From Acidobacteriota bacterium (GTDB taxonomy: Bacteria; Acidobacteriota; Thermoanaerobaculia; Multivoradales; J023), in the NCBI GenBank assembly GCA_029263395.1, contig JAJCXO010000270.1, positions 1 through 48,800 of the forward strand: DNA of 48,800 nt, written 5' to 3'. The notes under the pieces were generated by a model. That model worked only from the letters and a program-made list of their open reading frames with translations. It did not search any database and was not told the DNA's origin. The translations under genes were made by a program, and so were the position numbers. Shown here piece by piece: positions 1-48,800 of this stretch. How positions within the stretch are numbered: position 1 is the first letter of the stretch; the number at the start of each line of letters is the position of its first letter.

Positions 1-474
1 CCAGCGCGCATCTGCTGGGTTGGGGTAAAGGACCGGTTCCGACTCGGCCTGGCGTTCAACGAGATGGTGCGTAACGGTGAGCTCGACGCGCCAATTGTGA
101 TTGGTCGTGACCACCTCGATACCGGCTCGGTTGCCAGCCCCAACCGCGAAACCGAGGCAATGGCCGACGGTTCCGACGCGGTGTCCGACTGGCCGTTGCT
201 CAACGCCCTACTCAGCACCTCGGGTGGTGCTACCTGGGTGTCGCTGCATCACGGCGGAGGCGTTGGTATGGGCTACAGCCAGCACGCTGGTCTGGTGATC
301 GTCTGCGACGGCAGCGAGGCCGCCGATCGACGGCTGCGCCGGGTATTGTTCAACGATCCGGCGTCAGGGGTCATGCGCCATGCCGATGCCGGCTACGAGC
401 TGGCTCAGCAGACCGCCCGCGAGGTGGAACTCGACTTGCCGATGCTCGGATCCGCAACGGCGGACGGTGAATAA
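1..474 (+). CDS. hutU: Urocanate hydratase, C-terminal part (5' end outside window)
   Basis: This is the last 157 residues of urocanate hydratase, which converts urocanate to imidazolonepropionate in cytoplasmic histidine degradation. The reading frame is open from base 1, so the gene starts upstream of the window. Family-typical stretches include [19 protein letters not shown], a run reading [33 protein letters not shown] and the glycine-rich [18 protein letters not shown] near the end. These belong to the conserved C-terminal half that contributes to the NAD and active-site region. The stop TAA at 472-474 lies next to the hutI start, so the two are almost certainly one transcript carrying consecutive pathway steps. 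The rest of the hut genes would lie to the left. Confidence 0.95.
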
Positions 475-475
475 G

Positions 476-1777
476 GTGGGCAACTCCTGGGATCTGCTGC
501 TGCGCCGGGCCCGTATTGCGACCTTGACGGAGGCGGACGACGCTTTGCTCGGCGCCGAGCTAGGCGCCGAGCACGGGGATGCTGCAATAGCGGTGGCCGG
601 TGGCCACATCAAATGGATCGGGAAAGATAGCGCCTTGCCTGCTGGTGCTTCGGCTGTCCGTGAGATCGACTGCGAGGGTGCCTGGCTGACTCCCGGTTTG
701 ATCGATTGCCACACCCACGTCGTTTACGGCGGCAACCGCTCCCACGAGTTCGAACGTCGGCTCGAAGGTATTAGCTACGAGCAGATTGCCCGCGACGGCG
801 GTGGTATTCGTTCGACGGTGAAGGCCACTCGCGACGCCAGTGTCGAACAGTTGGTTGATCAGAGTGCACCACGGCTGGCGCGGATGCGTGCCGAAGGGCT
901 CACCACCGTCGAGATCAAGTCGGGCTACGGTCTCGACTTGGCGAGCGAGCGCCGAATGTTGCGTGCGGCCCAATGGTTGGCAGAATCCCAGCATGTCTCG
1001 GTGCGAACATCGTTCCTCGGAGCGCATGCAGTGCCAGAGGAGTACGCCGGCCAACCCGACGCGTTTATCGATCACTTGATCGAGGATGTCCTACCCGTGC
1101 TGGCGGACGAGGGCCTGATCGATGCCGTCGACGCCTTCTGCGAAACCATCGCCTTCACCACCGAACAGGTCGACCGCCTCTTCGTCGCTGCCGGCAAATA
1201 CGGCCTACCGGTCAAGCTCCATGCCGAGCAGCTGTCCGACCAAGGCGGCGCGGCGCTGGTTGCCAAACATCAGGGCCTATCCGCCGATCACCTGGAGTAC
1301 CTTTCGCAAAGTGGCGTCGAGGCGATGGCGAAGGCCGGCACTGTAGCCGTCCTGTTGCCAGGTGCCTTCTACTTCCTGCGTGAAACCCAGCGGCCGCCGA
1401 TTGCAGCGCTGCGGCAAGCCGGTGTACCAATGGCTGTTGCAACCGACTGCAATCCTGGCAGTAGCCCATTGACCTCACCATTGTTGGCGATGAATCTAGC
1501 CTGTGTCTGTTTCGGCTTGACGGCGGCGGAGGCACTGGCTGGCATGACCCGCGAAGCTGCACGGGCACTCGGCCTCGACGATCGAGGAACCCTCGCCGTC
1601 GGTCAGCGGGCTGACTTGGCCTTGTGGAACGTCGATAGGCCCGCCGAGTTGGCCTACGGCATGGGGCACAACCCGCTGGCGCTCCGCGTTTTCCAAGGTG
1701 TGGTGGAGGGGCCCATGGTCGACCGCCAGCATGCAGTGGAAGACTCTGGAGACCCGGTGCTGTCGCCACGGCTCTAG
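476..1777 (+). CDS. hutI: Imidazolonepropionase
   Basis: Imidazolonepropionase hydrolyses 4-imidazolone-5-propionate to formiminoglutamate, the step after HutU. The protein is an amidohydrolase-fold metal enzyme of about 433 aa, close to the usual 405-420. Visible motifs are the metal-binding HTH in [42 protein letters not shown], the SADHLEYL histidine, and the late metal aspartate in [14 protein letters not shown]. The frame is open upstream into hutU, but homology starts only at the [13 protein letters not shown] region. I therefore take GTG at 476, just after the hutU stop; GTG at 467, overlapping hutU, is the alternative. Neither has a strong ribosome-binding site, which suggests translational coupling to hutU. 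Confidence 0.93.
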
Positions 1778-1822
1778 GTGGTGTTGCCGGTTTCCTCGAT
1801 TCGATTAGGTGGCACTCTGTTT

Positions 1823-1840
1823 CTTGGCGATGAAGCGCCA
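1823..1840. repeat. Dispersed hairpin motif, copy 1
   Basis: An 18-base motif (CTTGGCGATGAAGCGCCA) folds as TTGGCG-ATGAAG-CGCCAA. It recurs with one change at 16094-16111, again in a gap just after one gene and ahead of the next. The sequence following the two copies also looks related for about 30 bases. Function unknown. Confidence 0.5.
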
Positions 1841-1969
1841 ACAGGCGCCGGTGCTGGATGGAATCTATCTAGCCAGTTGAAAGGCAACAAGGAAATCTGA
1901 GACTTTTTTGACTGCAAAGTCGCTATTCCTGCGCATGAGGAGATAGGAACACACCAGGCGTGGGGGTGG

Positions 1970-2014
1970 CCCATGGGATCGGTTGACTCGACTGACCGAT
2001 CGGGGTCCCATGGG
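1970..2014. promoter_or_regulatory. Bulged inverted repeat ahead of the giant surface protein gene
   Basis: CCCATGGGA plus TCGGT (1970-1983) pairs with ACCGATC plus TCCCATGGG (1995-2014), with a short bulge on the right arm and an 11-base loop. It sits about 35 bases upstream of the start codon, before the Shine-Dalgarno sequence, so it would be a 5'-leader hairpin or an operator. A regulatory role is inferred. Confidence 0.4.
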
Positions 2015-2048
2015 ACGTAGCGAACTGTCCGTCGAAGGAGATCTCTAG

Positions 2049-5000
2049 ATGCAAGCTCGTGACGCACGTGCTGATGGCGTATTGCGCCAAGCACTCCGTT
2101 TTTCCACAGGCCAATTTTTGACCAACACCGAGCGGCCTCGGAGCACGACACGTGCTGCCGGGATCTTGGCGTTGGCTGTCGTGTTGATGATGGCGCCGCA
2201 GACACTCGGCGCAACTCCTTCCGAAACCGCGGCTTCTACCGTCGCAGCCAAGGAGTTGCCGGTGAGCGAGAGCGGCTCGTTGCAAACACGGCTGGCTCGG
2301 CGCGCCGAGATGCGGGCGTTGGCCGCACAGAACGACGCTCCGGCGTGGAGCGAGCACGTGTCGGCCAGTGCGCTGGCGGCGAAGGACGCCAAACGCTTCG
2401 GCTTCAACGTGTCCGACGCGGCGGCAGGAACTGCCGATGTGTGGGGTCATGGTCTGGGCTTCGACGATAGAACTCCTGTGCCGACGGCGCAGTTGGACCT
2501 GTCGCAAGTGTTGGAAAAGGGTGTTGCCGATTGCGATTGGCAACCGGGTTACGGCATCCCGGGACTCGATGGTCCCGTCTTTGCGCTCACTACCTTTGAT
2601 GACGGAAGCGGCGAAGCCCTATTCGCGGGTGGACGCTTTCTGACCGCTGGCGGCGTATTGGCCCCGGGTATCGCCAAATGGGACGGCACGGCATGGTCTG
2701 ATGTTGACGGCGGCGTCGACGGCATCATCTGGGCATTGACGGTTTTCGACGACGGTACTGGCGATGCACTGTATGCAGGTGGCTTCTTCTCGACAGCGGG
2801 CGCAACACCAGCCTCCAGTATCGCCAAATGGGACGGCACTGCGTGGACAGCTCTCGGGCTCGGTATCGACATCGACGTGTATGCCCTGGAGGTGTTCGAC
2901 GATGGTGGCGGCGATGCATTGTTCGTCGGTGGCTTCTTCTTCGAAGCGGGTGGCGCGCCGGCTGACAACATCGCGAAATGGGATGGCACCTCGTGGTCGA
3001 CTCTGGGTTTGGGCACCGACGAGGATGTTGAAGACTTGACGGTGTTCGACGATGGTGGCGGTGATGCCCTGTTCGCCACTGGTTTTTTCATGGACGCTGG
3101 TGGAATAACGGTTTATGGCGTCGCCAAATGGGATGGTGCGACATGGTCCGACCTGGACACGGGGCTATCCGATCCCGGACTGGCGCTGACAACGTTCGAC
3201 GACGGCAGCGGCACCGATCTCTACGTCGGTGGGCTCTTTTTCGACTCCGGCTCGACTTTCGAGTTTACTCCGGGTATCGCTCGCTGGGACGGTACGGTCT
3301 GGTCCGGGCTCGACGACGGCATCGGCGATCCGTTTTTTGGGCCCGGTGTAGTCGACGACTTGATCGTTTTCGATGACGGCGGGGGCGACGCGCTGTTTGT
3401 CGGTGGTTTTTTCTTTACGGCCGATGGTCAGCCCGCGGAGAACATCGCCAAGTGGGATGGCGCCGCTTGGTCCACTACGGGTCTAGCAACCGGTGCCCCC
3501 GTGGTGGCCTTTACAGTGTTCGACGACGGGGGTGGGGCGGATCTCATCGCCGGTGGCTTCTTCCGTGAGGCCGACGGCGTGGTAGCGCAAGGTATCGCTG
3601 AATGGGATGGAACCACCTGGTCGGCGTTGGCACCAACCGGAGACTTCAACGGCCTCGACGAAAAGATCTTGGCGTTTGCCCTTTTTGACGATGGCTCGGG
3701 CGAAGCACTGTATGCGGGGGGAGAGTTTCTGACCGCCAATGGTGTCCTCGCCCCTGGTATCGCGAAGTGGGACGGCAGTGATTGGTCACCCTTGGGTGAC
3801 GGAGTCGAATGTCTTGGCGCCGAATTCCCGGGCGGGATGCTGCAACCCGGGGACGGTGAAGACAAAGGCATTTTTCCCCCGCCGCGGGGTAGCTGTCTGG
3901 ATGCCTCGGTGATCGCGCTGGCGGTTTACGATGACGGCACCGGCCCGGCTCTTTTTGTTGGAGGTGTATTCGATCTGGCAGGTGGTGTACCGGTCGCCAA
4001 CATTGCCAAGTGGGACGGCACGTCATGGTCGGACGTGGGTTTGGGCACCGACGACACGGTCGAATCGATGGTGGTGTACGACGATGGGCTAGGAGAAGAT
4101 CTCTACATCGGCGGTGAGTTCGACTTTGTCGGTGGTGGTCTGCTTGCAACCCACATCGCGCAGTGGGATGGCACGGACTGGTCGGATGTCGGCGGCGGTA
4201 CCGACGACGACGTCGAGACCCTGGGAACGTTCGACGATGGCACCGGTGAGGTGTTGATTGCCGGTGGCGAGTTCAACGATGCCGGTGGCGTTGCGGCTGA
4301 CTACATCGCGAGCTGGGACGGCACCACCTGGGCACCTCTCGGCGTCGGCGTTGACGACGAAGTCGAAACCATGACGGTATTCGATGACGGCACCGGCGAT
4401 GCGTTGTTCGTCGGCGGTGACTTTCTGGCCGCGGGCGGCGCGCCGGCGGCCTTTATCGCCAAATGGGATGGCACGTCCTGGTCACCCCTTGGTGCTGGCC
4501 TGGACGACGAAGTCAACGTGGTGTATCCGTTTGACGCTGGAGATGGCACGCAGCTCTACGTTGGTGGTTTCTTTACCGCGGCCGGTGGCGCTCCTGCTAG
4601 CGGGATCGCCCGTTGGGATGGAACCACCTGGGCGCCGCTCGGGTTGGGGATCGACAACCCATTTGTCGATTTCAGCTTCTACCCCTGGGCTGAAGCACTG
4701 ATGGGGTTCGACGACGGTAGTGGGTTGTCCCTCTACGTCGGTGGTGATTTCATCACCGCGGGCGGCCTACCCTCGACCTACTTCGCCGAGTGGGCGTGTC
4801 CAACCCTGGACTACGGCGATGCACCGGATCCCACGTATGCGACCCTGTTCGCGAGTGATGGCGCACGCCACGACGTGGTGTCCGGCTTCTTCCTCGGTTC
4901 GGCGGTCGACGCCGAGCTCGATGGGCTCGAAGATGTGGCAGCAGCCGGAGACGATGTCGACGGCAGTGACGACGAAGACGGTGTGACCATCGGAACGCTC

Positions 5001-7937
5001 GTCGCGGGGGCAACGGTGCCGGTGGACGTCGAAGCGTCGTTGGCCGGCGAGCTCGATGCCTGGATCGACTGGAACGCTGATGGCGACTTCGACAGCGGCG
5101 AGAAGGTCTTCGACGGCGAAGATTTGGCGGCTGGCACCAACAACTTGTCGGTGACGGTGCCGTCGAGTGCGGTGGTAGGGAACACGTTTGCCCGTTTCCG
5201 CCTGACCAGTGCTGGCATCACCGATCCCAGCGGCCGGGCGCCAGACGGTGAGGTCGAAGACTACCAAGTTGCGGTGAATGCCGGTGCCGTGTTCTCGATC
5301 ACCGACGTGATGGCGTCTGAAGGCAACGGTGGCACAACTAGTTTCATGTTCACCGTCAGCCGGAACCACAATCTGAGTGCGGCGTCGGTAGACGTCGCCA
5401 CCGCGGACGGTACCGCGGTGGCGGGCTCGGACTACACTGCAGTGCCGCTGCAGACCGTCAACTTCACGGCCGGTGGTTCGCTGAGCCAAACCGTCACCGT
5501 GTTGGTGATGGGGGACACCACGGTGGAGTTGGACGAAACGTTTGCGGTCAATCTGTCGAGTCCGGTGGCGGGTACGATCGGTGGTGGCATCGGGGCAGGC
5601 ACCATCGTCAACGATGATTCCACCACCGTCACGATCTCGGACGCGTCTCGTTCCGAGGCGGCTGGCACCCTGTTTTTCCGGGTTGAGCTGTCGGCACCGT
5701 TGGATGTTGCGGTTTCGGTGGACGTGTCGACAGTCGACGACATCGCGACCACCGCGGACGGTGATTACGCCGCGGTCAGCAGCCAGACGGTGACCTTCCC
5801 AGCCGGCAATCTGCTGCAAGGCCTGTCGGTGATGGTTAACAACGACTCGACCGTTGAGCTCACCGAGAGTTTCGACATCACCTTGTCGGGGCTGGTGGCG
5901 TCTGGTCGTTCGGTCAGCCTTGGGGCAGACGGCACCGGCACCATCGTCAACGACGATTCGGCGGTGGCCTCGGTCTCGACTGAGAGTCAGCTCGAATCGG
6001 TGAGCCCGATGGTCTTCACCGTCACGCTGTCGAATCCGGTGGACACCGAGATTTCGATGACAGCGGCAGCCCTCGATGGCACCGCGACGGATCTCAGCGA
6101 CTTCATCGATCCTCACTTTGCGCCGGTGTCGGTGACCGCCGGTGCCACCTCCGGTACTTTCAACATCACCATCCTCAACGACTCGACGGTAGAACTCGAC
6201 GAGGGCTTCACGACCGTTCTGGGCTCGCTGATAGCCAACGGCCGTGCGGTGACGCTCGGGGCCGGCGGCAGCGGCACGATCGAGAATGATGATGTTGCGC
6301 TGGTTGCGATCGGCGATGTCAGCCAGGAAGAAGCGGCGGGAGCGATGAGCTTCACCGTGTCGCTGTCGAATCCAGTGGATGTTGCAACCTCGGTGAACGT
6401 GTCGACGGCCAATGGCACCGCCACCACAGCAGATGGTGACTTTGATGCGGTGAGCAGTCAGACGGTCGACTTTGCCGCTGGCGCCACCTCGGCGACGGTG
6501 GATGTGACGGTCAACGACGACTCGGTTGTCGAGCCGGACGAGACCTTCATGACAACACTGACGGCGCTGGTCGATGGTGGCCGAGACGTCACCTTGGGTA
6601 GCGGCGGAACCGGTACCATCGAAAACGACGACGAGGCCTTGTTGACGATCAACGATGTCGGCTTTGATGAGGGCAACGGCGGGTCAACCGCCTTTGTCTT
6701 CACCGTCACGATGTCGAACGAGAGCAGCGTGTCGGCATCGGTGGGGTATACCACCACCGACGGAACTGCCGAAGACGAAGGCGGTGATGGCGACTACACC
6801 TCGGTCAGCGGAACCTTGACCTTTGCGCCGGGGGTCACCCAGCAGACCGTCAACGTGACGGTTGGCGGCGACACCATGGAGGAGCCGACGGAAGACTTCT
6901 TCGTCGACCTGAGCGGTCCGACCGGAGCCACCTTGTCGGATAGCCGCGGGGTGGGCACCATTACAGATGATGACGATGAGGGGCCGCCAGCGGTCGCCAG
7001 CGTCGATTCGGGGGGCAACACGGTCGAGGACTGTGAAGAGGTACGGCAAGCCGTCAGTTCGTTGACGGTGACCTTCGACCAGGCGATGCGCGACCTGGCA
7101 GGTGACGATGACCCGGGTGACGTCACCAACCCGGACAACTATCGTCTCTTCATGGCCGGCCCCAACAACGATCTCGACACCGAGATCTGCGGGGATCCGG
7201 TTGGAGATGACCTATCGATCACGATTGATGCCGTCATTTACGATGCCGGTGCCTTCACCGCGTCGGTCGAGCTCGACGGCGGTGCAGCGTTGACCAGTGC
7301 ACCGTTCCGCTTCCTGGCCTGCGACACCCTCGTCGATGGGGCTGGCAACAACCTCGACGGTGGGGACTTCGTTCGCACCTTCCGCATCGAGCGGGACAAT
7401 CTGTTCTTCAATGGCCAGTTCGACTGCGACATCGAGACCTGGAGCTTGGCCTCGACGCTGCCCGAGGAGATCACCTACTCCGAAGACGATGTCGACGATG
7501 CCGCAATCTCGGGCTCGTCCGCGATCACCAACCTGAGTGCCAGCACCGGCTTCACTTTGGGTCAATGTGTGTCGGTCTCCGGCGAAGCGAGCTTCACCGA
7601 AAGTGCGGCGGTCCAGGTGTCGGCGGCTCCGGGAGTCGAAGTCTCAGCCGGTCTGGTCTGTGAGTTCTTCCTCAGCGAGGACTGTGCCAACGATGTGATC
7701 GCGACCGCCTTCGAGGTGTTCCCGGTCAGTGATACGGCAGGTGCCTGGGTGCGGATAGAAAGTGAGCTCGCGTCACCGGCTGGTGCCAGCTCGGCGTTGT
7801 GTGTCTTCGACATCACAACACCGGATGGCGACAGCTTCGACGCTCGGGTTGACGATCTCACCTTGTTGCGTCCGGGTATCCTCTTCGAAGACGGCTTCGA
7901 AGCCGGAGATACCTCGGCCTGGACGTCGACGCGGTAG
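2049..7937 (+). CDS. Giant secreted protein: 14-unit beta-propeller repeats, GEVED domain, five Calx-beta domains
   Basis: This 1962-aa predicted surface or secreted protein has a strong AAGGAG 8 bases before ATG 2049. A long basic N-region and a hydrophobic stretch (about residues 34-55) look like an export signal. Residues about 170-916 hold 14 related units of about 55 aa, built on VFDDGxGxALFVGGxF, AGGxxAxxIAKWDG and TxWSxLGxG. A GEVED domain follows (about 917-1080; starts DYGDAPDPTYATL, ends GEVEDYQV), with an Asp-rich DDVDGSDDEDG stretch. Five Calx-beta domains (about 1081-1645) follow, each with the SxTVELDETF and GTIxNDD pattern. Then come an Ig-like segment and a Cys-containing C-terminal domain ending FEDGFEAGDTSAW. 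The acidic loops suggest calcium binding. The role, perhaps adhesion or extracellular structure, is inferred. It stands alone, closed by the terminator at 7969. Confidence 0.9.
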   Translation: MQARDARADGVLRQALRFSTGQFLTNTERPRSTTRAAGILALAVVLMMAPQTLGATPSETAASTVAAKELPVSESGSLQTRLARRAEMRALAAQNDAPAWSEHVSASALAAKDAKRFGFNVSDAAAGTADVWGHGLGFDDRTPVPTAQLDLSQVLEKGVADCDWQPGYGIPGLDGPVFALTTFDDGSGEALFAGGRFLTAGGVLAPGIAKWDGTAWSDVDGGVDGIIWALTVFDDGTGDALYAGGFFSTAGATPASSIAKWDGTAWTALGLGIDIDVYALEVFDDGGGDALFVGGFFFEAGGAPADNIAKWDGTSWSTLGLGTDEDVEDLTVFDDGGGDALFATGFFMDAGGITVYGVAKWDGATWSDLDTGLSDPGLALTTFDDGSGTDLYVGGLFFDSGSTFEFTPGIARWDGTVWSGLDDGIGDPFFGPGVVDDLIVFDDGGGDALFVGGFFFTADGQPAENIAKWDGAAWSTTGLATGAPVVAFTVFDDGGGADLIAGGFFREADGVVAQGIAEWDGTTWSALAPTGDFNGLDEKILAFALFDDGSGEALYAGGEFLTANGVLAPGIAKWDGSDWSPLGDGVECLGAEFPGGMLQPGDGEDKGIFPPPRGSCLDASVIALAVYDDGTGPALFVGGVFDLAGGVPVANIAKWDGTSWSDVGLGTDDTVESMVVYDDGLGEDLYIGGEFDFVGGGLLATHIAQWDGTDWSDVGGGTDDDVETLGTFDDGTGEVLIAGGEFNDAGGVAADYIASWDGTTWAPLGVGVDDEVETMTVFDDGTGDALFVGGDFLAAGGAPAAFIAKWDGTSWSPLGAGLDDEVNVVYPFDAGDGTQLYVGGFFTAAGGAPASGIARWDGTTWAPLGLGIDNPFVDFSFYPWAEALMGFDDGSGLSLYVGGDFITAGGLPSTYFAEWACPTLDYGDAPDPTYATLFASDGARHDVVSGFFLGSAVDAELDGLEDVAAAGDDVDGSDDEDGVTIGTLVAGATVPVDVEASLAGELDAWIDWNADGDFDSGEKVFDGEDLAAGTNNLSVTVPSSAVVGNTFARFRLTSAGITDPSGRAPDGEVEDYQVAVNAGAVFSITDVMASEGNGGTTSFMFTVSRNHNLSAASVDVATADGTAVAGSDYTAVPLQTVNFTAGGSLSQTVTVLVMGDTTVELDETFAVNLSSPVAGTIGGGIGAGTIVNDDSTTVTISDASRSEAAGTLFFRVELSAPLDVAVSVDVSTVDDIATTADGDYAAVSSQTVTFPAGNLLQGLSVMVNNDSTVELTESFDITLSGLVASGRSVSLGADGTGTIVNDDSAVASVSTESQLESVSPMVFTVTLSNPVDTEISMTAAALDGTATDLSDFIDPHFAPVSVTAGATSGTFNITILNDSTVELDEGFTTVLGSLIANGRAVTLGAGGSGTIENDDVALVAIGDVSQEEAAGAMSFTVSLSNPVDVATSVNVSTANGTATTADGDFDAVSSQTVDFAAGATSATVDVTVNDDSVVEPDETFMTTLTALVDGGRDVTLGSGGTGTIENDDEALLTINDVGFDEGNGGSTAFVFTVTMSNESSVSASVGYTTTDGTAEDEGGDGDYTSVSGTLTFAPGVTQQTVNVTVGGDTMEEPTEDFFVDLSGPTGATLSDSRGVGTITDDDDEGPPAVASVDSGGNTVEDCEEVRQAVSSLTVTFDQAMRDLAGDDDPGDVTNPDNYRLFMAGPNNDLDTEICGDPVGDDLSITIDAVIYDAGAFTASVELDGGAALTSAPFRFLACDTLVDGAGNNLDGGDFVRTFRIERDNLFFNGQFDCDIETWSLASTLPEEITYSEDDVDDAAISGSSAITNLSASTGFTLGQCVSVSGEASFTESAAVQVSAAPGVEVSAGLVCEFFLSEDCANDVIATAFEVFPVSDTAGAWVRIESELASPAGASSALCVFDITTPDGDSFDARVDDLTLLRPGILFEDGFEAGDTSAWTSTR

Positions 7938-7968
7938 GGCATCAGTCCTAGACCGCTGAGGCGATCCG

Positions 7969-8003
7969 AAACCGAGAGCGCATCGTCGCGCTCTCGGTTT
8001 TTG
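7969..8003 (+). terminator. Intrinsic terminator of the giant protein gene
   Basis: A perfect 13-bp stem (AAACCGAGAGCGC 7969-7981 with GCGCTCTCGGTTT 7988-8000), a 6-base loop and a T-rich end (TTTTTG) lie 31 bases after the stop codon. Confidence 0.9.
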
Positions 8004-8069
8004 TGCGTCTACTGAGGCTCGGGTAGCTGTCCATAGGCCCATCAAACCGCGGTGTAAGATAGCTAGGTC

Positions 8070-8654
8070 ATGCTCGAACCTAAAAGCACATTGACTCCCG
8101 ACGAGTATCTGGCAATCGAGCGCCAGGCGGAGCAACGGAGTGAGTTCTACGCCGGAGAGATGTTCTTACTGGCTGGCGCCAGCCGTCGGCACAATCGGAT
8201 TTCGACCAACATTACGTCGCAGTTGGACCGCCAACTCGGCGCTCGTGACTGCGATGTTTACGCCAGCGACTTACGTGTTTTGGTCGATCCCACCGGCCTC
8301 TACACCTATCCCGATATTACGGTGACCTGTGGTCCCGAAAGATTTGTCGACGATCATAACGACGTGCTGCTGAACCCCCTGATCCTCGTCGAGATCTTGT
8401 CAGCTTCCACCGAAGCCTATGACCGGGGTCGCAAGTTTCAGCACTACCAGCAGATCGAATCCTTGGTCGAGTACGTGCTCGTCGCTCAGGATGCGTTGCG
8501 AGTGGAGCACTATCGCAAACAAGACACCGGTTGGCTCTACCGGGATATTCGGGGAGCCGAAGGGGTGCTCGAACTACCGGCGATCGGTTGCCGCGTGCGC
8601 TTGAGCGACATCTATCGCCGCGTCGAACCGAGCGAGCCTCTACGGCTTCGGTAG
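8070..8654 (+). CDS. Uma2-family (DUF820) putative PD-(D/E)XK endonuclease
   Basis: This 194-aa protein matches the Uma2/DUF820 family, which has a restriction-endonuclease-like fold and is common in multi-copy sets in cyanobacteria, Acidobacteria and Chloroflexi. It shows the N-terminal LTPDEYLAIERQAEQRSEFY block, a conserved HN in RRHNRISTNI, the active-site aspartate in YPDITVTCG, and VEILSASTEAYDRGRKF followed by YQQIESLVEYVLV, which carries the second acidic position. The biological role of the family is unproven. The upstream ribosome-binding site is weak (AGCTAGGTC). The gene converges with the TPR gene on the other strand, with only 12 bases between stops. It is a singleton here, with no partner gene. 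Confidence 0.88.
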   Translation: MLEPKSTLTPDEYLAIERQAEQRSEFYAGEMFLLAGASRRHNRISTNITSQLDRQLGARDCDVYASDLRVLVDPTGLYTYPDITVTCGPERFVDDHNDVLLNPLILVEILSASTEAYDRGRKFQHYQQIESLVEYVLVAQDALRVEHYRKQDTGWLYRDIRGAEGVLELPAIGCRVRLSDIYRRVEPSEPLRLR

Positions 8655-8666
8655 ACGGCGGTGGAT

Positions 8667-9977
8667 TTAGAGCTGGCCGGCGATGCCGTTGAGGGCGTTG
8701 AGAGCCAATCGGCGCTCGGGTATTTCGACAACCTCGAAGAGCCGGGTAATCATCGGCTGGTGAGCCAGGTCGGCCCGAAGCAGGTAATGACGCGTGCCGG
8801 TGTGCAGCCACAGCGGCTGCCAGCCGTCAGGCCTTGCCTCGATCACTTGCCGTAATGCGGCCAGTGCCACCGCTGCCTCGTCGAGTTGTTTGCGCGCCAA
8901 CAAACTTGCCGCTTCGTAAGTGCGGAGAATCCCCTGGAGATCGCCGGACCTGCCTGCTTGGGTCTGTAGATGGCGCGCCAGAAACGTGGTTTCTTCGGCT
9001 CGACCCAAGGCGAACAGCGGCTCGATCGAACGCACGGCGATGAAGGTATCGTCAGGGAACCGTTGCAGCCAACTGGATGCCGTCTGCAAAGCGCCGCGGT
9101 AGTCGAACAGCTCGTCGTGGAGCAGTTCGATCAGTTGTAGCGTCGACTCTCGGCTGTCTGGATATTGGGCGAGGGACTCCCGCAGGACATCCGCCGCCTC
9201 GATCGGCTTCCTCGCAGCTCGCAGTGTCAGGGCTTCGTTGAGTCGAGCGAGGCTCCAGGGTTCAGGGGACGCATCCGGGGTGAGGACCTCAAGCGCCAAC
9301 CGATGGGCGGTGAGCGCCTCGTGCAGCAGCAACGGCCGGGTCATCGACTCAGCGCGCAGGGCCATGGTGTACAGCGTCGCACCGAGATGATCGTGGGTCA
9401 TGGCCCAGTCTTGCGGCGTGACGTCGCGGATGAAGACTTTCAGGGCAGAGCGGTGGGACTGGGCTGCCGACTTCAACAGCTTGTCGCCGGCTTCGCCTTG
9501 AGTGATCGAGCCCAGCGCTTCCAACGCGGTGCCGAGGTTGTTGAGGGTTGCGGCCCACAGCCTGGGATGTTCTTCCTCGGTGAACACCTGGAGTGCGCCG
9601 CGATAGGCGACCACCGATTGGGCAAATAACTGCCGGCTGGCATCACCCTCGATCCGTCGGGCTTGTTCTTGCAGAGCATTTCCAAGGTTGGTGCGTTCGG
9701 CGGCCCAATCCGCGGTGAGAGGCTTTTGGCCCTCGCCAGGGGTCTCCCCGGAAGACGGTGACGAAACTTCAGGAGATGACTCGACAGGCGATGACTCGAC
9801 AGGAGGTGGGCTCTGCTGAGGAGCAGAGGAGGCCGTTTCGGTCAACTCTTGCGCCCTGGCTGCTCCAGGCACGAACACCATCCCTACGACGGCCCCGACG
9901 GTCAGAACCACACCGACGACGGGCGCCAGCACTCCGCAGGGGCAACTCCAGCGATTCGAACGGCTAGTCAGCGTCAA
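8667..9977 (-). CDS. Exported TPR-like protein coupled to carB
   Basis: A protein of about 436 aa of unknown function. It begins with a short basic segment, a hydrophobic stretch (VLAPVVGVVLTVGAVVGMVF) and an AxA-type cleavage site before QELTE, so it is probably exported or membrane-anchored. A Ser/Pro/Glu-rich linker follows, then helical repeats of the tetratricopeptide type: AERTNLGNALQEQ, WAATLNNLGTALEALGS, WAMTHDHLGATLYTMAL, and further repeats towards the C-terminus. The start is uncertain. I use TTG 9977, which overlaps the carB stop (TTGA); the frame extends upstream to TTG 10025, inside carB. The tight junction means it is co-transcribed with carAB. No enzymatic motif is visible. 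Confidence 0.75.
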   Translation of the reverse strand: MTLTSRSNRWSCPCGVLAPVVGVVLTVGAVVGMVFVPGAARAQELTETASSAPQQSPPPVESSPVESSPEVSSPSSGETPGEGQKPLTADWAAERTNLGNALQEQARRIEGDASRQLFAQSVVAYRGALQVFTEEEHPRLWAATLNNLGTALEALGSITQGEAGDKLLKSAAQSHRSALKVFIRDVTPQDWAMTHDHLGATLYTMALRAESMTRPLLLHEALTAHRLALEVLTPDASPEPWSLARLNEALTLRAARKPIEAADVLRESLAQYPDSRESTLQLIELLHDELFDYRGALQTASSWLQRFPDDTFIAVRSIEPLFALGRAEETTFLARHLQTQAGRSGDLQGILRTYEAASLLARKQLDEAAVALAALRQVIEARPDGWQPLWLHTGTRHYLLRADLAHQPMITRLFEVVEIPERRLALNALNGIAGQL

Positions 9978-12900
9978 TACTCCTGCCAACTCTTGATCTC
10001 GAGATCTTCCAGCGACTTGCGGCAAAGCGCCTGGGCCAGACCCTGGGCAAGTTGGAGATTGGTGATGAGATGGACGCCGCTATCCACCGCCGCCCGGCGG
10101 ATCATGTAGTCGTTGCGCAACTCGTCGTCGGTGGCGTCCTTGGGGATGTTGACCACCAGGTCGACTTTGCGATCGCGGATGAGATCCACCGCATTGGGCG
10201 ATTCGCCCTCCAACGGCCACTTCACCGGCGTCACCTCCAGGCCGTGTTTCTCCATGAAGGTGGCGGTGCCGCGGGTACCGTAGAACCGGACGCCGGTTGC
10301 CGCCAACTCGCGGGTGTTCTTGAGGAACGCCGCCTTCGATTCGACGCTGCCGGTGGACAGCAGGATGCTGCGGATCGGCAACTGCAGGCCAACCGAAATC
10401 ATCGCCTTGAGAAACGCATCCTCGAAGTCGGTACCGATGCAGCCCACTTCGCCGGTTGAGGCCATCTCGACACCGAGAATGGGATCGGCCCCTTCCAGGC
10501 GGGTGAACGAAAACTGCGGCGCCTTGACTCCAACGTAGTCGAGCTCGAGGGCCGAACCGTCAACCGCACGGATCGGTCGATTCATGATGATGCGGGTTGC
10601 CAGATCAATGAAGTTGACCCGGAAAATCTTCGACACAAACGGGAACGACCGCGACGCCCGCAGGTTACATTCGATCACCATGACGTCATTGTCCCGCGCC
10701 ATGAATTGAATGTTGAACGGGCCGTTGATCGACAGCGCACGGGCGATCTGGGTGCCGATGCGCCGCGCTCGACGGATGGTCTCGAGGTAGGTGCGCTGCG
10801 GCGGCAGTACCAACGTTGCGTCACCGGAGTGGACGCCAGCGTTCTCGATGTGCTCGGAGATGGCGTGGACCTGGATCTCACCGTCTTTGGCGACCGCGTC
10901 GAGTTCGATCTCTTTGGCGCCGGTGATGAATTTCGAGATCACCGTCGGGTGTTCCGGCGACACTTCGGCCGCCCGTTCGAGCACCTCTTGCAGGTCCTCT
11001 TCGTCTTCGGCGACGGCCATCGCAGCACCCGAGAGCACGTACGACGGCCGCACCAGCACCGGGTAGCCAACTTTTTCGGCAAAGGCGACGCCGGCGGCAA
11101 ATGAGGTCACCTCGTCCCAGGGCGGTTGATGGATCTCGAGCTCGTCACATAGCGAAGAGAATTTGTGCCGATCCTCGGCCCGATCGATGTCTTCCGGTCG
11201 CGTCCCCAAAATCCGCAAACCCGCTTGCTGGCAACGCAGCGCCAGATTGTTGGCGGTCTGACCACCCACCGACACCACCATGCCGTACAGCGATTCCTTA
11301 TGCTGAATCTCGAGCACGGTCTCGAACGAAATTTCGTCGAAGTAGAGGCGGTCACATTCGTCGTAATCGGTGGAGACGGTTTCCGGATTACAGTTCAACA
11401 TCACCGTCGGATAACCCAACTCACTGAGCGTACGAACGGTGTTGACACAGCACCAGTCGAACTCCACCGAGCTGCCGATGCGGTAGGCGCCGGAGCCGAC
11501 CACCAGGACGGATTGGGACGACCCTTCGTCGATGTCGTCTTCGCTGCCGTGGTAGGTCAGATAGAGGTAGTTGGTGCGGGCTGGATATTCGGCCGCCAGG
11601 GTGTCGATTTTCTTCACCCAGGGCCGGATGCCAGCACCGGTGCGCAGGCGGCGCACGGTGCTCTCCGAGAGTCCGACAAACTGGCCGATCTGGTGGTCGC
11701 AGAATCCAGCCTGCTTGGCGGCGAGCAGCAGCTCATCCGACAACTGTTCACCTTTGACCGCTGACAGCTGTTCCGCTAGCTTGGTGATGCCTTCGACGCG
11801 GGCCAAGAACCACTTGTCGATGCAGGTCAGCTCGTGGATGGCGTCCAGGCTCATGCCGGCTTGCATGGCACGGGCGATGGCAAACACGCGACGGTCAGTG
11901 GGTTCGGTGAGCTCGGTTTCGAGGCTGTCGAAATCACCCTCGGCAATGGCACCTTGGGCGCCGATATCGAGCATCCTCAAGGCTTTCTGGAAAGCCTCTT
12001 CGAAGTTGCGCCCGATCGCCATCACCTCGCCGACCGACTTCATGCCGGAGCCGATCCGAGTCGACACCAGACGGAATTTCTTCAAGTCCCAGCGCGGCAC
12101 CTTGACCACGATGTAGTCGAGGGCGGGTTCAAAACAGGCGCGGGTGACCTCGGTGACTTTGTTGGGAATTTCAGCCAGGGAATAACCCAGCGCCAACTTG
12201 GCGGCCACAAAGGCGAGTGGGTAGCCGGTGGCCTTCGACGCCAGCGCCGAGCTGCGCGACAAGCGGGCGTTGACCTCGATGATGCGGTAATCGTCGGACT
12301 GCGGATCGAGGCCGTATTGAATATTGCACTCACCGACGATGCCGAGGTGTTGGATGACCCGAATCGCGATCGTCCGCAGGCGGTGGTATTCGTGATCGGT
12401 GAGGGTCTGGCTAGGAGCAACAACAATGGATTCACCGGTGTGAATACCCATCGGGTCGAAGTTCTCCATGTTGCAGATCGTGGCGCAGTTGCCAAAGGCG
12501 TCGCGCACCACCTCGTACTCGATCTCTTTCCAGCCGGTGAGGCACTCCTCGATCAGAATCTGCTCGGCATGGGCAAACGCCCCGGTGGCCCGGTCTTCGA
12601 GTGCTTGCCGATCGTCACAGATGCCGGAGCCCAGGCCACCGAGGGCGTAGGCGATGCGGACCATCACCGGGTAGCCGATCTCCTCGGCCGCCACCAACGC
12701 GTCCTCGACATTGGTCACGGCTCTGCTGCGTGGCACTTTGGCGTCGATCTCCGCCAGTTGACGGTTGAACAGCTCGCGGTCTTCGGTGTCGCGAATAGTC
12801 GACACCGGGGTGCCGAGCACGGCGACGCCGTGGCGTTGCAAGATGCCGGTTTCGTCCAAGGCGACGCCACAATTCAGCGCGGTCTGGCCGCCAAAACCGA

Positions 12901-13213
12901 GCAAGATGCCGTCCGGCCGCTCCTTTTCGATCACCTTCTCGACGAAATACGGCGAGACCGGCAAGAAGTAGACCTGGTCGGCGAGATCCTCGGAGGTCTG
13001 GATGGTGGCGATGTTGGGGTTGACCAACACCGTCGCAATACCCTCTTCCTTGAGCGCCTTGATCGCCTGGCTGCCGCTGTAGTCGAACTCACCGGCTTGG
13101 CCAATTTTGAGCGCCGCACTGCCCAGCACCAGCACCTTCTTGGGCAGGTTGTTGCGATGCTGCACGGACTCAGAACCGAGCTGCGATTTCCCGTTGGGGC
13201 TTGTTGGATTCAC
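9974..13213 (-). CDS. carB: Carbamoyl-phosphate synthase large subunit
   Basis: CarB makes carbamoyl phosphate from ammonia, bicarbonate and two ATP for pyrimidine and arginine synthesis. The protein has 1079 aa with two ATP-grasp halves (about 30-420 and 580-950), an oligomerisation segment and a C-terminal MGS-like regulatory domain (from about 955). The start is GTG 13213, overlapping the carA stop as GTGA; the frame is open upstream but that stretch is carA in another frame. The first half reads AGEFDYSGSQAIKALKEEGI, NPNIATIQTSEDLADQ, FLPVSPYFVEKVI and GFGGQTALNCGV. This is the Bacteroidetes/eukaryote-like wording rather than the common proteobacterial GQACEFDYSGAQACKAL type. The order carA-carB-TPR looks like one operon. 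Confidence 0.97.
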   Translation of the reverse strand: MNPTSPNGKSQLGSESVQHRNNLPKKVLVLGSAALKIGQAGEFDYSGSQAIKALKEEGIATVLVNPNIATIQTSEDLADQVYFLPVSPYFVEKVIEKERPDGILLGFGGQTALNCGVALDETGILQRHGVAVLGTPVSTIRDTEDRELFNRQLAEIDAKVPRSRAVTNVEDALVAAEEIGYPVMVRIAYALGGLGSGICDDRQALEDRATGAFAHAEQILIEECLTGWKEIEYEVVRDAFGNCATICNMENFDPMGIHTGESIVVAPSQTLTDHEYHRLRTIAIRVIQHLGIVGECNIQYGLDPQSDDYRIIEVNARLSRSSALASKATGYPLAFVAAKLALGYSLAEIPNKVTEVTRACFEPALDYIVVKVPRWDLKKFRLVSTRIGSGMKSVGEVMAIGRNFEEAFQKALRMLDIGAQGAIAEGDFDSLETELTEPTDRRVFAIARAMQAGMSLDAIHELTCIDKWFLARVEGITKLAEQLSAVKGEQLSDELLLAAKQAGFCDHQIGQFVGLSESTVRRLRTGAGIRPWVKKIDTLAAEYPARTNYLYLTYHGSEDDIDEGSSQSVLVVGSGAYRIGSSVEFDWCCVNTVRTLSELGYPTVMLNCNPETVSTDYDECDRLYFDEISFETVLEIQHKESLYGMVVSVGGQTANNLALRCQQAGLRILGTRPEDIDRAEDRHKFSSLCDELEIHQPPWDEVTSFAAGVAFAEKVGYPVLVRPSYVLSGAAMAVAEDEEDLQEVLERAAEVSPEHPTVISKFITGAKEIELDAVAKDGEIQVHAISEHIENAGVHSGDATLVLPPQRTYLETIRRARRIGTQIARALSINGPFNIQFMARDNDVMVIECNLRASRSFPFVSKIFRVNFIDLATRIIMNRPIRAVDGSALELDYVGVKAPQFSFTRLEGADPILGVEMASTGEVGCIGTDFEDAFLKAMISVGLQLPIRSILLSTGSVESKAAFLKNTRELAATGVRFYGTRGTATFMEKHGLEVTPVKWPLEGESPNAVDLIRDRKVDLVVNIPKDATDDELRNDYMIRRAAVDSGVHLITNLQLAQGLAQALCRKSLEDLEIKSWQEY

Positions 13214-14277
13214 TGCAACATCTCCACGAAGCGGGCGAAGAGGTCGGCGGTATCGGTGGGGCCAGGGGTGGCCTCGGGGTGAAACTGTACGCTGCGAGCC
13301 GGCTTCCAATCGTGGCGGATGCCTTCGTTGGTGCCGTCGTTGGCGTTGGTGAACCACTCCCGCCAGCCTTCGGGCAGGGTGGCCCCGTTGACCGCGTAAC
13401 CGTGGTTCTGGGACGTCACATAACAGCGTCGTGTACCGACTTCCAGGCACGGCTGGTTCTGTGAACGATGACCAAATTTGAGCTTGTAGGTGTCGGCGCC
13501 GGCAGCAAGGGCCAGGATCTGGTTGCCGAGGCAGATGCCGAAAATCGGAATCTTCTCAGCCAGCGCTCGCCGCACGTGTTCGACGGTGGTGCTGGCCATC
13601 TTGGGATCGCCTGGACCATTGGGCAGGCAGATGCCATCGAAGTCTTCGCGGAAGAAGTCGTAATCCCAGGGCACCCGCATCACCCGTGCCCCAGCCTTGA
13701 CGAAGCTGCGCACGATGTTGGCTTTGGCGCCGGTGTCGACCATCACGATCCGTGGGCCGTCGTCACCGTAAGTGGTCAGCTCGGGGGTGCTGACCTCAGC
13801 GACCAGGTTCTCGAGATTGGGGTCCCGCCAAGGGATATCCTCACCTTCGGCAACAATTTTGCCGAGCATTGCTCCGCGATCGCGGATACGTTTGGCGACG
13901 GCTCGAGTGTCGATGCCGGCGAGACCGGGGATACCCTCGGACTCCATCCACTGGTGGAGGCTGCGTTCGGCCGTCCAGTGGCTGGTGTCGGACGACACGC
14001 TGACCACCACCAGGCCAGCAGCCCAGATACGTTCCGATTCGAGGCCCGCGGGGAGACCGAGGGCGTCACGTCCAGGGCCTGGTACGCCGTAGTTACCGGC
14101 GTAGGGATAGGTAGAGACGAGGATCTGGCCGGCATACGACGGATCGGTCAGGGTCTCCGGGTAACCCACCATCCCGGTATTGAAGACGACCTCACCAGCA
14201 GTTGGCACCGGGGCTCCGAACAGGGTACCGGCGTACTCCGACCCGTCCTCGAGGATCAAGGTTCCGCGACGTGGCAT
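13210..14277 (-). CDS. carA: Carbamoyl-phosphate synthase small (glutaminase) subunit
   Basis: This 355-aa subunit hydrolyses glutamine and channels ammonia to CarB. The N-terminal CarA domain is recognisable (LILEDGSEYAGTLFGA, GEVVFNTGMVGYPETLTDPS, NYGVPG). The class I glutamine amidotransferase domain has the nucleophile Cys in FGICLGNQILALAAGADTYK and the His-Glu pair in SVQFHPEATPGP. ATG 14277 is preceded by AAAGGA at good spacing. Its stop shares four bases with the carB start, which favours equal subunit synthesis. Like CarB, it reads closer to Bacteroidetes/eukaryotic CPS than to proteobacterial CarA. The 213-bp gap upstream should hold the operon promoter; I could not place it confidently. 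Confidence 0.96.
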   Translation of the reverse strand: MPRRGTLILEDGSEYAGTLFGAPVPTAGEVVFNTGMVGYPETLTDPSYAGQILVSTYPYAGNYGVPGPGRDALGLPAGLESERIWAAGLVVVSVSSDTSHWTAERSLHQWMESEGIPGLAGIDTRAVAKRIRDRGAMLGKIVAEGEDIPWRDPNLENLVAEVSTPELTTYGDDGPRIVMVDTGAKANIVRSFVKAGARVMRVPWDYDFFREDFDGICLPNGPGDPKMASTTVEHVRRALAEKIPIFGICLGNQILALAAGADTYKLKFGHRSQNQPCLEVGTRRCYVTSQNHGYAVNGATLPEGWREWFTNANDGTNEGIRHDWKPARSVQFHPEATPGPTDTADLFARFVEMLQ

Positions 14278-14490
14278 GCGATGTCCTTTGGGTAGGGGAT
14301 CCGATGGGCGCGCACCGAATCATCGGCACGCCGTTCGGGAGCGTATCCTTACACAGAAATTGGTGATGGTGGCAACAACGTTGGGATGTTTCGGTTCGCA
14401 GTGAGCGTCCGGCAGGATCTAGTGTGATGTACTCGCCGTTCGATGCCCGCGGTGGACAGGACCACCGCAGGGCAGCTGTGAGGAGTCGAG

Positions 14491-14928
14491 ATGTCGAGTT
14501 TGTTCATCGTCGTATCTATCGGTCTGTTGGGTGGCGTCGCCGCGGCCTTACAAGGGTCTCTTTCCGGTCTCATGGGCAAAGAGCTCGGGGTGCTGGGCAG
14601 TATTTTCATCATTCACCTCGGTGGCACCCTGGCGTCCGGCTTGCTGTTCTTGTGGCCCGGGGCCGGCAGCCTCGCGGGTTGGCGTGAGGTGCCCTGGTAC
14701 GCCCTCGCGGGAGGCCTATTGGGCCTCGTTTTGGTCGGTGCCTTGGGATTTTGTGTCCCGCGCATCGGCGCCGGCGCCACGTTCTCCTTGATCATCGGCA
14801 GCCAGCTGTTGGTTGGCGTCTGCCTGGATCATTTTGGGGTGTTGGTTGCAGCAACCCGGTCCATCGACGCCTCGCGGGGGCTGGGCGTGCTGGTACTGTT
14901 TTTTGGTGTCTGGCTGGTCGTACGTTGA
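14491..14928 (+). CDS. DMT-superfamily transporter, DUF606/YdcZ type
   Basis: This 145-aa integral membrane protein has about five hydrophobic helices. The pattern matches DUF606 (YdcZ-like), a half-size group of the drug/metabolite transporter superfamily whose members probably pair. Typical features are GVAAALQGSLSGLMGKELG, SIFIIHLGGTLASG, the PWYALAGGLLGLVLVG segment, and the C-terminal RGLGVLVLFFGVWLVVR. GAGGAG precedes ATG 14491 by 7 bases. The substrate is unknown. No second DUF606 gene lies next to it, so it may act as a homodimer. It is divergent from carA. Confidence 0.85.
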   Translation: MSSLFIVVSIGLLGGVAAALQGSLSGLMGKELGVLGSIFIIHLGGTLASGLLFLWPGAGSLAGWREVPWYALAGGLLGLVLVGALGFCVPRIGAGATFSLIIGSQLLVGVCLDHFGVLVAATRSIDASRGLGVLVLFFGVWLVVR

Positions 14929-15023
14929 ACCGGTGCGCTGAAACGGTTGTCAGATCTCGTCCAGCGTTAACGCCCGTTGGCGATTCATCGTCAAGGAACA
15001 GCCGGATCGGCAAGCGCAGCCAG

Positions 15024-15042
15024 CACGGGATTTATACCCGTG
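15024..15042. promoter_or_regulatory. Short inverted repeat
   Basis: CACGGG (15024-15029) and CCCGTG (15037-15042) flank an A/T-only 7-base centre (ATTTATA). It lies about 100 bases upstream of ATG 15145. The AT centre could also be part of a promoter -10 region. Confidence 0.35.
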
Positions 15043-15071
15043 AGAGAACGGTCGGTAAAACCAGTTGTGCC

Positions 15072-15091
15072 GTCGACACGAATCTGTCGAC
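15072..15091. promoter_or_regulatory. 20-bp palindromic operator-like site
   Basis: GTCGACA (15072-15078) and TGTCGAC (15085-15091) form a perfect 7-bp inverted repeat around CGAATC, 53 bases before ATG 15145. The geometry suits a dimeric repressor. A bulged GC hairpin (GGCGCTTCGC with GCGAGCGCC, about 15096-15120) follows immediately. Function is inferred. Confidence 0.45.
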
Positions 15092-15144
15092 ATGCGGCGC
15101 TTCGCGCTAATGCGAGCGCCCGATCATCGATCCAAGAGGTCCCT

Positions 15145-16050
15145 ATGAATACATCCTTGCGACCCGCCTTATCCTCCGGTTTAGGCTTATGCCTGCTTCT
15201 CCTGATGAGCGCCTACCCGGTCCGGGCAGACTCCCTGCAACCGGTGGATGCCGGTTTTAAGGCCTACTGGTACCAAGGCAAAGCGGAGATCACCAGTTAC
15301 ACCCTGGAACAAGCCCGCTACGGCGAAGTCCATCCCGGCCAGGCGGTTTTGATTTATGTCACCGAGGATTTTTCGCGGGACAAACAAGTCAAACTCGACA
15401 ATCCGCGGGCGGCGGGTGCCGATCGGGTGCCTATCCTGAAGCTCAACGCCACCAAGAAGTTCAACACCGGTATCTATCCGTATTCGATGATGACCTCGAT
15501 CTTCAGCCCGGTAGATCCAGTCCGCGAGCCGCGGACATTGAAGGTCACCACCACGTCCCAGGAGTGGTGTGGTCACACCTTCACCCAGCTCAACCGACGA
15601 GGTGACGGTTACCACATCGAGCAGCGTTCCTATTTCGAGAGCGAGGGGGACGTGGAGCTCACCGTCGACGACGCGATCAGTGAAGACGAAGTCTGGACCA
15701 CAATCCGTCTGAATCCTGCCAACCTTCCCACCGGCAGCCTGAAGATGTTGCCAGGCTCGATGTACTTACGCCTGAGTCACGTGCCGCTTGGACCACGCAA
15801 CGTCCAAGCGACCGTCGAGTCGGCGGAAGGTAGCGCCGGGTTGATGGCCTACACCTTGACCTACCCTGAACTCGGTCGCACCTTGACCATCCACTACCAA
15901 GCCGCCTTTCCCTTCGAAGTCGAAGGCTGGGTCGAAACCTACGCCAATCTCACCACCCGCGCCAAGAAACTGAAAAGCCTATCGACCGACTATTGGTCGA
16001 AAAACGGCTTGCAGGATGTTGGCCTGCGTCGAGAGTTGGGGTTGGAGTAG
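15145..16050 (+). CDS. Secreted protein of unknown function, family often mislabelled 'septum formation inhibitor Maf'
   Basis: A 301-aa protein with a clear signal peptide (hydrophobic LGLCLLLLMSAYPVRA, cleavage near DSLQ). The frame extends upstream, but ATG 15145 is followed directly by the signal sequence and is preceded by AAGAGGT. The mature part shows FKAYWYQGKAEITSYTLEQ, RYGEVHPGQAVLIYVTEDF, NATKKFNTGIYPYSMMTSIF and QEWCGHTFTQLNRR. From memory these match a family widespread in Bacteroidetes that carries the database label 'septum formation inhibitor Maf'. Nothing here resembles the Maf nucleotide pyrophosphatase fold. I assign no function beyond a predicted periplasmic or outer-membrane location. 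Two inverted repeats in the leader suggest its own regulation. Confidence 0.8.
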   Translation: MNTSLRPALSSGLGLCLLLLMSAYPVRADSLQPVDAGFKAYWYQGKAEITSYTLEQARYGEVHPGQAVLIYVTEDFSRDKQVKLDNPRAAGADRVPILKLNATKKFNTGIYPYSMMTSIFSPVDPVREPRTLKVTTTSQEWCGHTFTQLNRRGDGYHIEQRSYFESEGDVELTVDDAISEDEVWTTIRLNPANLPTGSLKMLPGSMYLRLSHVPLGPRNVQATVESAEGSAGLMAYTLTYPELGRTLTIHYQAAFPFEVEGWVETYANLTTRAKKLKSLSTDYWSKNGLQDVGLRRELGLE

Positions 16051-16093
16051 GTCCGAGCCTGGGGGGTGAGGGGTTCCGAAACGTTGTTTGTTC

Positions 16094-16111
16094 CTTGGCG
16101 ATGAAGTGCCA
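16094..16111. repeat. Dispersed hairpin motif, copy 2
   Basis: CTTGGCGATGAAGTGCCA, the second copy of the motif at 1823-1840. The single C-to-T change keeps the stem through a G-T pair. It lies in the 178-bp gap before the methyltransferase gene. Confidence 0.5.
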
Positions 16112-16150
16112 GAGGACTGTAGCCTGGACCGGATATGCTAACTGGGCTGT

Positions 16151-16169
16151 TTACCGCTGAATGCGGTAA
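16151..16169. promoter_or_regulatory. 7-bp stem-loop upstream of the methyltransferase gene
   Basis: TTACCGC (16151-16157) pairs with GCGGTAA (16163-16169) around a TGAAT loop, about 60 bases before ATG 16229. No T-run follows, so a leader hairpin or operator is more likely than a terminator. Confidence 0.4.
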
Positions 16170-16228
16170 CGCTATCCCCGGACCGAGCATCCTCGAGATC
16201 GTTGGTTCGTCAGGTCAAAAGGAGCATC

Positions 16229-16864
16229 ATGAAACCTTCAGATCCTTCGGCAGTGAGCGCAATGTACGATGCCACGGCAGTGTCGTACGCCGAAATGATG
16301 GACTCAGAAATTGACCTTCCGATCTATTCCGAACTTTTGGGGCGACTGCGCGACCGCATATCAGGCTCGCCCGGACCCTTGATCGACACGTCCTGCGGTT
16401 CAGGGCATATGCTGGCCTTGTACCATGAACGCTACGATCCCAAGCGGTCGTTGCTGGGTATCGACCTGTCGCCAACCATGGTTTCGATTGCTGGAAAACG
16501 TCTTGGGCCCAAGGCTGAAGTTGCCCTCGGCGACATGCGCGACCTCTCCATGGTAGAGACAGGTACTGCGTCGGCGGTGCTCAGTTTTTTTGCCTTGCAC
16601 CACCTCGATCCTGGTGGGGTCAGGGAGGCTCTGACTGAATGGTATCGAGTGCTGGGGACCGGAGGCCAGCTGGTAGTTGCTGCTTGGGAAGGGGCGGGCT
16701 CAATCGACTACGGCGACTCGTCCGACATCGTCGCGCTCCGATATCACTCGGGCGAGCTCACTGAATTCGCCCAGTCGGCTGGGCTTGCCGTCACGAACTG
16801 CCTCGTTGAGCCGGTCGAGGAGATACCGATGGATGCCATCTACCTCGAAGCGATGAAGGCTTAG
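16229..16864 (+). CDS. Class I SAM-dependent methyltransferase
   Basis: This 211-aa Rossmann-type methyltransferase has motif I in LIDTSCGSGHMLALY (the usual D-x-G-C-G-x-G is changed to DTSCGSG), the acidic residue binding SAM ribose in LLGIDLSPTMV, motif II in VALGDMRDLSM, and VLSFFALHHLDPGGV in the motif IV region. It then reads RVLGTGGQLVVAAW. AAAGGAG sits 5 bases before ATG 16229; an upstream in-frame start at 16202 is less likely. The substrate cannot be inferred from sequence. It is probably a single-gene unit, with a hairpin plus TTTT after the stop. Confidence 0.85.
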   Translation: MKPSDPSAVSAMYDATAVSYAEMMDSEIDLPIYSELLGRLRDRISGSPGPLIDTSCGSGHMLALYHERYDPKRSLLGIDLSPTMVSIAGKRLGPKAEVALGDMRDLSMVETGTASAVLSFFALHHLDPGGVREALTEWYRVLGTGGQLVVAAWEGAGSIDYGDSSDIVALRYHSGELTEFAQSAGLAVTNCLVEPVEEIPMDAIYLEAMKA

Positions 16865-16883
16865 CGAAGGATTCTCCAGACTC

Positions 16884-16911
16884 GGGCCGCGCTGGTTGAC
16901 TCGGCCCTTTT
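16884..16911 (+). terminator. Probable terminator after the methyltransferase gene
   Basis: GGGCCG (16884-16889) pairs with CGGCCC (16902-16907), followed by TTTT, 20 bases after the stop codon. The stem is short but GC-rich. Confidence 0.6.
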
Positions 16912-16980
16912 GTAGTCGATTTGGGCGATTCTTAGTCGGCGTTCTTGAACGGAATCTAAACAACCTCGAGAGGAGACGCC

Positions 16981-17421
16981 ATGTCACAAGCAAAACCCGA
17001 GATGCCACAAGCCGCACCTGAAACCGCCGCCAAGATCTTCCCCTTCCTGCGGTATCAAGACGCCCGCGCCGCCATCACCTGGCTCACCGAAGTCCTCGGC
17101 TTCGCGGAGCAGGAAGTTTACGACGGGCCCGACGGCACCATCGCCCACGCTCAGCTCAGCCTTGGCGCCGGGATTATCATGTTGTCGTCGTCAACCGACG
17201 ATAACCCCCTCGGCCTCATCAGTCCCGCAGCCGTGGCAGGCCACAGCCAAGGGATCTACCTCTACGTCCCCGAGGTCGACAGTTGTTACCAACGCGTCGA
17301 GAAGCACGGCGCCGACATCGTTATCGAGCTTCAGGACATGGAGTACGGCTCGCGTGAGTTCGCGGTCCGAGATCCAGAGGGCTACTTGTGGAGTGTCGGG
17401 ACCTATCTGCCGGGAGGTTGA
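16981..17421 (+). CDS. VOC/glyoxalase-fold protein
   Basis: This 146-aa protein belongs to the vicinal oxygen chelate superfamily (glyoxalase I/bleomycin-resistance/dioxygenase fold). The two beta-alpha-beta-beta-beta modules show in FPFLRYQDARAAITWLTEVL with GFAEQEVYDGPDGTIAHAQL, then GIYLYVPEVDSCYQRVEKHG with YGSREFAVRDPEGYLWSVGT. The last segment is the family's DPxGxxW signature. It most resembles the YycE/PhnB-like group of unknown substrate. AGAGGAG precedes ATG 16981 at good spacing. Its 3' end overlaps the convergent VapB-like gene by 19 bp. Confidence 0.87.
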   Translation: MSQAKPEMPQAAPETAAKIFPFLRYQDARAAITWLTEVLGFAEQEVYDGPDGTIAHAQLSLGAGIIMLSSSTDDNPLGLISPAAVAGHSQGIYLYVPEVDSCYQRVEKHGADIVIELQDMEYGSREFAVRDPEGYLWSVGTYLPGG

Positions 17422-17609
17422 TTCGGCTGCTGGTCGAACGGTGGGGGAGTCATCTGGACCGTCCCGCGGAGGTCACGGATTCGCTCTTGCGCCCTCAAGC
17501 GGACAATCAGCTTCAGAGCCGCTTCCACTACCGCACCTTCTGTGTCGAGCCCGGTCGCTTCTTGAGCTGCTTTCATCAAGTCATCATCGATCTCGATGTT
17601 CATTCGCAT
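17403..17609 (-). CDS. Orphan VapB-like antitoxin
   Basis: A 68-aa protein starting MRMNIEIDDDLMKAAQ, then ATGLDTEGAVVEAALKLIV and RLRAQERIRDLRG. This is the pattern of VapB antitoxins, where an N-terminal ribbon-helix-helix binds DNA and a short C-terminal tail (here LRGTVQ onward) would hold the toxin. ATG 17609 has GGAGG at good spacing, which rejects the longer in-frame start at 17654. No VapC (PIN-domain) gene follows: the downstream strand is occupied by the VOC gene. It is therefore a solitary antitoxin, perhaps a relic or a regulator acting in trans. Confidence 0.75.
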   Translation of the reverse strand: MRMNIEIDDDLMKAAQEATGLDTEGAVVEAALKLIVRLRAQERIRDLRGTVQMTPPPFDQQPNQPPGR

Positions 17610-17719
17610 GTCGCGCCTCCTGATGTGTATTCTGCCAGATGATGTCAGTGACAAGCGACAAAGGGCTCGACCTGTCGCCTGGGAGCTAGACTCCTAGAGA
17701 CTCACGATAAGATTGCTCG

Positions 17720-18346
17720 ATGCAGTCCAAACCCGAAAAGCCTGCGCTGACCGGTTGGACGATCGTCGCCGTTAGCTTGACGATTGTCGGTGCCTGCCTC
17801 TTTGTGATCTTCTGGCAACACGGTTGGACCGACGAAGGGCTGTCTTCAGCGATTCGAGTGACCGCCCGCAGCTCGTTTGTTTGGTTCATCGCGGCGTTTT
17901 CCGCGTCGCCGCTGGTCGCGTTTGTGCCCAACGCGCTCACCCGCTGGCAACTCGCCAATCGTCGCTACTTGGGCATCTCGTTTGCCCTTGGCCACCTGAT
18001 TCATGGCGGTACGATCCTGGCGGAAGCCGCTCGTACTGGCGGTGGCTCGTTGGCTGGCCGGACGCACGACGTCATTGGCGGCGGCGTGATCTACGGCTTC
18101 ATCGTCTTCATGCTGGTGACGTCGTTTCCGCGTCCAGCAGCATGGGTGGGTCGTCGAGCGTGGTCAGCGCTCCACACCGTGGGTGGCTATCTCGTCTGCC
18201 TATCGTTCCTGTCGAGCTACGGTGGTCGAGTGATGGTGGAACATCGATGGCTGTTTTTGCCGCAGGCAGTGGCGATTGTGCTGGTGTTGAGTCTGAGGCT
18301 GGCGCGACGATTCTTGATTCGCCGTTCGCCAGCCTCTGTTGCTTAA
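17720..18346 (+). CDS. Ferric-reductase-like transmembrane protein
   Basis: A 208-aa integral membrane protein with about six hydrophobic segments (WTIVAVSLTIVGACLFVIFW, SFVWFIAAFSASPLVAFV and others). Histidines sit inside helices in FALGHLIHGGTIL and ALHTVGGYLVCLS. That spacing fits b-type haem ligation in the ferric-reductase-like transmembrane domain family (MsrQ/YedZ and NOX relatives). No flavin or NAD domain is attached and no MsrP-like partner is adjacent. The electron donor and acceptor are unknown. The assignment rests on helix pattern and His placement, so a different small membrane family is possible. Confidence 0.6.
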   Translation: MQSKPEKPALTGWTIVAVSLTIVGACLFVIFWQHGWTDEGLSSAIRVTARSSFVWFIAAFSASPLVAFVPNALTRWQLANRRYLGISFALGHLIHGGTILAEAARTGGGSLAGRTHDVIGGGVIYGFIVFMLVTSFPRPAAWVGRRAWSALHTVGGYLVCLSFLSSYGGRVMVEHRWLFLPQAVAIVLVLSLRLARRFLIRRSPASVA

Positions 18347-18354
18347 CCCAACTT

Positions 18355-18375
18355 GGCCAGGGTGTGACCCTGGCC
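18355..18375. terminator. Bidirectional hairpin between convergent genes
   Basis: GGCCAGGGT (18355-18363) and ACCCTGGCC (18367-18375) form a perfect 9-bp stem with a GTG loop. It fills the 37-bp gap between two convergent stop codons. Confidence 0.75.
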
Positions 18376-18383
18376 TAGTCTGA

Positions 18384-18785
18384 TCAGTAGCAGATGCAGA
18401 CGCTGGTGGTGGTACCGGGGCACCAGCTGTTGGGTGGCGGGCTGCAGACGCCCAACGAGGAACCGTTATGGGGATCGCGTCCACAGGCAGCGGTGGAATT
18501 GCAAGGCTGGCAGGAGGGGCAATAGTTCGGTATTGGGGTCGGGATGGGGCGCCACATGGGAGCGATCGTCGACAACAGATCGATTGCCAACAAGTCCGAC
18601 TGGGCATCCTGGGTGATCTCGACACTCGACCTGGACTCCTCGGCTTCGCTCTTCGGGGCAACCACCGAGGTCGCCTCGTCCGTCTCTTGCTGCACCTGGT
18701 CTGGAGCCTCACCAGGTTCCGTGGCTGCGACGGTGCTAGCCATTAGAAGAAGTCCGAGGACAGCAAACGTTCTGAGTGTTCCCAT
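18384..18785 (-). CDS. Secreted small Cys-rich protein
   Basis: A 133-aa protein of no recognised family. ATG 18785 has AGGAG at good spacing and is followed by a signal peptide (TLRTFAVLGLLLMASTVAA). The mature N-terminal half is acidic (EPGEAPDQVQQETDEATS). The last 45 residues hold eight cysteines, in CPSCQPC, TAACGRD, GVCSPPPNSWC and SVCICY, with many Pro, Asn and Ser. The pattern suggests disulfides or metal binding outside the cytoplasm. The promoter region carries operator-like repeats at 18806-18855. Small Cys-rich secreted proteins may be a theme here, as a 43-aa Cys-rich peptide is encoded at 46312. Confidence 0.7.
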   Translation of the reverse strand: MGTLRTFAVLGLLLMASTVAATEPGEAPDQVQQETDEATSVVAPKSEAEESRSSVEITQDAQSDLLAIDLLSTIAPMWRPIPTPIPNYCPSCQPCNSTAACGRDPHNGSSLGVCSPPPNSWCPGTTTSVCICY

Positions 18786-18805
18786 GGTCTCTCTCCTGTA
18801 GTGCA

Positions 18806-18855
18806 TTCACACTGTGTTCTTCACAAGACGGTGTTTTCACAAAACGGTTTGTGAA
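18806..18855. promoter_or_regulatory. Three TTCACA repeats and a perfect palindrome upstream of the Cys-rich gene
   Basis: TTCACA occurs at 18806, 18820 and 18836. The last two copies share a longer match (TTCACAAGACGGTG, TTCACAAAACGGTTTG). The third begins a perfect 8-bp inverted repeat, TTCACAAA-ACGG-TTTGTGAA (18836-18855). The array lies 20-70 bases upstream of ATG 18785 on the minus strand, which suits an operator. Confidence 0.5.
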
Positions 18856-19032
18856 TTAGGTTGGCCATAGTTTACGGTAAAGCCATGGCTTGACGGAGAG
18901 ATATTTAGCTTTGTGTATTTGTTGAGCGGTCTCGGGAGCATGGAAGTGGGGCCGTCGACCTCGATAGGGAGCTTCTGATGCTCAGGCAGCATGGTCTACT
19001 GTCGCTCGCACGTTCCTCGACGTTCAGACACC

Positions 19033-19225
19033 GCGATTCAGCGTCAATCGTGGTCTCCTGACGGTGCCGAGAGTGCGATTCACGCTCGATCGTGGTGTCC
19101 TGACGATGCCGAGAGTGCGATTCACGCTCGATCGTGGTGTCCTGACGTTGCCGAGAGCGCAATCAACGCTCGATCGTGGTTTCCTGGCGTCTGGGAGACC
19201 CCAATCGACGCTCGATCGAGCATTT
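19033..19225. repeat. 42-bp tandem repeat with palindromic core
   Basis: Four consecutive 42-bp units start at 19033, 19075, 19117 and 19159; a fifth partial copy runs to about 19225. Units 2 and 3 are nearly identical. Each contains CGCTCGATCGTGG or a close variant around a CGATCG core, and the partial copy ends in the perfect palindrome GCTCGATCGAGC. Because 42 is a multiple of three, frames stay open on both strands, but no start, signal or composition supports a gene. The array lies just after the mscS stop, within a 476-bp gap (18786-19261) that otherwise holds only the repeats at 18806-18855. Confidence 0.85.
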
Positions 19226-19261
19226 TTGGGCAGGTAGAGCGAGCCGGTCGATCGCTCGCGA

Positions 19262-20899
19262 TTACTCCGCGGGCCGCTCTAGGTGGACGGTCTGGGTGGG
19301 GAAGGCAAATTCGACGCCGAGTTCTTCGGCCAGCCGCAAAATGGCGAAACCGAGTTCCTGCTTGGCTTCGAGCTCTTCGGCAAAACCCGGGACGTCGAAG
19401 TGCATCTGCACCAGGATGTCGAGGGATGAGGCCGAGAATTGAGTGAACGAGACGTAATACCCGGACTGACGGACGGCGGAGTGATTGCGAATGAGCTCGC
19501 GGATGCCTTCACAGAAGGCTTCGATTTTGTCGACCGGGGTGTCGTAGGTGAGACCCAGGCTGGTTTTCCAACGTCGATAGGGGCGAGCGCCGAGGTTGTC
19601 GACGGACGAGGTGATGAGGTGGGAGTTGGGCAGGGTGACCAGGGAGTTTTCGGGCGTCCGCAGCCGGGTGCTGCGGAAGCCGAGCTCTTCGACGGTCCCG
19701 TTGACGCTACCGACGCTGACGTAGTCGCCAACCGAGAACGGTTGATCCATGATCACCAACAGGCTACCGAAGAGGTTCTTGACCAGGTCCTGCGCAGCCA
19801 AGGCAACCGCCAGACCACCGATACCGAGACCCGTCAGGATGCTGCGGATCGGTAGGTTGAGCGTGTCGGCAATGAACACCAGGCCGAAGACGGTGACGAT
19901 CACCTTAGAGCTCTTGCGCACCAAAGGCACCAGCAGATCGTCGAATTTATTACCGGTGGCCTCAGCACGGATCTCGAGGACGGCTGTGACGATGTCCACC
20001 AGCCGATAGAACGCCCACACGAAGGCAACGGCGACGACAAAGTGGACGGCCACCAGCAGGACTTCCAGCACGAAGGTCGGTAGTCCCAGCCAGTAGATTG
20101 CGGCCCAGCAGAACAACCCGGCTGCAATCATGCCAACCGGCCGCATGGCGCGTTTCAGCCGATCAGTTTCGATTTCTTCGAGATGCTGGCGCAGGTAGTT
20201 GGCGACAGTGTTGCGACAGATCGCCGCCACGACACGATCAATAATCCCGGCGACGAGCAATAGCACTATCAGCGCTAGCCACTGCCAATGCTCCATCAGC
20301 AAGCCAGTCTCGAGCAGAGACGGCGGCATCTTCGACCGCAGCCACATTGCTGGCGTCAACACTTTGACTTCGGTGATGCCTTCGATTGTCTCGCGGTCGC
20401 GGACCTGGGTCAAAAGGTGGGGGAGCGCCTCGACGGTGGCGGCGTCGAACAACCATTCAAGGTTGGCGTCGGGGGCGATGGTTACCTGGCCAGCCTCGTA
20501 GATGTCCAGCGTATAGGGTGATGCTTGGGGATCGTCGGATAGCGACTCGAGATCGATCAGCTCGGTTTTGTCGAGTACCTCTTTGAGCTGCAGGGCAAGC
20601 TCACGGCCCTGGTGGACCCTGATCGTGGGGTTGATTGCAGAGAGATCGAGGCAGCCGGCGGCGATGTCGAGCGGGTTGAGCTCGGGATCCGCTTTGGTCT
20701 CGTCGAACGCGTCAAAAAAGGTCGTCATGGTGGCGCGGGCCGAGCGGTGGCCTGGTGGTACTTCGTAGACCTCGACCTGTTCTTCTGGGGCATCGGCCGC
20801 AGGATCGCCGTCGGTCGGTTCGGCCTCCTGAGCGGTGAGGCTCGGAGCCAAAGTGAGGACGAGGAGGAGGAGGAACACAAAAAGTCGACGAATGTTCAC
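19262..20899 (-). CDS. MscS-family mechanosensitive channel
   Basis: A 545-aa protein with a signal peptide (LFVFLLLLVLTLAPSLTAQE), an acidic periplasmic domain of about 180 aa, then several membrane helices (WLALIVLLLVAGIIDRVVA, AAGLFCWAAIYWLGLPTFV, VHFVVAVAFVWAFYRLV). The pore-lining TM3 and beta domain read GLGIGGLAVALAAQDLVKNL, FGSLLVIMDQPFSVGDYV and GTVEELGFRSTRLRT, all hallmarks of MscS. The C-terminal alpha/beta domain follows. The channel relieves turgor on osmotic downshock. It is longer than E. coli MscS (286 aa) because of the N-terminal extension. Its promoter must lie in the 209-bp region shared with the divergent metalloprotease gene. Confidence 0.93.
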   Translation of the reverse strand: MNIRRLFVFLLLLVLTLAPSLTAQEAEPTDGDPAADAPEEQVEVYEVPPGHRSARATMTTFFDAFDETKADPELNPLDIAAGCLDLSAINPTIRVHQGRELALQLKEVLDKTELIDLESLSDDPQASPYTLDIYEAGQVTIAPDANLEWLFDAATVEALPHLLTQVRDRETIEGITEVKVLTPAMWLRSKMPPSLLETGLLMEHWQWLALIVLLLVAGIIDRVVAAICRNTVANYLRQHLEEIETDRLKRAMRPVGMIAAGLFCWAAIYWLGLPTFVLEVLLVAVHFVVAVAFVWAFYRLVDIVTAVLEIRAEATGNKFDDLLVPLVRKSSKVIVTVFGLVFIADTLNLPIRSILTGLGIGGLAVALAAQDLVKNLFGSLLVIMDQPFSVGDYVSVGSVNGTVEELGFRSTRLRTPENSLVTLPNSHLITSSVDNLGARPYRRWKTSLGLTYDTPVDKIEAFCEGIRELIRNHSAVRQSGYYVSFTQFSASSLDILVQMHFDVPGFAEELEAKQELGFAILRLAEELGVEFAFPTQTVHLERPAE

Positions 20900-21108
20900 G
20901 GGGGAGTCTCCGGGGCTATAGGTGGAACCGTCACGTGGATCCGAGAGGAGACGCGTGACGTCAGAGTAGAGTATCGAGGTCGAAGCACGGACTGGAGGGA
21001 CGGGTCGCTAGGGATTGTACCGCAGGCTACCGTGAGGTGGCTTGGCCTTGCTGGTAGACTTTCGCGCCGCTCGAACGCCCGAGTGGACTCTCGATCGGAG
21101 GATAGAGT

Positions 21109-23691
21109 ATGCAAGTCGACCGCCGTCCACAGGCCGTCTCCGTCAGAACGTTGATGCTGACTCTCGGGGCCTGGGCCTTGGTGCTGATGGCGCCGGCCAC
21201 CGCAGCTCCCGCCGCGGCGCGCAAGAAACCAGCTGAGATACCGGCTATGGAGCCGGCAGCCCAGCCGGACGCCTTACCCAATGTTGCCGCCAAGACCCGT
21301 GGGCTGGCGGCTCGAGAGGGCTTCTTGACGTTTTATGCCGACGACAGAAGCGGCAAAATCTGGCTCGAAGTCCCACCGCCGGCCGGCGACGGCGGCGAAG
21401 TGGTGCGGCTGATTTACGTTGATGGGTTGTTGACCGGCTTGGGCTCGAATCCGGTGGGGCTCGATCGCGGTCAGATCAGCGATTCCAAACTGCTGGCCTT
21501 GCGCCGGCTGGGGCCGCGGGTGCTGCTCGAGGAGGTCAATACGCGCTATCGGGCGTTGTCCGACGATCCGGCCGAGCAGCTGGCCACCGCGCAGTCGTTT
21601 GCAACGTCGGTGCTGTGGGCGGGGGATATCGTGGCGCTCGATCCAGATGGCCGGGCGTTGGTCGACTTCACGCCGTTTTTGATTCGTGACGCCCATGGGG
21701 TCGTCGGCACCTTGAAAGAGACCGAGCAGGGGCAATTCGCGCTCGACGTGGCGCGCAGTGCCATTGACCTGGCGGCCTGCCTGGCTTTTCCCAACAACAT
21801 CGAGCTCGAGGCGATGTTGACCTACGCTGGCTCTGAGCCTGGCGACCACGTCAAGTCGACGGCGCCGACGCCGGAAGCGATCACTCTGGTGGCCCATCAT
21901 TCGTTGATCCGTCTACCGGATGATGGGTATCGTCCGCGGCGGTTTGATCCTCGCATTGGCATGTTGGCGATGAGCTTTGCGGATTATGGAGCCAAGCTCC
22001 ACGAACCGGTCCGTCGGCAGTGGATCCAGCGTCACCGGTTGTCGAAGGTAGATTCCGCGGCGGAACGCTCTCCGGTCAACGAGCCGATCGTCTACTACGT
22101 TGATCCCGGGGTGCCAGAACCGGTTCGCGGTGCGCTCCTCGACGGAGCACGGTGGTGGGCTGACGCCTTCGACAAGGCAGGTTTTGTTGATGCTTTTCGC
22201 GTCGAGCTGTTGCCGCCGGACGCCCATCCCCTCGACGTGCGCTACAACGTGATTCAATGGGTGCATCGCTCGACCCGCGGCTGGTCTTATGGCACCGGTG
22301 TGGTGGATCCGCGCACTGGCGAGATCATCAAGGGGCACGTCAGCCTGGGTTCGCTGCGGGTGCGTCAAGATCGACTGTTGTTCGAAGGGCTGGCGGGGAC
22401 CGCCAAAACCGGCTCCGGTGACGCCGACGATCCGATCGAGTTGGCCCTGGCCCGCATCCGTCAGTTGTCGGCGCACGAAGTCGGGCACACCCTCGGCATC
22501 GCCCACAACTTTGCCGCCTCGACCTATGACAACCGGGCTTCGGTGATGGATTATCCGGCGCCCCAAGTCACGGTGAATGCCAGCGGTGAGCTCGACTTTT
22601 CGCGGGCTTATGCAGTCGGTATCGGTACTTGGGACGCCCACACCATCCGTTATGGTTACAGCCAGCCGACCTCCGGCGTCGACGAAGAACAGCACCTGGC
22701 GGGCATCGTGCGCGCTGGGCTGGACGCCGGGCTGGTTTTCCTTTCGGACGAGGATGCCCGCCCCGACGGGGCGTCGGAGCCCCGTGCCAACCTGTGGGAC
22801 AACGGCAGCGATCCGGTGGCTGAACTCGAGAACACCCTGGCGGTGCGGCGAATCGCCCTCGATCGGTTTGGCGAGCACAATGTGGTGACGGGTACGCCGT
22901 TGGCCGAGTTGCAGGAGGTGCTGGCCCCAGTCTACTTCCATCATCGTTTCCAACTCGACGCTGCCGCCAAGGTGGTGGCGGGGCTGGAGTACAACTATGC
23001 GCTGCGGGGTGACGGTCAACCCGTGACCCGGGTGGTCTCCGGCGATCGTCAACGGCAGGCCTTGGTCGCATTACTCGGTATCTTGGCACCGGAAAGCCTC
23101 GACCTACCCGAGTCGGTGCTCGAGCTGCTGGCCCCTCGTCCATTCGAGTCGGAGCGTAACCGCGAGATGTTTGCGTCCGCCGTCGAGCCGGCGTTTGACG
23201 CCTTGGGGGCGGCTGCAACCGCCGCTGATCAGGTCATCGCTGCCCTGATGCAACCCGAACGGCTGGGCCGCCTGATCGATTTCCATCGTCGAGATGCGTC
23301 CTTGCCGAGTCTCGAAGAGGTGTTGGAGACCGTGCGTCAGCAGACGTTTGCACCGCCGGCTGCAAGTGAAAGCGCACGTCATGCCGAGTTACGTCATACC
23401 GTGCGCCGGGTGGTAGTCGATCGCTGGCTCGAGTTGGCGGCGCGTCCTGATGTACGACCCCAGATTCGAGCCCACGTCGAGCTGGCGTTGCGTCGAGTGC
23501 GTAGCGGGCTGCCCGAAGGTGAGGTTGACCTCGACGGGGCGTCAGCTTATGACCTGGCTTTGGCGGCGGATATTGACCGTTTCCTGGCGCGCTCCGGAGG
23601 CACCCCCGAACCTTGGCAGGCACCCGCGCCGCTGCCGCCGGGTAGTCCAATCGGTGGCGGAGGACATGACTTGGCGGGTTGTGGCTCCTAG
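21109..23691 (+). CDS. Secreted zinc-dependent metalloprotease (DUF5117/DUF5118-type)
   Basis: An 860-aa protein with a signal peptide (TLMLTLGAWALVLMAPATAA). The catalytic site is HEVGHTLGIAH, giving zinc ligands His456, His460 and His466 and catalytic Glu457. A Met-turn follows in SVMDYPAP (about 480). This extended HExxHxxGxxH layout belongs to the metzincin-like bacterial family annotated as zinc-dependent metalloprotease with DUF5117. The N-terminal domain is recognisable from REGFLTFYADDRSGKIWLEV, VRLIYVDGL and GLDRGQ. It probably degrades protein in the periplasm or outside the cell. ATG 21109 lies 4 bases after GGAGGAT. Natural substrates are unknown. Confidence 0.9.
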   Translation: MQVDRRPQAVSVRTLMLTLGAWALVLMAPATAAPAAARKKPAEIPAMEPAAQPDALPNVAAKTRGLAAREGFLTFYADDRSGKIWLEVPPPAGDGGEVVRLIYVDGLLTGLGSNPVGLDRGQISDSKLLALRRLGPRVLLEEVNTRYRALSDDPAEQLATAQSFATSVLWAGDIVALDPDGRALVDFTPFLIRDAHGVVGTLKETEQGQFALDVARSAIDLAACLAFPNNIELEAMLTYAGSEPGDHVKSTAPTPEAITLVAHHSLIRLPDDGYRPRRFDPRIGMLAMSFADYGAKLHEPVRRQWIQRHRLSKVDSAAERSPVNEPIVYYVDPGVPEPVRGALLDGARWWADAFDKAGFVDAFRVELLPPDAHPLDVRYNVIQWVHRSTRGWSYGTGVVDPRTGEIIKGHVSLGSLRVRQDRLLFEGLAGTAKTGSGDADDPIELALARIRQLSAHEVGHTLGIAHNFAASTYDNRASVMDYPAPQVTVNASGELDFSRAYAVGIGTWDAHTIRYGYSQPTSGVDEEQHLAGIVRAGLDAGLVFLSDEDARPDGASEPRANLWDNGSDPVAELENTLAVRRIALDRFGEHNVVTGTPLAELQEVLAPVYFHHRFQLDAAAKVVAGLEYNYALRGDGQPVTRVVSGDRQRQALVALLGILAPESLDLPESVLELLAPRPFESERNREMFASAVEPAFDALGAAATAADQVIAALMQPERLGRLIDFHRRDASLPSLEEVLETVRQQTFAPPAASESARHAELRHTVRRVVVDRWLELAARPDVRPQIRAHVELALRRVRSGLPEGEVDLDGASAYDLALAADIDRFLARSGGTPEPWQAPAPLPPGSPIGGGGHDLAGCGS

Positions 23692-23803
23692 ACAACAGCC
23701 TCCTATTCTCAGCCGACGACTCACTTCCTAGGCGAGGACCGGATGATCGGCTACCATAACGACGGGTTGACCCATCCCTTCAATGGCTAGCGAGAGGACG
23801 CCC

Positions 23804-23920
23804 ATGGCCGAAAAGCAAGGTTTCAGCCGCCGCGCTTATGAACCGATCCCGTCGGGGGAGACCTACGATCCCTACGTCTCGCGCATTGATGATGGGACTC
23901 TGGAAGCTGAGTACGAGTAA
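23804..23920 (+). CDS. Small 38-aa protein
   Basis: A 39-codon frame with GAGAGGA 6 bases before ATG 23804. It encodes MAEKQGFSRRAYEP, IPSGETYDPYVSRID and DGTLEAEYE. It fills most of an otherwise empty 289-bp gap. Codons follow the host's GC-ending preference, and the product is highly polar with four Tyr and an acidic end. It has no signal peptide and no membrane segment. I do not recognise it. Ribosome-site quality and codon use make a real small gene likely but unproven. Confidence 0.5.
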   Translation: MAEKQGFSRRAYEPIPSGETYDPYVSRIDDGTLEAEYE

Positions 23921-23980
23921 ATCGTCCTGATCTTGAGGGTGTGCGGCTAGATCTCAGAACTCCAAAATCCTTGTCTTGAC

Positions 23981-24919
23981 GTGATCGACTTGTCTTTTCA
24001 ATTTCAGTATCACCCGAAGGGTGGCAAAAGTATCTCTTCATGGTTCCATCGGCTGCGGCTTTTGCCAGTCGTAGCATTGATCGGAACTTTGGCTTGTCAT
24101 CAAAGTCCAGCGACCAAGGCGGATTCCCCGGTGCATGAAAGCAAACCGTCCGCGCTAGAAGAATCAGCGACTAAGGCAGAGCTGCTCGTGCCTGATGGTG
24201 AGCCCGCAGCTCGACCCGCCGCTGTGGAGCACCTCGTGGTTGAAGTCCGGGCGGTGTATCCCCATGATCCGGTAGCGTTCACCCAAGGTCTGGTGTGGGA
24301 TGGGGGAGTGCTCTATGAGAGCACTGGCTTGTACGGCAAGTCGAGCTTACGACGGATCGAACCGTTGAGCGGTGAAGTGGTCGAGATCCGGTCCGTCGAC
24401 CCGAATCTCTTCGGCGAAGGTTTGGCGCTGGTTGGAGACCGACTGGTGCAGTTGACCTGGAAGTCCGGTATCGCGTTGGTTTACGACCTGATGACGCTCG
24501 ATCTGATCGACGAATACGGGTTCAATGGTGAAGGCTGGGGGCTGGCCTACGACGGCAAACGGCTGGTGATGTCCGATGGCAGTCACCGCTTGACTGAACG
24601 CGACATCAATGACTTTCGCTGGCGCGCCACCACCGAGGTCATGCTAGATGGCGAACCGGTCGGGAACCTCAATGAGCTCGAGTTCGCCGAGGGAGACCTC
24701 TACGCCAATGTGTGGGGAGAAGAGCGTATCGTTCGCATTGAAGTCGAGACCGGTCGTGTGACGGCGGTGATCGATGCGTCCGGGCTGCTCACCGTCGCTG
24801 AACGGTCGCGGGTTGATGTGCTGAATGGCATCGCCTACGACGCGGCCTCCAAGACTTTCTGGTTGACTGGTAAGTTCTGGCCCAAGTTGTTCCAGGTCGT
24901 GTTTGTACCTGCGGCTTGA
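23981..24919 (+). CDS. Glutaminyl-peptide cyclotransferase (lipoprotein)
   Basis: A protein of up to 312 aa matching the five-bladed beta-propeller glutaminyl cyclase family (plant/bacterial type, PF05096), which turns N-terminal glutamine into pyroglutamate. Family signatures are VYPHDPVAFTQGLVW, LYESTGLYGKSSLRRI, GEGLALVGDRLVQLTWKSG, GEGWGLAYDGKRLVMSDGS and LNELEFAEGDLYANVW. A lipobox-like ALIGTLAC follows a hydrophobic run near residue 38, so it is likely anchored in a membrane facing the periplasm. The start is uncertain: GTG 23981 is the longest option and lacks a clear ribosome site. It may modify secreted proteins. Confidence 0.88.
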   Translation: MIDLSFQFQYHPKGGKSISSWFHRLRLLPVVALIGTLACHQSPATKADSPVHESKPSALEESATKAELLVPDGEPAARPAAVEHLVVEVRAVYPHDPVAFTQGLVWDGGVLYESTGLYGKSSLRRIEPLSGEVVEIRSVDPNLFGEGLALVGDRLVQLTWKSGIALVYDLMTLDLIDEYGFNGEGWGLAYDGKRLVMSDGSHRLTERDINDFRWRATTEVMLDGEPVGNLNELEFAEGDLYANVWGEERIVRIEVETGRVTAVIDASGLLTVAERSRVDVLNGIAYDAASKTFWLTGKFWPKLFQVVFVPAA

Positions 24920-24943
24920 TTTTTTACCGGCAACCCATACAAT
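24916..24943 (+). promoter_or_regulatory. Candidate sigma-70 promoter of the rpsF operon
   Basis: TTGATT (24916-24921) and TACAAT (24938-24943) are 16 bases apart. The -35 box overlaps the end of the cyclase gene. It leaves a leader of about 125 bases before rpsF. Confidence 0.55.
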
Positions 24944-25020
24944 ACGCGACTTGCGGTCGTCGCCGTGGGTGACGTCTGCTCCACAATCACTGTAGCCTCA
25001 ACCTAGCGTTGGCGGCCACA

Positions 25021-25068
25021 CCTCTCTGTTCCGTGTTGGCAGCGGGACCGAACGAGGCCAGAGGGAGG
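25021..25068 (+). promoter_or_regulatory. Leader hairpin that can cover the rpsF ribosome-binding site
   Basis: CCTCTCTG (25021-25028) can pair with part of CAGAGGGAGG (25059-25068), which contains the rpsF Shine-Dalgarno. An inner stem, GTTCCG (25028-25033) with CGGGAC (25043-25048), supports the fold. S6/S18 autoregulation through an rpsF leader is known in many bacteria; whether this is that motif is unproven. Confidence 0.4.
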
Positions 25069-25075
25069 TTCCAAG

Positions 25076-25510
25076 ATGACCCGTACCTACGAACTGGTCT
25101 TCATCGTCGAGCCAAGACAGTCCGACGACGAAGTCCAGGCCATGACCGAAAAGTATTTGGCTGTCGTCACATCCGGTGGGGCGACCATCAAATACGTGGA
25201 TCATTGGGGCAAGCGTAAGCTTGCGTACCCGATCCAGAACTTCAACGAAGGCAAATACGTCGTGGTTTACGTCACGGCGGACGGCAAGGTGCCGTGGCCT
25301 GATGTCGAGCGCTTGATGATGCAGGACGAGAAGATCCTACGTCATTTGGTGGTGCGCACCGACGAGGACTTGAAGCGGGCCGTCCGCGGCAAGATCCAGC
25401 CTAAGATGCCGTGGGAAACCGAAGAAGAGAAGGCTCGCGAAGAGAAGGCTCGTGAAGAGAAGGCTCGTGAAGAGTCTCCAGAAGAGAAGGGAGCCAGCAG
25501 TGCCGCGTAA
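25076..25510 (+). CDS. rpsF: 30S ribosomal protein S6
   Basis: S6 binds 16S rRNA together with S18 in the platform of the small subunit. The 144-aa protein has the family pattern [40 protein letters not shown] and [15 protein letters not shown]. It is longer than the usual 95-135 aa because of an acidic, charged tail made of three perfect EEKAR repeats encoded by a 15-bp tandem repeat. The Shine-Dalgarno GAGGGAGG lies 7 bases upstream of ATG 25076. The gene overlaps rpsR by 11 bp and leads the rpsF-rpsR-rplI operon. Confidence 0.97.
25424..25468 (+). repeat. 15-bp tandem repeat in rpsF
   Basis: Three copies of GAAGAGAAGGCTCGC/T (25424, 25439, 25454) encode [15 protein letters not shown] at the S6 C-terminus. 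A partial fourth copy follows. Confidence 0.9.
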
Positions 25511-25730
25511 AAAAGTCTTTTACCGTCGTCGTAAGGTTTGTAAGTTTACTGCCGAGGGTATCGAGTACATCGACTACAAGGACGTGCGTCTGCTGCAGTC
25601 GTACATCCTCGAGCGGGCGAAGATCCTGCCGCGTCGTATCTCGGGTACCTCGGCCCGCCACCAGCGGATGCTGGCCCGTGCTATCCAACGGGCGCGTCAT
25701 CTCGCGTTGATTCCGTTCACCGCCGATTAG
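25500..25730 (+). CDS. rpsR: 30S ribosomal protein S18
   Basis: A 76-aa protein with the S18 pattern [35 protein letters not shown] and [20 protein letters not shown]. It binds with S6 in the 30S platform. The start is GTG 25500, inside the end of rpsF, preceded by AAGGGAG. The longer upstream frame is only rpsF read in another frame. The single Cys in KVCKF is the remnant of the Zn-type S18 motif. Confidence 0.96.
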
Positions 25731-25739
25731 GAGAGCACG

Positions 25740-26192
25740 ATGGAGATTATCCTCTTGGAGGACGTGCGCCACCTCGGTGAGCGTGGTCAAGTCGTCAACG
25801 TCAAGCCGGGTTTTGCCCGTAACTATCTGCTGCCGCGAGGCTCCGCCCTGGTGGCGAGCAAAGGCAACAAAGCCTTTTTCGACCAGCAGCGCAAGAAGAT
25901 CGACGCTCGCCACACCAAGGAGCGTAACGAGGCCGCTGAGATCGCCCTGTCGATTTCAGAGCTTGATATCCGGGTCGCCAAGCGAGTCGGGGAGCGGGAT
26001 ACGCTCTATGGCTCGGTGACAACCAGCGAGATCGCTGGGTTGCTCAAGAGTAAGGGGGTCACTGTCAACAAACGACGGATCGATCTCGGAGGCGTGACCG
26101 GCCTCAAGACCCTTGGTGAGCACAAAGTCGGGATCGATTTGCATCCCGAAGTTACCGCCGAACTCATCGTGAAGGTCGTCGCGGAAGAGTAG
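25740..26192 (+). CDS. rplI: 50S ribosomal protein L9
   Basis: A 150-aa protein of normal length. L9 has two RNA-binding domains joined by a long helix. The N-terminal domain reads MEIILLEDVRHLGERGQVV and KPGFARNYLLPRGSA, the connecting helix is charged, and the C-terminal domain reads TLYGSVTTSEIAGLLKSKG and LKTLGEHKVGIDLHPEV. GGAGAG precedes ATG 25740. It is the last gene of the operon, closed by a terminator 15 bases after the stop. Confidence 0.97.
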   Translation: MEIILLEDVRHLGERGQVVNVKPGFARNYLLPRGSALVASKGNKAFFDQQRKKIDARHTKERNEAAEIALSISELDIRVAKRVGERDTLYGSVTTSEIAGLLKSKGVTVNKRRIDLGGVTGLKTLGEHKVGIDLHPEVTAELIVKVVAEE

Positions 26193-26206
26193 CCGGCCCT
26201 GGCCAC

Positions 26207-26236
26207 CACGGAGCCCTTACGGGCTCCGTGTTTGGT
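26207..26236 (+). terminator. Terminator of the rpsF-rpsR-rplI operon
   Basis: CACGGAGCCC (26207-26216) and GGGCTCCGTG (26221-26230) form a perfect 10-bp stem with a TTAC loop, followed by TTTGGTTT. Confidence 0.88.
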
Positions 26237-26300
26237 TTGTCCCTCTAGCTTCCGTCAGCACAGCCGCACTTAGCAGACCCAGTCGAGCGGGGCTCTCGCC

Positions 26301-27581
26301 ATGAAAGACGACAACCCAACTGGCGACCGTCTCGCCCCCCGAGATCGCCCTGAGACAGCACTACCGCGTGACGAGGGAGATGGCACGCCTGGTGGGACTG
26401 GGGCACCGTCTCGAAGCGAGGCTGGAGAGCCGGCGATTGGTTTATTCGTCGGTGAGCCGACGCGGGACCTGTCGCATTGGGCCTGGCTATGGACGGCGGA
26501 TCGTGAGTTCCCACTCGCCAGTCATCGGCGGGGTCCAGTGGGCTGGGTTGTCACGCTGGTCAAACGATTCCTGCGGCCGATCGTCAAGTTCCCGCTCAAC
26601 GACCTGTGGGATCGCCAGCGTACCTACAACCTGATCCTGCTCGAAACCGTCACCCGTCAGGCGTCGGAGTTCCAGAGCGCGATCGAGGCGCATGCCCGCT
26701 TGTTGGAGAAGCTCGATCATCGTACGACCGTTGGTCTCACCGACGTCATGCGGCACAACGACGCGCTGTTTGCCCGTGTTGATCAGAAGCTCGATCGGTA
26801 CCGGCGCGAGACCAAGGATCTGTGGAATCGGCTCGGGGCGTTCATCGCAACCGTCGATTCGGGGGCTCCGCAGTCGCTGGCCGCGACTCAGGAAGAGCAA
26901 GGCTACGTCGAACTCGAAAAACGCCATCGCGGGTCAGAAGAAGAGATCACCGAGCGGATCTCTACCTATTTGCCTTATCTCAAGGGCAAAGGCGAAGTCC
27001 TCGACCTCGGCTGTGGCCGCGGTGAAGCACTACGGTTGTTCGCTAGCCACGGGATTGCGGTCCGTGGGGTCGACTCGTCGAGCGAGATGGTGGCGCGCTG
27101 TCTCGAGAACGGGTTGAAGGCCGAGCAGGGGGACTTGTTCGAAGTGCTGGCCCGCGCCGAAGAAGGGTCACTGGGCGGGGTGGTGTCGTTCCACGTCGTC
27201 GAGCACTTGGCCTCGGATTCGCTCGAGCGACTGGTACGCCTGGCGTGGCGTGCTCTGCGTCGTGGTGGAGTACTGATCTTGGAGACCCCGAGCCCACTGT
27301 CTGTAGTGATGTCGGCACGTAACTTCTGGGTCGACCCGACCCATCGTCGGCCAGTCCATCCGGCGAGTCTCGAAATCACCTTTCGGGAAGCTGGATTCGA
27401 ACCGGTGCACCGCATCGACCTGCACCCGTTTCCGGACGACGAGCGGTTGCCCGAGATCGATATCTCACGACTGCCGGAAGATCAGCGAATTTTGGCCGAT
27501 CAAGTCAATCGACTACGCGACATTCTCGACGATCTGCTGTTTGGTAATCGCGACTTCGGCCTGGTCGGCATCAAGTCTTAA
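26301..27581 (+). CDS. Coiled-coil class I methyltransferase, likely cell-surface polysaccharide related
   Basis: A 426-aa protein. Residues 1-60 are a low-complexity charged and Pro/Gly-rich tail. Residues about 80-200 are helical, with heptad-like charged segments (VKFPLNDLWDRQRTYNLILL, NDALFARVDQKLDRYRR). The C-terminal half is a methyltransferase with motif I VLDLGCGRGEALRLF, an acidic second strand in VRGVDSSSEMVARC, then VVSFHVVEHLASDSLERLV and RRGGVLILETPSP. The YVELEKRHRGSEEEITER lead-in and the NFWVDPTHRRPVHP segment resemble methyltransferases linked to O-antigen or glycan chain ends. That role is inferred; no glycan genes are adjacent. The start is ATG 26301 with a weak ribosome site. 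Confidence 0.82.
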   Translation: MKDDNPTGDRLAPRDRPETALPRDEGDGTPGGTGAPSRSEAGEPAIGLFVGEPTRDLSHWAWLWTADREFPLASHRRGPVGWVVTLVKRFLRPIVKFPLNDLWDRQRTYNLILLETVTRQASEFQSAIEAHARLLEKLDHRTTVGLTDVMRHNDALFARVDQKLDRYRRETKDLWNRLGAFIATVDSGAPQSLAATQEEQGYVELEKRHRGSEEEITERISTYLPYLKGKGEVLDLGCGRGEALRLFASHGIAVRGVDSSSEMVARCLENGLKAEQGDLFEVLARAEEGSLGGVVSFHVVEHLASDSLERLVRLAWRALRRGGVLILETPSPLSVVMSARNFWVDPTHRRPVHPASLEITFREAGFEPVHRIDLHPFPDDERLPEIDISRLPEDQRILADQVNRLRDILDDLLFGNRDFGLVGIKS

Positions 27582-27598
27582 CAGGCTGTGGCAAAAGT

Positions 27599-30496
27599 CT
27601 AGCCGGCGGGTTGGGCTGACGGTCCGTCGTCCTTGTTTTTCCAAACGTCCTGTACCGTCGACCAGTCGCTGATTTCGGCCGGCATCTGCTCGCCTTCCTT
27701 GGGAACGTAGAACGGCTCCTGGAGATACCAGGGGAGCGCCATGATTCGGGCCCACTCTTGATCGTGCCGGTTCTTGGGTTCGGTGCCTTCGACAAACACC
27801 TCTTGTACGACGCGTTCACTACCGACACTCGCAAGTAGGCCGGAGCCCAGGTCAACCTCCACCTGCCGCACCCCAGGGGGCGGAGTGAAGGTTTCGCCGT
27901 TCTGCAGCCAACCATCTTCGAGACCTCGTCGTACCACCGCTTCCCAGATCGGCAGGGCGGCATGCGCCCCGGTCATGCCACGACCGAGGAATCGCTTCTT
28001 GTCGTAGCCGACCCACGACAGGATGGTGTAGCGCGGGGTGAAACCAGCGAACCAGGCGTCGGTGTAGGAGTCGGTGGTGCCGGTTTTACCGGCAGTTTGG
28101 ATTTCGAGCCTGGCCAATCGCGCAGCGCCTGTGCCGCGCACCGCAACACCGCGCAAGATGTCGGTCATGACGTAGGCGACCGCCGGGGACATCGCCTTGT
28201 GCGCGCGGGGTTGATGTTCTTCGAGCAGGCGCCCATTGCGGGACGTGACCCGTTCGATCGTGTAGGGTGCGACATACACCCCTTGGTTGACGAAGGTGGC
28301 GTAAGCCGCAGCGAGCTCGATGGGGGTCATCTCGGAGGTACCCAGGGCCAAGCTGGCATAAGGCGGTAGGTCCGATTCGATGCCACAGCGGCGGCTGAAG
28401 TTGATCACCTGTTCGAAGCCGACCAGATCGAGGAGCTTGACCGAGGTGACGTTGATCGACAACTCGAGGGCCCGACGCAAGGTCAAGATACCCTCGTAGC
28501 GGCGATAGAAGTTGCGCGGACTGTAGTCGGGCTGGTTGGGACCGCCAGGGAAGACCACCGGTCCGTCGAACAGGGTGTCGGCAGCGGTGTAGCCATTCTC
28601 GAGCGCTGCGCCGAAGACGAAGGGTTTGAACGCCGAACCAACCTGTCGCCGGGCCTGCGTCGCACGATTGAACTCGTTGCGGTCGAAGTTCCAACCACCC
28701 ACCATCGCTCGCACGGCTCCGGTGGACGACTCGATGACCAGGACCGCAGCCTCCATCTCGGGCTCTTGCTCGAGCATCAACACCGGTTCTTCGGCGTCTT
28801 CTGGCAGTTCGAGACGGAACCATGCGATATCGCCTCGCTTCAGCAACTTGTCGGGGCGGCCTTTGCGGGTCCATTTGATGCCATCGGCAGTTAGTGAGTA
28901 GGTCCGGGGGCCGATCCGGACCTCGGCGCTCTGCCGATCCGATGCCAGCACCAGGCCTTCGTACCACTCGCCAGGTTCTGGCTCAGCATCGAACCAAGAT
29001 GGCAGCTTGACCTCCTCCAGGTTTTCGTCTTCGAGATGGTCCTTGGCGCCACGCCAACCTTTCTCGTGATCGAGAGCGGAGAGTTGTTCTCGCACAGCGA
29101 GATCGGCGGCGTGTTGGATCTGGCGATCCATGGTGGTGTAGGCCCGCAGTCCGCGGTCGTAGAGTTCGGTTTCACCGTAATGGGAGATCAAGTAGCGTCG
29201 AACTTCTTCGGCGAAGTACGGCCCAACTCGCGTCTCCTTGCGACGTTGGGTGACCAGCAACGGCTCGGCGCGAGTGCTGGCGAGTTCCTCCGGTGTGATC
29301 AGGCCAACTGCCGCCATGCGGCCGAGCACGATGTTGCGACGTTTGATCACCAGCTCGGGCCGGCGATACACGCTGTAGTCGCTCGGTCGCTGGGGGATAC
29401 CGGCGAGGGTGGCGGCCTCGGCCAGCGTCAAGTCAGCCACTGTCTTGTTGAAGTAGTTTTGTGAAGCCGCCTCCATACCGTAGTTGCCGTGCCCGAGATT
29501 GATCATGTTGGCGTACATGGTCAAGATCTGCTGTTTCGAGAATTTCTTCTCGAGTTCGACGGCGAGGAGGGCTTCTTCGATTTTCCGTTTGAAGTGTTTC
29601 TCGCGGGATAATTGGAAAACATCCCGTGCCAGCTGCATCGTGATCGTCGAGGCGCCTTCGGCGCTGCGGCCGGCGCGTAGGTTCTTGATTACGGCGCGGG
29701 CGATCGATTTGAGATCGATACCACCGTGTTTGAAGAAGTTGGCGTCTTCGGTCGCGAGGATTGCGTTCTGCAGCAGCGGTGGTAACTCGCCCTCTTCGAG
29801 TAGCAATCGATTTTCCCGTGAGTAGCTGTGATAGGCGTACTGAGCGAGCGCCTCGGCGTCGATCTCGGCGGACGGAGCGGTCTGATTCTCGAGTTCGTCG
29901 AGAGCTTCCCGGTCATAAACCAGGGTGACCAGTTTGGGCACGAAGTCGTCGATGGTCTCGACTTGTGGGCGGTCGATGGATGCCGCGACACCGATGCCGG
30001 TTGCTGCCGCGGCCAAGCCGGCGAGGATAGGGTAAACAGCAAAAAGCATCACCCTACGACGGCGCTTGGAGCCGCCGGCCGCAACGGCGACCCGAGTGCC
30101 CGAGGATGCCTGGGGCTTGGGCGTTTTTGCCTGGGGAGGCGGTGGCTGAGCTGACCGAGACTGTGATGGCCGTGAGACCTGCGATAGAGGCGTCTCAGAC
30201 AGTGATGTTGCAGCCGTCGGCTGAGCCGTCGTCTGAGCCGGTATCGCCTGAGCCGGTGTCGCCTGAGCCGGTGTCGTCTGAGCCGGTGTCGCCTGGACCG
30301 GTGTCGTCTGAGCCGGTGTCGCCTGGACCGGTGGCGACGGTGTCACCTGTGCCTTCGATTCTAGTCCGGACTCAAGAGGCTCAGGGCGCTCGCTGTCGGG
30401 GCTCGAGGCTGCTGAAATCGGCGCGCTCGTCGGTGAATCCGATGGCGCTTCCGAGGGTTTGTTTTGCGGAGTGTCGGAGAAAGGGTCATTAGCCAT
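27599..30496 (-). CDS. Class A penicillin-binding protein (bifunctional PBP1)
   Basis: A 965-aa peptidoglycan synthase. An N-terminal cytoplasmic tail of about 145 aa is Pro/Thr/Ala/Gln-rich, including TPAQTTPVQATPAQTTPAQA-type 5-residue repeats. It is followed by an RRRR patch and one transmembrane helix (MLFAVYPILAGLAAAATGI). The GT51 glycosyltransferase domain has the catalytic Glu in ILATEDANFFKHGG, then EGASTITMQLARDVF. The transpeptidase domain has the acylated Ser in GSAFKPF (SxxK), SIN as the SxN motif, and KTGTTDSYTDAWFAG. The C-terminal tail is hydrophilic. The 23 bp between its start and uvrB is too short for ordinary promoters on both sides, and the start has no clear ribosome site. 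Confidence 0.93.
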   Translation of the reverse strand: MANDPFSDTPQNKPSEAPSDSPTSAPISAASSPDSERPEPLESGLESKAQVTPSPPVQATPAQTTPVQATPAQTTPAQATPAQAIPAQTTAQPTAATSLSETPLSQVSRPSQSRSAQPPPPQAKTPKPQASSGTRVAVAAGGSKRRRRVMLFAVYPILAGLAAAATGIGVAASIDRPQVETIDDFVPKLVTLVYDREALDELENQTAPSAEIDAEALAQYAYHSYSRENRLLLEEGELPPLLQNAILATEDANFFKHGGIDLKSIARAVIKNLRAGRSAEGASTITMQLARDVFQLSREKHFKRKIEEALLAVELEKKFSKQQILTMYANMINLGHGNYGMEAASQNYFNKTVADLTLAEAATLAGIPQRPSDYSVYRRPELVIKRRNIVLGRMAAVGLITPEELASTRAEPLLVTQRRKETRVGPYFAEEVRRYLISHYGETELYDRGLRAYTTMDRQIQHAADLAVREQLSALDHEKGWRGAKDHLEDENLEEVKLPSWFDAEPEPGEWYEGLVLASDRQSAEVRIGPRTYSLTADGIKWTRKGRPDKLLKRGDIAWFRLELPEDAEEPVLMLEQEPEMEAAVLVIESSTGAVRAMVGGWNFDRNEFNRATQARRQVGSAFKPFVFGAALENGYTAADTLFDGPVVFPGGPNQPDYSPRNFYRRYEGILTLRRALELSINVTSVKLLDLVGFEQVINFSRRCGIESDLPPYASLALGTSEMTPIELAAAYATFVNQGVYVAPYTIERVTSRNGRLLEEHQPRAHKAMSPAVAYVMTDILRGVAVRGTGAARLARLEIQTAGKTGTTDSYTDAWFAGFTPRYTILSWVGYDKKRFLGRGMTGAHAALPIWEAVVRRGLEDGWLQNGETFTPPPGVRQVEVDLGSGLLASVGSERVVQEVFVEGTEPKNRHDQEWARIMALPWYLQEPFYVPKEGEQMPAEISDWSTVQDVWKNKDDGPSAQPAG
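30235..30337 (-). repeat. 15-bp tandem repeat in the PBP N-terminal tail
   Basis: About seven copies of a 15-bp unit of the GAGCCGGTGTCGCCT type encode the TPAQx/TPVQx pentapeptide repeats. The codons vary little, so the array looks recently expanded. Confidence 0.85.
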
Positions 30497-30519
30497 GAAC
30501 TCATTATACGATCTCGGTC

Positions 30520-32511
30520 ATGGCGAACTTTCAACTCGTGTCTCCGTTCTCTCCCCAGGGTGATCAGCCGCAGGCCATCGCCGAGTTGGTGGCCGGTATC
30601 GAGGCTGGCGATAAACACCAGGTGCTGCTGGGCGTCACCGGTTCGGGCAAGACGTTTTCGATCGCCAAAGTGGTCGAAACGATCAACCGGCCAACCCTGG
30701 TCTTGTCCCACAACAAGACCTTGGCTGCACAGTTGTTCCAGGAGTTTCGTAGCTTCTTCCCACACAACGCGGTCGAGTTCTTCGTTTCCTACTACGACTA
30801 TTACCAGCCCGAGGCCTACGTCCCACAGAGCGACACCTATATCGAAAAAGAGACCTCGATCAACGAGGAGATCGATCGCCTGCGCCTGCGGGCCACTAAA
30901 TCACTGTTCGACCGCCGTGACGTGCTGATCGTGGCGTCGGTGTCCTGCATTTATGGTCTTGGCTCGCCGGAGACCTTCCACGGCATGTTGACCTTCTTCG
31001 AGGTTGGTGATGAGTCAGGGATGGACGAGGCCATCCGTCATCTGGTCGAGATGCAGTACGACCGCACCCAACTCGACCTCTTCCATGGTGCCTTCCGCGC
31101 TCGCGGTGACGTGTTGGAGATCCTGCCGGCTTACGAGGAACTCGGCATTAGGGTCGAGTATTTCGGCGACGAGGTCGAGCGTATCAGCCGCTTCGACGTC
31201 TTACGTGGCGAAGTCCTGGACGAAATCGATCGCATTGCGGTGTATCCCAAGACCCACTATGTGACCCCGAAGGATCGCTTGGAGCGCGCCGTCGAGACGA
31301 TCCGAGACGAGCTCGAGGATCGTCTCGATGAGCTCGAACAGCAGGGTAAGTTGCTCGAACGTCAGCGACTCGAGCAGCGTACCCGGTTCGACCTCGAGAT
31401 GTTGCGCGAGATGGGCTTCTGCCACGGCATCGAGAATTATTCTCGCCATCTCACCGGGCAACTCCCTGGCGAGCCGCCTCCGACGCTGCTCGACTATTTC
31501 CCCGACGATGTGCTGCTGGTGGTCGACGAGAGTCACCAGAGCTTGCCGCAGGTGCGCGGCATGTTCAATGGTGATCGCGCCCGCAAACAGAACCTGGTCG
31601 ACTTCGGCTTCCGGCTGCCGAGCGCGCTCGACAATCGGCCGCTGACGTTCGAGGAGTTCGATAATCGGATGGGGCAGCGGATCTACGTTTCGGCCACGCC
31701 AGCGCCGTGGGAGCTCGAGCAGGCCGGCGGCGTGGTCGTCGAACAGCTGATTCGACCGACTGGCCTGGTTGATCCCGAAGTCATCGTCCGACCGGCTCGT
31801 GGCCAAGTCGACGACCTTCTGGCAGAAGTACGCGAGGTGGCGGCGCGTGGCGAACGGGTGCTGGTGACCACCCTCACCAAACGCATGGCCGAGGAGTTGA
31901 CGCAATATTTCACCGAGCTCGGGGTGCGGGTGCGTTACCTCCACAGCGACATTGTTGCCATGGAGCGGGTAGAAATCATCGCCAACTTGCGACGGGGTGA
32001 ATTTGATGTTCTGGTCGGCATCAACCTGTTGCGGGAGGGGCTCGATCTGCCGGAGGTCTCGCTGGTGGCGATTCTTGACGCGGACAAAGAGGGGTTCCTA
32101 CGCAGTGAAACATCTCTCGTCCAAACCTCCGGCCGGGCGGCCCGCAATGCTCAGGGCCGGGTCATCTTTTATGCCGACAAAGAAACTGACTCCATGCGCC
32201 ATTCGATCCGGGAGACTCGGCGTCGTCGGCTGCGCCAGGAAGCGTACAATCAGGAGCATGGCATCGAGCCTCAGACCATCCTCAAAGACATCCACAGTCC
32301 TTTGGTGCGGATGAGTCAGCTCGACTACTATCCAGCCGGCGGCGGTCTGGTTTCGGAAGTCGCTGAGCCCGACGTGCCACTCAGCCAGCAGATCACGAGG
32401 GCCGAGAAGGAGATGAAAGCAGCTGCCAAGCGCCTCGAATTCGAAGAGGCGGCGATGTTGCGGGATCGGTTGAAGGAGCTGCGAGAGTTACAGATTTTCG
32501 CTGACAGATAG
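30520..32511 (+). CDS. uvrB: Excinuclease ABC subunit B
   Basis: A 663-aa UvrB, the damage-verifying helicase of nucleotide excision repair. It has the family start [20 protein letters not shown], Walker [26 protein letters not shown], the beta-hairpin region [20 protein letters not shown], the DEAD-like [16 protein letters not shown], and helicase motif [17 protein letters not shown]. The UVR domain lies at the C-terminus ([20 protein letters not shown]). ATG 30520 fits homology but has no Shine-Dalgarno; TATACGAT lies about 10 bases upstream. A leaderless transcript or a promoter inside the divergent PBP gene is possible. Confidence 0.97.
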
Positions 32512-32581
32512 CCGCTGATGGGTAGACAAACCGCGAGGAAACCCCGCATCGATCTCGACCCAATGGGCTTGAGGTGTCGAC

Positions 32582-33490
32582 TTGCCTAGCCTGCGCGCAC
32601 GTGCTTTCAACGCTCTGCTCGAGCATCGTCATTGGCTTCGGCTGAGAGCGGTTAGACCGACAGTCGATCGGTCGACGTCGATCCATGAGCTACGTCGACG
32701 CGCGGACCGTGTGGCAGCGATCTTTTGTCGAGTGCCAACTGATATCGAGGTGTCGCCAATCGACCGTCGAGGAGTGAGAGGGGAGTGGGTCCATGCGCGA
32801 GGCGGTGACCCCGAACGTGTCGTCCTCTATCTACATGGAGGTTGTTACGTGATGGGCTCCGCAGCTGCTCGCCGTGGGTTCGTAGCCAGGCTAGCTCGGA
32901 GCAGTGGACTCGATGTGTTGAACCTCGACTATCGCCTCGCTCCCGAAGATCCTTTTCCAGCGGCTCTCGAGGATGTCGTTGCGGCGTTCGATGGATTGTT
33001 GGAGCAGGGCCTGGCGCCGTCGCGCATCGTGCTGGCCGGAGATTCCGCCGGCGGTGGCCTGTGCCTGGCGACGCTCTTGGCGCTTCGCGACCGGGGTTGC
33101 TCCCTGCCGGCGGCAGCCGTGGCAATTTCACCTTGGGTGGATTTGGCGTGTGCGTGTCACAACGGCAACGATCCGGTGGTGGCGCAGGGTGCCTGGGACG
33201 TCTTCGGCCGGTGTTATGCCGGCGAGCGCAACCTTCGAGATCCGCTCATCTCGCCACTGTATGGAGACTTGACTGGGCTGCCGCCGCTGTACCTTTCGGT
33301 AGGAGACAACGAAGTACTCCTCGCTGAGGTCGAGTTGTTTGCCGACAAGGCGCGAGCCGTTGGGGTCGAGGTCACGCAGTGCGTCGGCAAGGGCATGGTG
33401 CATACCTACCCCCTGTTCGTGCCGTGGATTCCCGAAGCCAGTTCCGTGTTCGACGGGATCGCCGGATTCGTCCGCCAGCAGCTGGGTTGA
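32582..33490 (+). CDS. Alpha/beta hydrolase, hormone-sensitive-lipase-like
   Basis: A 302-aa esterase or lipase. It carries the HSL-family oxyanion motif in VVLYLHGGCYVMG, the nucleophile Ser in VLAGDSAGGGLCLA, the catalytic Asp in LPPLYLSVGDNEVL, and His near the C-terminus in KGMVHTYPLF. LNLDYRLAPEDPFPAALED is also typical. The enzyme is probably cytoplasmic, with no signal peptide. It starts at TTG 32582 after GAGGTG; no better in-frame ATG is present. Substrates are likely small acyl esters. It lies 70 bases after uvrB on the same strand and may be read through from it. Confidence 0.88.
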   Translation: MPSLRARAFNALLEHRHWLRLRAVRPTVDRSTSIHELRRRADRVAAIFCRVPTDIEVSPIDRRGVRGEWVHARGGDPERVVLYLHGGCYVMGSAAARRGFVARLARSSGLDVLNLDYRLAPEDPFPAALEDVVAAFDGLLEQGLAPSRIVLAGDSAGGGLCLATLLALRDRGCSLPAAAVAISPWVDLACACHNGNDPVVAQGAWDVFGRCYAGERNLRDPLISPLYGDLTGLPPLYLSVGDNEVLLAEVELFADKARAVGVEVTQCVGKGMVHTYPLFVPWIPEASSVFDGIAGFVRQQLG

Positions 33491-33496
33491 GCGTGG

Positions 33497-33688
33497 TCAA
33501 GCATCGAAGAAGATGTCCTCGATTGGCTGCTCGAATAAACGGGAGATCTTGAAGGCGAGGGGTAGGCTGGGATCGTACTTGCCGGTCTCGATCGCGTTGA
33601 CAGTCTGCCTCGAGACCTCGAGTCCGGCCGCGAGCTGCGCCTGCGTCCAATTACGCTCGGCCCGCAGCACCTTGAGGCGGTTCTTCAC
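33497..33688 (-). CDS. Small XRE/Cro-type regulator
   Basis: A 63-aa helix-turn-helix protein, MKNRLKVLRAERNWTQ, AQLAAGLEVSRQTVNAIETG and KYDPSLPLAFKISRLF. It is a near-minimal Cro/CI domain of the YozG-like group. It overlaps the end of the preceding membrane-protein gene by four bases (ATGA), so the two are translated together. Such regulators usually repress their own two-gene operon. The promoter at 34158-34186 overlaps a palindrome that is a good operator candidate. Confidence 0.92.
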   Translation of the reverse strand: MKNRLKVLRAERNWTQAQLAAGLEVSRQTVNAIETGKYDPSLPLAFKISRLFEQPIEDIFFDA

Positions 33689-34113
33689 CAGTACCGTCTC
33701 CAGCCGAAGATCGTGCCGGCTGAGTAGAGGACCGCCATCACCGTAATGGCATCAGCGAGGTCGGCTTTGGGGGCTCCGAGCCGCTCGCAGATCGCATAGG
33801 TAGAAATTGCCAAGAACGTGCCGCCAAAACCCAGAGCCAGAGCTCGCAGTTGGACGATGCGTTGTAGTTCGTCGGCCTCGCGAATGAAGCGGCTGTAGGC
33901 CATCAGCACCAACACACCGAAGACGGTTGGTATTGCCGCGATCAGTAGTTGGACCGGTCCCTCCGGCAACAAGTCTCGCTTCAGGAGTTGTGAGCTGCCG
34001 GCGAAGCAGATCGCCCACGCCAGGATCGCACCGCCCGCGCGGAGCGCATTATGGGTGTCTTTCTTGGTATCTCCACATCGCATCCAGAGCGGTTCGCTCG
34101 TGGTTTCGGCCAT
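33685..34113 (-). CDS. Membrane protein paired with the XRE regulator
   Basis: A 142-aa protein starting MAETTSEPLWMRC at ATG 34113, with AAAGGA upstream. The longer GTG start at 34152 would place the start within the promoter leader. Four hydrophobic segments are visible (AGGAILAWAICFAGSSQLL, VQLLIAAIPTVFGVLVLMAY, LALGFGGTFLAISTYAI, ADAITVMAVLYSAGTIFGW). The pairing of a small membrane protein with a YozG-like regulator is a recurrent bacterial arrangement. Its function is not established. Confidence 0.75.
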   Translation of the reverse strand: MAETTSEPLWMRCGDTKKDTHNALRAGGAILAWAICFAGSSQLLKRDLLPEGPVQLLIAAIPTVFGVLVLMAYSRFIREADELQRIVQLRALALGFGGTFLAISTYAICERLGAPKADLADAITVMAVLYSAGTIFGWRRYW

Positions 34114-34157
34114 GTCGTATATCCTTTTCAATATGTCGTGTTTGCTTGACACGCAGG

Positions 34158-34199
34158 AGTGTAGAGCTCACACGACGATATGTCAAGGATGGTTGACAT
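34158..34199 (-). promoter_or_regulatory. Sigma-70 promoter with overlapping palindromic operator
   Basis: On the minus strand TTGACA (34186-34181) and TACACT (34163-34158) are 17 bases apart. The perfect inverted repeat ATGTCAA-N6-TTGACAT (34180-34199) covers the -35 box. A further TGTCAA half-site lies in the leader, at about 34145-34150. Autoregulation by the XRE protein is inferred. Confidence 0.7.
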
Positions 34200-34212
34200 C
34201 CGTGCGACTGAA

Positions 34213-36114
34213 TCAGTCGACGACCAAGACGCTGTCGATCGATGAGCTGACTGTACCGTTCTCGGTCACCGTGAAGGACACCGCGATATCTTGGCACCCG
34301 GTCGTGTCGACGTCCTGGACGACAGTGGTTTCCCCTGGCTGCAGGGGGATAGAGCCGAGACTGTAGTAGGTGCCGCAAACATCGAGGGTTGGTTGGCTGA
34401 GAGTCCCGGTAAAGGCTGGGTCGATCTCGAGGATCAGTGTTTGAGTCTCCCGGTGCACGCGGCACGGCGGGCAGGGGTGGGTACCCGGTTGGGGATGTAC
34501 CCAGGGAGTCGACTGCGCGCTGACGTATTGTCGGACGGGGCAAGGGTCTTCGGCGGGACCCTGAGCAGGATCGTAGTGGGAGGGGTTCGGCTCGCAGAGA
34601 GCGGCACCTGGGGTGTGTTGATTGATTGTCGTCAAGGTTAGCTCGAGGGCGGGAACCAGCTCGGCGAGATTCTGGCTGAGATTGGGTGGACTCGGATTCC
34701 CGACCGGGCATGCTGTGACCGGGCAATCGTTGAGCTGCTTCGGACAGACCGACGCGACGCTGGGACAAACGGAAATCCGTCGAACCGGAGGACAAGTGCT
34801 ATTGGTGCCATAACAAAAGTCTGCCGTCAGTGGCAGATCATCGCCTGCCTCGTCGAGCTGCACCATCAGCTGTTCCCCAGGCAGGTAGGGAGCGTAGTAC
34901 CAGGCGGCAGCAGCCGCGGATGACGCGACCAAGGTCGCAACCGAACTACCGGTGAGGATCGCCGTGGGGGCATGATCGGTGTGTCCAGCCACGACGCCGT
35001 GATCTCCGAAGGCGACGCGTTCCGGAATGCTGTAGGGCCTGGCGTTGCCGAGCGGCTCGCCGTTGGCGCCGACACCGCCAACAGCATAAACGAGCGGCTG
35101 ATTGTGACCTCCCGCGCCGATGCCTGGTAGGCCTCCGCAGGCCCCCGCTGCCGGGACATCGCGCACGGCCCAGGCCGCTGGCATCATCGGCCCGATGCCG
35201 GAGTCCGGACCGTCGGTACGGTTGCCGGTGGCGGCAATCACCAGCGCGCCGCGACATCTAGCATCTACGATCGCGTCATAAACGAGTCGCACCGGAACCG
35301 GCATGTCTAGCCGGTCCTCCTCGAGGCCTCCGAACTCCGGATCCCAACCAATCGACAGGTTGATCACGAGCTTTTGGGCGGGCAGGGCTGTCTGCTGCCA
35401 GGAATCCACTTCAGCGTAGATCGCCTTGGCCAGATCGAGCAGACTACCGACATAACCTCCCAGCACTGGATCCTCGATCGCAGCCGACGGGTCATTGGGG
35501 TCGAAGCTGAGATAGGACAGTGCCAACTGGGAAGTCAGCTGGGCGATACAACCCGTCATCGGTTCACAGAGTGCTCGGTGGGCCATGTTGAGCAGGGTGT
35601 AGCCGTGAAACGAATTGGCCATGAGTTGATGCGGGTTGGTGTCGGCGGTTGGCTGGGTGTCGAGTACCGCCAGACGGACTGGCGAATACCCGGTGATCTC
35701 CGGTAGATTGGCCGATCTGGCCTGATCCAGAAAGTGCTTGCGGAGCGGTTGCCACAGAGTCCTGGGGATATCCATCGAAGAGGCGAACGGGCCGACGTTC
35801 ATGAGGTCGGCCGCGAGTTCGTCGAGTTGTCCCGGGACGAGCAGGTGCAAGGTTGCAACGTCCGCGGATGTGACCGGACGTGCCCCGGTGAAAGTGAACG
35901 TGCAGTAGAGAGCAAGCTCGCTGGGCGTGGACGAGAGCGTGAAAGTTGCCGCGCTGGCCCATGAGCCTCCCGCGCTCGGGCACGGTAGAGCTGGGTCTGT
36001 CTTGACTCCTATCCATCGCCAGTTGATCTGCGGCGGCGAGGTTGTGTCGGTGCTCGGCAGGCCAGCGAAGAGTGACACCAGACTAGTCAGCGTTGCGAGG
36101 AAGACGGTTCTCAT
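34213..36114 (-). CDS. Secreted divergent subtilisin-like (S8) serine protease
   Basis: A 633-aa protein with an N-terminal export signal (TVFLATLTSLVSLFAGLPS). The subtilase triad can be placed as Asp152 in VRLAVLDTQP, His170 in NSFHGYTLLNMA, and Ser391 in LTGSSVATLVASSAAAA. The oxyanion Asn298 lies in VIAATGNRT. The usual GTSMAxP is relaxed to GSSVATL, so the family is distant. After the catalytic domain come a Cys/Pro-rich stretch (CPPVRRISVCPSVASVCP, CPVTACPVG) and a C-terminal beta-rich domain. It lies 141 bp after the TPR-CHAT gene on the same strand, and probably belongs to that sigma-linked unit. Substrates are unknown. Confidence 0.8.
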   Translation of the reverse strand: MRTVFLATLTSLVSLFAGLPSTDTTSPPQINWRWIGVKTDPALPCPSAGGSWASAATFTLSSTPSELALYCTFTFTGARPVTSADVATLHLLVPGQLDELAADLMNVGPFASSMDIPRTLWQPLRKHFLDQARSANLPEITGYSPVRLAVLDTQPTADTNPHQLMANSFHGYTLLNMAHRALCEPMTGCIAQLTSQLALSYLSFDPNDPSAAIEDPVLGGYVGSLLDLAKAIYAEVDSWQQTALPAQKLVINLSIGWDPEFGGLEEDRLDMPVPVRLVYDAIVDARCRGALVIAATGNRTDGPDSGIGPMMPAAWAVRDVPAAGACGGLPGIGAGGHNQPLVYAVGGVGANGEPLGNARPYSIPERVAFGDHGVVAGHTDHAPTAILTGSSVATLVASSAAAAAWYYAPYLPGEQLMVQLDEAGDDLPLTADFCYGTNSTCPPVRRISVCPSVASVCPKQLNDCPVTACPVGNPSPPNLSQNLAELVPALELTLTTINQHTPGAALCEPNPSHYDPAQGPAEDPCPVRQYVSAQSTPWVHPQPGTHPCPPCRVHRETQTLILEIDPAFTGTLSQPTLDVCGTYYSLGSIPLQPGETTVVQDVDTTGCQDIAVSFTVTENGTVSSSIDSVLVVD

Positions 36115-36255
36115 GTCAGGACCTCCAAAGGCGGCGAACTGGGATCGGCGCCGGTAGTGTCAACAGGGCTTGGTATCGGGGGGCACTTTGGTGTTCGAGA
36201 CCGAGCGCTCGTTTCTGACAGCGTTTCGATCACAACTTGTTCCAGTGCAGACCAC

Positions 36256-39057
36256 TCAAGGCTCCAAGAGACGAAAACCCGCCCAATCAGCGGTGGGTCG
36301 CTGATCGCGGAGCGCTAGCTGGGCCTGGCGCAGCGCCCTTGCTGGGGACTCGCCGCTGAGCCATGCTCGATAGTAGTGGCGCACCAGGTCCGCGGCGAAC
36401 TGGTCTTCGACCGGCCGCACGGCGGCCACCACGCCGAGACTGCCGGATGTCAGGAAGGCGTGTGCCAGGCCGGACACACTCTCGACCGCGTATCTCTCCG
36501 GCGACTTTCCCGTCTCACAGCCGGACAGCACGACCCAGCGTGGGACGCTTTCGAAGGCCAGGATGTCGGCTACCGTGAGCAGCGAATCACCCGCTAGCGG
36601 GAGTGCACTCTGCAAGCCGGTGGAGTCATCGAACAATCCATGGCCCGCGTAGTGCAGGATATCCGCTGAGGTCATCAGAGCGCGCACTGTGGAGCTATCG
36701 GCATCGTCGCCGACGAGGTGGTGCGTGGTCCAGGCCGGTGCCTGGCGTCGAATTGCATCGACAACCGACCGACCCTCGGCGCGCGCTGACTCGAGGTCGC
36801 CCGATGGGTTTGCGATCACCAGGGCGTGGTGGGTCGAAGACTTCGAGTCTTCCGAGCTCGCCAGATCCAGACCGTAGATCACCGGCCGGCTCGCCAGCAG
36901 CACATCGTCTCCGAAGGGCAGCGTATGGAGGTCGACCTGGCGCAGCCAGCCGTAGGCCAAAAAGCGGAGCCTATCGGCGCGTTCGATGACGGTGGCGAAC
37001 GGTTGGAGCAGCTGACTTGCCAAGGTGTCGGGACTGGCTCGGGGAGAGAGCTCGCCGAGCCTGGCAACCATCAACTCATGCTCGTCCTCGGCGAAGCCGA
37101 CCCAACCGTCCGCCAACGGGAAGTACAGCAGTCTGGCTTCGCCGCTTGGTGCCGGTGACTGGGCGGTCTCGATGGTGGGGGTGAGGGCATCGAGGGTTGC
37201 AAAAGCCGAGTCGAGGGCCCGTTGCAGTTGCTCGCGCTCGCGGCGACGAGCGGCTCGAAGTCGCCGGAGCTGATCGGCCGGCAGACGCCAGTCCTCAGCG
37301 GTAGCGGTGTCGAAGGCTCGCCGTTGAAGCCGGTAGGCGGCAATGGCCACGTCCCACTGTGTTTGCTCGTCCTCGGAGAGATGCGACAGGCGACTCTGCC
37401 ATTGTAGAGCCCGGAGAACTCTCGACCGCGCCCGGCGGCCCAGTGTGTAAGCCTCCGCAATGCGGCCGCGACGCAAGAGCAAGTCTAGATGTCGCTGTGT
37501 CACTTGGGCTCCGCGATCGACGAAGCCTTCGCGGTCCGAGTCGATCGGCACTTGCTGGCTAGCCTGCTCGAGTCGAGCTTCGGCGACAGCGTAGGTAGCA
37601 AGTGCCTCCGGTAGGCGGCCGAGAGCTTCGAAGGCGGCGGCACGGCCTGCTGCCGCCTGCCAAAGGGCGGTTGGGGACATCGCGGCCCGCGCCAGCTCGT
37701 CGAGATCCTGATAGTGGTTGAGGGCGATGGCTGGCTGGTCGTCTGCTAGTGCGATGCGGGCCGCGATGTCCAAGCGCCAGAATCGGGTGCTCAACGCCGG
37801 TCTAGGGTCCAGAACAGCAGCATGGCTCAGATGATCCCGCGCCGCTTCTGTGCGCCCTTGCTGAACAGCCGCCAACGCTAAGTTGATCGCAATGTTGGCC
37901 CGTTCGTCGATCTCGCTGCACGGTTGTCCTTCGAACAGCAGCTGAGCCTCTTCGAGCCAGGGCGTCGCGTCTACGCCGGCCTCGGTCAGACTGCTCTCGC
38001 CAATCAGGAGCACGTTCCACGCCAGGTTGTTGAGCAGCTGACCGTGATCGCAGGCCGAGAGATCTTCGGGAATGTCGCGCAGTTGCCGCGTGTAGATGGC
38101 GGCAGCCTCGACGCCGAGCCCGACCTGTTGCAGTTGGTGGCCGAGCAGTTGTTCGGCCGTTGTGTGCCAGGTGGTCAAGCCGACCCGTTGTGCGATTTCG
38201 GCACTTTCACGAAGATGTATCAGAGAGCCGCGCAGATTGCCCGTGTTGATTGCCAGCAAGCCGCGCAAGTAGGCGAGGTTGTACTTGGCCTCGGCGGGAT
38301 GATCAGGCCCGATGTGGAGTCCGTCGAGCAATGCCCGCGCTTCGCCGAAACGATCCGCAATGTAGATCAAACCATAGGCGAGCTCGGTGATACAGCTGGC
38401 CTCTTGGCGCAAAAGTCCACGGCGTCGGAAGAGGTCGACCGCGTGCCCGTGAAGCGTCACTGCGTTGTCGATGTCACCGGTCATCTGTGCGATGCGGCCG
38501 AGCCAGCGGTATGCGAGACCGAGCTCTTCATCCGACAACCGAACTCGGTCTTCGCTGAGCAGACGATTGTCGAGCGGCTCTTCGTCGAGCGACTCTTCGT
38601 CGAGTAGGGCTTCGTTCAGTACTGTGCGTGCAGCGTCTAGCTGGCCCTGGATGAGAAGGAGGTCGGCGTGCTCCAGAATTTTGGGTCTCGGCGACGACGG
38701 CTGCAGCGACAGCTGCCAGACGTTCGCTATCGCGTGCGGCTCTTGGGCCGTGACCCGCACGGTGCCACGGCGCGATGTGGGTTTTAGCAGGAAGCGGGTA
38801 CCGGCCTGAATCTCGCTGCGTTCGACGATCTCGAGCGGGCCGTCGATATCGATCCTGGCGGCGGGTGACGACCGCGCCCAGATTCGCAGCGTGTCCTCCT
38901 CGGACACTTGGCAGGTTGGCCCCTGGCGAACCTGCGAGCAGCCGGCAAACGTCACTTCTAGCGGCGGTGCGGCAGCCTGAGGCCCGGTGCCTCGACAGCC
39001 CAGTTGGACCATTGTGACCACCACCACCAGCAGTGCACCTTCGAGCCTCGACGTCAC
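36256..39057 (-). CDS. Exported TPR-CHAT caspase-like protease
   Basis: A 933-aa protein starting at GTG 39057, which overlaps the stop of the upstream gene (GTGA); the frame is open further upstream but that is the previous gene. The start is followed by a hydrophobic run and a Cys (LLVVVVTMVQLGC), so it may be a lipoprotein. A short beta-rich region follows, then TPR-like helical repeats (about residues 120-560), a charged coiled-coil linker, and a C-terminal CHAT domain (about 640-933). The catalytic His806 (ILHYAGHG) and Cys847 (VVLSGCETG) are both present, as in active CHAT proteases. CHAT proteins are caspase/separase-clan cysteine peptidases. Coupling to a sigma factor and a membrane protein suggests regulated proteolysis. 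Confidence 0.9.
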   Translation of the reverse strand: MTSRLEGALLVVVVTMVQLGCRGTGPQAAAPPLEVTFAGCSQVRQGPTCQVSEEDTLRIWARSSPAARIDIDGPLEIVERSEIQAGTRFLLKPTSRRGTVRVTAQEPHAIANVWQLSLQPSSPRPKILEHADLLLIQGQLDAARTVLNEALLDEESLDEEPLDNRLLSEDRVRLSDEELGLAYRWLGRIAQMTGDIDNAVTLHGHAVDLFRRRGLLRQEASCITELAYGLIYIADRFGEARALLDGLHIGPDHPAEAKYNLAYLRGLLAINTGNLRGSLIHLRESAEIAQRVGLTTWHTTAEQLLGHQLQQVGLGVEAAAIYTRQLRDIPEDLSACDHGQLLNNLAWNVLLIGESSLTEAGVDATPWLEEAQLLFEGQPCSEIDERANIAINLALAAVQQGRTEAARDHLSHAAVLDPRPALSTRFWRLDIAARIALADDQPAIALNHYQDLDELARAAMSPTALWQAAAGRAAAFEALGRLPEALATYAVAEARLEQASQQVPIDSDREGFVDRGAQVTQRHLDLLLRRGRIAEAYTLGRRARSRVLRALQWQSRLSHLSEDEQTQWDVAIAAYRLQRRAFDTATAEDWRLPADQLRRLRAARRREREQLQRALDSAFATLDALTPTIETAQSPAPSGEARLLYFPLADGWVGFAEDEHELMVARLGELSPRASPDTLASQLLQPFATVIERADRLRFLAYGWLRQVDLHTLPFGDDVLLASRPVIYGLDLASSEDSKSSTHHALVIANPSGDLESARAEGRSVVDAIRRQAPAWTTHHLVGDDADSSTVRALMTSADILHYAGHGLFDDSTGLQSALPLAGDSLLTVADILAFESVPRWVVLSGCETGKSPERYAVESVSGLAHAFLTSGSLGVVAAVRPVEDQFAADLVRHYYRAWLSGESPARALRQAQLALRDQRPTADWAGFRLLEP

Positions 39058-40004
39058 GAAGGCTCGGTCTCGCCTCGTGAAACGACGCGTAGGCGGCAGT
39101 GCAGCAACTGCCAGCCAGCGCTCGACGTCTGGCCGCCGCGTCGGCGCTCGACCTCCGCGAGTTCGGGCAAGGCGGGGTGAGCAGCGACCACGATCCACAG
39201 CTCGACGTAGCTCGCACCGTCAGAGAGCTGGTGGTCGAGCTGCCCAGTGAGGCGGATCGATCCGGTGTCTGAAACTTCGCTGTCGAGGTCGACCGACTCG
39301 AGTCCACCAGGCCGGTCGACATAAACGTGTGCCTTCACCGGTTGGTCGATCGTGTGCTCCGGCCGCAGAGTGATCTCGAATAGATCCCCGAGTTCGAGCT
39401 CCAGGTCGCGTTGGGGGCCAGCGGCTGTGCTACGAACTACTCGGCGTCCGACTTCGGCGGTCAAGGTGTAGTCCGGAAGGGTGATCGGAGGCTGCGGCCA
39501 GAGCACCCACAGTAAGGTCGCCGCCAACGCCGCTGCCGCGGGCGCGAGCCAGCGCCGTCGACGAACTGAGCCGCGCCGTAGTTGCCAACGCAAACCGTCT
39601 CGTTTTCGAGGCATTGGTTCTGCTGAGTCCGTTGGGCCATCGTTGTCGACGGTCTCGGCCGTGGACGCCTCGGGCAAGGGCGTCTCGACCACAGCGGTCT
39701 CGGCCGAGGACCTTTGTGCCAAAGACCGAGCGCCCTCGGCAGCCGGAGAGTCCAGCGCAACTTGCACCCGTTCGAGAAACCGTTGTCGGGTTTGGCGGTC
39801 GATTGGGCGATAGGCTTCCAAGCGGTTGGCGGCCAGCTCGGAGGTTGCCGCCTCGACTTCGAGAGCGCGGATGTCGTCGCTGTTGGCATCACCGAGACTG
39901 AAGGCCTCCCAACGCGGATCGTCGTCGGTATCCACGGGCTCGGTGTCGGCTGCGGCGTCTCGCAACAGCCGCTCGACTCCATCCAGGGTTCGATCGTCGT
40001 TCAT
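39054..40004 (-). CDS. Single-pass membrane protein, candidate anti-sigma factor
   Basis: A 316-aa protein overlapping the sigma gene stop by four bases (ATGA). The N-terminal part of about 145 aa is acidic, presumably cytoplasmic, and starts MNDDRTLDGVERLLRDAA, with EAFSLGDANSDDIRALEVEA resembling the helical segments of anti-sigma domains. An RRGSVRRRR patch precedes one transmembrane helix (WLAPAAAALAATLLWVLW, about 151-168). The rest is a beta-rich outer domain (VKAHVYVDRPGGL, SYVELWIVVAAHP). No HxxxCxxC zinc motif is present, so it is not a classical ZAS anti-sigma factor. Position and topology make regulation of the sigma factor likely, but this is inference. Confidence 0.7.
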   Translation of the reverse strand: MNDDRTLDGVERLLRDAAADTEPVDTDDDPRWEAFSLGDANSDDIRALEVEAATSELAANRLEAYRPIDRQTRQRFLERVQVALDSPAAEGARSLAQRSSAETAVVETPLPEASTAETVDNDGPTDSAEPMPRKRDGLRWQLRRGSVRRRRWLAPAAAALAATLLWVLWPQPPITLPDYTLTAEVGRRVVRSTAAGPQRDLELELGDLFEITLRPEHTIDQPVKAHVYVDRPGGLESVDLDSEVSDTGSIRLTGQLDHQLSDGASYVELWIVVAAHPALPELAEVERRRGGQTSSAGWQLLHCRLRVVSRGETEPS

Positions 40005-40738
40005 GACTCTCTCTTTCCCGTATCCAAGGCAGATGGTGCCGTCGTTGGAGCGACCTCGGATCGACGCATCAGGCGTCGGGTCGTGCGGCGTAAGCGGCTA
40101 CGCCAAGCATAAATCGCGTCGTCGCTCAGGCCGGTTTGCTGCCGAATCTCACCGACCGAGAGATCGTCCACGAACAGCAACCTGAACATCTCGAATCCTT
40201 GCGGGCTCAAGTCCTGCTGCAGTTTGCCCAGCAGCCAGTGCAACGTTTGTCGTGCTGTGGTCTGTTGTTCTGGATCGCGTTCGGTGGTCGGTCGATCCAG
40301 CACCTGGGTGGATACGAGCTCTGTTGGCCAGGTTTTTTTGCCGCTTTGCAAGATCGAGGAGACCAACCGCTCCGCGACCAGGCCAACATAGTTGAGGAGC
40401 GACAAACCCTTGTCATGATCCCAATTGCGCAGCACCCGTGCGCTGTTGGCGAAGAGCGAAACCAGCACGTCCTGGACTAGATCTTCGATCTCCTGTCTCA
40501 GACGGAATCGATCAGCGAACCGTTGTCGTCGTAAGATCGCTCGCGCCGCCCTAACCTGAATGATCGGTGTCATGCGGTCAATCAAGTCGCCGAGGGCCAT
40601 CTCGTCGCCGCCCAAGGCTCGTTCGAGATGGGTAGCTGTCAGATCGTCACGCTTGATCGGCATTCCCATGAGGATAGGGGCACCAGACAGCGAGCCGACC
40701 ACCCTTTTGGGAACCGGAGGTGCCTCAAGTGGGAACAT
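40001..40738 (-). CDS. Sigma-70 family (ECF-like) RNA polymerase sigma factor
   Basis: A protein of up to 245 aa with sigma region 2 (LRQEIEDLVQDVLVSLFANS, ARVLRNWDHDKGLSLLNYVG, VAERLVSSIL) and region 4 with a helix-turn-helix (FVDDLSVGEIRQQTGLSDDA, IYAWRSRLRRTTRRLM). Spacing and lack of regions 1 and 3 place it with ECF-type factors, though region 2 is long. The start is uncertain between ATG 40738 and internal ATGs that begin MGMPIKRDD; none has a good ribosome site. It heads a coupled series: sigma, membrane protein, TPR-CHAT. Target promoters are unknown; autoregulation would be usual. Confidence 0.9.
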   Translation of the reverse strand: MFPLEAPPVPKRVVGSLSGAPILMGMPIKRDDLTATHLERALGGDEMALGDLIDRMTPIIQVRAARAILRRQRFADRFRLRQEIEDLVQDVLVSLFANSARVLRNWDHDKGLSLLNYVGLVAERLVSSILQSGKKTWPTELVSTQVLDRPTTERDPEQQTTARQTLHWLLGKLQQDLSPQGFEMFRLLFVDDLSVGEIRQQTGLSDDAIYAWRSRLRRTTRRLMRRSEVAPTTAPSALDTGKRES

Positions 40739-40815
40739 ATTATCTTGTCGTCGAGTACATCACACTATCTCTAGGATTTGTCGGACGTCGACATTGGGAA
40801 TTGTCGAACCAGGCA

Positions 40816-40850
40816 GGGCCCGCGACGCGCCTATAGCGCCTCGCGGGCCC
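40816..40850 (-). terminator. Strong hairpin after the VWA gene
   Basis: GGGCCCGCGA (40816-40825) and TCGCGGGCCC (40841-40850) pair. After one C-C mismatch, GCGC/GCGC extends the stem around CTATA. It lies 28 bases past the VWA stop and separates that gene from the sigma operon. No T-run is present. Confidence 0.7.
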
Positions 40851-40877
40851 GCGGTGATTCATTAGTCCGAGTGACGA

Positions 40878-42878
40878 CTACCTGCCGTCGATCGGGTAGA
40901 TTGCGGTGTCGAGTGTCAAGGCCTCGATGCCGCCGCCGGTAATGGCGATTTCGGTCAGCGCGTCGGCGAATATAGCCGTGGCGATCCCGAAGACGATTTG
41001 GTTGGCGACCACCGGTTGACCGGCTACGGTGAGCATCACTGCCTCGGGTAGAGTCAGCGCGATGGCTCCGTCACTGCCCTGGAATGCCAGGCCGGATGGC
41101 CACAATCCCTCCGGCAACGTGACCGAGTTGCTACCGTCGAGGGACGTCGCGAGGACTATCTGGCCGTGGAGATAGAACTCTACCGCTCCGACCAAGCCGA
41201 GACTAGAATCGACCGTGGCCTGCGTGCCACCTGGGACAGAGCTCACGGTGACGCCACTCAGCACCTCGTCGAAACCCTGAATCGATCCCGACGCCTCGAA
41301 TCGCACGTGGGATCCTTCGACAGTATCGGAAGCCGAAATCCCAAGCGAGACGACGGCGCCCGCGGCCTGTTCGGTCGGAATCTTCACGCCGTGGCCGCTG
41401 GGCCCGAGGCCACGCACCTCGAAGCCTACCTCGAGGTTCTCGACGAAAATCTCTTGGGAGAAGGGTAACGATACATGGGGCCAATGCCGCCGCCAGGGGC
41501 AGAAGGGGAGATCGATTTCACTCCGTATCGAGCAGCACTGGCCGTTAGCATTGTGAGTACTGATCAAGAACTCCACATGCTGGCCCTCGACTGCTGACGG
41601 GCCTACAATTTCCACCGTGTTGGTGGCGGTGCCGGCGACCGGCGGGGGTTGCAGGGCCAGTCCGTCAATGATGTTGGGGTTGAAGCCGATGTCAGGGGAT
41701 TGTGGTGCGGTGGGTGTCAGACGAATCTCCTCGACAACTTCGGTAAACAAATTTTGGAACCTGAAGGTGTAGTGGAAGAGTGGCGGCGGCGGCCACCTCC
41801 AGTGGCAGTGGACGTCCTCGAAGAGGACCTGGCCGCAGTCACAATCTGGCAACTCGATGATGAAGATCTCTTCGCAGCACGGTTCGAGGTCTTCGTCGTG
41901 CAACTCGAAGGTGAACTGCATTTGGCCGCCGTCCGGCGCGCCGGTGACGGCGAACGAAACAGTGCGCGTCGGGTCGGGACAATTGGGATCTGCAGCCGAG
42001 CAGATCGGATCGTTCTGGAACGAGAAGTAGTTGGGTGTCACCGAGAGGGCCGGGCCGCCGACCAGGCTCGGATCGGTGATCCAGACGTGCTCGGCGTCGA
42101 AGGGGATATCGTTCTCGTCGGTTAAGAAGTTGGTGAAGGTCAAGGTGACGTTGACCACGCCGCTTGCATCCGTGGCACAGGTGGCCTCGAAGTCGTCGAG
42201 CCTGGCGCAAATGTCGATCTCGCGTGCTACCTTCTCAGCGATTGCTTCCTCGTAGGTGTTGAGGTTGTCGATGTTGATCACAAAGCCATCGCCCGGAGTT
42301 CCGGTCTGGGGTCTGACCAGCGTATCGAGGAACATTTGTCCGCCGTTGCCGAGTCCGATCCCTAGCGCATTGATCTGATCAACGCCGGCGGCCATGGCTG
42401 CGTCCGCAGCTTGCAGGGCCGCGGGGCCAGGGTTCATGACAGGGCGGTTGGGTTGTCCGTCGGTCGAGACGTCGATAACTCGGCGAGTCGATGGCGGCAT
42501 CAGGCCGTCGAGCTCTGTCACCGCCTGGTTGAGGCACGAGGCTGTATTCGTCATTCCGCCCGGGAACGGAAGTGCGGTGATCTGGTCGGCCAGGGCGTCG
42601 GCATTGGCGTTCGTGACAATCACCGGTCCGACAACCGTCTGGGAACCGTCTGAGAACTGGATCACGGTGATGCGGACCGTGCCATTGTGGGGGATTTGGT
42701 TGAGCAACGCCGCCGCGGTGCCCGCGATCTGGGTTTGCCATCCGCCAGCTCCCAGGCTCCCCGAGCCATCGATGCAGAACACCAAGTCGGTAATGTCCTG
42801 GCCGGCCGCTGGCCCGGCCAGAGCCAGACTCAAGCACAAGACCAAGAAAGACGTGACGATGAGACGCTTCACCCTCAT
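40878..42878 (-). CDS. Secreted von Willebrand factor A domain protein
   Basis: A 666-aa protein with a signal peptide (RLIVTSFLVLCLSLALAGPAAG). The VWA domain (about 28-230) has the metal-ion site DGSGS in LVFCIDGSGSLGAGGW, the Thr in GGMTNTASCLN, and the Asp in IDVSTDGQPN. The middle part is Cys-rich (EPCCEEIFIIELPDCDCG, HCHWRWPPPPLF, NGQCCSIRSEIDLPFCPW) with Ig-like beta strands. The C-terminal part is a repetitive hydrophobic beta region. AAAGGAG precedes ATG 42878. VWA domains usually mediate metal-dependent protein binding; the partner here is unknown. It stands upstream of the sigma operon on the same strand but has its own terminator. Confidence 0.87.
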   Translation of the reverse strand: MRVKRLIVTSFLVLCLSLALAGPAAGQDITDLVFCIDGSGSLGAGGWQTQIAGTAAALLNQIPHNGTVRITVIQFSDGSQTVVGPVIVTNANADALADQITALPFPGGMTNTASCLNQAVTELDGLMPPSTRRVIDVSTDGQPNRPVMNPGPAALQAADAAMAAGVDQINALGIGLGNGGQMFLDTLVRPQTGTPGDGFVINIDNLNTYEEAIAEKVAREIDICARLDDFEATCATDASGVVNVTLTFTNFLTDENDIPFDAEHVWITDPSLVGGPALSVTPNYFSFQNDPICSAADPNCPDPTRTVSFAVTGAPDGGQMQFTFELHDEDLEPCCEEIFIIELPDCDCGQVLFEDVHCHWRWPPPPLFHYTFRFQNLFTEVVEEIRLTPTAPQSPDIGFNPNIIDGLALQPPPVAGTATNTVEIVGPSAVEGQHVEFLISTHNANGQCCSIRSEIDLPFCPWRRHWPHVSLPFSQEIFVENLEVGFEVRGLGPSGHGVKIPTEQAAGAVVSLGISASDTVEGSHVRFEASGSIQGFDEVLSGVTVSSVPGGTQATVDSSLGLVGAVEFYLHGQIVLATSLDGSNSVTLPEGLWPSGLAFQGSDGAIALTLPEAVMLTVAGQPVVANQIVFGIATAIFADALTEIAITGGGIEALTLDTAIYPIDGR

Positions 42879-43068
42879 GACGAGCTCCTTTGACAGTTAG
42901 TTGACTGAACGATCCGTTACTCGTGGTCTTGGAGTCCGTAAGTAGTTTCTGACAAGAAATCTCAACAAATTCACTGACTGAAGCCGACTCCGGGTCACAT
43001 CGGTGGCTAGAGAAGAGAGTGTCCGGTCCGCCGACGAGAAACTTTTCGACACCGCGTCCGTATTTCAA

Positions 43069-43081
43069 CTACAACTTGTAG
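43069..43081. promoter_or_regulatory. Palindrome upstream of padR
   Basis: CTACAA-C-TTGTAG is a perfect 6+1+6 palindrome, 18 bases before ATG 43100. PadR proteins bind such short dyads in their own promoters. It is a good autoregulation candidate. Confidence 0.5.
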
Positions 43082-43099
43082 GTAATGAGGACGTCGCCG

Positions 43100-43456
43100 A
43101 TGAATCACCGTCTCAGAGATCTCGAATACACCCTGTTGCTCGCCCTCTTGCGGTTGGGTGACGAAACCTATGGCGTCCCGATTCGGGATGAAATTGCTGC
43201 CCGCACCGGCCGCACCTTGTCACTGGGGGCGCTGTACACGACCCTCGATCGGCTGGAAGGCAAAGGGTTCATCACCTCCCGCATGGCGGAGCCAACCGCG
43301 GTGCGAGGTGGTCGTCGCAAGAAGATGTGTCGGTTGACCCTGGCAGGCCAACAAGCGTTGTCGACGACCTGGGTCTTCCAACAACGGATGACCGAAGGGC
43401 TGGAAGCTCAGCTCAGTGATCTGCGTTCGATGACCGCTGGAGGCGATCATGGTTGA
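43100..43456 (+). CDS. PadR-family transcriptional regulator
   Basis: A 118-aa winged-helix regulator, MNHRLRDLEYTLLLALLRLG, DETYGVPIRDEIAARTGRTL, SLGALYTTLDRLEGKGFI and RGGRRKKMCRLTLAGQQAL. These are the recognition helix, wing and dimerisation helix of PadR. ATG 43100 has GAGGACG at good spacing; ATG 43085 is an alternative that adds five residues. It overlaps the ADOP permease by 8 bp, the usual Acidobacteria arrangement in which PadR controls the transporter. The inducing signal is unknown. Confidence 0.93.
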   Translation: MNHRLRDLEYTLLLALLRLGDETYGVPIRDEIAARTGRTLSLGALYTTLDRLEGKGFITSRMAEPTAVRGGRRKKMCRLTLAGQQALSTTWVFQQRMTEGLEAQLSDLRSMTAGGDHG

Positions 43457-46199
43457 AGGACGCAACCGCCACGGCGAGCACTCACCCCCGCGGTTCAGCC
43501 GATGGTGGGTTGGGGCCGTCAGCCGCCTAATGCTGACCCCCGAGCTACGCGAGGCTTTCCTCGGCGATCTCGACGAAGACTTCCGCCAACGAGTGGCCAT
43601 GGATCCCCGTCGTGCCCGAGCCAGCTATCGTCTCGACGCCTGGCGCTCGACCGCGGCCTTGATCCGACGTCCAGCCCGATCTATAACCACCGCATCCCAA
43701 GCCGGAGAACCCGCCATGAGTCTTTTTCTGGAAGATCTGCGCCTGGCAGCCAACAATCTGATGCGCGCCCCGGGTTTCAGCCTAATTGTCGTGTTGACGC
43801 TGGCGCTCGGCATCGGCTCGGTGACCGCGGTTTACACCCTGGTCGACGGGGTTGTCCTGCGTCCGCTACCGTTTGACGATCCAGAGTCCTTGGTGGCGGT
43901 GTGGGGTATCGACGCCAAAACCGGCGCCGGCCGGTTCACCAGCTCCTACCCCGACTTCGAAGACTTCAGAGATCGTTCCAAGTCGTTCGAGAGGCTGGCG
44001 GCTGCCCAGGCTTTTCCTGCCAACGTTGCGGGCATCCAGGAACGCCCATCACGGTTGACTGTGGGGCGGATCTCTCACGATCTGTTCGACGTGTTGGGGA
44101 CCGATGTGTTGGTCGGCCGCGAGCTCGAGCCAACGGACGACGTCCGTGGTGCCGAGCCGGTGGTAGTGATCGCGGAATCGATCTGGCGGCGTGAGTTGGG
44201 TGGCGGCGAGGGAGGTGACGAGGGTGGCGGCGGTAGTGGCGACGAAGATGATCGTGCCGCGGTGCTCGGCCGCACCCTGACGATCGACGGTATCGCTCAC
44301 ACCTTGGTCGGCGTCGTACGGAATCCGCAGTATCCCCAGGAAGCCGAAATCTTCACCGCCCTAGAGCTCCAGCCAGGGACCGAACATCGTGGCCAACACA
44401 GCTTTGCCGTGATCGGCCGATTGGCGCCCGAGGTTTCGGCGCTGACGGCCACCGCCGATCTCGCGCGGATCGCGGCCCAGCTGGGTGAAGAACATGGCGG
44501 CGAAAACCTGTCGCTGAGCGCCCGGGTCGAGCCGTTGCACGAATCGATGGTGGGTAGCTTGCGCCAGCCGCTCACCCTGCTGCTCGGTGCCGCCGCCTTC
44601 GTCCTGTTGATCGCCTGCGCCAACATCTCCAATCTCTTGTTACATCGGGCCGCCCGACGGAGTCGCGAAGTGGCAACCCGGGCCGCCTTGGGAGCCAGCA
44701 CCGGCCAGCTGTTGCGTCAGTTCCTCGCCGAAGCGGTGTGGCTGGTGAGTGGCGGTGGCGCCTTGGGTTTTGTGGTGGCCTGGCTGGGTAAAGAGATCCA
44801 ACTGCAGCGAATCCCCACCACCTTGCCACGGGCCGAAGAAGTTGCCCTCGACGGTCGGATCTTGGGCTTCGGCGTGGCTTTGACCTGCGTTGTGGCCTGT
44901 GCCTTTGCCATCATGCCGTTGATCGAGGTTGCCCGCCGCGATCTGTTTGCGCAGCTCGGTGCGGGTGCCCGAACCCAAGGCGCCACCTCGAGACGCCAGA
45001 CGTTGCGGCGTGGGCTGGTGGTTGCCGAAGTCTCCTTGGCGGTGGTGTTGGTGGTTGGTGCCGGTTTGATGATCCGGACCATGCAGCGGCTGGCTGACGT
45101 CGATCCAGGGTTTGTTGCCGATCACACAGTGGTCATGCCCCTGCAACTGCAAACGCCCTTCGTTTCCAAGGAGTGGCCACAAACGGTGGAATTCTTCGAT
45201 CGCCTGAACGAACGGATCGCCGCGCTACCGGGAGTGGCCGGAGTGGCCGTTGCCTATCAAGATCCTTCCGATCCCGGTTGGGAGTCTAGTTTCACCATCG
45301 AAGGGGAGCCCGAGCCAGAGGAAGGACAACGCCCCGAGGTCGGCTGGCGCCCGGTTGGCCTCAACTACTTCCGCACCCTGGGGATCCCTCTGCTGCAAGG
45401 GCGCACCTTCGAACCGTCTGACGACTCCGAGAACGCCGGTGTGGTGATCGTCAATCAGGCCTTTCTTGCCCGCCATCTGCCGGACGAGCCCGAACCGGTC
45501 GGCCGTCTGATCAACAAAGGCTCGTGGTGGTTGCCGGAAATTCAGCAGCTCCGCATCATCGGCGTGGTCGGTGACGTCAAGTTTTCGGGTCGCGACCTCA
45601 GTGCGCAGCCCGCCTTCTACTTCTCGCATCGGCAGTTTCCCGTCCCGCAAATGAAAGTGGTGGTGCGCACCGCGGGCGAGCCCACCGCGCGCGAACCGCT
45701 GGCGATTGCCGACGCCTTGCGACAGGCGGTGTGGGAGATCGACCCGGAGCTCCCGATCGGTCCGATCACCACCCTCCAAGAGAAGATGGCATCAACCCTC
45801 GCTTACCGCAGCTTCCTGACCCAGCTGCTGAGCTTCTTCGGTGCCTCGGCCCTATTCCTGTCGGCCCTCGGGCTTTACGGCGTGCTGGCCTACTCAATGT
45901 CTCAGCGCACCCGCGAGATCGGCTTGCGCGTGGCGCTCGGCGCCCAACGGCCGGACGTCATCCATCTGGTGATGAGCCAAGGCTTGAAGCTCACCGTCGT
46001 TGGCCTTGTCCTCGGCCTCGGAGGTGCCTGGGCGATGACGCGATATCTCCAGTCCGTCCTCTTCGGCGTCGACCGCAGCGATCCCTTGACCCTACTCAGC
46101 GTGGTTGGCGTCCTGCTGGCGGTGTCCTTGCTGGCGGCGTGGGTGCCCACCCAGCGTGCCCTGCGTATCGAGCCGACGCGGGCGTTGCAGGAGGAGTAG
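43449..46199 (+). CDS. ADOP-type FtsX/MacB ABC permease
   Basis: A 916-aa duplicated permease. The N-terminal segment of about 95 aa (WWVGAVSRLMLTPELREAFL, GDLDEDFRQRVAMDPRRARA) is the extra domain typical of the acidobacterial duplicated orphan permease family. Next come a transmembrane helix in NLMRAPGFSLIVVLTLALGI, a MacB-like periplasmic core (about 130-375), an FtsX block (LTLLLGAAAFVLLIACANIS), a second MacB core and a second FtsX block ending with ALRIEPTRALQEE. A run of Gly/Glu/Asp (about residues 250-270) interrupts the first core. No ATPase gene is adjacent, as usual for ADOP. The likely role is export or mechanotransmission; the substrate is unknown. Confidence 0.93.
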   Translation: MVEGRNRHGEHSPPRFSRWWVGAVSRLMLTPELREAFLGDLDEDFRQRVAMDPRRARASYRLDAWRSTAALIRRPARSITTASQAGEPAMSLFLEDLRLAANNLMRAPGFSLIVVLTLALGIGSVTAVYTLVDGVVLRPLPFDDPESLVAVWGIDAKTGAGRFTSSYPDFEDFRDRSKSFERLAAAQAFPANVAGIQERPSRLTVGRISHDLFDVLGTDVLVGRELEPTDDVRGAEPVVVIAESIWRRELGGGEGGDEGGGGSGDEDDRAAVLGRTLTIDGIAHTLVGVVRNPQYPQEAEIFTALELQPGTEHRGQHSFAVIGRLAPEVSALTATADLARIAAQLGEEHGGENLSLSARVEPLHESMVGSLRQPLTLLLGAAAFVLLIACANISNLLLHRAARRSREVATRAALGASTGQLLRQFLAEAVWLVSGGGALGFVVAWLGKEIQLQRIPTTLPRAEEVALDGRILGFGVALTCVVACAFAIMPLIEVARRDLFAQLGAGARTQGATSRRQTLRRGLVVAEVSLAVVLVVGAGLMIRTMQRLADVDPGFVADHTVVMPLQLQTPFVSKEWPQTVEFFDRLNERIAALPGVAGVAVAYQDPSDPGWESSFTIEGEPEPEEGQRPEVGWRPVGLNYFRTLGIPLLQGRTFEPSDDSENAGVVIVNQAFLARHLPDEPEPVGRLINKGSWWLPEIQQLRIIGVVGDVKFSGRDLSAQPAFYFSHRQFPVPQMKVVVRTAGEPTAREPLAIADALRQAVWEIDPELPIGPITTLQEKMASTLAYRSFLTQLLSFFGASALFLSALGLYGVLAYSMSQRTREIGLRVALGAQRPDVIHLVMSQGLKLTVVGLVLGLGGAWAMTRYLQSVLFGVDRSDPLTLLSVVGVLLAVSLLAAWVPTQRALRIEPTRALQEE

Positions 46200-46311
46200 G
46201 GTAGGGACAGCCCTGGCGCTCGGGCGGGCGCTGGGTCCGGTCAGACAGACGGCTCCGGCTAATTCGTCAGATCGCCGGCCTGACCAACACGCTTGATCGG
46301 TTTATACAGCG

Positions 46312-46443
46312 CTACTTCGGTTCGCACCAAGGTGGCGGATCTACCGGCACACAAGGACCTCCGATTTGACAATCAAAGCACTCACACGTGCCAATGTTGC
46401 AGAGGATGATGCCGGTTTGTAAGTTGTTGCGCGTTGAACTCAT
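46312..46443 (-). CDS. 43-aa Cys-rich peptide coupled to the upstream gene
   Basis: The start codon of this 44-codon frame overlaps the stop of the 395-aa gene by four bases (ATGA, 46440-46443), so it should be translated by coupling. The product reads MSSTRNNLQTGIILCN, IGTCECFDCQIGGPC, VPVDPPPWCEPK. It has six cysteines (15, 20, 22, 25, 31, 40), a polar N-terminal part and a Pro-rich end. It lacks a signal peptide. This could be a metal-binding peptide, a disulfide peptide or a modified-peptide precursor; I see no modification enzyme in the window. Not a family I recognise. Confidence 0.6.
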   Translation of the reverse strand: MSSTRNNLQTGIILCNIGTCECFDCQIGGPCVPVDPPPWCEPK

Positions 46444-47627
46444 AGTTGTCCCTGCGGTACCTCACCCTGTTCGATCGCCGCCACCTGCACAGGATCAAAT
46501 GGGGGATCGAACAAGCTTGGGTCCTCGATGTGGGAGCGGAAGAAGTCGGTGATGGTGTGCATACGTTCGTTGAAGTCGGTCCAGTCTTCAGCGCCGCTTT
46601 CGCTCAGGCTGTCGAGAGTCGGGTCGATGCGATTGAGGAGTTTGCGCAGCTCCGGGACGATGATCAGCCGCACGCTTTCCGGGAACCGAGTCTCGAGGTC
46701 GCGGCCCAATCGCAGATGACGGTCACCGGGCAGGGCGAGGGTCAACATCAGCTCGGTGACCACCTGGCGGACGTTCCGGCGCACCAGCTCGATCAACGGA
46801 TTCCAGAATCGCCGGACGGGAAGCGACCATCTCAGGTAGAGGTCACCCAACAACCACAGCCGGCTGAGGCGGGGAAAAAACGCTCGCAAGACATGGCGAC
46901 GCAGCCGTCGTGGGTTGACGGCCGGGATGTCGAAGGCGGCGGCGATCTCGGGCTGGAGCCGGGTCTGCTCGTGATAGCCAACCTCGAGACTGGCCAGCAG
47001 GATGAGCTGCGTCTTGACTCGGGGTTGCTGCTCGAACATCGCCCGGTAGAGGTTGGTGAAAGCTTGTCTGAGATAACCCTGAGCTTCCGGCGGTTCACCG
47101 GGCCATAACGGCTCGATGAACCGTTGGATCTTGATGGCGTCGAACGTCTGGTCGCCGCGGAAGGTATCGATAAAGCGCACAAACTCAGCGCCGATCTCGT
47201 CGAACACTTTACGGTTGCCGGCGGAAATGGCGGCGCTCATCCGATCGAAGATCGGCTGCACCTGGATCGCTTCGGCCAGCTGCGACCTCAGCAGGTCTGC
47301 CCCCGCATCAATCGACGGCAGGCAAGCCGCTAGTTCGGCGAGCACCCGCCTAGCCTCGGGCGAGTTGCCGAACATCCGTTCGAACGTCCGAGCAATGTCC
47401 TGCTGGCGGATCGTTTGTCCGGCCTGCTTCGAGGCCCAGGTGGCATACGTACACCAATTGGCGGTTGGCCCGAGCATCTCGGCCAAGGCCGTCGAGATCT
47501 GGTGATAAGCCTGAGTCACCTGGAGGTTGGCAATCACCGGGTCGGCCTGGGCCGTGATCCGTGCGACGTCTTCCAGAGTCGGTAGGTCGTGTTGCGGGCA
47601 AGAGACGAGTACAGGTGCAATCTTCAT
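46440..47627 (-). CDS. Conserved-looking protein of unknown function, 395 aa
   Basis: ATG 47627 has GGAGG 8 bases upstream. The product has no signal peptide and no obvious membrane helix. A sharp motif, ANWCTYATWASKQAGQTIRQ (about residues 55-75), looks like a conserved family signature. The rest is helical with many Arg and Trp (RRLRRHVLRAFFPRLSRLWL, LYLRWSLPVRRFWNPLIELV). A possible active-site-like HLRLGRDLETRFPE occurs near residue 305. I cannot name the family or reaction. It forms a two-gene unit with the Cys-rich peptide at 46312. The 85-aa gene upstream is separated by a strong hairpin. Confidence 0.8.
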   Translation of the reverse strand: MKIAPVLVSCPQHDLPTLEDVARITAQADPVIANLQVTQAYHQISTALAEMLGPTANWCTYATWASKQAGQTIRQQDIARTFERMFGNSPEARRVLAELAACLPSIDAGADLLRSQLAEAIQVQPIFDRMSAAISAGNRKVFDEIGAEFVRFIDTFRGDQTFDAIKIQRFIEPLWPGEPPEAQGYLRQAFTNLYRAMFEQQPRVKTQLILLASLEVGYHEQTRLQPEIAAAFDIPAVNPRRLRRHVLRAFFPRLSRLWLLGDLYLRWSLPVRRFWNPLIELVRRNVRQVVTELMLTLALPGDRHLRLGRDLETRFPESVRLIIVPELRKLLNRIDPTLDSLSESGAEDWTDFNERMHTITDFFRSHIEDPSLFDPPFDPVQVAAIEQGEVPQGQL

Positions 47628-47799
47628 TGGCAGGTCCTCCCACGGGTGCCATCGAGCTCGGTTGATTCGCCGAGCGTTCAGTCACGGGCAAAGCGCCGAG
47701 CTCTCAGGAGTCGGGCCTCGCGCTCATCTTGCTTTACGCAAAACGGGAGGATTTCGCGACAGATCGGTCCGCTAGAGGACGGATCGCTAGGGGGCGGGC

Positions 47800-47827
47800 C
47801 GCCAGCTGACGGCACCGTCAGCTGGCG
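47800..47827 (-). terminator. Perfect hairpin between the 85-aa gene and the 395-aa gene
   Basis: CGCCAGCTGACG (47800-47811) and CGTCAGCTGGCG (47816-47827) form a 12-bp stem with a GCAC loop, 18 bases beyond the 85-aa gene's stop. No T-run follows on the minus strand. Confidence 0.75.
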
Positions 47828-47845
47828 ATGGACGAGGCTCAGGCC

Positions 47846-48103
47846 TCACAAACCTGGTGTTTTGATCTGCAGGGCGACGTCACCGTTGTTACCGATCGTC
47901 AGGCCCTTGGGGAGAGGACTCACGAACGGTTGCGTTTCGCCGGGCGCAATCGTCTTTTGCTCAACCGCGATAGCGTCGTTGTTGTCGTCCATCGTGTATT
48001 GACCCTCCCGATCATTGGGATTGGACACGGCATCGAGGTCTTTGGGATCCTCGTTTGCAGGTAGGGAAACGGACTGTCCTGGCTCTAGTGTTTGGTAGGG
48101 CAT
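47846..48103 (-). CDS. 85-aa acidic protein of unknown function
   Basis: AAGGAG lies 6 bases before ATG 48103, so the gene is probably real. The product starts MPYQTLEPGQSVSLPANEDP. It has many Asp, Asn and Pro residues, no Cys, no signal peptide and no membrane segment. The C-terminal half (TIAPGETQPFVSPLPKGLTI, GNNGDVALQIKT) reads like a small beta-sandwich. I do not recognise it. A tight terminator hairpin follows it, so it is its own transcription unit. Confidence 0.7.
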   Translation of the reverse strand: MPYQTLEPGQSVSLPANEDPKDLDAVSNPNDREGQYTMDDNNDAIAVEQKTIAPGETQPFVSPLPKGLTIGNNGDVALQIKTPGL

Positions 48104-48428
48104 AACGTACTCCTTCTCGGTAGCGGTTGATGAATCGTTGCCAGACCTGGTCTGGCGTCACTACCCGCTTAGTGGGACGAAGGAGTCAGTGATCGCACCC
48201 AAATTGCGTTCTGCAAGACTCTGGGTAGGGGCGCACGGCTGTGCGCCCGGCTGACGAAACCGAGCTCGGACAAGAAGTTGAAAACCCCTCGCCATGTCAT
48301 GAGGTACCTCCGGCTCCGCCTAACGGGACTCGGAGAAATGAGAGCAGGAAGAAAGACCTTGGTTCTTGGAAGATCGCACGTCCGTCTTGTGTCGGCTGAC
48401 GCGCACGGCGTCAGCGGCTGGTATCCGG
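48104..48428. other. Hairpin-rich non-coding gap
   Basis: No gene is supported in these 325 bases. Three perfect stem-loops are present: GCCAGAC/GTCTGGC (48140-48156), GGGCGCAC/GTGCGCCC (48229-48248) and GCTGACGC/GCGTCAGC (48395-48415). The last lies 14 bases after the esterase-like stop on the minus strand and is a likely terminator. The others may be leader structures of the 85-aa gene. Confidence 0.6.
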
Positions 48429-48800
48429 TCAACACCCTGAGGGTTTGCCGAAGAGCGCAATCAGTATTTGATCGATAGTGGTCCGCCAGCCGGCGGGCCC
48501 AACCCCGCCCGCAACTTCGACCAACTGCACGTTGGCACCGCCCGCTCGCAACACTTCGAGGATTTTGGCGGTCGCTTCTGGAGCACGTTCCACTTCGTCG
48601 CTTCGGAGCTCGATGTAGACCGTGAGGCTGCTGCTGTCTCGCGGCTCGAAGAGGGCCTCCAGGCTAGGTGCCGTGAAGCTCTGGACGGCCACCTTGCCGA
48701 AGTGGTCACCGGCCTCGAGTCCAGCATACACCGCAACACCGGCACTGCTGACGGCTCCGGCGAGGGCACGCTGTCGAGGATCTGTCTTCAGCCGATAACG
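48429..48800 (-). CDS. C-terminal part of an esterase-fold protein, possibly catalytically dead (5' end outside window)
   Basis: The frame is open to the window edge, giving 123 residues of the C-terminal half. The order ALAGAVSSAGVAVYAGLEAG, DHFGKVAVQSFTAPSLEALF, SLTVYIELRSDE, VLRAGGANVQLVEVAGG and WRTTIDQILIALFG follows the enterochelin-esterase-like (PF00756) layout. In active members the nucleophile sits in GxSxGG and the catalytic His in GGHxWxxW. Here the first reads GAVSSAG and the second GGVGPAGW, with no His. This suggests a pseudo-esterase, although the N-terminal half is not visible. Confidence in the fold is moderate. Confidence 0.6.
   Translation of the reverse strand, partial: RYRLKTDPRQRALAGAVSSAGVAVYAGLEAGDHFGKVAVQSFTAPSLEALFEPRDSSSLTVYIELRSDEVERAPEATAKILEVLRAGGANVQLVEVAGGVGPAGWRTTIDQILIALFGKPSGC

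Follow-up and report, generated by a model that had tools for sequence, protein, structure and literature searches.

A conserved sigma factor, membrane protein, TPR-CHAT and subtilase module in Acidobacteriota that looks like a split variant of DdvS/DdvA

Closest described systems

In Myxococcus xanthus, the ECF sigma factor DdvS goes together with DdvA, a single polypeptide in which a transmembrane anti-sigma factor is linked to a TPR-CHAT part, and is reported to control a CBASS/type III-B CRISPR island (PMC12288465). DdvA is represented in the PDB (8rot, 8rw5) with an entry titled as a transmembrane anti-sigma factor, and has a TPR-CHAT fold. Type III-E CASP/Craspase (Cas7-11, Csx29, Csx30 and CASP-sigma) likewise combines a TPR-CHAT protease with an ECF sigma factor and its inhibitor, and cutting of the inhibitor is described as relieving the sigma factor (PMC10028731). 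CHAT and subtilase genes beside an ECF sigma gene have already been reported for ECF54, which has a named example from Geodermatophilus and is described, in the passages of PMC8999054 devoted to it, without an anti-sigma factor. Regarding EACC2-caspase neighbourhoods, a caspase-type gene is likewise found with an ECF sigma factor and a TPR protein, but the other domains differ from those considered here and a transmembrane anti-sigma factor is not mentioned in the corresponding passages (PMC8195603). No CHAT/anti-sigma module of the split kind was found in the literature searched.

The module considered here lies in a window of 48,800 nucleotides from an Acidobacteriota bacterium. It comprises a sigma factor (SIG), a membrane protein (MEM), a TPR-CHAT protein (CHAT) and a subtilase (SUB), and looks like a split, two-protease variant of DdvS/DdvA. 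As in that pair, an ECF sigma factor is accompanied by a probable transmembrane anti-sigma factor linked to TPR-CHAT, and the sigma gene adjoins the anti-sigma gene. However, DdvA is one polypeptide whereas the window has MEM and a lipoprotein-like CHAT; moreover, MEM adds a beta-sandwich domain and the subtilase is part of the unit. Unlike the window, two relatives (L061 and L065) carry both parts in a single chain, as DdvA does. Subtilase and CHAT genes around an ECF sigma gene are shared with ECF54, but here MEM lies between SIG and CHAT. A single-TM anti-sigma factor, an outer-side protease and M50 proteases in the genome, all predicted here, recall RseA/DegS/RseP, with the difference that a caspase-like CHAT and a subtilase replace DegS.

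In Foldseek, the CHAT model matches DdvA best (5.2e-14, TM 0.28), with Craspase close behind (7.9e-14), and in VIA the model aligns with DdvA 8rot at Z 24.2 (632 aligned, rmsd 10.2), separase and Csx29 scoring similarly. The family profile likewise ranks DdvA first among CHAT proteins (1.2e-11), with Csx29 weaker (3.9e-5). CHAT entries in the PDB were reached by this profile only; neither the window CHAT nor the fused L099 protein, each used as a single query sequence, retrieved one. Craspase, taken as precedent in the first-pass annotation, stands as a close match, but DdvA, which had not been named there, is nearer. While the window CHAT shares with Csx29 a TPR-CHAT architecture with a His-Cys dyad, the inhibitor is here transmembrane, CHAT looks exported and the sequence link to Csx29 is weak. 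No CRISPR-like repeats or array were found in the 48.8-kb window, in keeping with the CRISPR-free pathway proposed at first pass, and PADLOC gave no match among the eight window proteins submitted to it; on these grounds, an identification of the module as Craspase itself was rejected.

Layout and conservation of the module

The four minus-strand genes noted in the first-pass annotation were recovered from the list of open reading frames and by direct reading (Table 1), together with both of its overlaps, ATGA at 40001-40004 between SIG and MEM and GTGA at 39054-39057 between MEM and CHAT. The coordinates of CHAT and its 933 aa assume a GTG start at 39057, the longest reading frame beginning at 39198. 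A gap of 141 bp separates CHAT from SUB, the start of which is preceded by GGAGGT. A VWA gene and a TM155 gene on either side were excluded from the unit because their counterparts were seen only in the same-genus operon L051. A terminator scan gave 4 against 4.1 in shuffles, hence no excess. A dyad with 5+4 spacing upstream of SIG was found in 4 sequences versus 3-4 in shuffles, with no common promoter motif, and autoregulation of SIG through this dyad was rejected for want of any excess.

Table 1. Coordinates of the module, its predicted domains and its flanking genes in the window
Feature	Positions	Strand	Basis
SIG, ECF-type sigma factor, 245 aa (regions 2 and 4)	40001-40738	-	TIGR02937, relatives, profile
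MEM, single-TM anti-sigma-like protein, 316 aa	39054-40004	-	AlphaFold2 model, homologue L067
MEM residues 1-99, cytoplasmic helices, proposed as an anti-sigma domain without zinc	39708-40004	-	model, hhalign
MEM residues 150-168, transmembrane helix	39501-39557	-	model helix, hydrophobic sequence
MEM Arg191 codon, candidate P1 residue	39432-39434	-	invariance among relatives
MEM residues 177-310, periplasmic beta-sandwich (Ig-like) domain	39075-39476	-	model strands 179-308, VIA
CHAT, exported TPR-CHAT protein, 933 aa, lipobox-like Cys21	36256-39057	-	PF12770, signal-like N-terminus, model
CHAT N-terminal beta domain, about residues 34-120	38698-38958	-	model strands 6-92
CHAT TPR-type helical repeats, about residues 126-623	37189-38682	-	model, weak TPR matches
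CHAT catalytic domain with His806, Cys847, invariant Asp885	36259-37140	-	PF12770, model, alignment
SUB, secreted divergent subtilase (S8), 633 aa	34213-36114	-	weak family matches, triad, signal-like N-terminus
VWA gene	40878-42878		matched solely in same-genus operon L051
TM155 gene	33685-34152		matched solely in same-genus operon L051

A search of genome contigs with the SIG profile gave 21 loci, and a single-protein scan with the window CHAT found no relative. The gene order sought by the first-pass annotation in related genomes is kept in 15 of 21 operons (12 genomes, source genome included) and persists across five families of the order; the other six comprise one with a swapped sigma factor, four cut at contig ends and one without sigma factor and membrane protein. 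Regarding individual loci in other MAGs, L098 has the same order and L100 is cut after MEM; in L096, L097 and L103 the four genes are complete but one lies on the opposite strand, whereas only a SIG-like sigma factor is present in L101 and L102, the other three genes missing. Across 148 genomes of the class, the MEM profile matched at 34 places, and CHAT adjoins the match at 31 of them. Of the 34 places, 18 had served to build that profile; the remaining 16 include 13 with CHAT, one contig end, one sigma factor without CHAT and one where nothing was recovered. Since the order spans five families and CHAT adjoins MEM at 31/34 places, the grouping goes beyond chance, which supports a conserved sigma/membrane protein/CHAT/subtilase module. 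Nine of 396 genomes in a phylum sample matched, five of them outside the class and weakly: one adjoining CHAT, one at a contig end, one a YfbK-type VWA protein resembling MEM in the N-domain region alone, and two where no CHAT was found.

Distance matrices over 13 operons, compared with no species-tree correction, correlate at r 0.78 for SIG-CHAT, 0.80 for MEM periplasmic-CHAT, 0.80 for CHAT-SUB and 0.61 for SIG-MEM N (p 0.0005 each). When L051 is removed, the values drop to 0.69 for SIG-CHAT, 0.58 for MEM periplasmic-CHAT and 0.17 for MEM N-SUB (p 0.16). By our own criteria, the source genome has at least 17 sigma/single-TM/CHAT modules, the same logic recurring with other subfamilies at further places. 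C76, another CHAT protein of this genome, has weak PDZ matches below cut-off.

The four proteins

SIG is a weak family match to TIGR02937 (2e-9, below its cut-off). Among its relatives, L053 is above and L066 below the cut-off of Pfam region 2; identity in the family alignment A2 ranges from 26 to 86%, and the SIG profile matches the ECF sigma factor 9isn_F (4.2e-6).

CHAT matches PF12770 at 8e-39 (134 bits, cut-off 24) and its model has a pTM of 0.83. His806 and Cys847, the dyad proposed at first pass (positions 776 and 817 of alignment A1), are present and, like Asp885, identical in 20/20 aligned copies. The subtilase triad proposed with it (Asp152, His170, Ser391) is equally intact in SUB, each residue and the oxyanion Asn being identical in 16/16 copies, while SUB as a whole stays below the cut-offs of PF00082 (0.035, 13.8 bits against 21.8) and of mycosin TIGR03921 (2e-7). 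The N-terminus of SUB is signal-like. A lipoprotein-like signal is found in 15 of the 17 readable split CHAT copies; of the other two, L029 has a signal in another frame and L024 a hydrophobic stretch without Cys. In L061 (1209 aa) and L065 (1163 aa), MEM and CHAT are fused in one reading frame with no signal between them. These are both operons of one genome, and an assembly slip was ruled out since two paralogous operons, both without the signal peptide, have the fusion. Because of the 15/17 signals and the signal-less fusions, CHAT looks periplasmic, judging from sequence prediction, in line with the exported protein supposed in the first-pass annotation.

MEM has no Pfam or NCBIfam match, zf-HC2 (PF13490) included, and a PDB sequence search with the whole protein returned nothing useful. 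Its AlphaFold2 model (mean pLDDT 78.7; MEM and CHAT were modelled as separate chains) places helices at 3-19, 30-36, 42-54, 56-64, 70-85 and 88-99 in the N-domain and, with the sequence, one hydrophobic helix preceded by basic residues, from which the topology is predicted. In hhalign, the N-domain has a weak link to the zf-HC2 profile (P 8.9e-4, score 19.8, Prob 23), column shuffles scoring 5.7-9.4 in the 12 listed of 30. Four of the 18 MEMs (L066, L057, L056, L053) lack the W..L..G core of this domain in the alignment. The beta-sandwich reaches Z 8.9 in VIA with NPC2 (106 aligned, rmsd 2.8); no anti-sigma structure was among the VIA matches, which covered residues 172-312. L067 is a homologous operon that retains the periplasmic half of MEM, CHAT and SUB but has, at the place of MEM, a zf-HC2 match above cut-off (28 bits versus 22.2), together with a different ECF sigma factor that is above the Pfam cut-offs and absent from the SIG profile matches. 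Considering this joint exchange, MEM is very probably a transmembrane anti-sigma factor, which bears out the anti-sigma-like character given to it at first pass.

Just beyond the membrane helix, position 191 of MEM is Arg in 34/34 aligned residues (35 proteins), and it is therefore a candidate cut site. The following residue is G in 15, S in 15, D in 2, N in 1 and T in 1, and the block 191-200 has a mean pLDDT of 58. The arginine may instead be structural; it is also retained in L134, where CHAT is missing from the surrounding 13.5 kb. Anti-sigma proteins of other CHAT modules have Arg-[Gly/Ser] 13-75 residues past the helix in 9/10 versus 5.4 expected (P 0.02), a stretch picked after the sequences were seen. 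No such rule is claimed for these modules, as a further CHAT-linked protein, L160, lacks the pair and it also occurs in some zf-HC2 proteins that have no CHAT.

A possible trans-envelope sigma switch

The reading preferred here, at a probability of about 0.6, is a trans-envelope switch in which MEM holds SIG until CHAT cuts MEM and SIG is freed. MEM would span the inner membrane and bind SIG through its cytoplasmic helical domain, with lipoprotein CHAT and secreted SUB on the outer side of that membrane. Either SUB or the TPR/beta domain of CHAT would sense an envelope signal. CHAT would respond by cutting MEM in its periplasmic domain, and the likeliest cut would follow Arg191, some 22 residues beyond the membrane helix. 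A site-2 protease of the RseP type (the source genome has five PF02163 matches to M50) would then clear the stub and free SIG, while SUB could be an activator of CHAT, a second cutter or an output. Support from sequences and models comes from gene order, domains, catalytic residues, signal-like N-termini, the fusion and the sigma/anti-sigma co-swap. The whole resembles an alarm circuit: a membrane protein would restrain a gene-switching factor and could be cleaved by exported proteases.

In another reading, SIG and MEM would work as a conventional sigma/anti-sigma pair, with CHAT and SUB as secreted effectors that SIG induces and that leave MEM uncut. L063, where CHAT and SUB lie without SIG or MEM on a contig that continues, and the 20 of 43 CHAT places of the source genome at which no nearby sigma factor was found are in line with this; yet the MEM-CHAT fusions and the agreement of the MEM-periplasmic and CHAT matrices point to a physical partnership, and the missing common promoter motif upstream of SIG speaks against induction, so that we hold it unlikely. 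Rather improbable is a CHAT that serves as sensor or clamp bound to MEM while the initial cleavage falls to a different protease, either of the DegS type or the subtilase by itself: DdvA is one chain, its CHAT could act without release, and its active site is reportedly incomplete, but His, Cys and Asp885 are identical throughout the aligned copies here, and an idle protease would be expected to lose them somewhere. That the subtilase cuts MEM, with CHAT activating or maturing it, fits CHAT-SUB as the most persistent pair (L063; r 0.80) and the subtilase genes that also follow a sigma-CHAT-MEM order (L075 and L176 above the S8 cut-off, L074 below); this is nonetheless rather improbable as well, the fusion partner of MEM in two operons being CHAT, not SUB, and a P1 Arg suiting the known preference of the CHAT relatives separase and gingipain R. 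Derivation from the type III-E Csx29-Csx30-sigma module, as a form without CRISPR retained for phage defence, is very unlikely despite the resemblance of the CHAT model to Csx29 (VIA Z 28.0, 482 aligned, rmsd 11.8), given a profile nearer to DdvA, a membrane-bound MEM and the eight proteins unmatched in PADLOC.

Since Arg191 is invariant, the dyad intact and the form two-protein, protease and candidate substrate can be expressed apart, and point mutants would show how DdvA-like anti-sigma factors release their sigma factor. More tentatively, CHAT-gated sigma switches could form a large class of envelope signalling, in which a periplasmic SUB/CHAT relay would cut a transmembrane anti-sigma factor after one invariant arginine. 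One genome would then hold about 17 such circuits in parallel, a part of them adjoining further caspase and CHAT genes. DdvA would be a fused special case, and its proposed self-cutting would become directly testable through the split and fused forms. A caspase-like protease family would be tied to sigma release without CRISPR, in natural split and fused forms, and, judging by how many modules a single genome has, a large share of its envelope sensing may use CHAT proteases.

The four-gene unit and its conservation

The unit encodes an ECF-type sigma factor (SIG), a single-TM anti-sigma-like protein (MEM), a TPR-CHAT protein (CHAT), and a divergent subtilase (SUB), and the identity and order of these parts is given by the sequence. 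As described in the first-pass annotation, the genes follow each other on the minus strand, an ATGA overlap joining SIG to MEM and a GTGA overlap joining MEM to CHAT; CHAT and SUB are 141 bp apart and a GGAGGT site precedes the SUB start. The catalytic residues proposed there are correct, the CHAT dyad (His806 and Cys847) being invariant in 20/20 copies and the SUB triad (Asp152, His170, and Ser391) in 16/16. In Pfam and NCBIfam, the CHAT domain is clear, SIG and SUB give weak matches under curated cut-offs, and MEM has no match. Among the operons compared, the VWA gene upstream of SIG is matched only in L051, from the same genus; the inverted repeat next to it is perhaps a terminator and is absent from the list of the terminator scan.

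Features of the window and of other loci discussed
Sequence	Positions	Strand	Feature
Window	40001-40738	minus	SIG, 1st gene of unit
Window	39054-40004	minus	MEM, 2nd gene of unit
Window	36256-39057	minus	CHAT, 3rd gene of unit
Window	34213-36114	minus	SUB, 4th gene of unit
Window	40878-42878		Secreted VWA-domain protein gene (DUF1194 7e-19)
Window	40780-40860		Long G+C-rich imperfect inverted repeat between VWA gene and SIG
Window	18991-19200		Tandem direct repeats, 42 nt
Window	30213-30347		Tandem direct repeats, 15 nt, within 965-aa ORF 27599-30496
L070 (C28)	4020-15068		Cluster with two CHAT genes
L071 (C121)	5335-13014		Paralogous cluster
L081 (C76)	5695-9327		TPR-CHAT protein
L188	6031-8094		YfbK-type VWA protein
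L136 (C285)	2400-8173		Sigma, CHAT, and subtilase genes

With the window CHAT as query against 59 related genomes, 21 long, strong matches were kept, own genome included (12 genomes, five families of the order), and operon genes were called in the fetched surroundings with iterated profiles. The gene order, which was proposed for checking across relatives, is kept: SIG, MEM, CHAT, and SUB lie on the same strand in the same order in 15 of the 21 operons. L067 has a different sigma factor ahead of MEM, CHAT, and SUB; L024, L029, L058, and L059 end at contig ends with their remaining genes in order; and L063 has CHAT and SUB without SIG and MEM, though the contig continues. The own genome carries a second copy: contig C114 has SIG-MEM-CHAT at its end (L076), C13 likewise has CHAT-SUB (L058), and the two are inferred to be one operon split by the assembly. 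In a scan of named genomes, the SIG profile matched 21 loci, labelled Acidobacteriota, Thermoanaerobaculum, Holophagales, and Thermoanaerobaculia, together with MAGs labelled Deltaproteobacteria and Myxococcales; 14 were taken as operons already counted. Of the remaining seven, L098 keeps the four-gene order; all four genes are present but rearranged in L096, L097, and L103; L100 is cut off behind MEM; and in L101 and L102 the sigma factor stands alone.

The MEM profile matched 34 places in 19/148 genomes of the class, and CHAT adjoins 31 of them. Setting aside the 18 places from which the profile was built, a fair count gives CHAT at 13/16, the three misses being one at a contig end, one with sigma only, and one where nothing was recovered. 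Many weaker matches show the order sigma-CHAT-MEM, followed in L075 and L176 by a subtilase above the S8 cut-off. Distance matrices of 13 complete operons, with the species tree still in them, agree for SIG-CHAT (r 0.78), MEM periplasmic-CHAT (0.80), CHAT-SUB (0.80), and SIG-MEM N (0.61; p 0.0005 each). Without L051, these values are 0.69, 0.58, 0.65, and 0.55, respectively, and the MEM N-SUB agreement is not significant.

MEM as a putative anti-sigma factor and the location of CHAT

A structure model of MEM built from 16 sequences (mean pLDDT 78.7) begins with an N-domain made of helices (residues 3-99), followed by a linker with pLDDT <50 in parts, a single hydrophobic helix at 150-168, and a beta-sandwich at 177-310. 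Pfam has no match for the N-domain, and its W..L..G core is not seen in the alignment for four MEMs (L066, L057, L056, and L053). Compared with zf-HC2 sequences of the own genome, the N-domain profile gives P 8.9e-4 and a score of 19.8, at a reported probability of only 23; column shuffles gave 5.7-9.4 among the 12 listed of 30. A stronger argument for MEM as an anti-sigma factor than this profile link is the natural swap in L067, where the periplasmic half of MEM, CHAT, and SUB are retained while a genuine zf-HC2 (28 bits, cut-off 22.2) takes the place of the N-domain. The gene in front encodes an ECF sigma factor with regions 2 and 4 above Pfam cut-offs, which is not among the SIG profile matches. 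Sigma factor and N-domain were swapped as a pair, as would be expected of binding partners, and the same binding would be predicted for SIG and MEM.

CHAT N-termini were judged by eye in 21 copies, of which L058 and L059 are truncated and L061 and L065 fused. A lipoprotein-like hydrophobic stretch ending in Cys starts 15 of the 17 readable copies; in L024 the stretch lacks the Cys, and in L029 it ends in Cys in another reading frame. L061 (1209 aa) and L065 (1163 aa), both from the same genome, encode MEM and CHAT in a single open reading frame that lacks the signal stretch between the two. Judging from these sequences, both split and fused forms would put CHAT on that side of the membrane where the MEM beta-sandwich lies, by the usual topology rule the periplasm.

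CHAT modules across the genome

CHAT matches number 42 in the own genome. Together with one from the search of relatives with the window CHAT, these make 43 places, 23 of which have an ECF sigma gene within 4.5 kb, vs. about 12% of random positions. By simple hydropathy, 15/39 CHAT ORF rows have an adjacent same-strand sigma factor and single-TM protein, which with the C114 operon and the window gives 17 modules, and 6/18 zf-HC2 matches adjoin CHAT genes. Module orders vary (sigma-TM-CHAT, CHAT-sigma-TM, or sigma-CHAT-TM). The paralogous clusters L070 and L071 start with sigma, a single-TM protein, and an exported CHAT, followed by a 437-456 aa gene, a Peptidase C14 caspase, and another CHAT protein, fused in L071 to an FGE-sulfatase domain. 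The L081 CHAT has a lipobox-like start and weak, below-cut-off PDZ matches ahead of its TPRs, and adjoins sigma and a zf-HC2-like single-TM protein, recalling DegS. In another genome, the VWA protein of L188, beside an ECF sigma gene, has a start resembling the zinc-less MEM N-domain. L136 of the own genome, where an ECF sigma factor, a 973-aa CHAT without signal-like start, and a downstream subtilase are found, is possibly an anti-sigma-free version.

Candidate cut site, known systems, and proposed mechanism

From 36 loci, 35 MEM-type proteins were aligned to the profile. Window position 191, the top-conserved MEM column ahead of a Pro and a Gly, is Arg in 34/34 proteins having a residue there, followed by Gly (15), Ser (15), Asp (2), Asn (1), or Thr (1). 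Arg191 lies 23 residues past the helix end and, in the model, starts a stretch of mean pLDDT 58 flanked by well-modelled strands. Relatives of CHAT such as separase and gingipain R favor cutting after Arg. In CHAT, the Asp found 38 residues beyond the catalytic Cys, invariant in 20/20 copies, presumably corresponds to the Arg-binding Asp of separase. Arg191 is a candidate cut site. It may instead have a structural role; L134 keeps it, and CHAT was not found in the surrounding 13.5 kb.

For the CHAT model (pTM 0.83), Foldseek ranks first 8rot (5.2e-14), titled as a cryo-EM structure of DdvA, a transmembrane anti-sigma factor (from Myxococcus xanthus), followed by Csx29 of Craspase (7.9e-14). 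VIA places Csx29 first (Z 28.0, 482 aligned, rmsd 11.8), with separase and DdvA second (Z about 24; DdvA 632 aligned, rmsd 10.2), and by sequence the CHAT family profile finds DdvA (1.2e-11) better than Csx29 (3.9e-5). DdvA is a fused single chain, whereas MEM and CHAT are split in the window. For ECF54 sigma factors, the review PMC8999054 lists carboxypeptidase, subtilase, and CHAT genes as context, without an anti-sigma factor. According to PMC10028731, Csx30 cutting relieves CASP-sigma in Craspase, a scheme that the authors liken to DegS and RseA.

We interpret the four genes as a split switch of the DdvA type. MEM would hold SIG; CHAT, with SUB, would cut MEM on the outer side of the membrane, probably behind Arg191; and SIG release would be completed by a site-2 protease, for which the own genome has five candidates. 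SIG-MEM binding, MEM cutting, the cut site, the signal, and the regulon are all predicted elements of this switch. The protease-gated sigma model of the first-pass annotation is right in outline, with a key step that is a prediction, and is less new than was thought, because DdvA and ECF54 precede it. Novel aspects are the split into two proteins with the dyad intact, the presence of a subtilase, fused and split forms side by side within one lineage, the paired swap in L067, the invariance of Arg191, and how many such modules a single genome holds.
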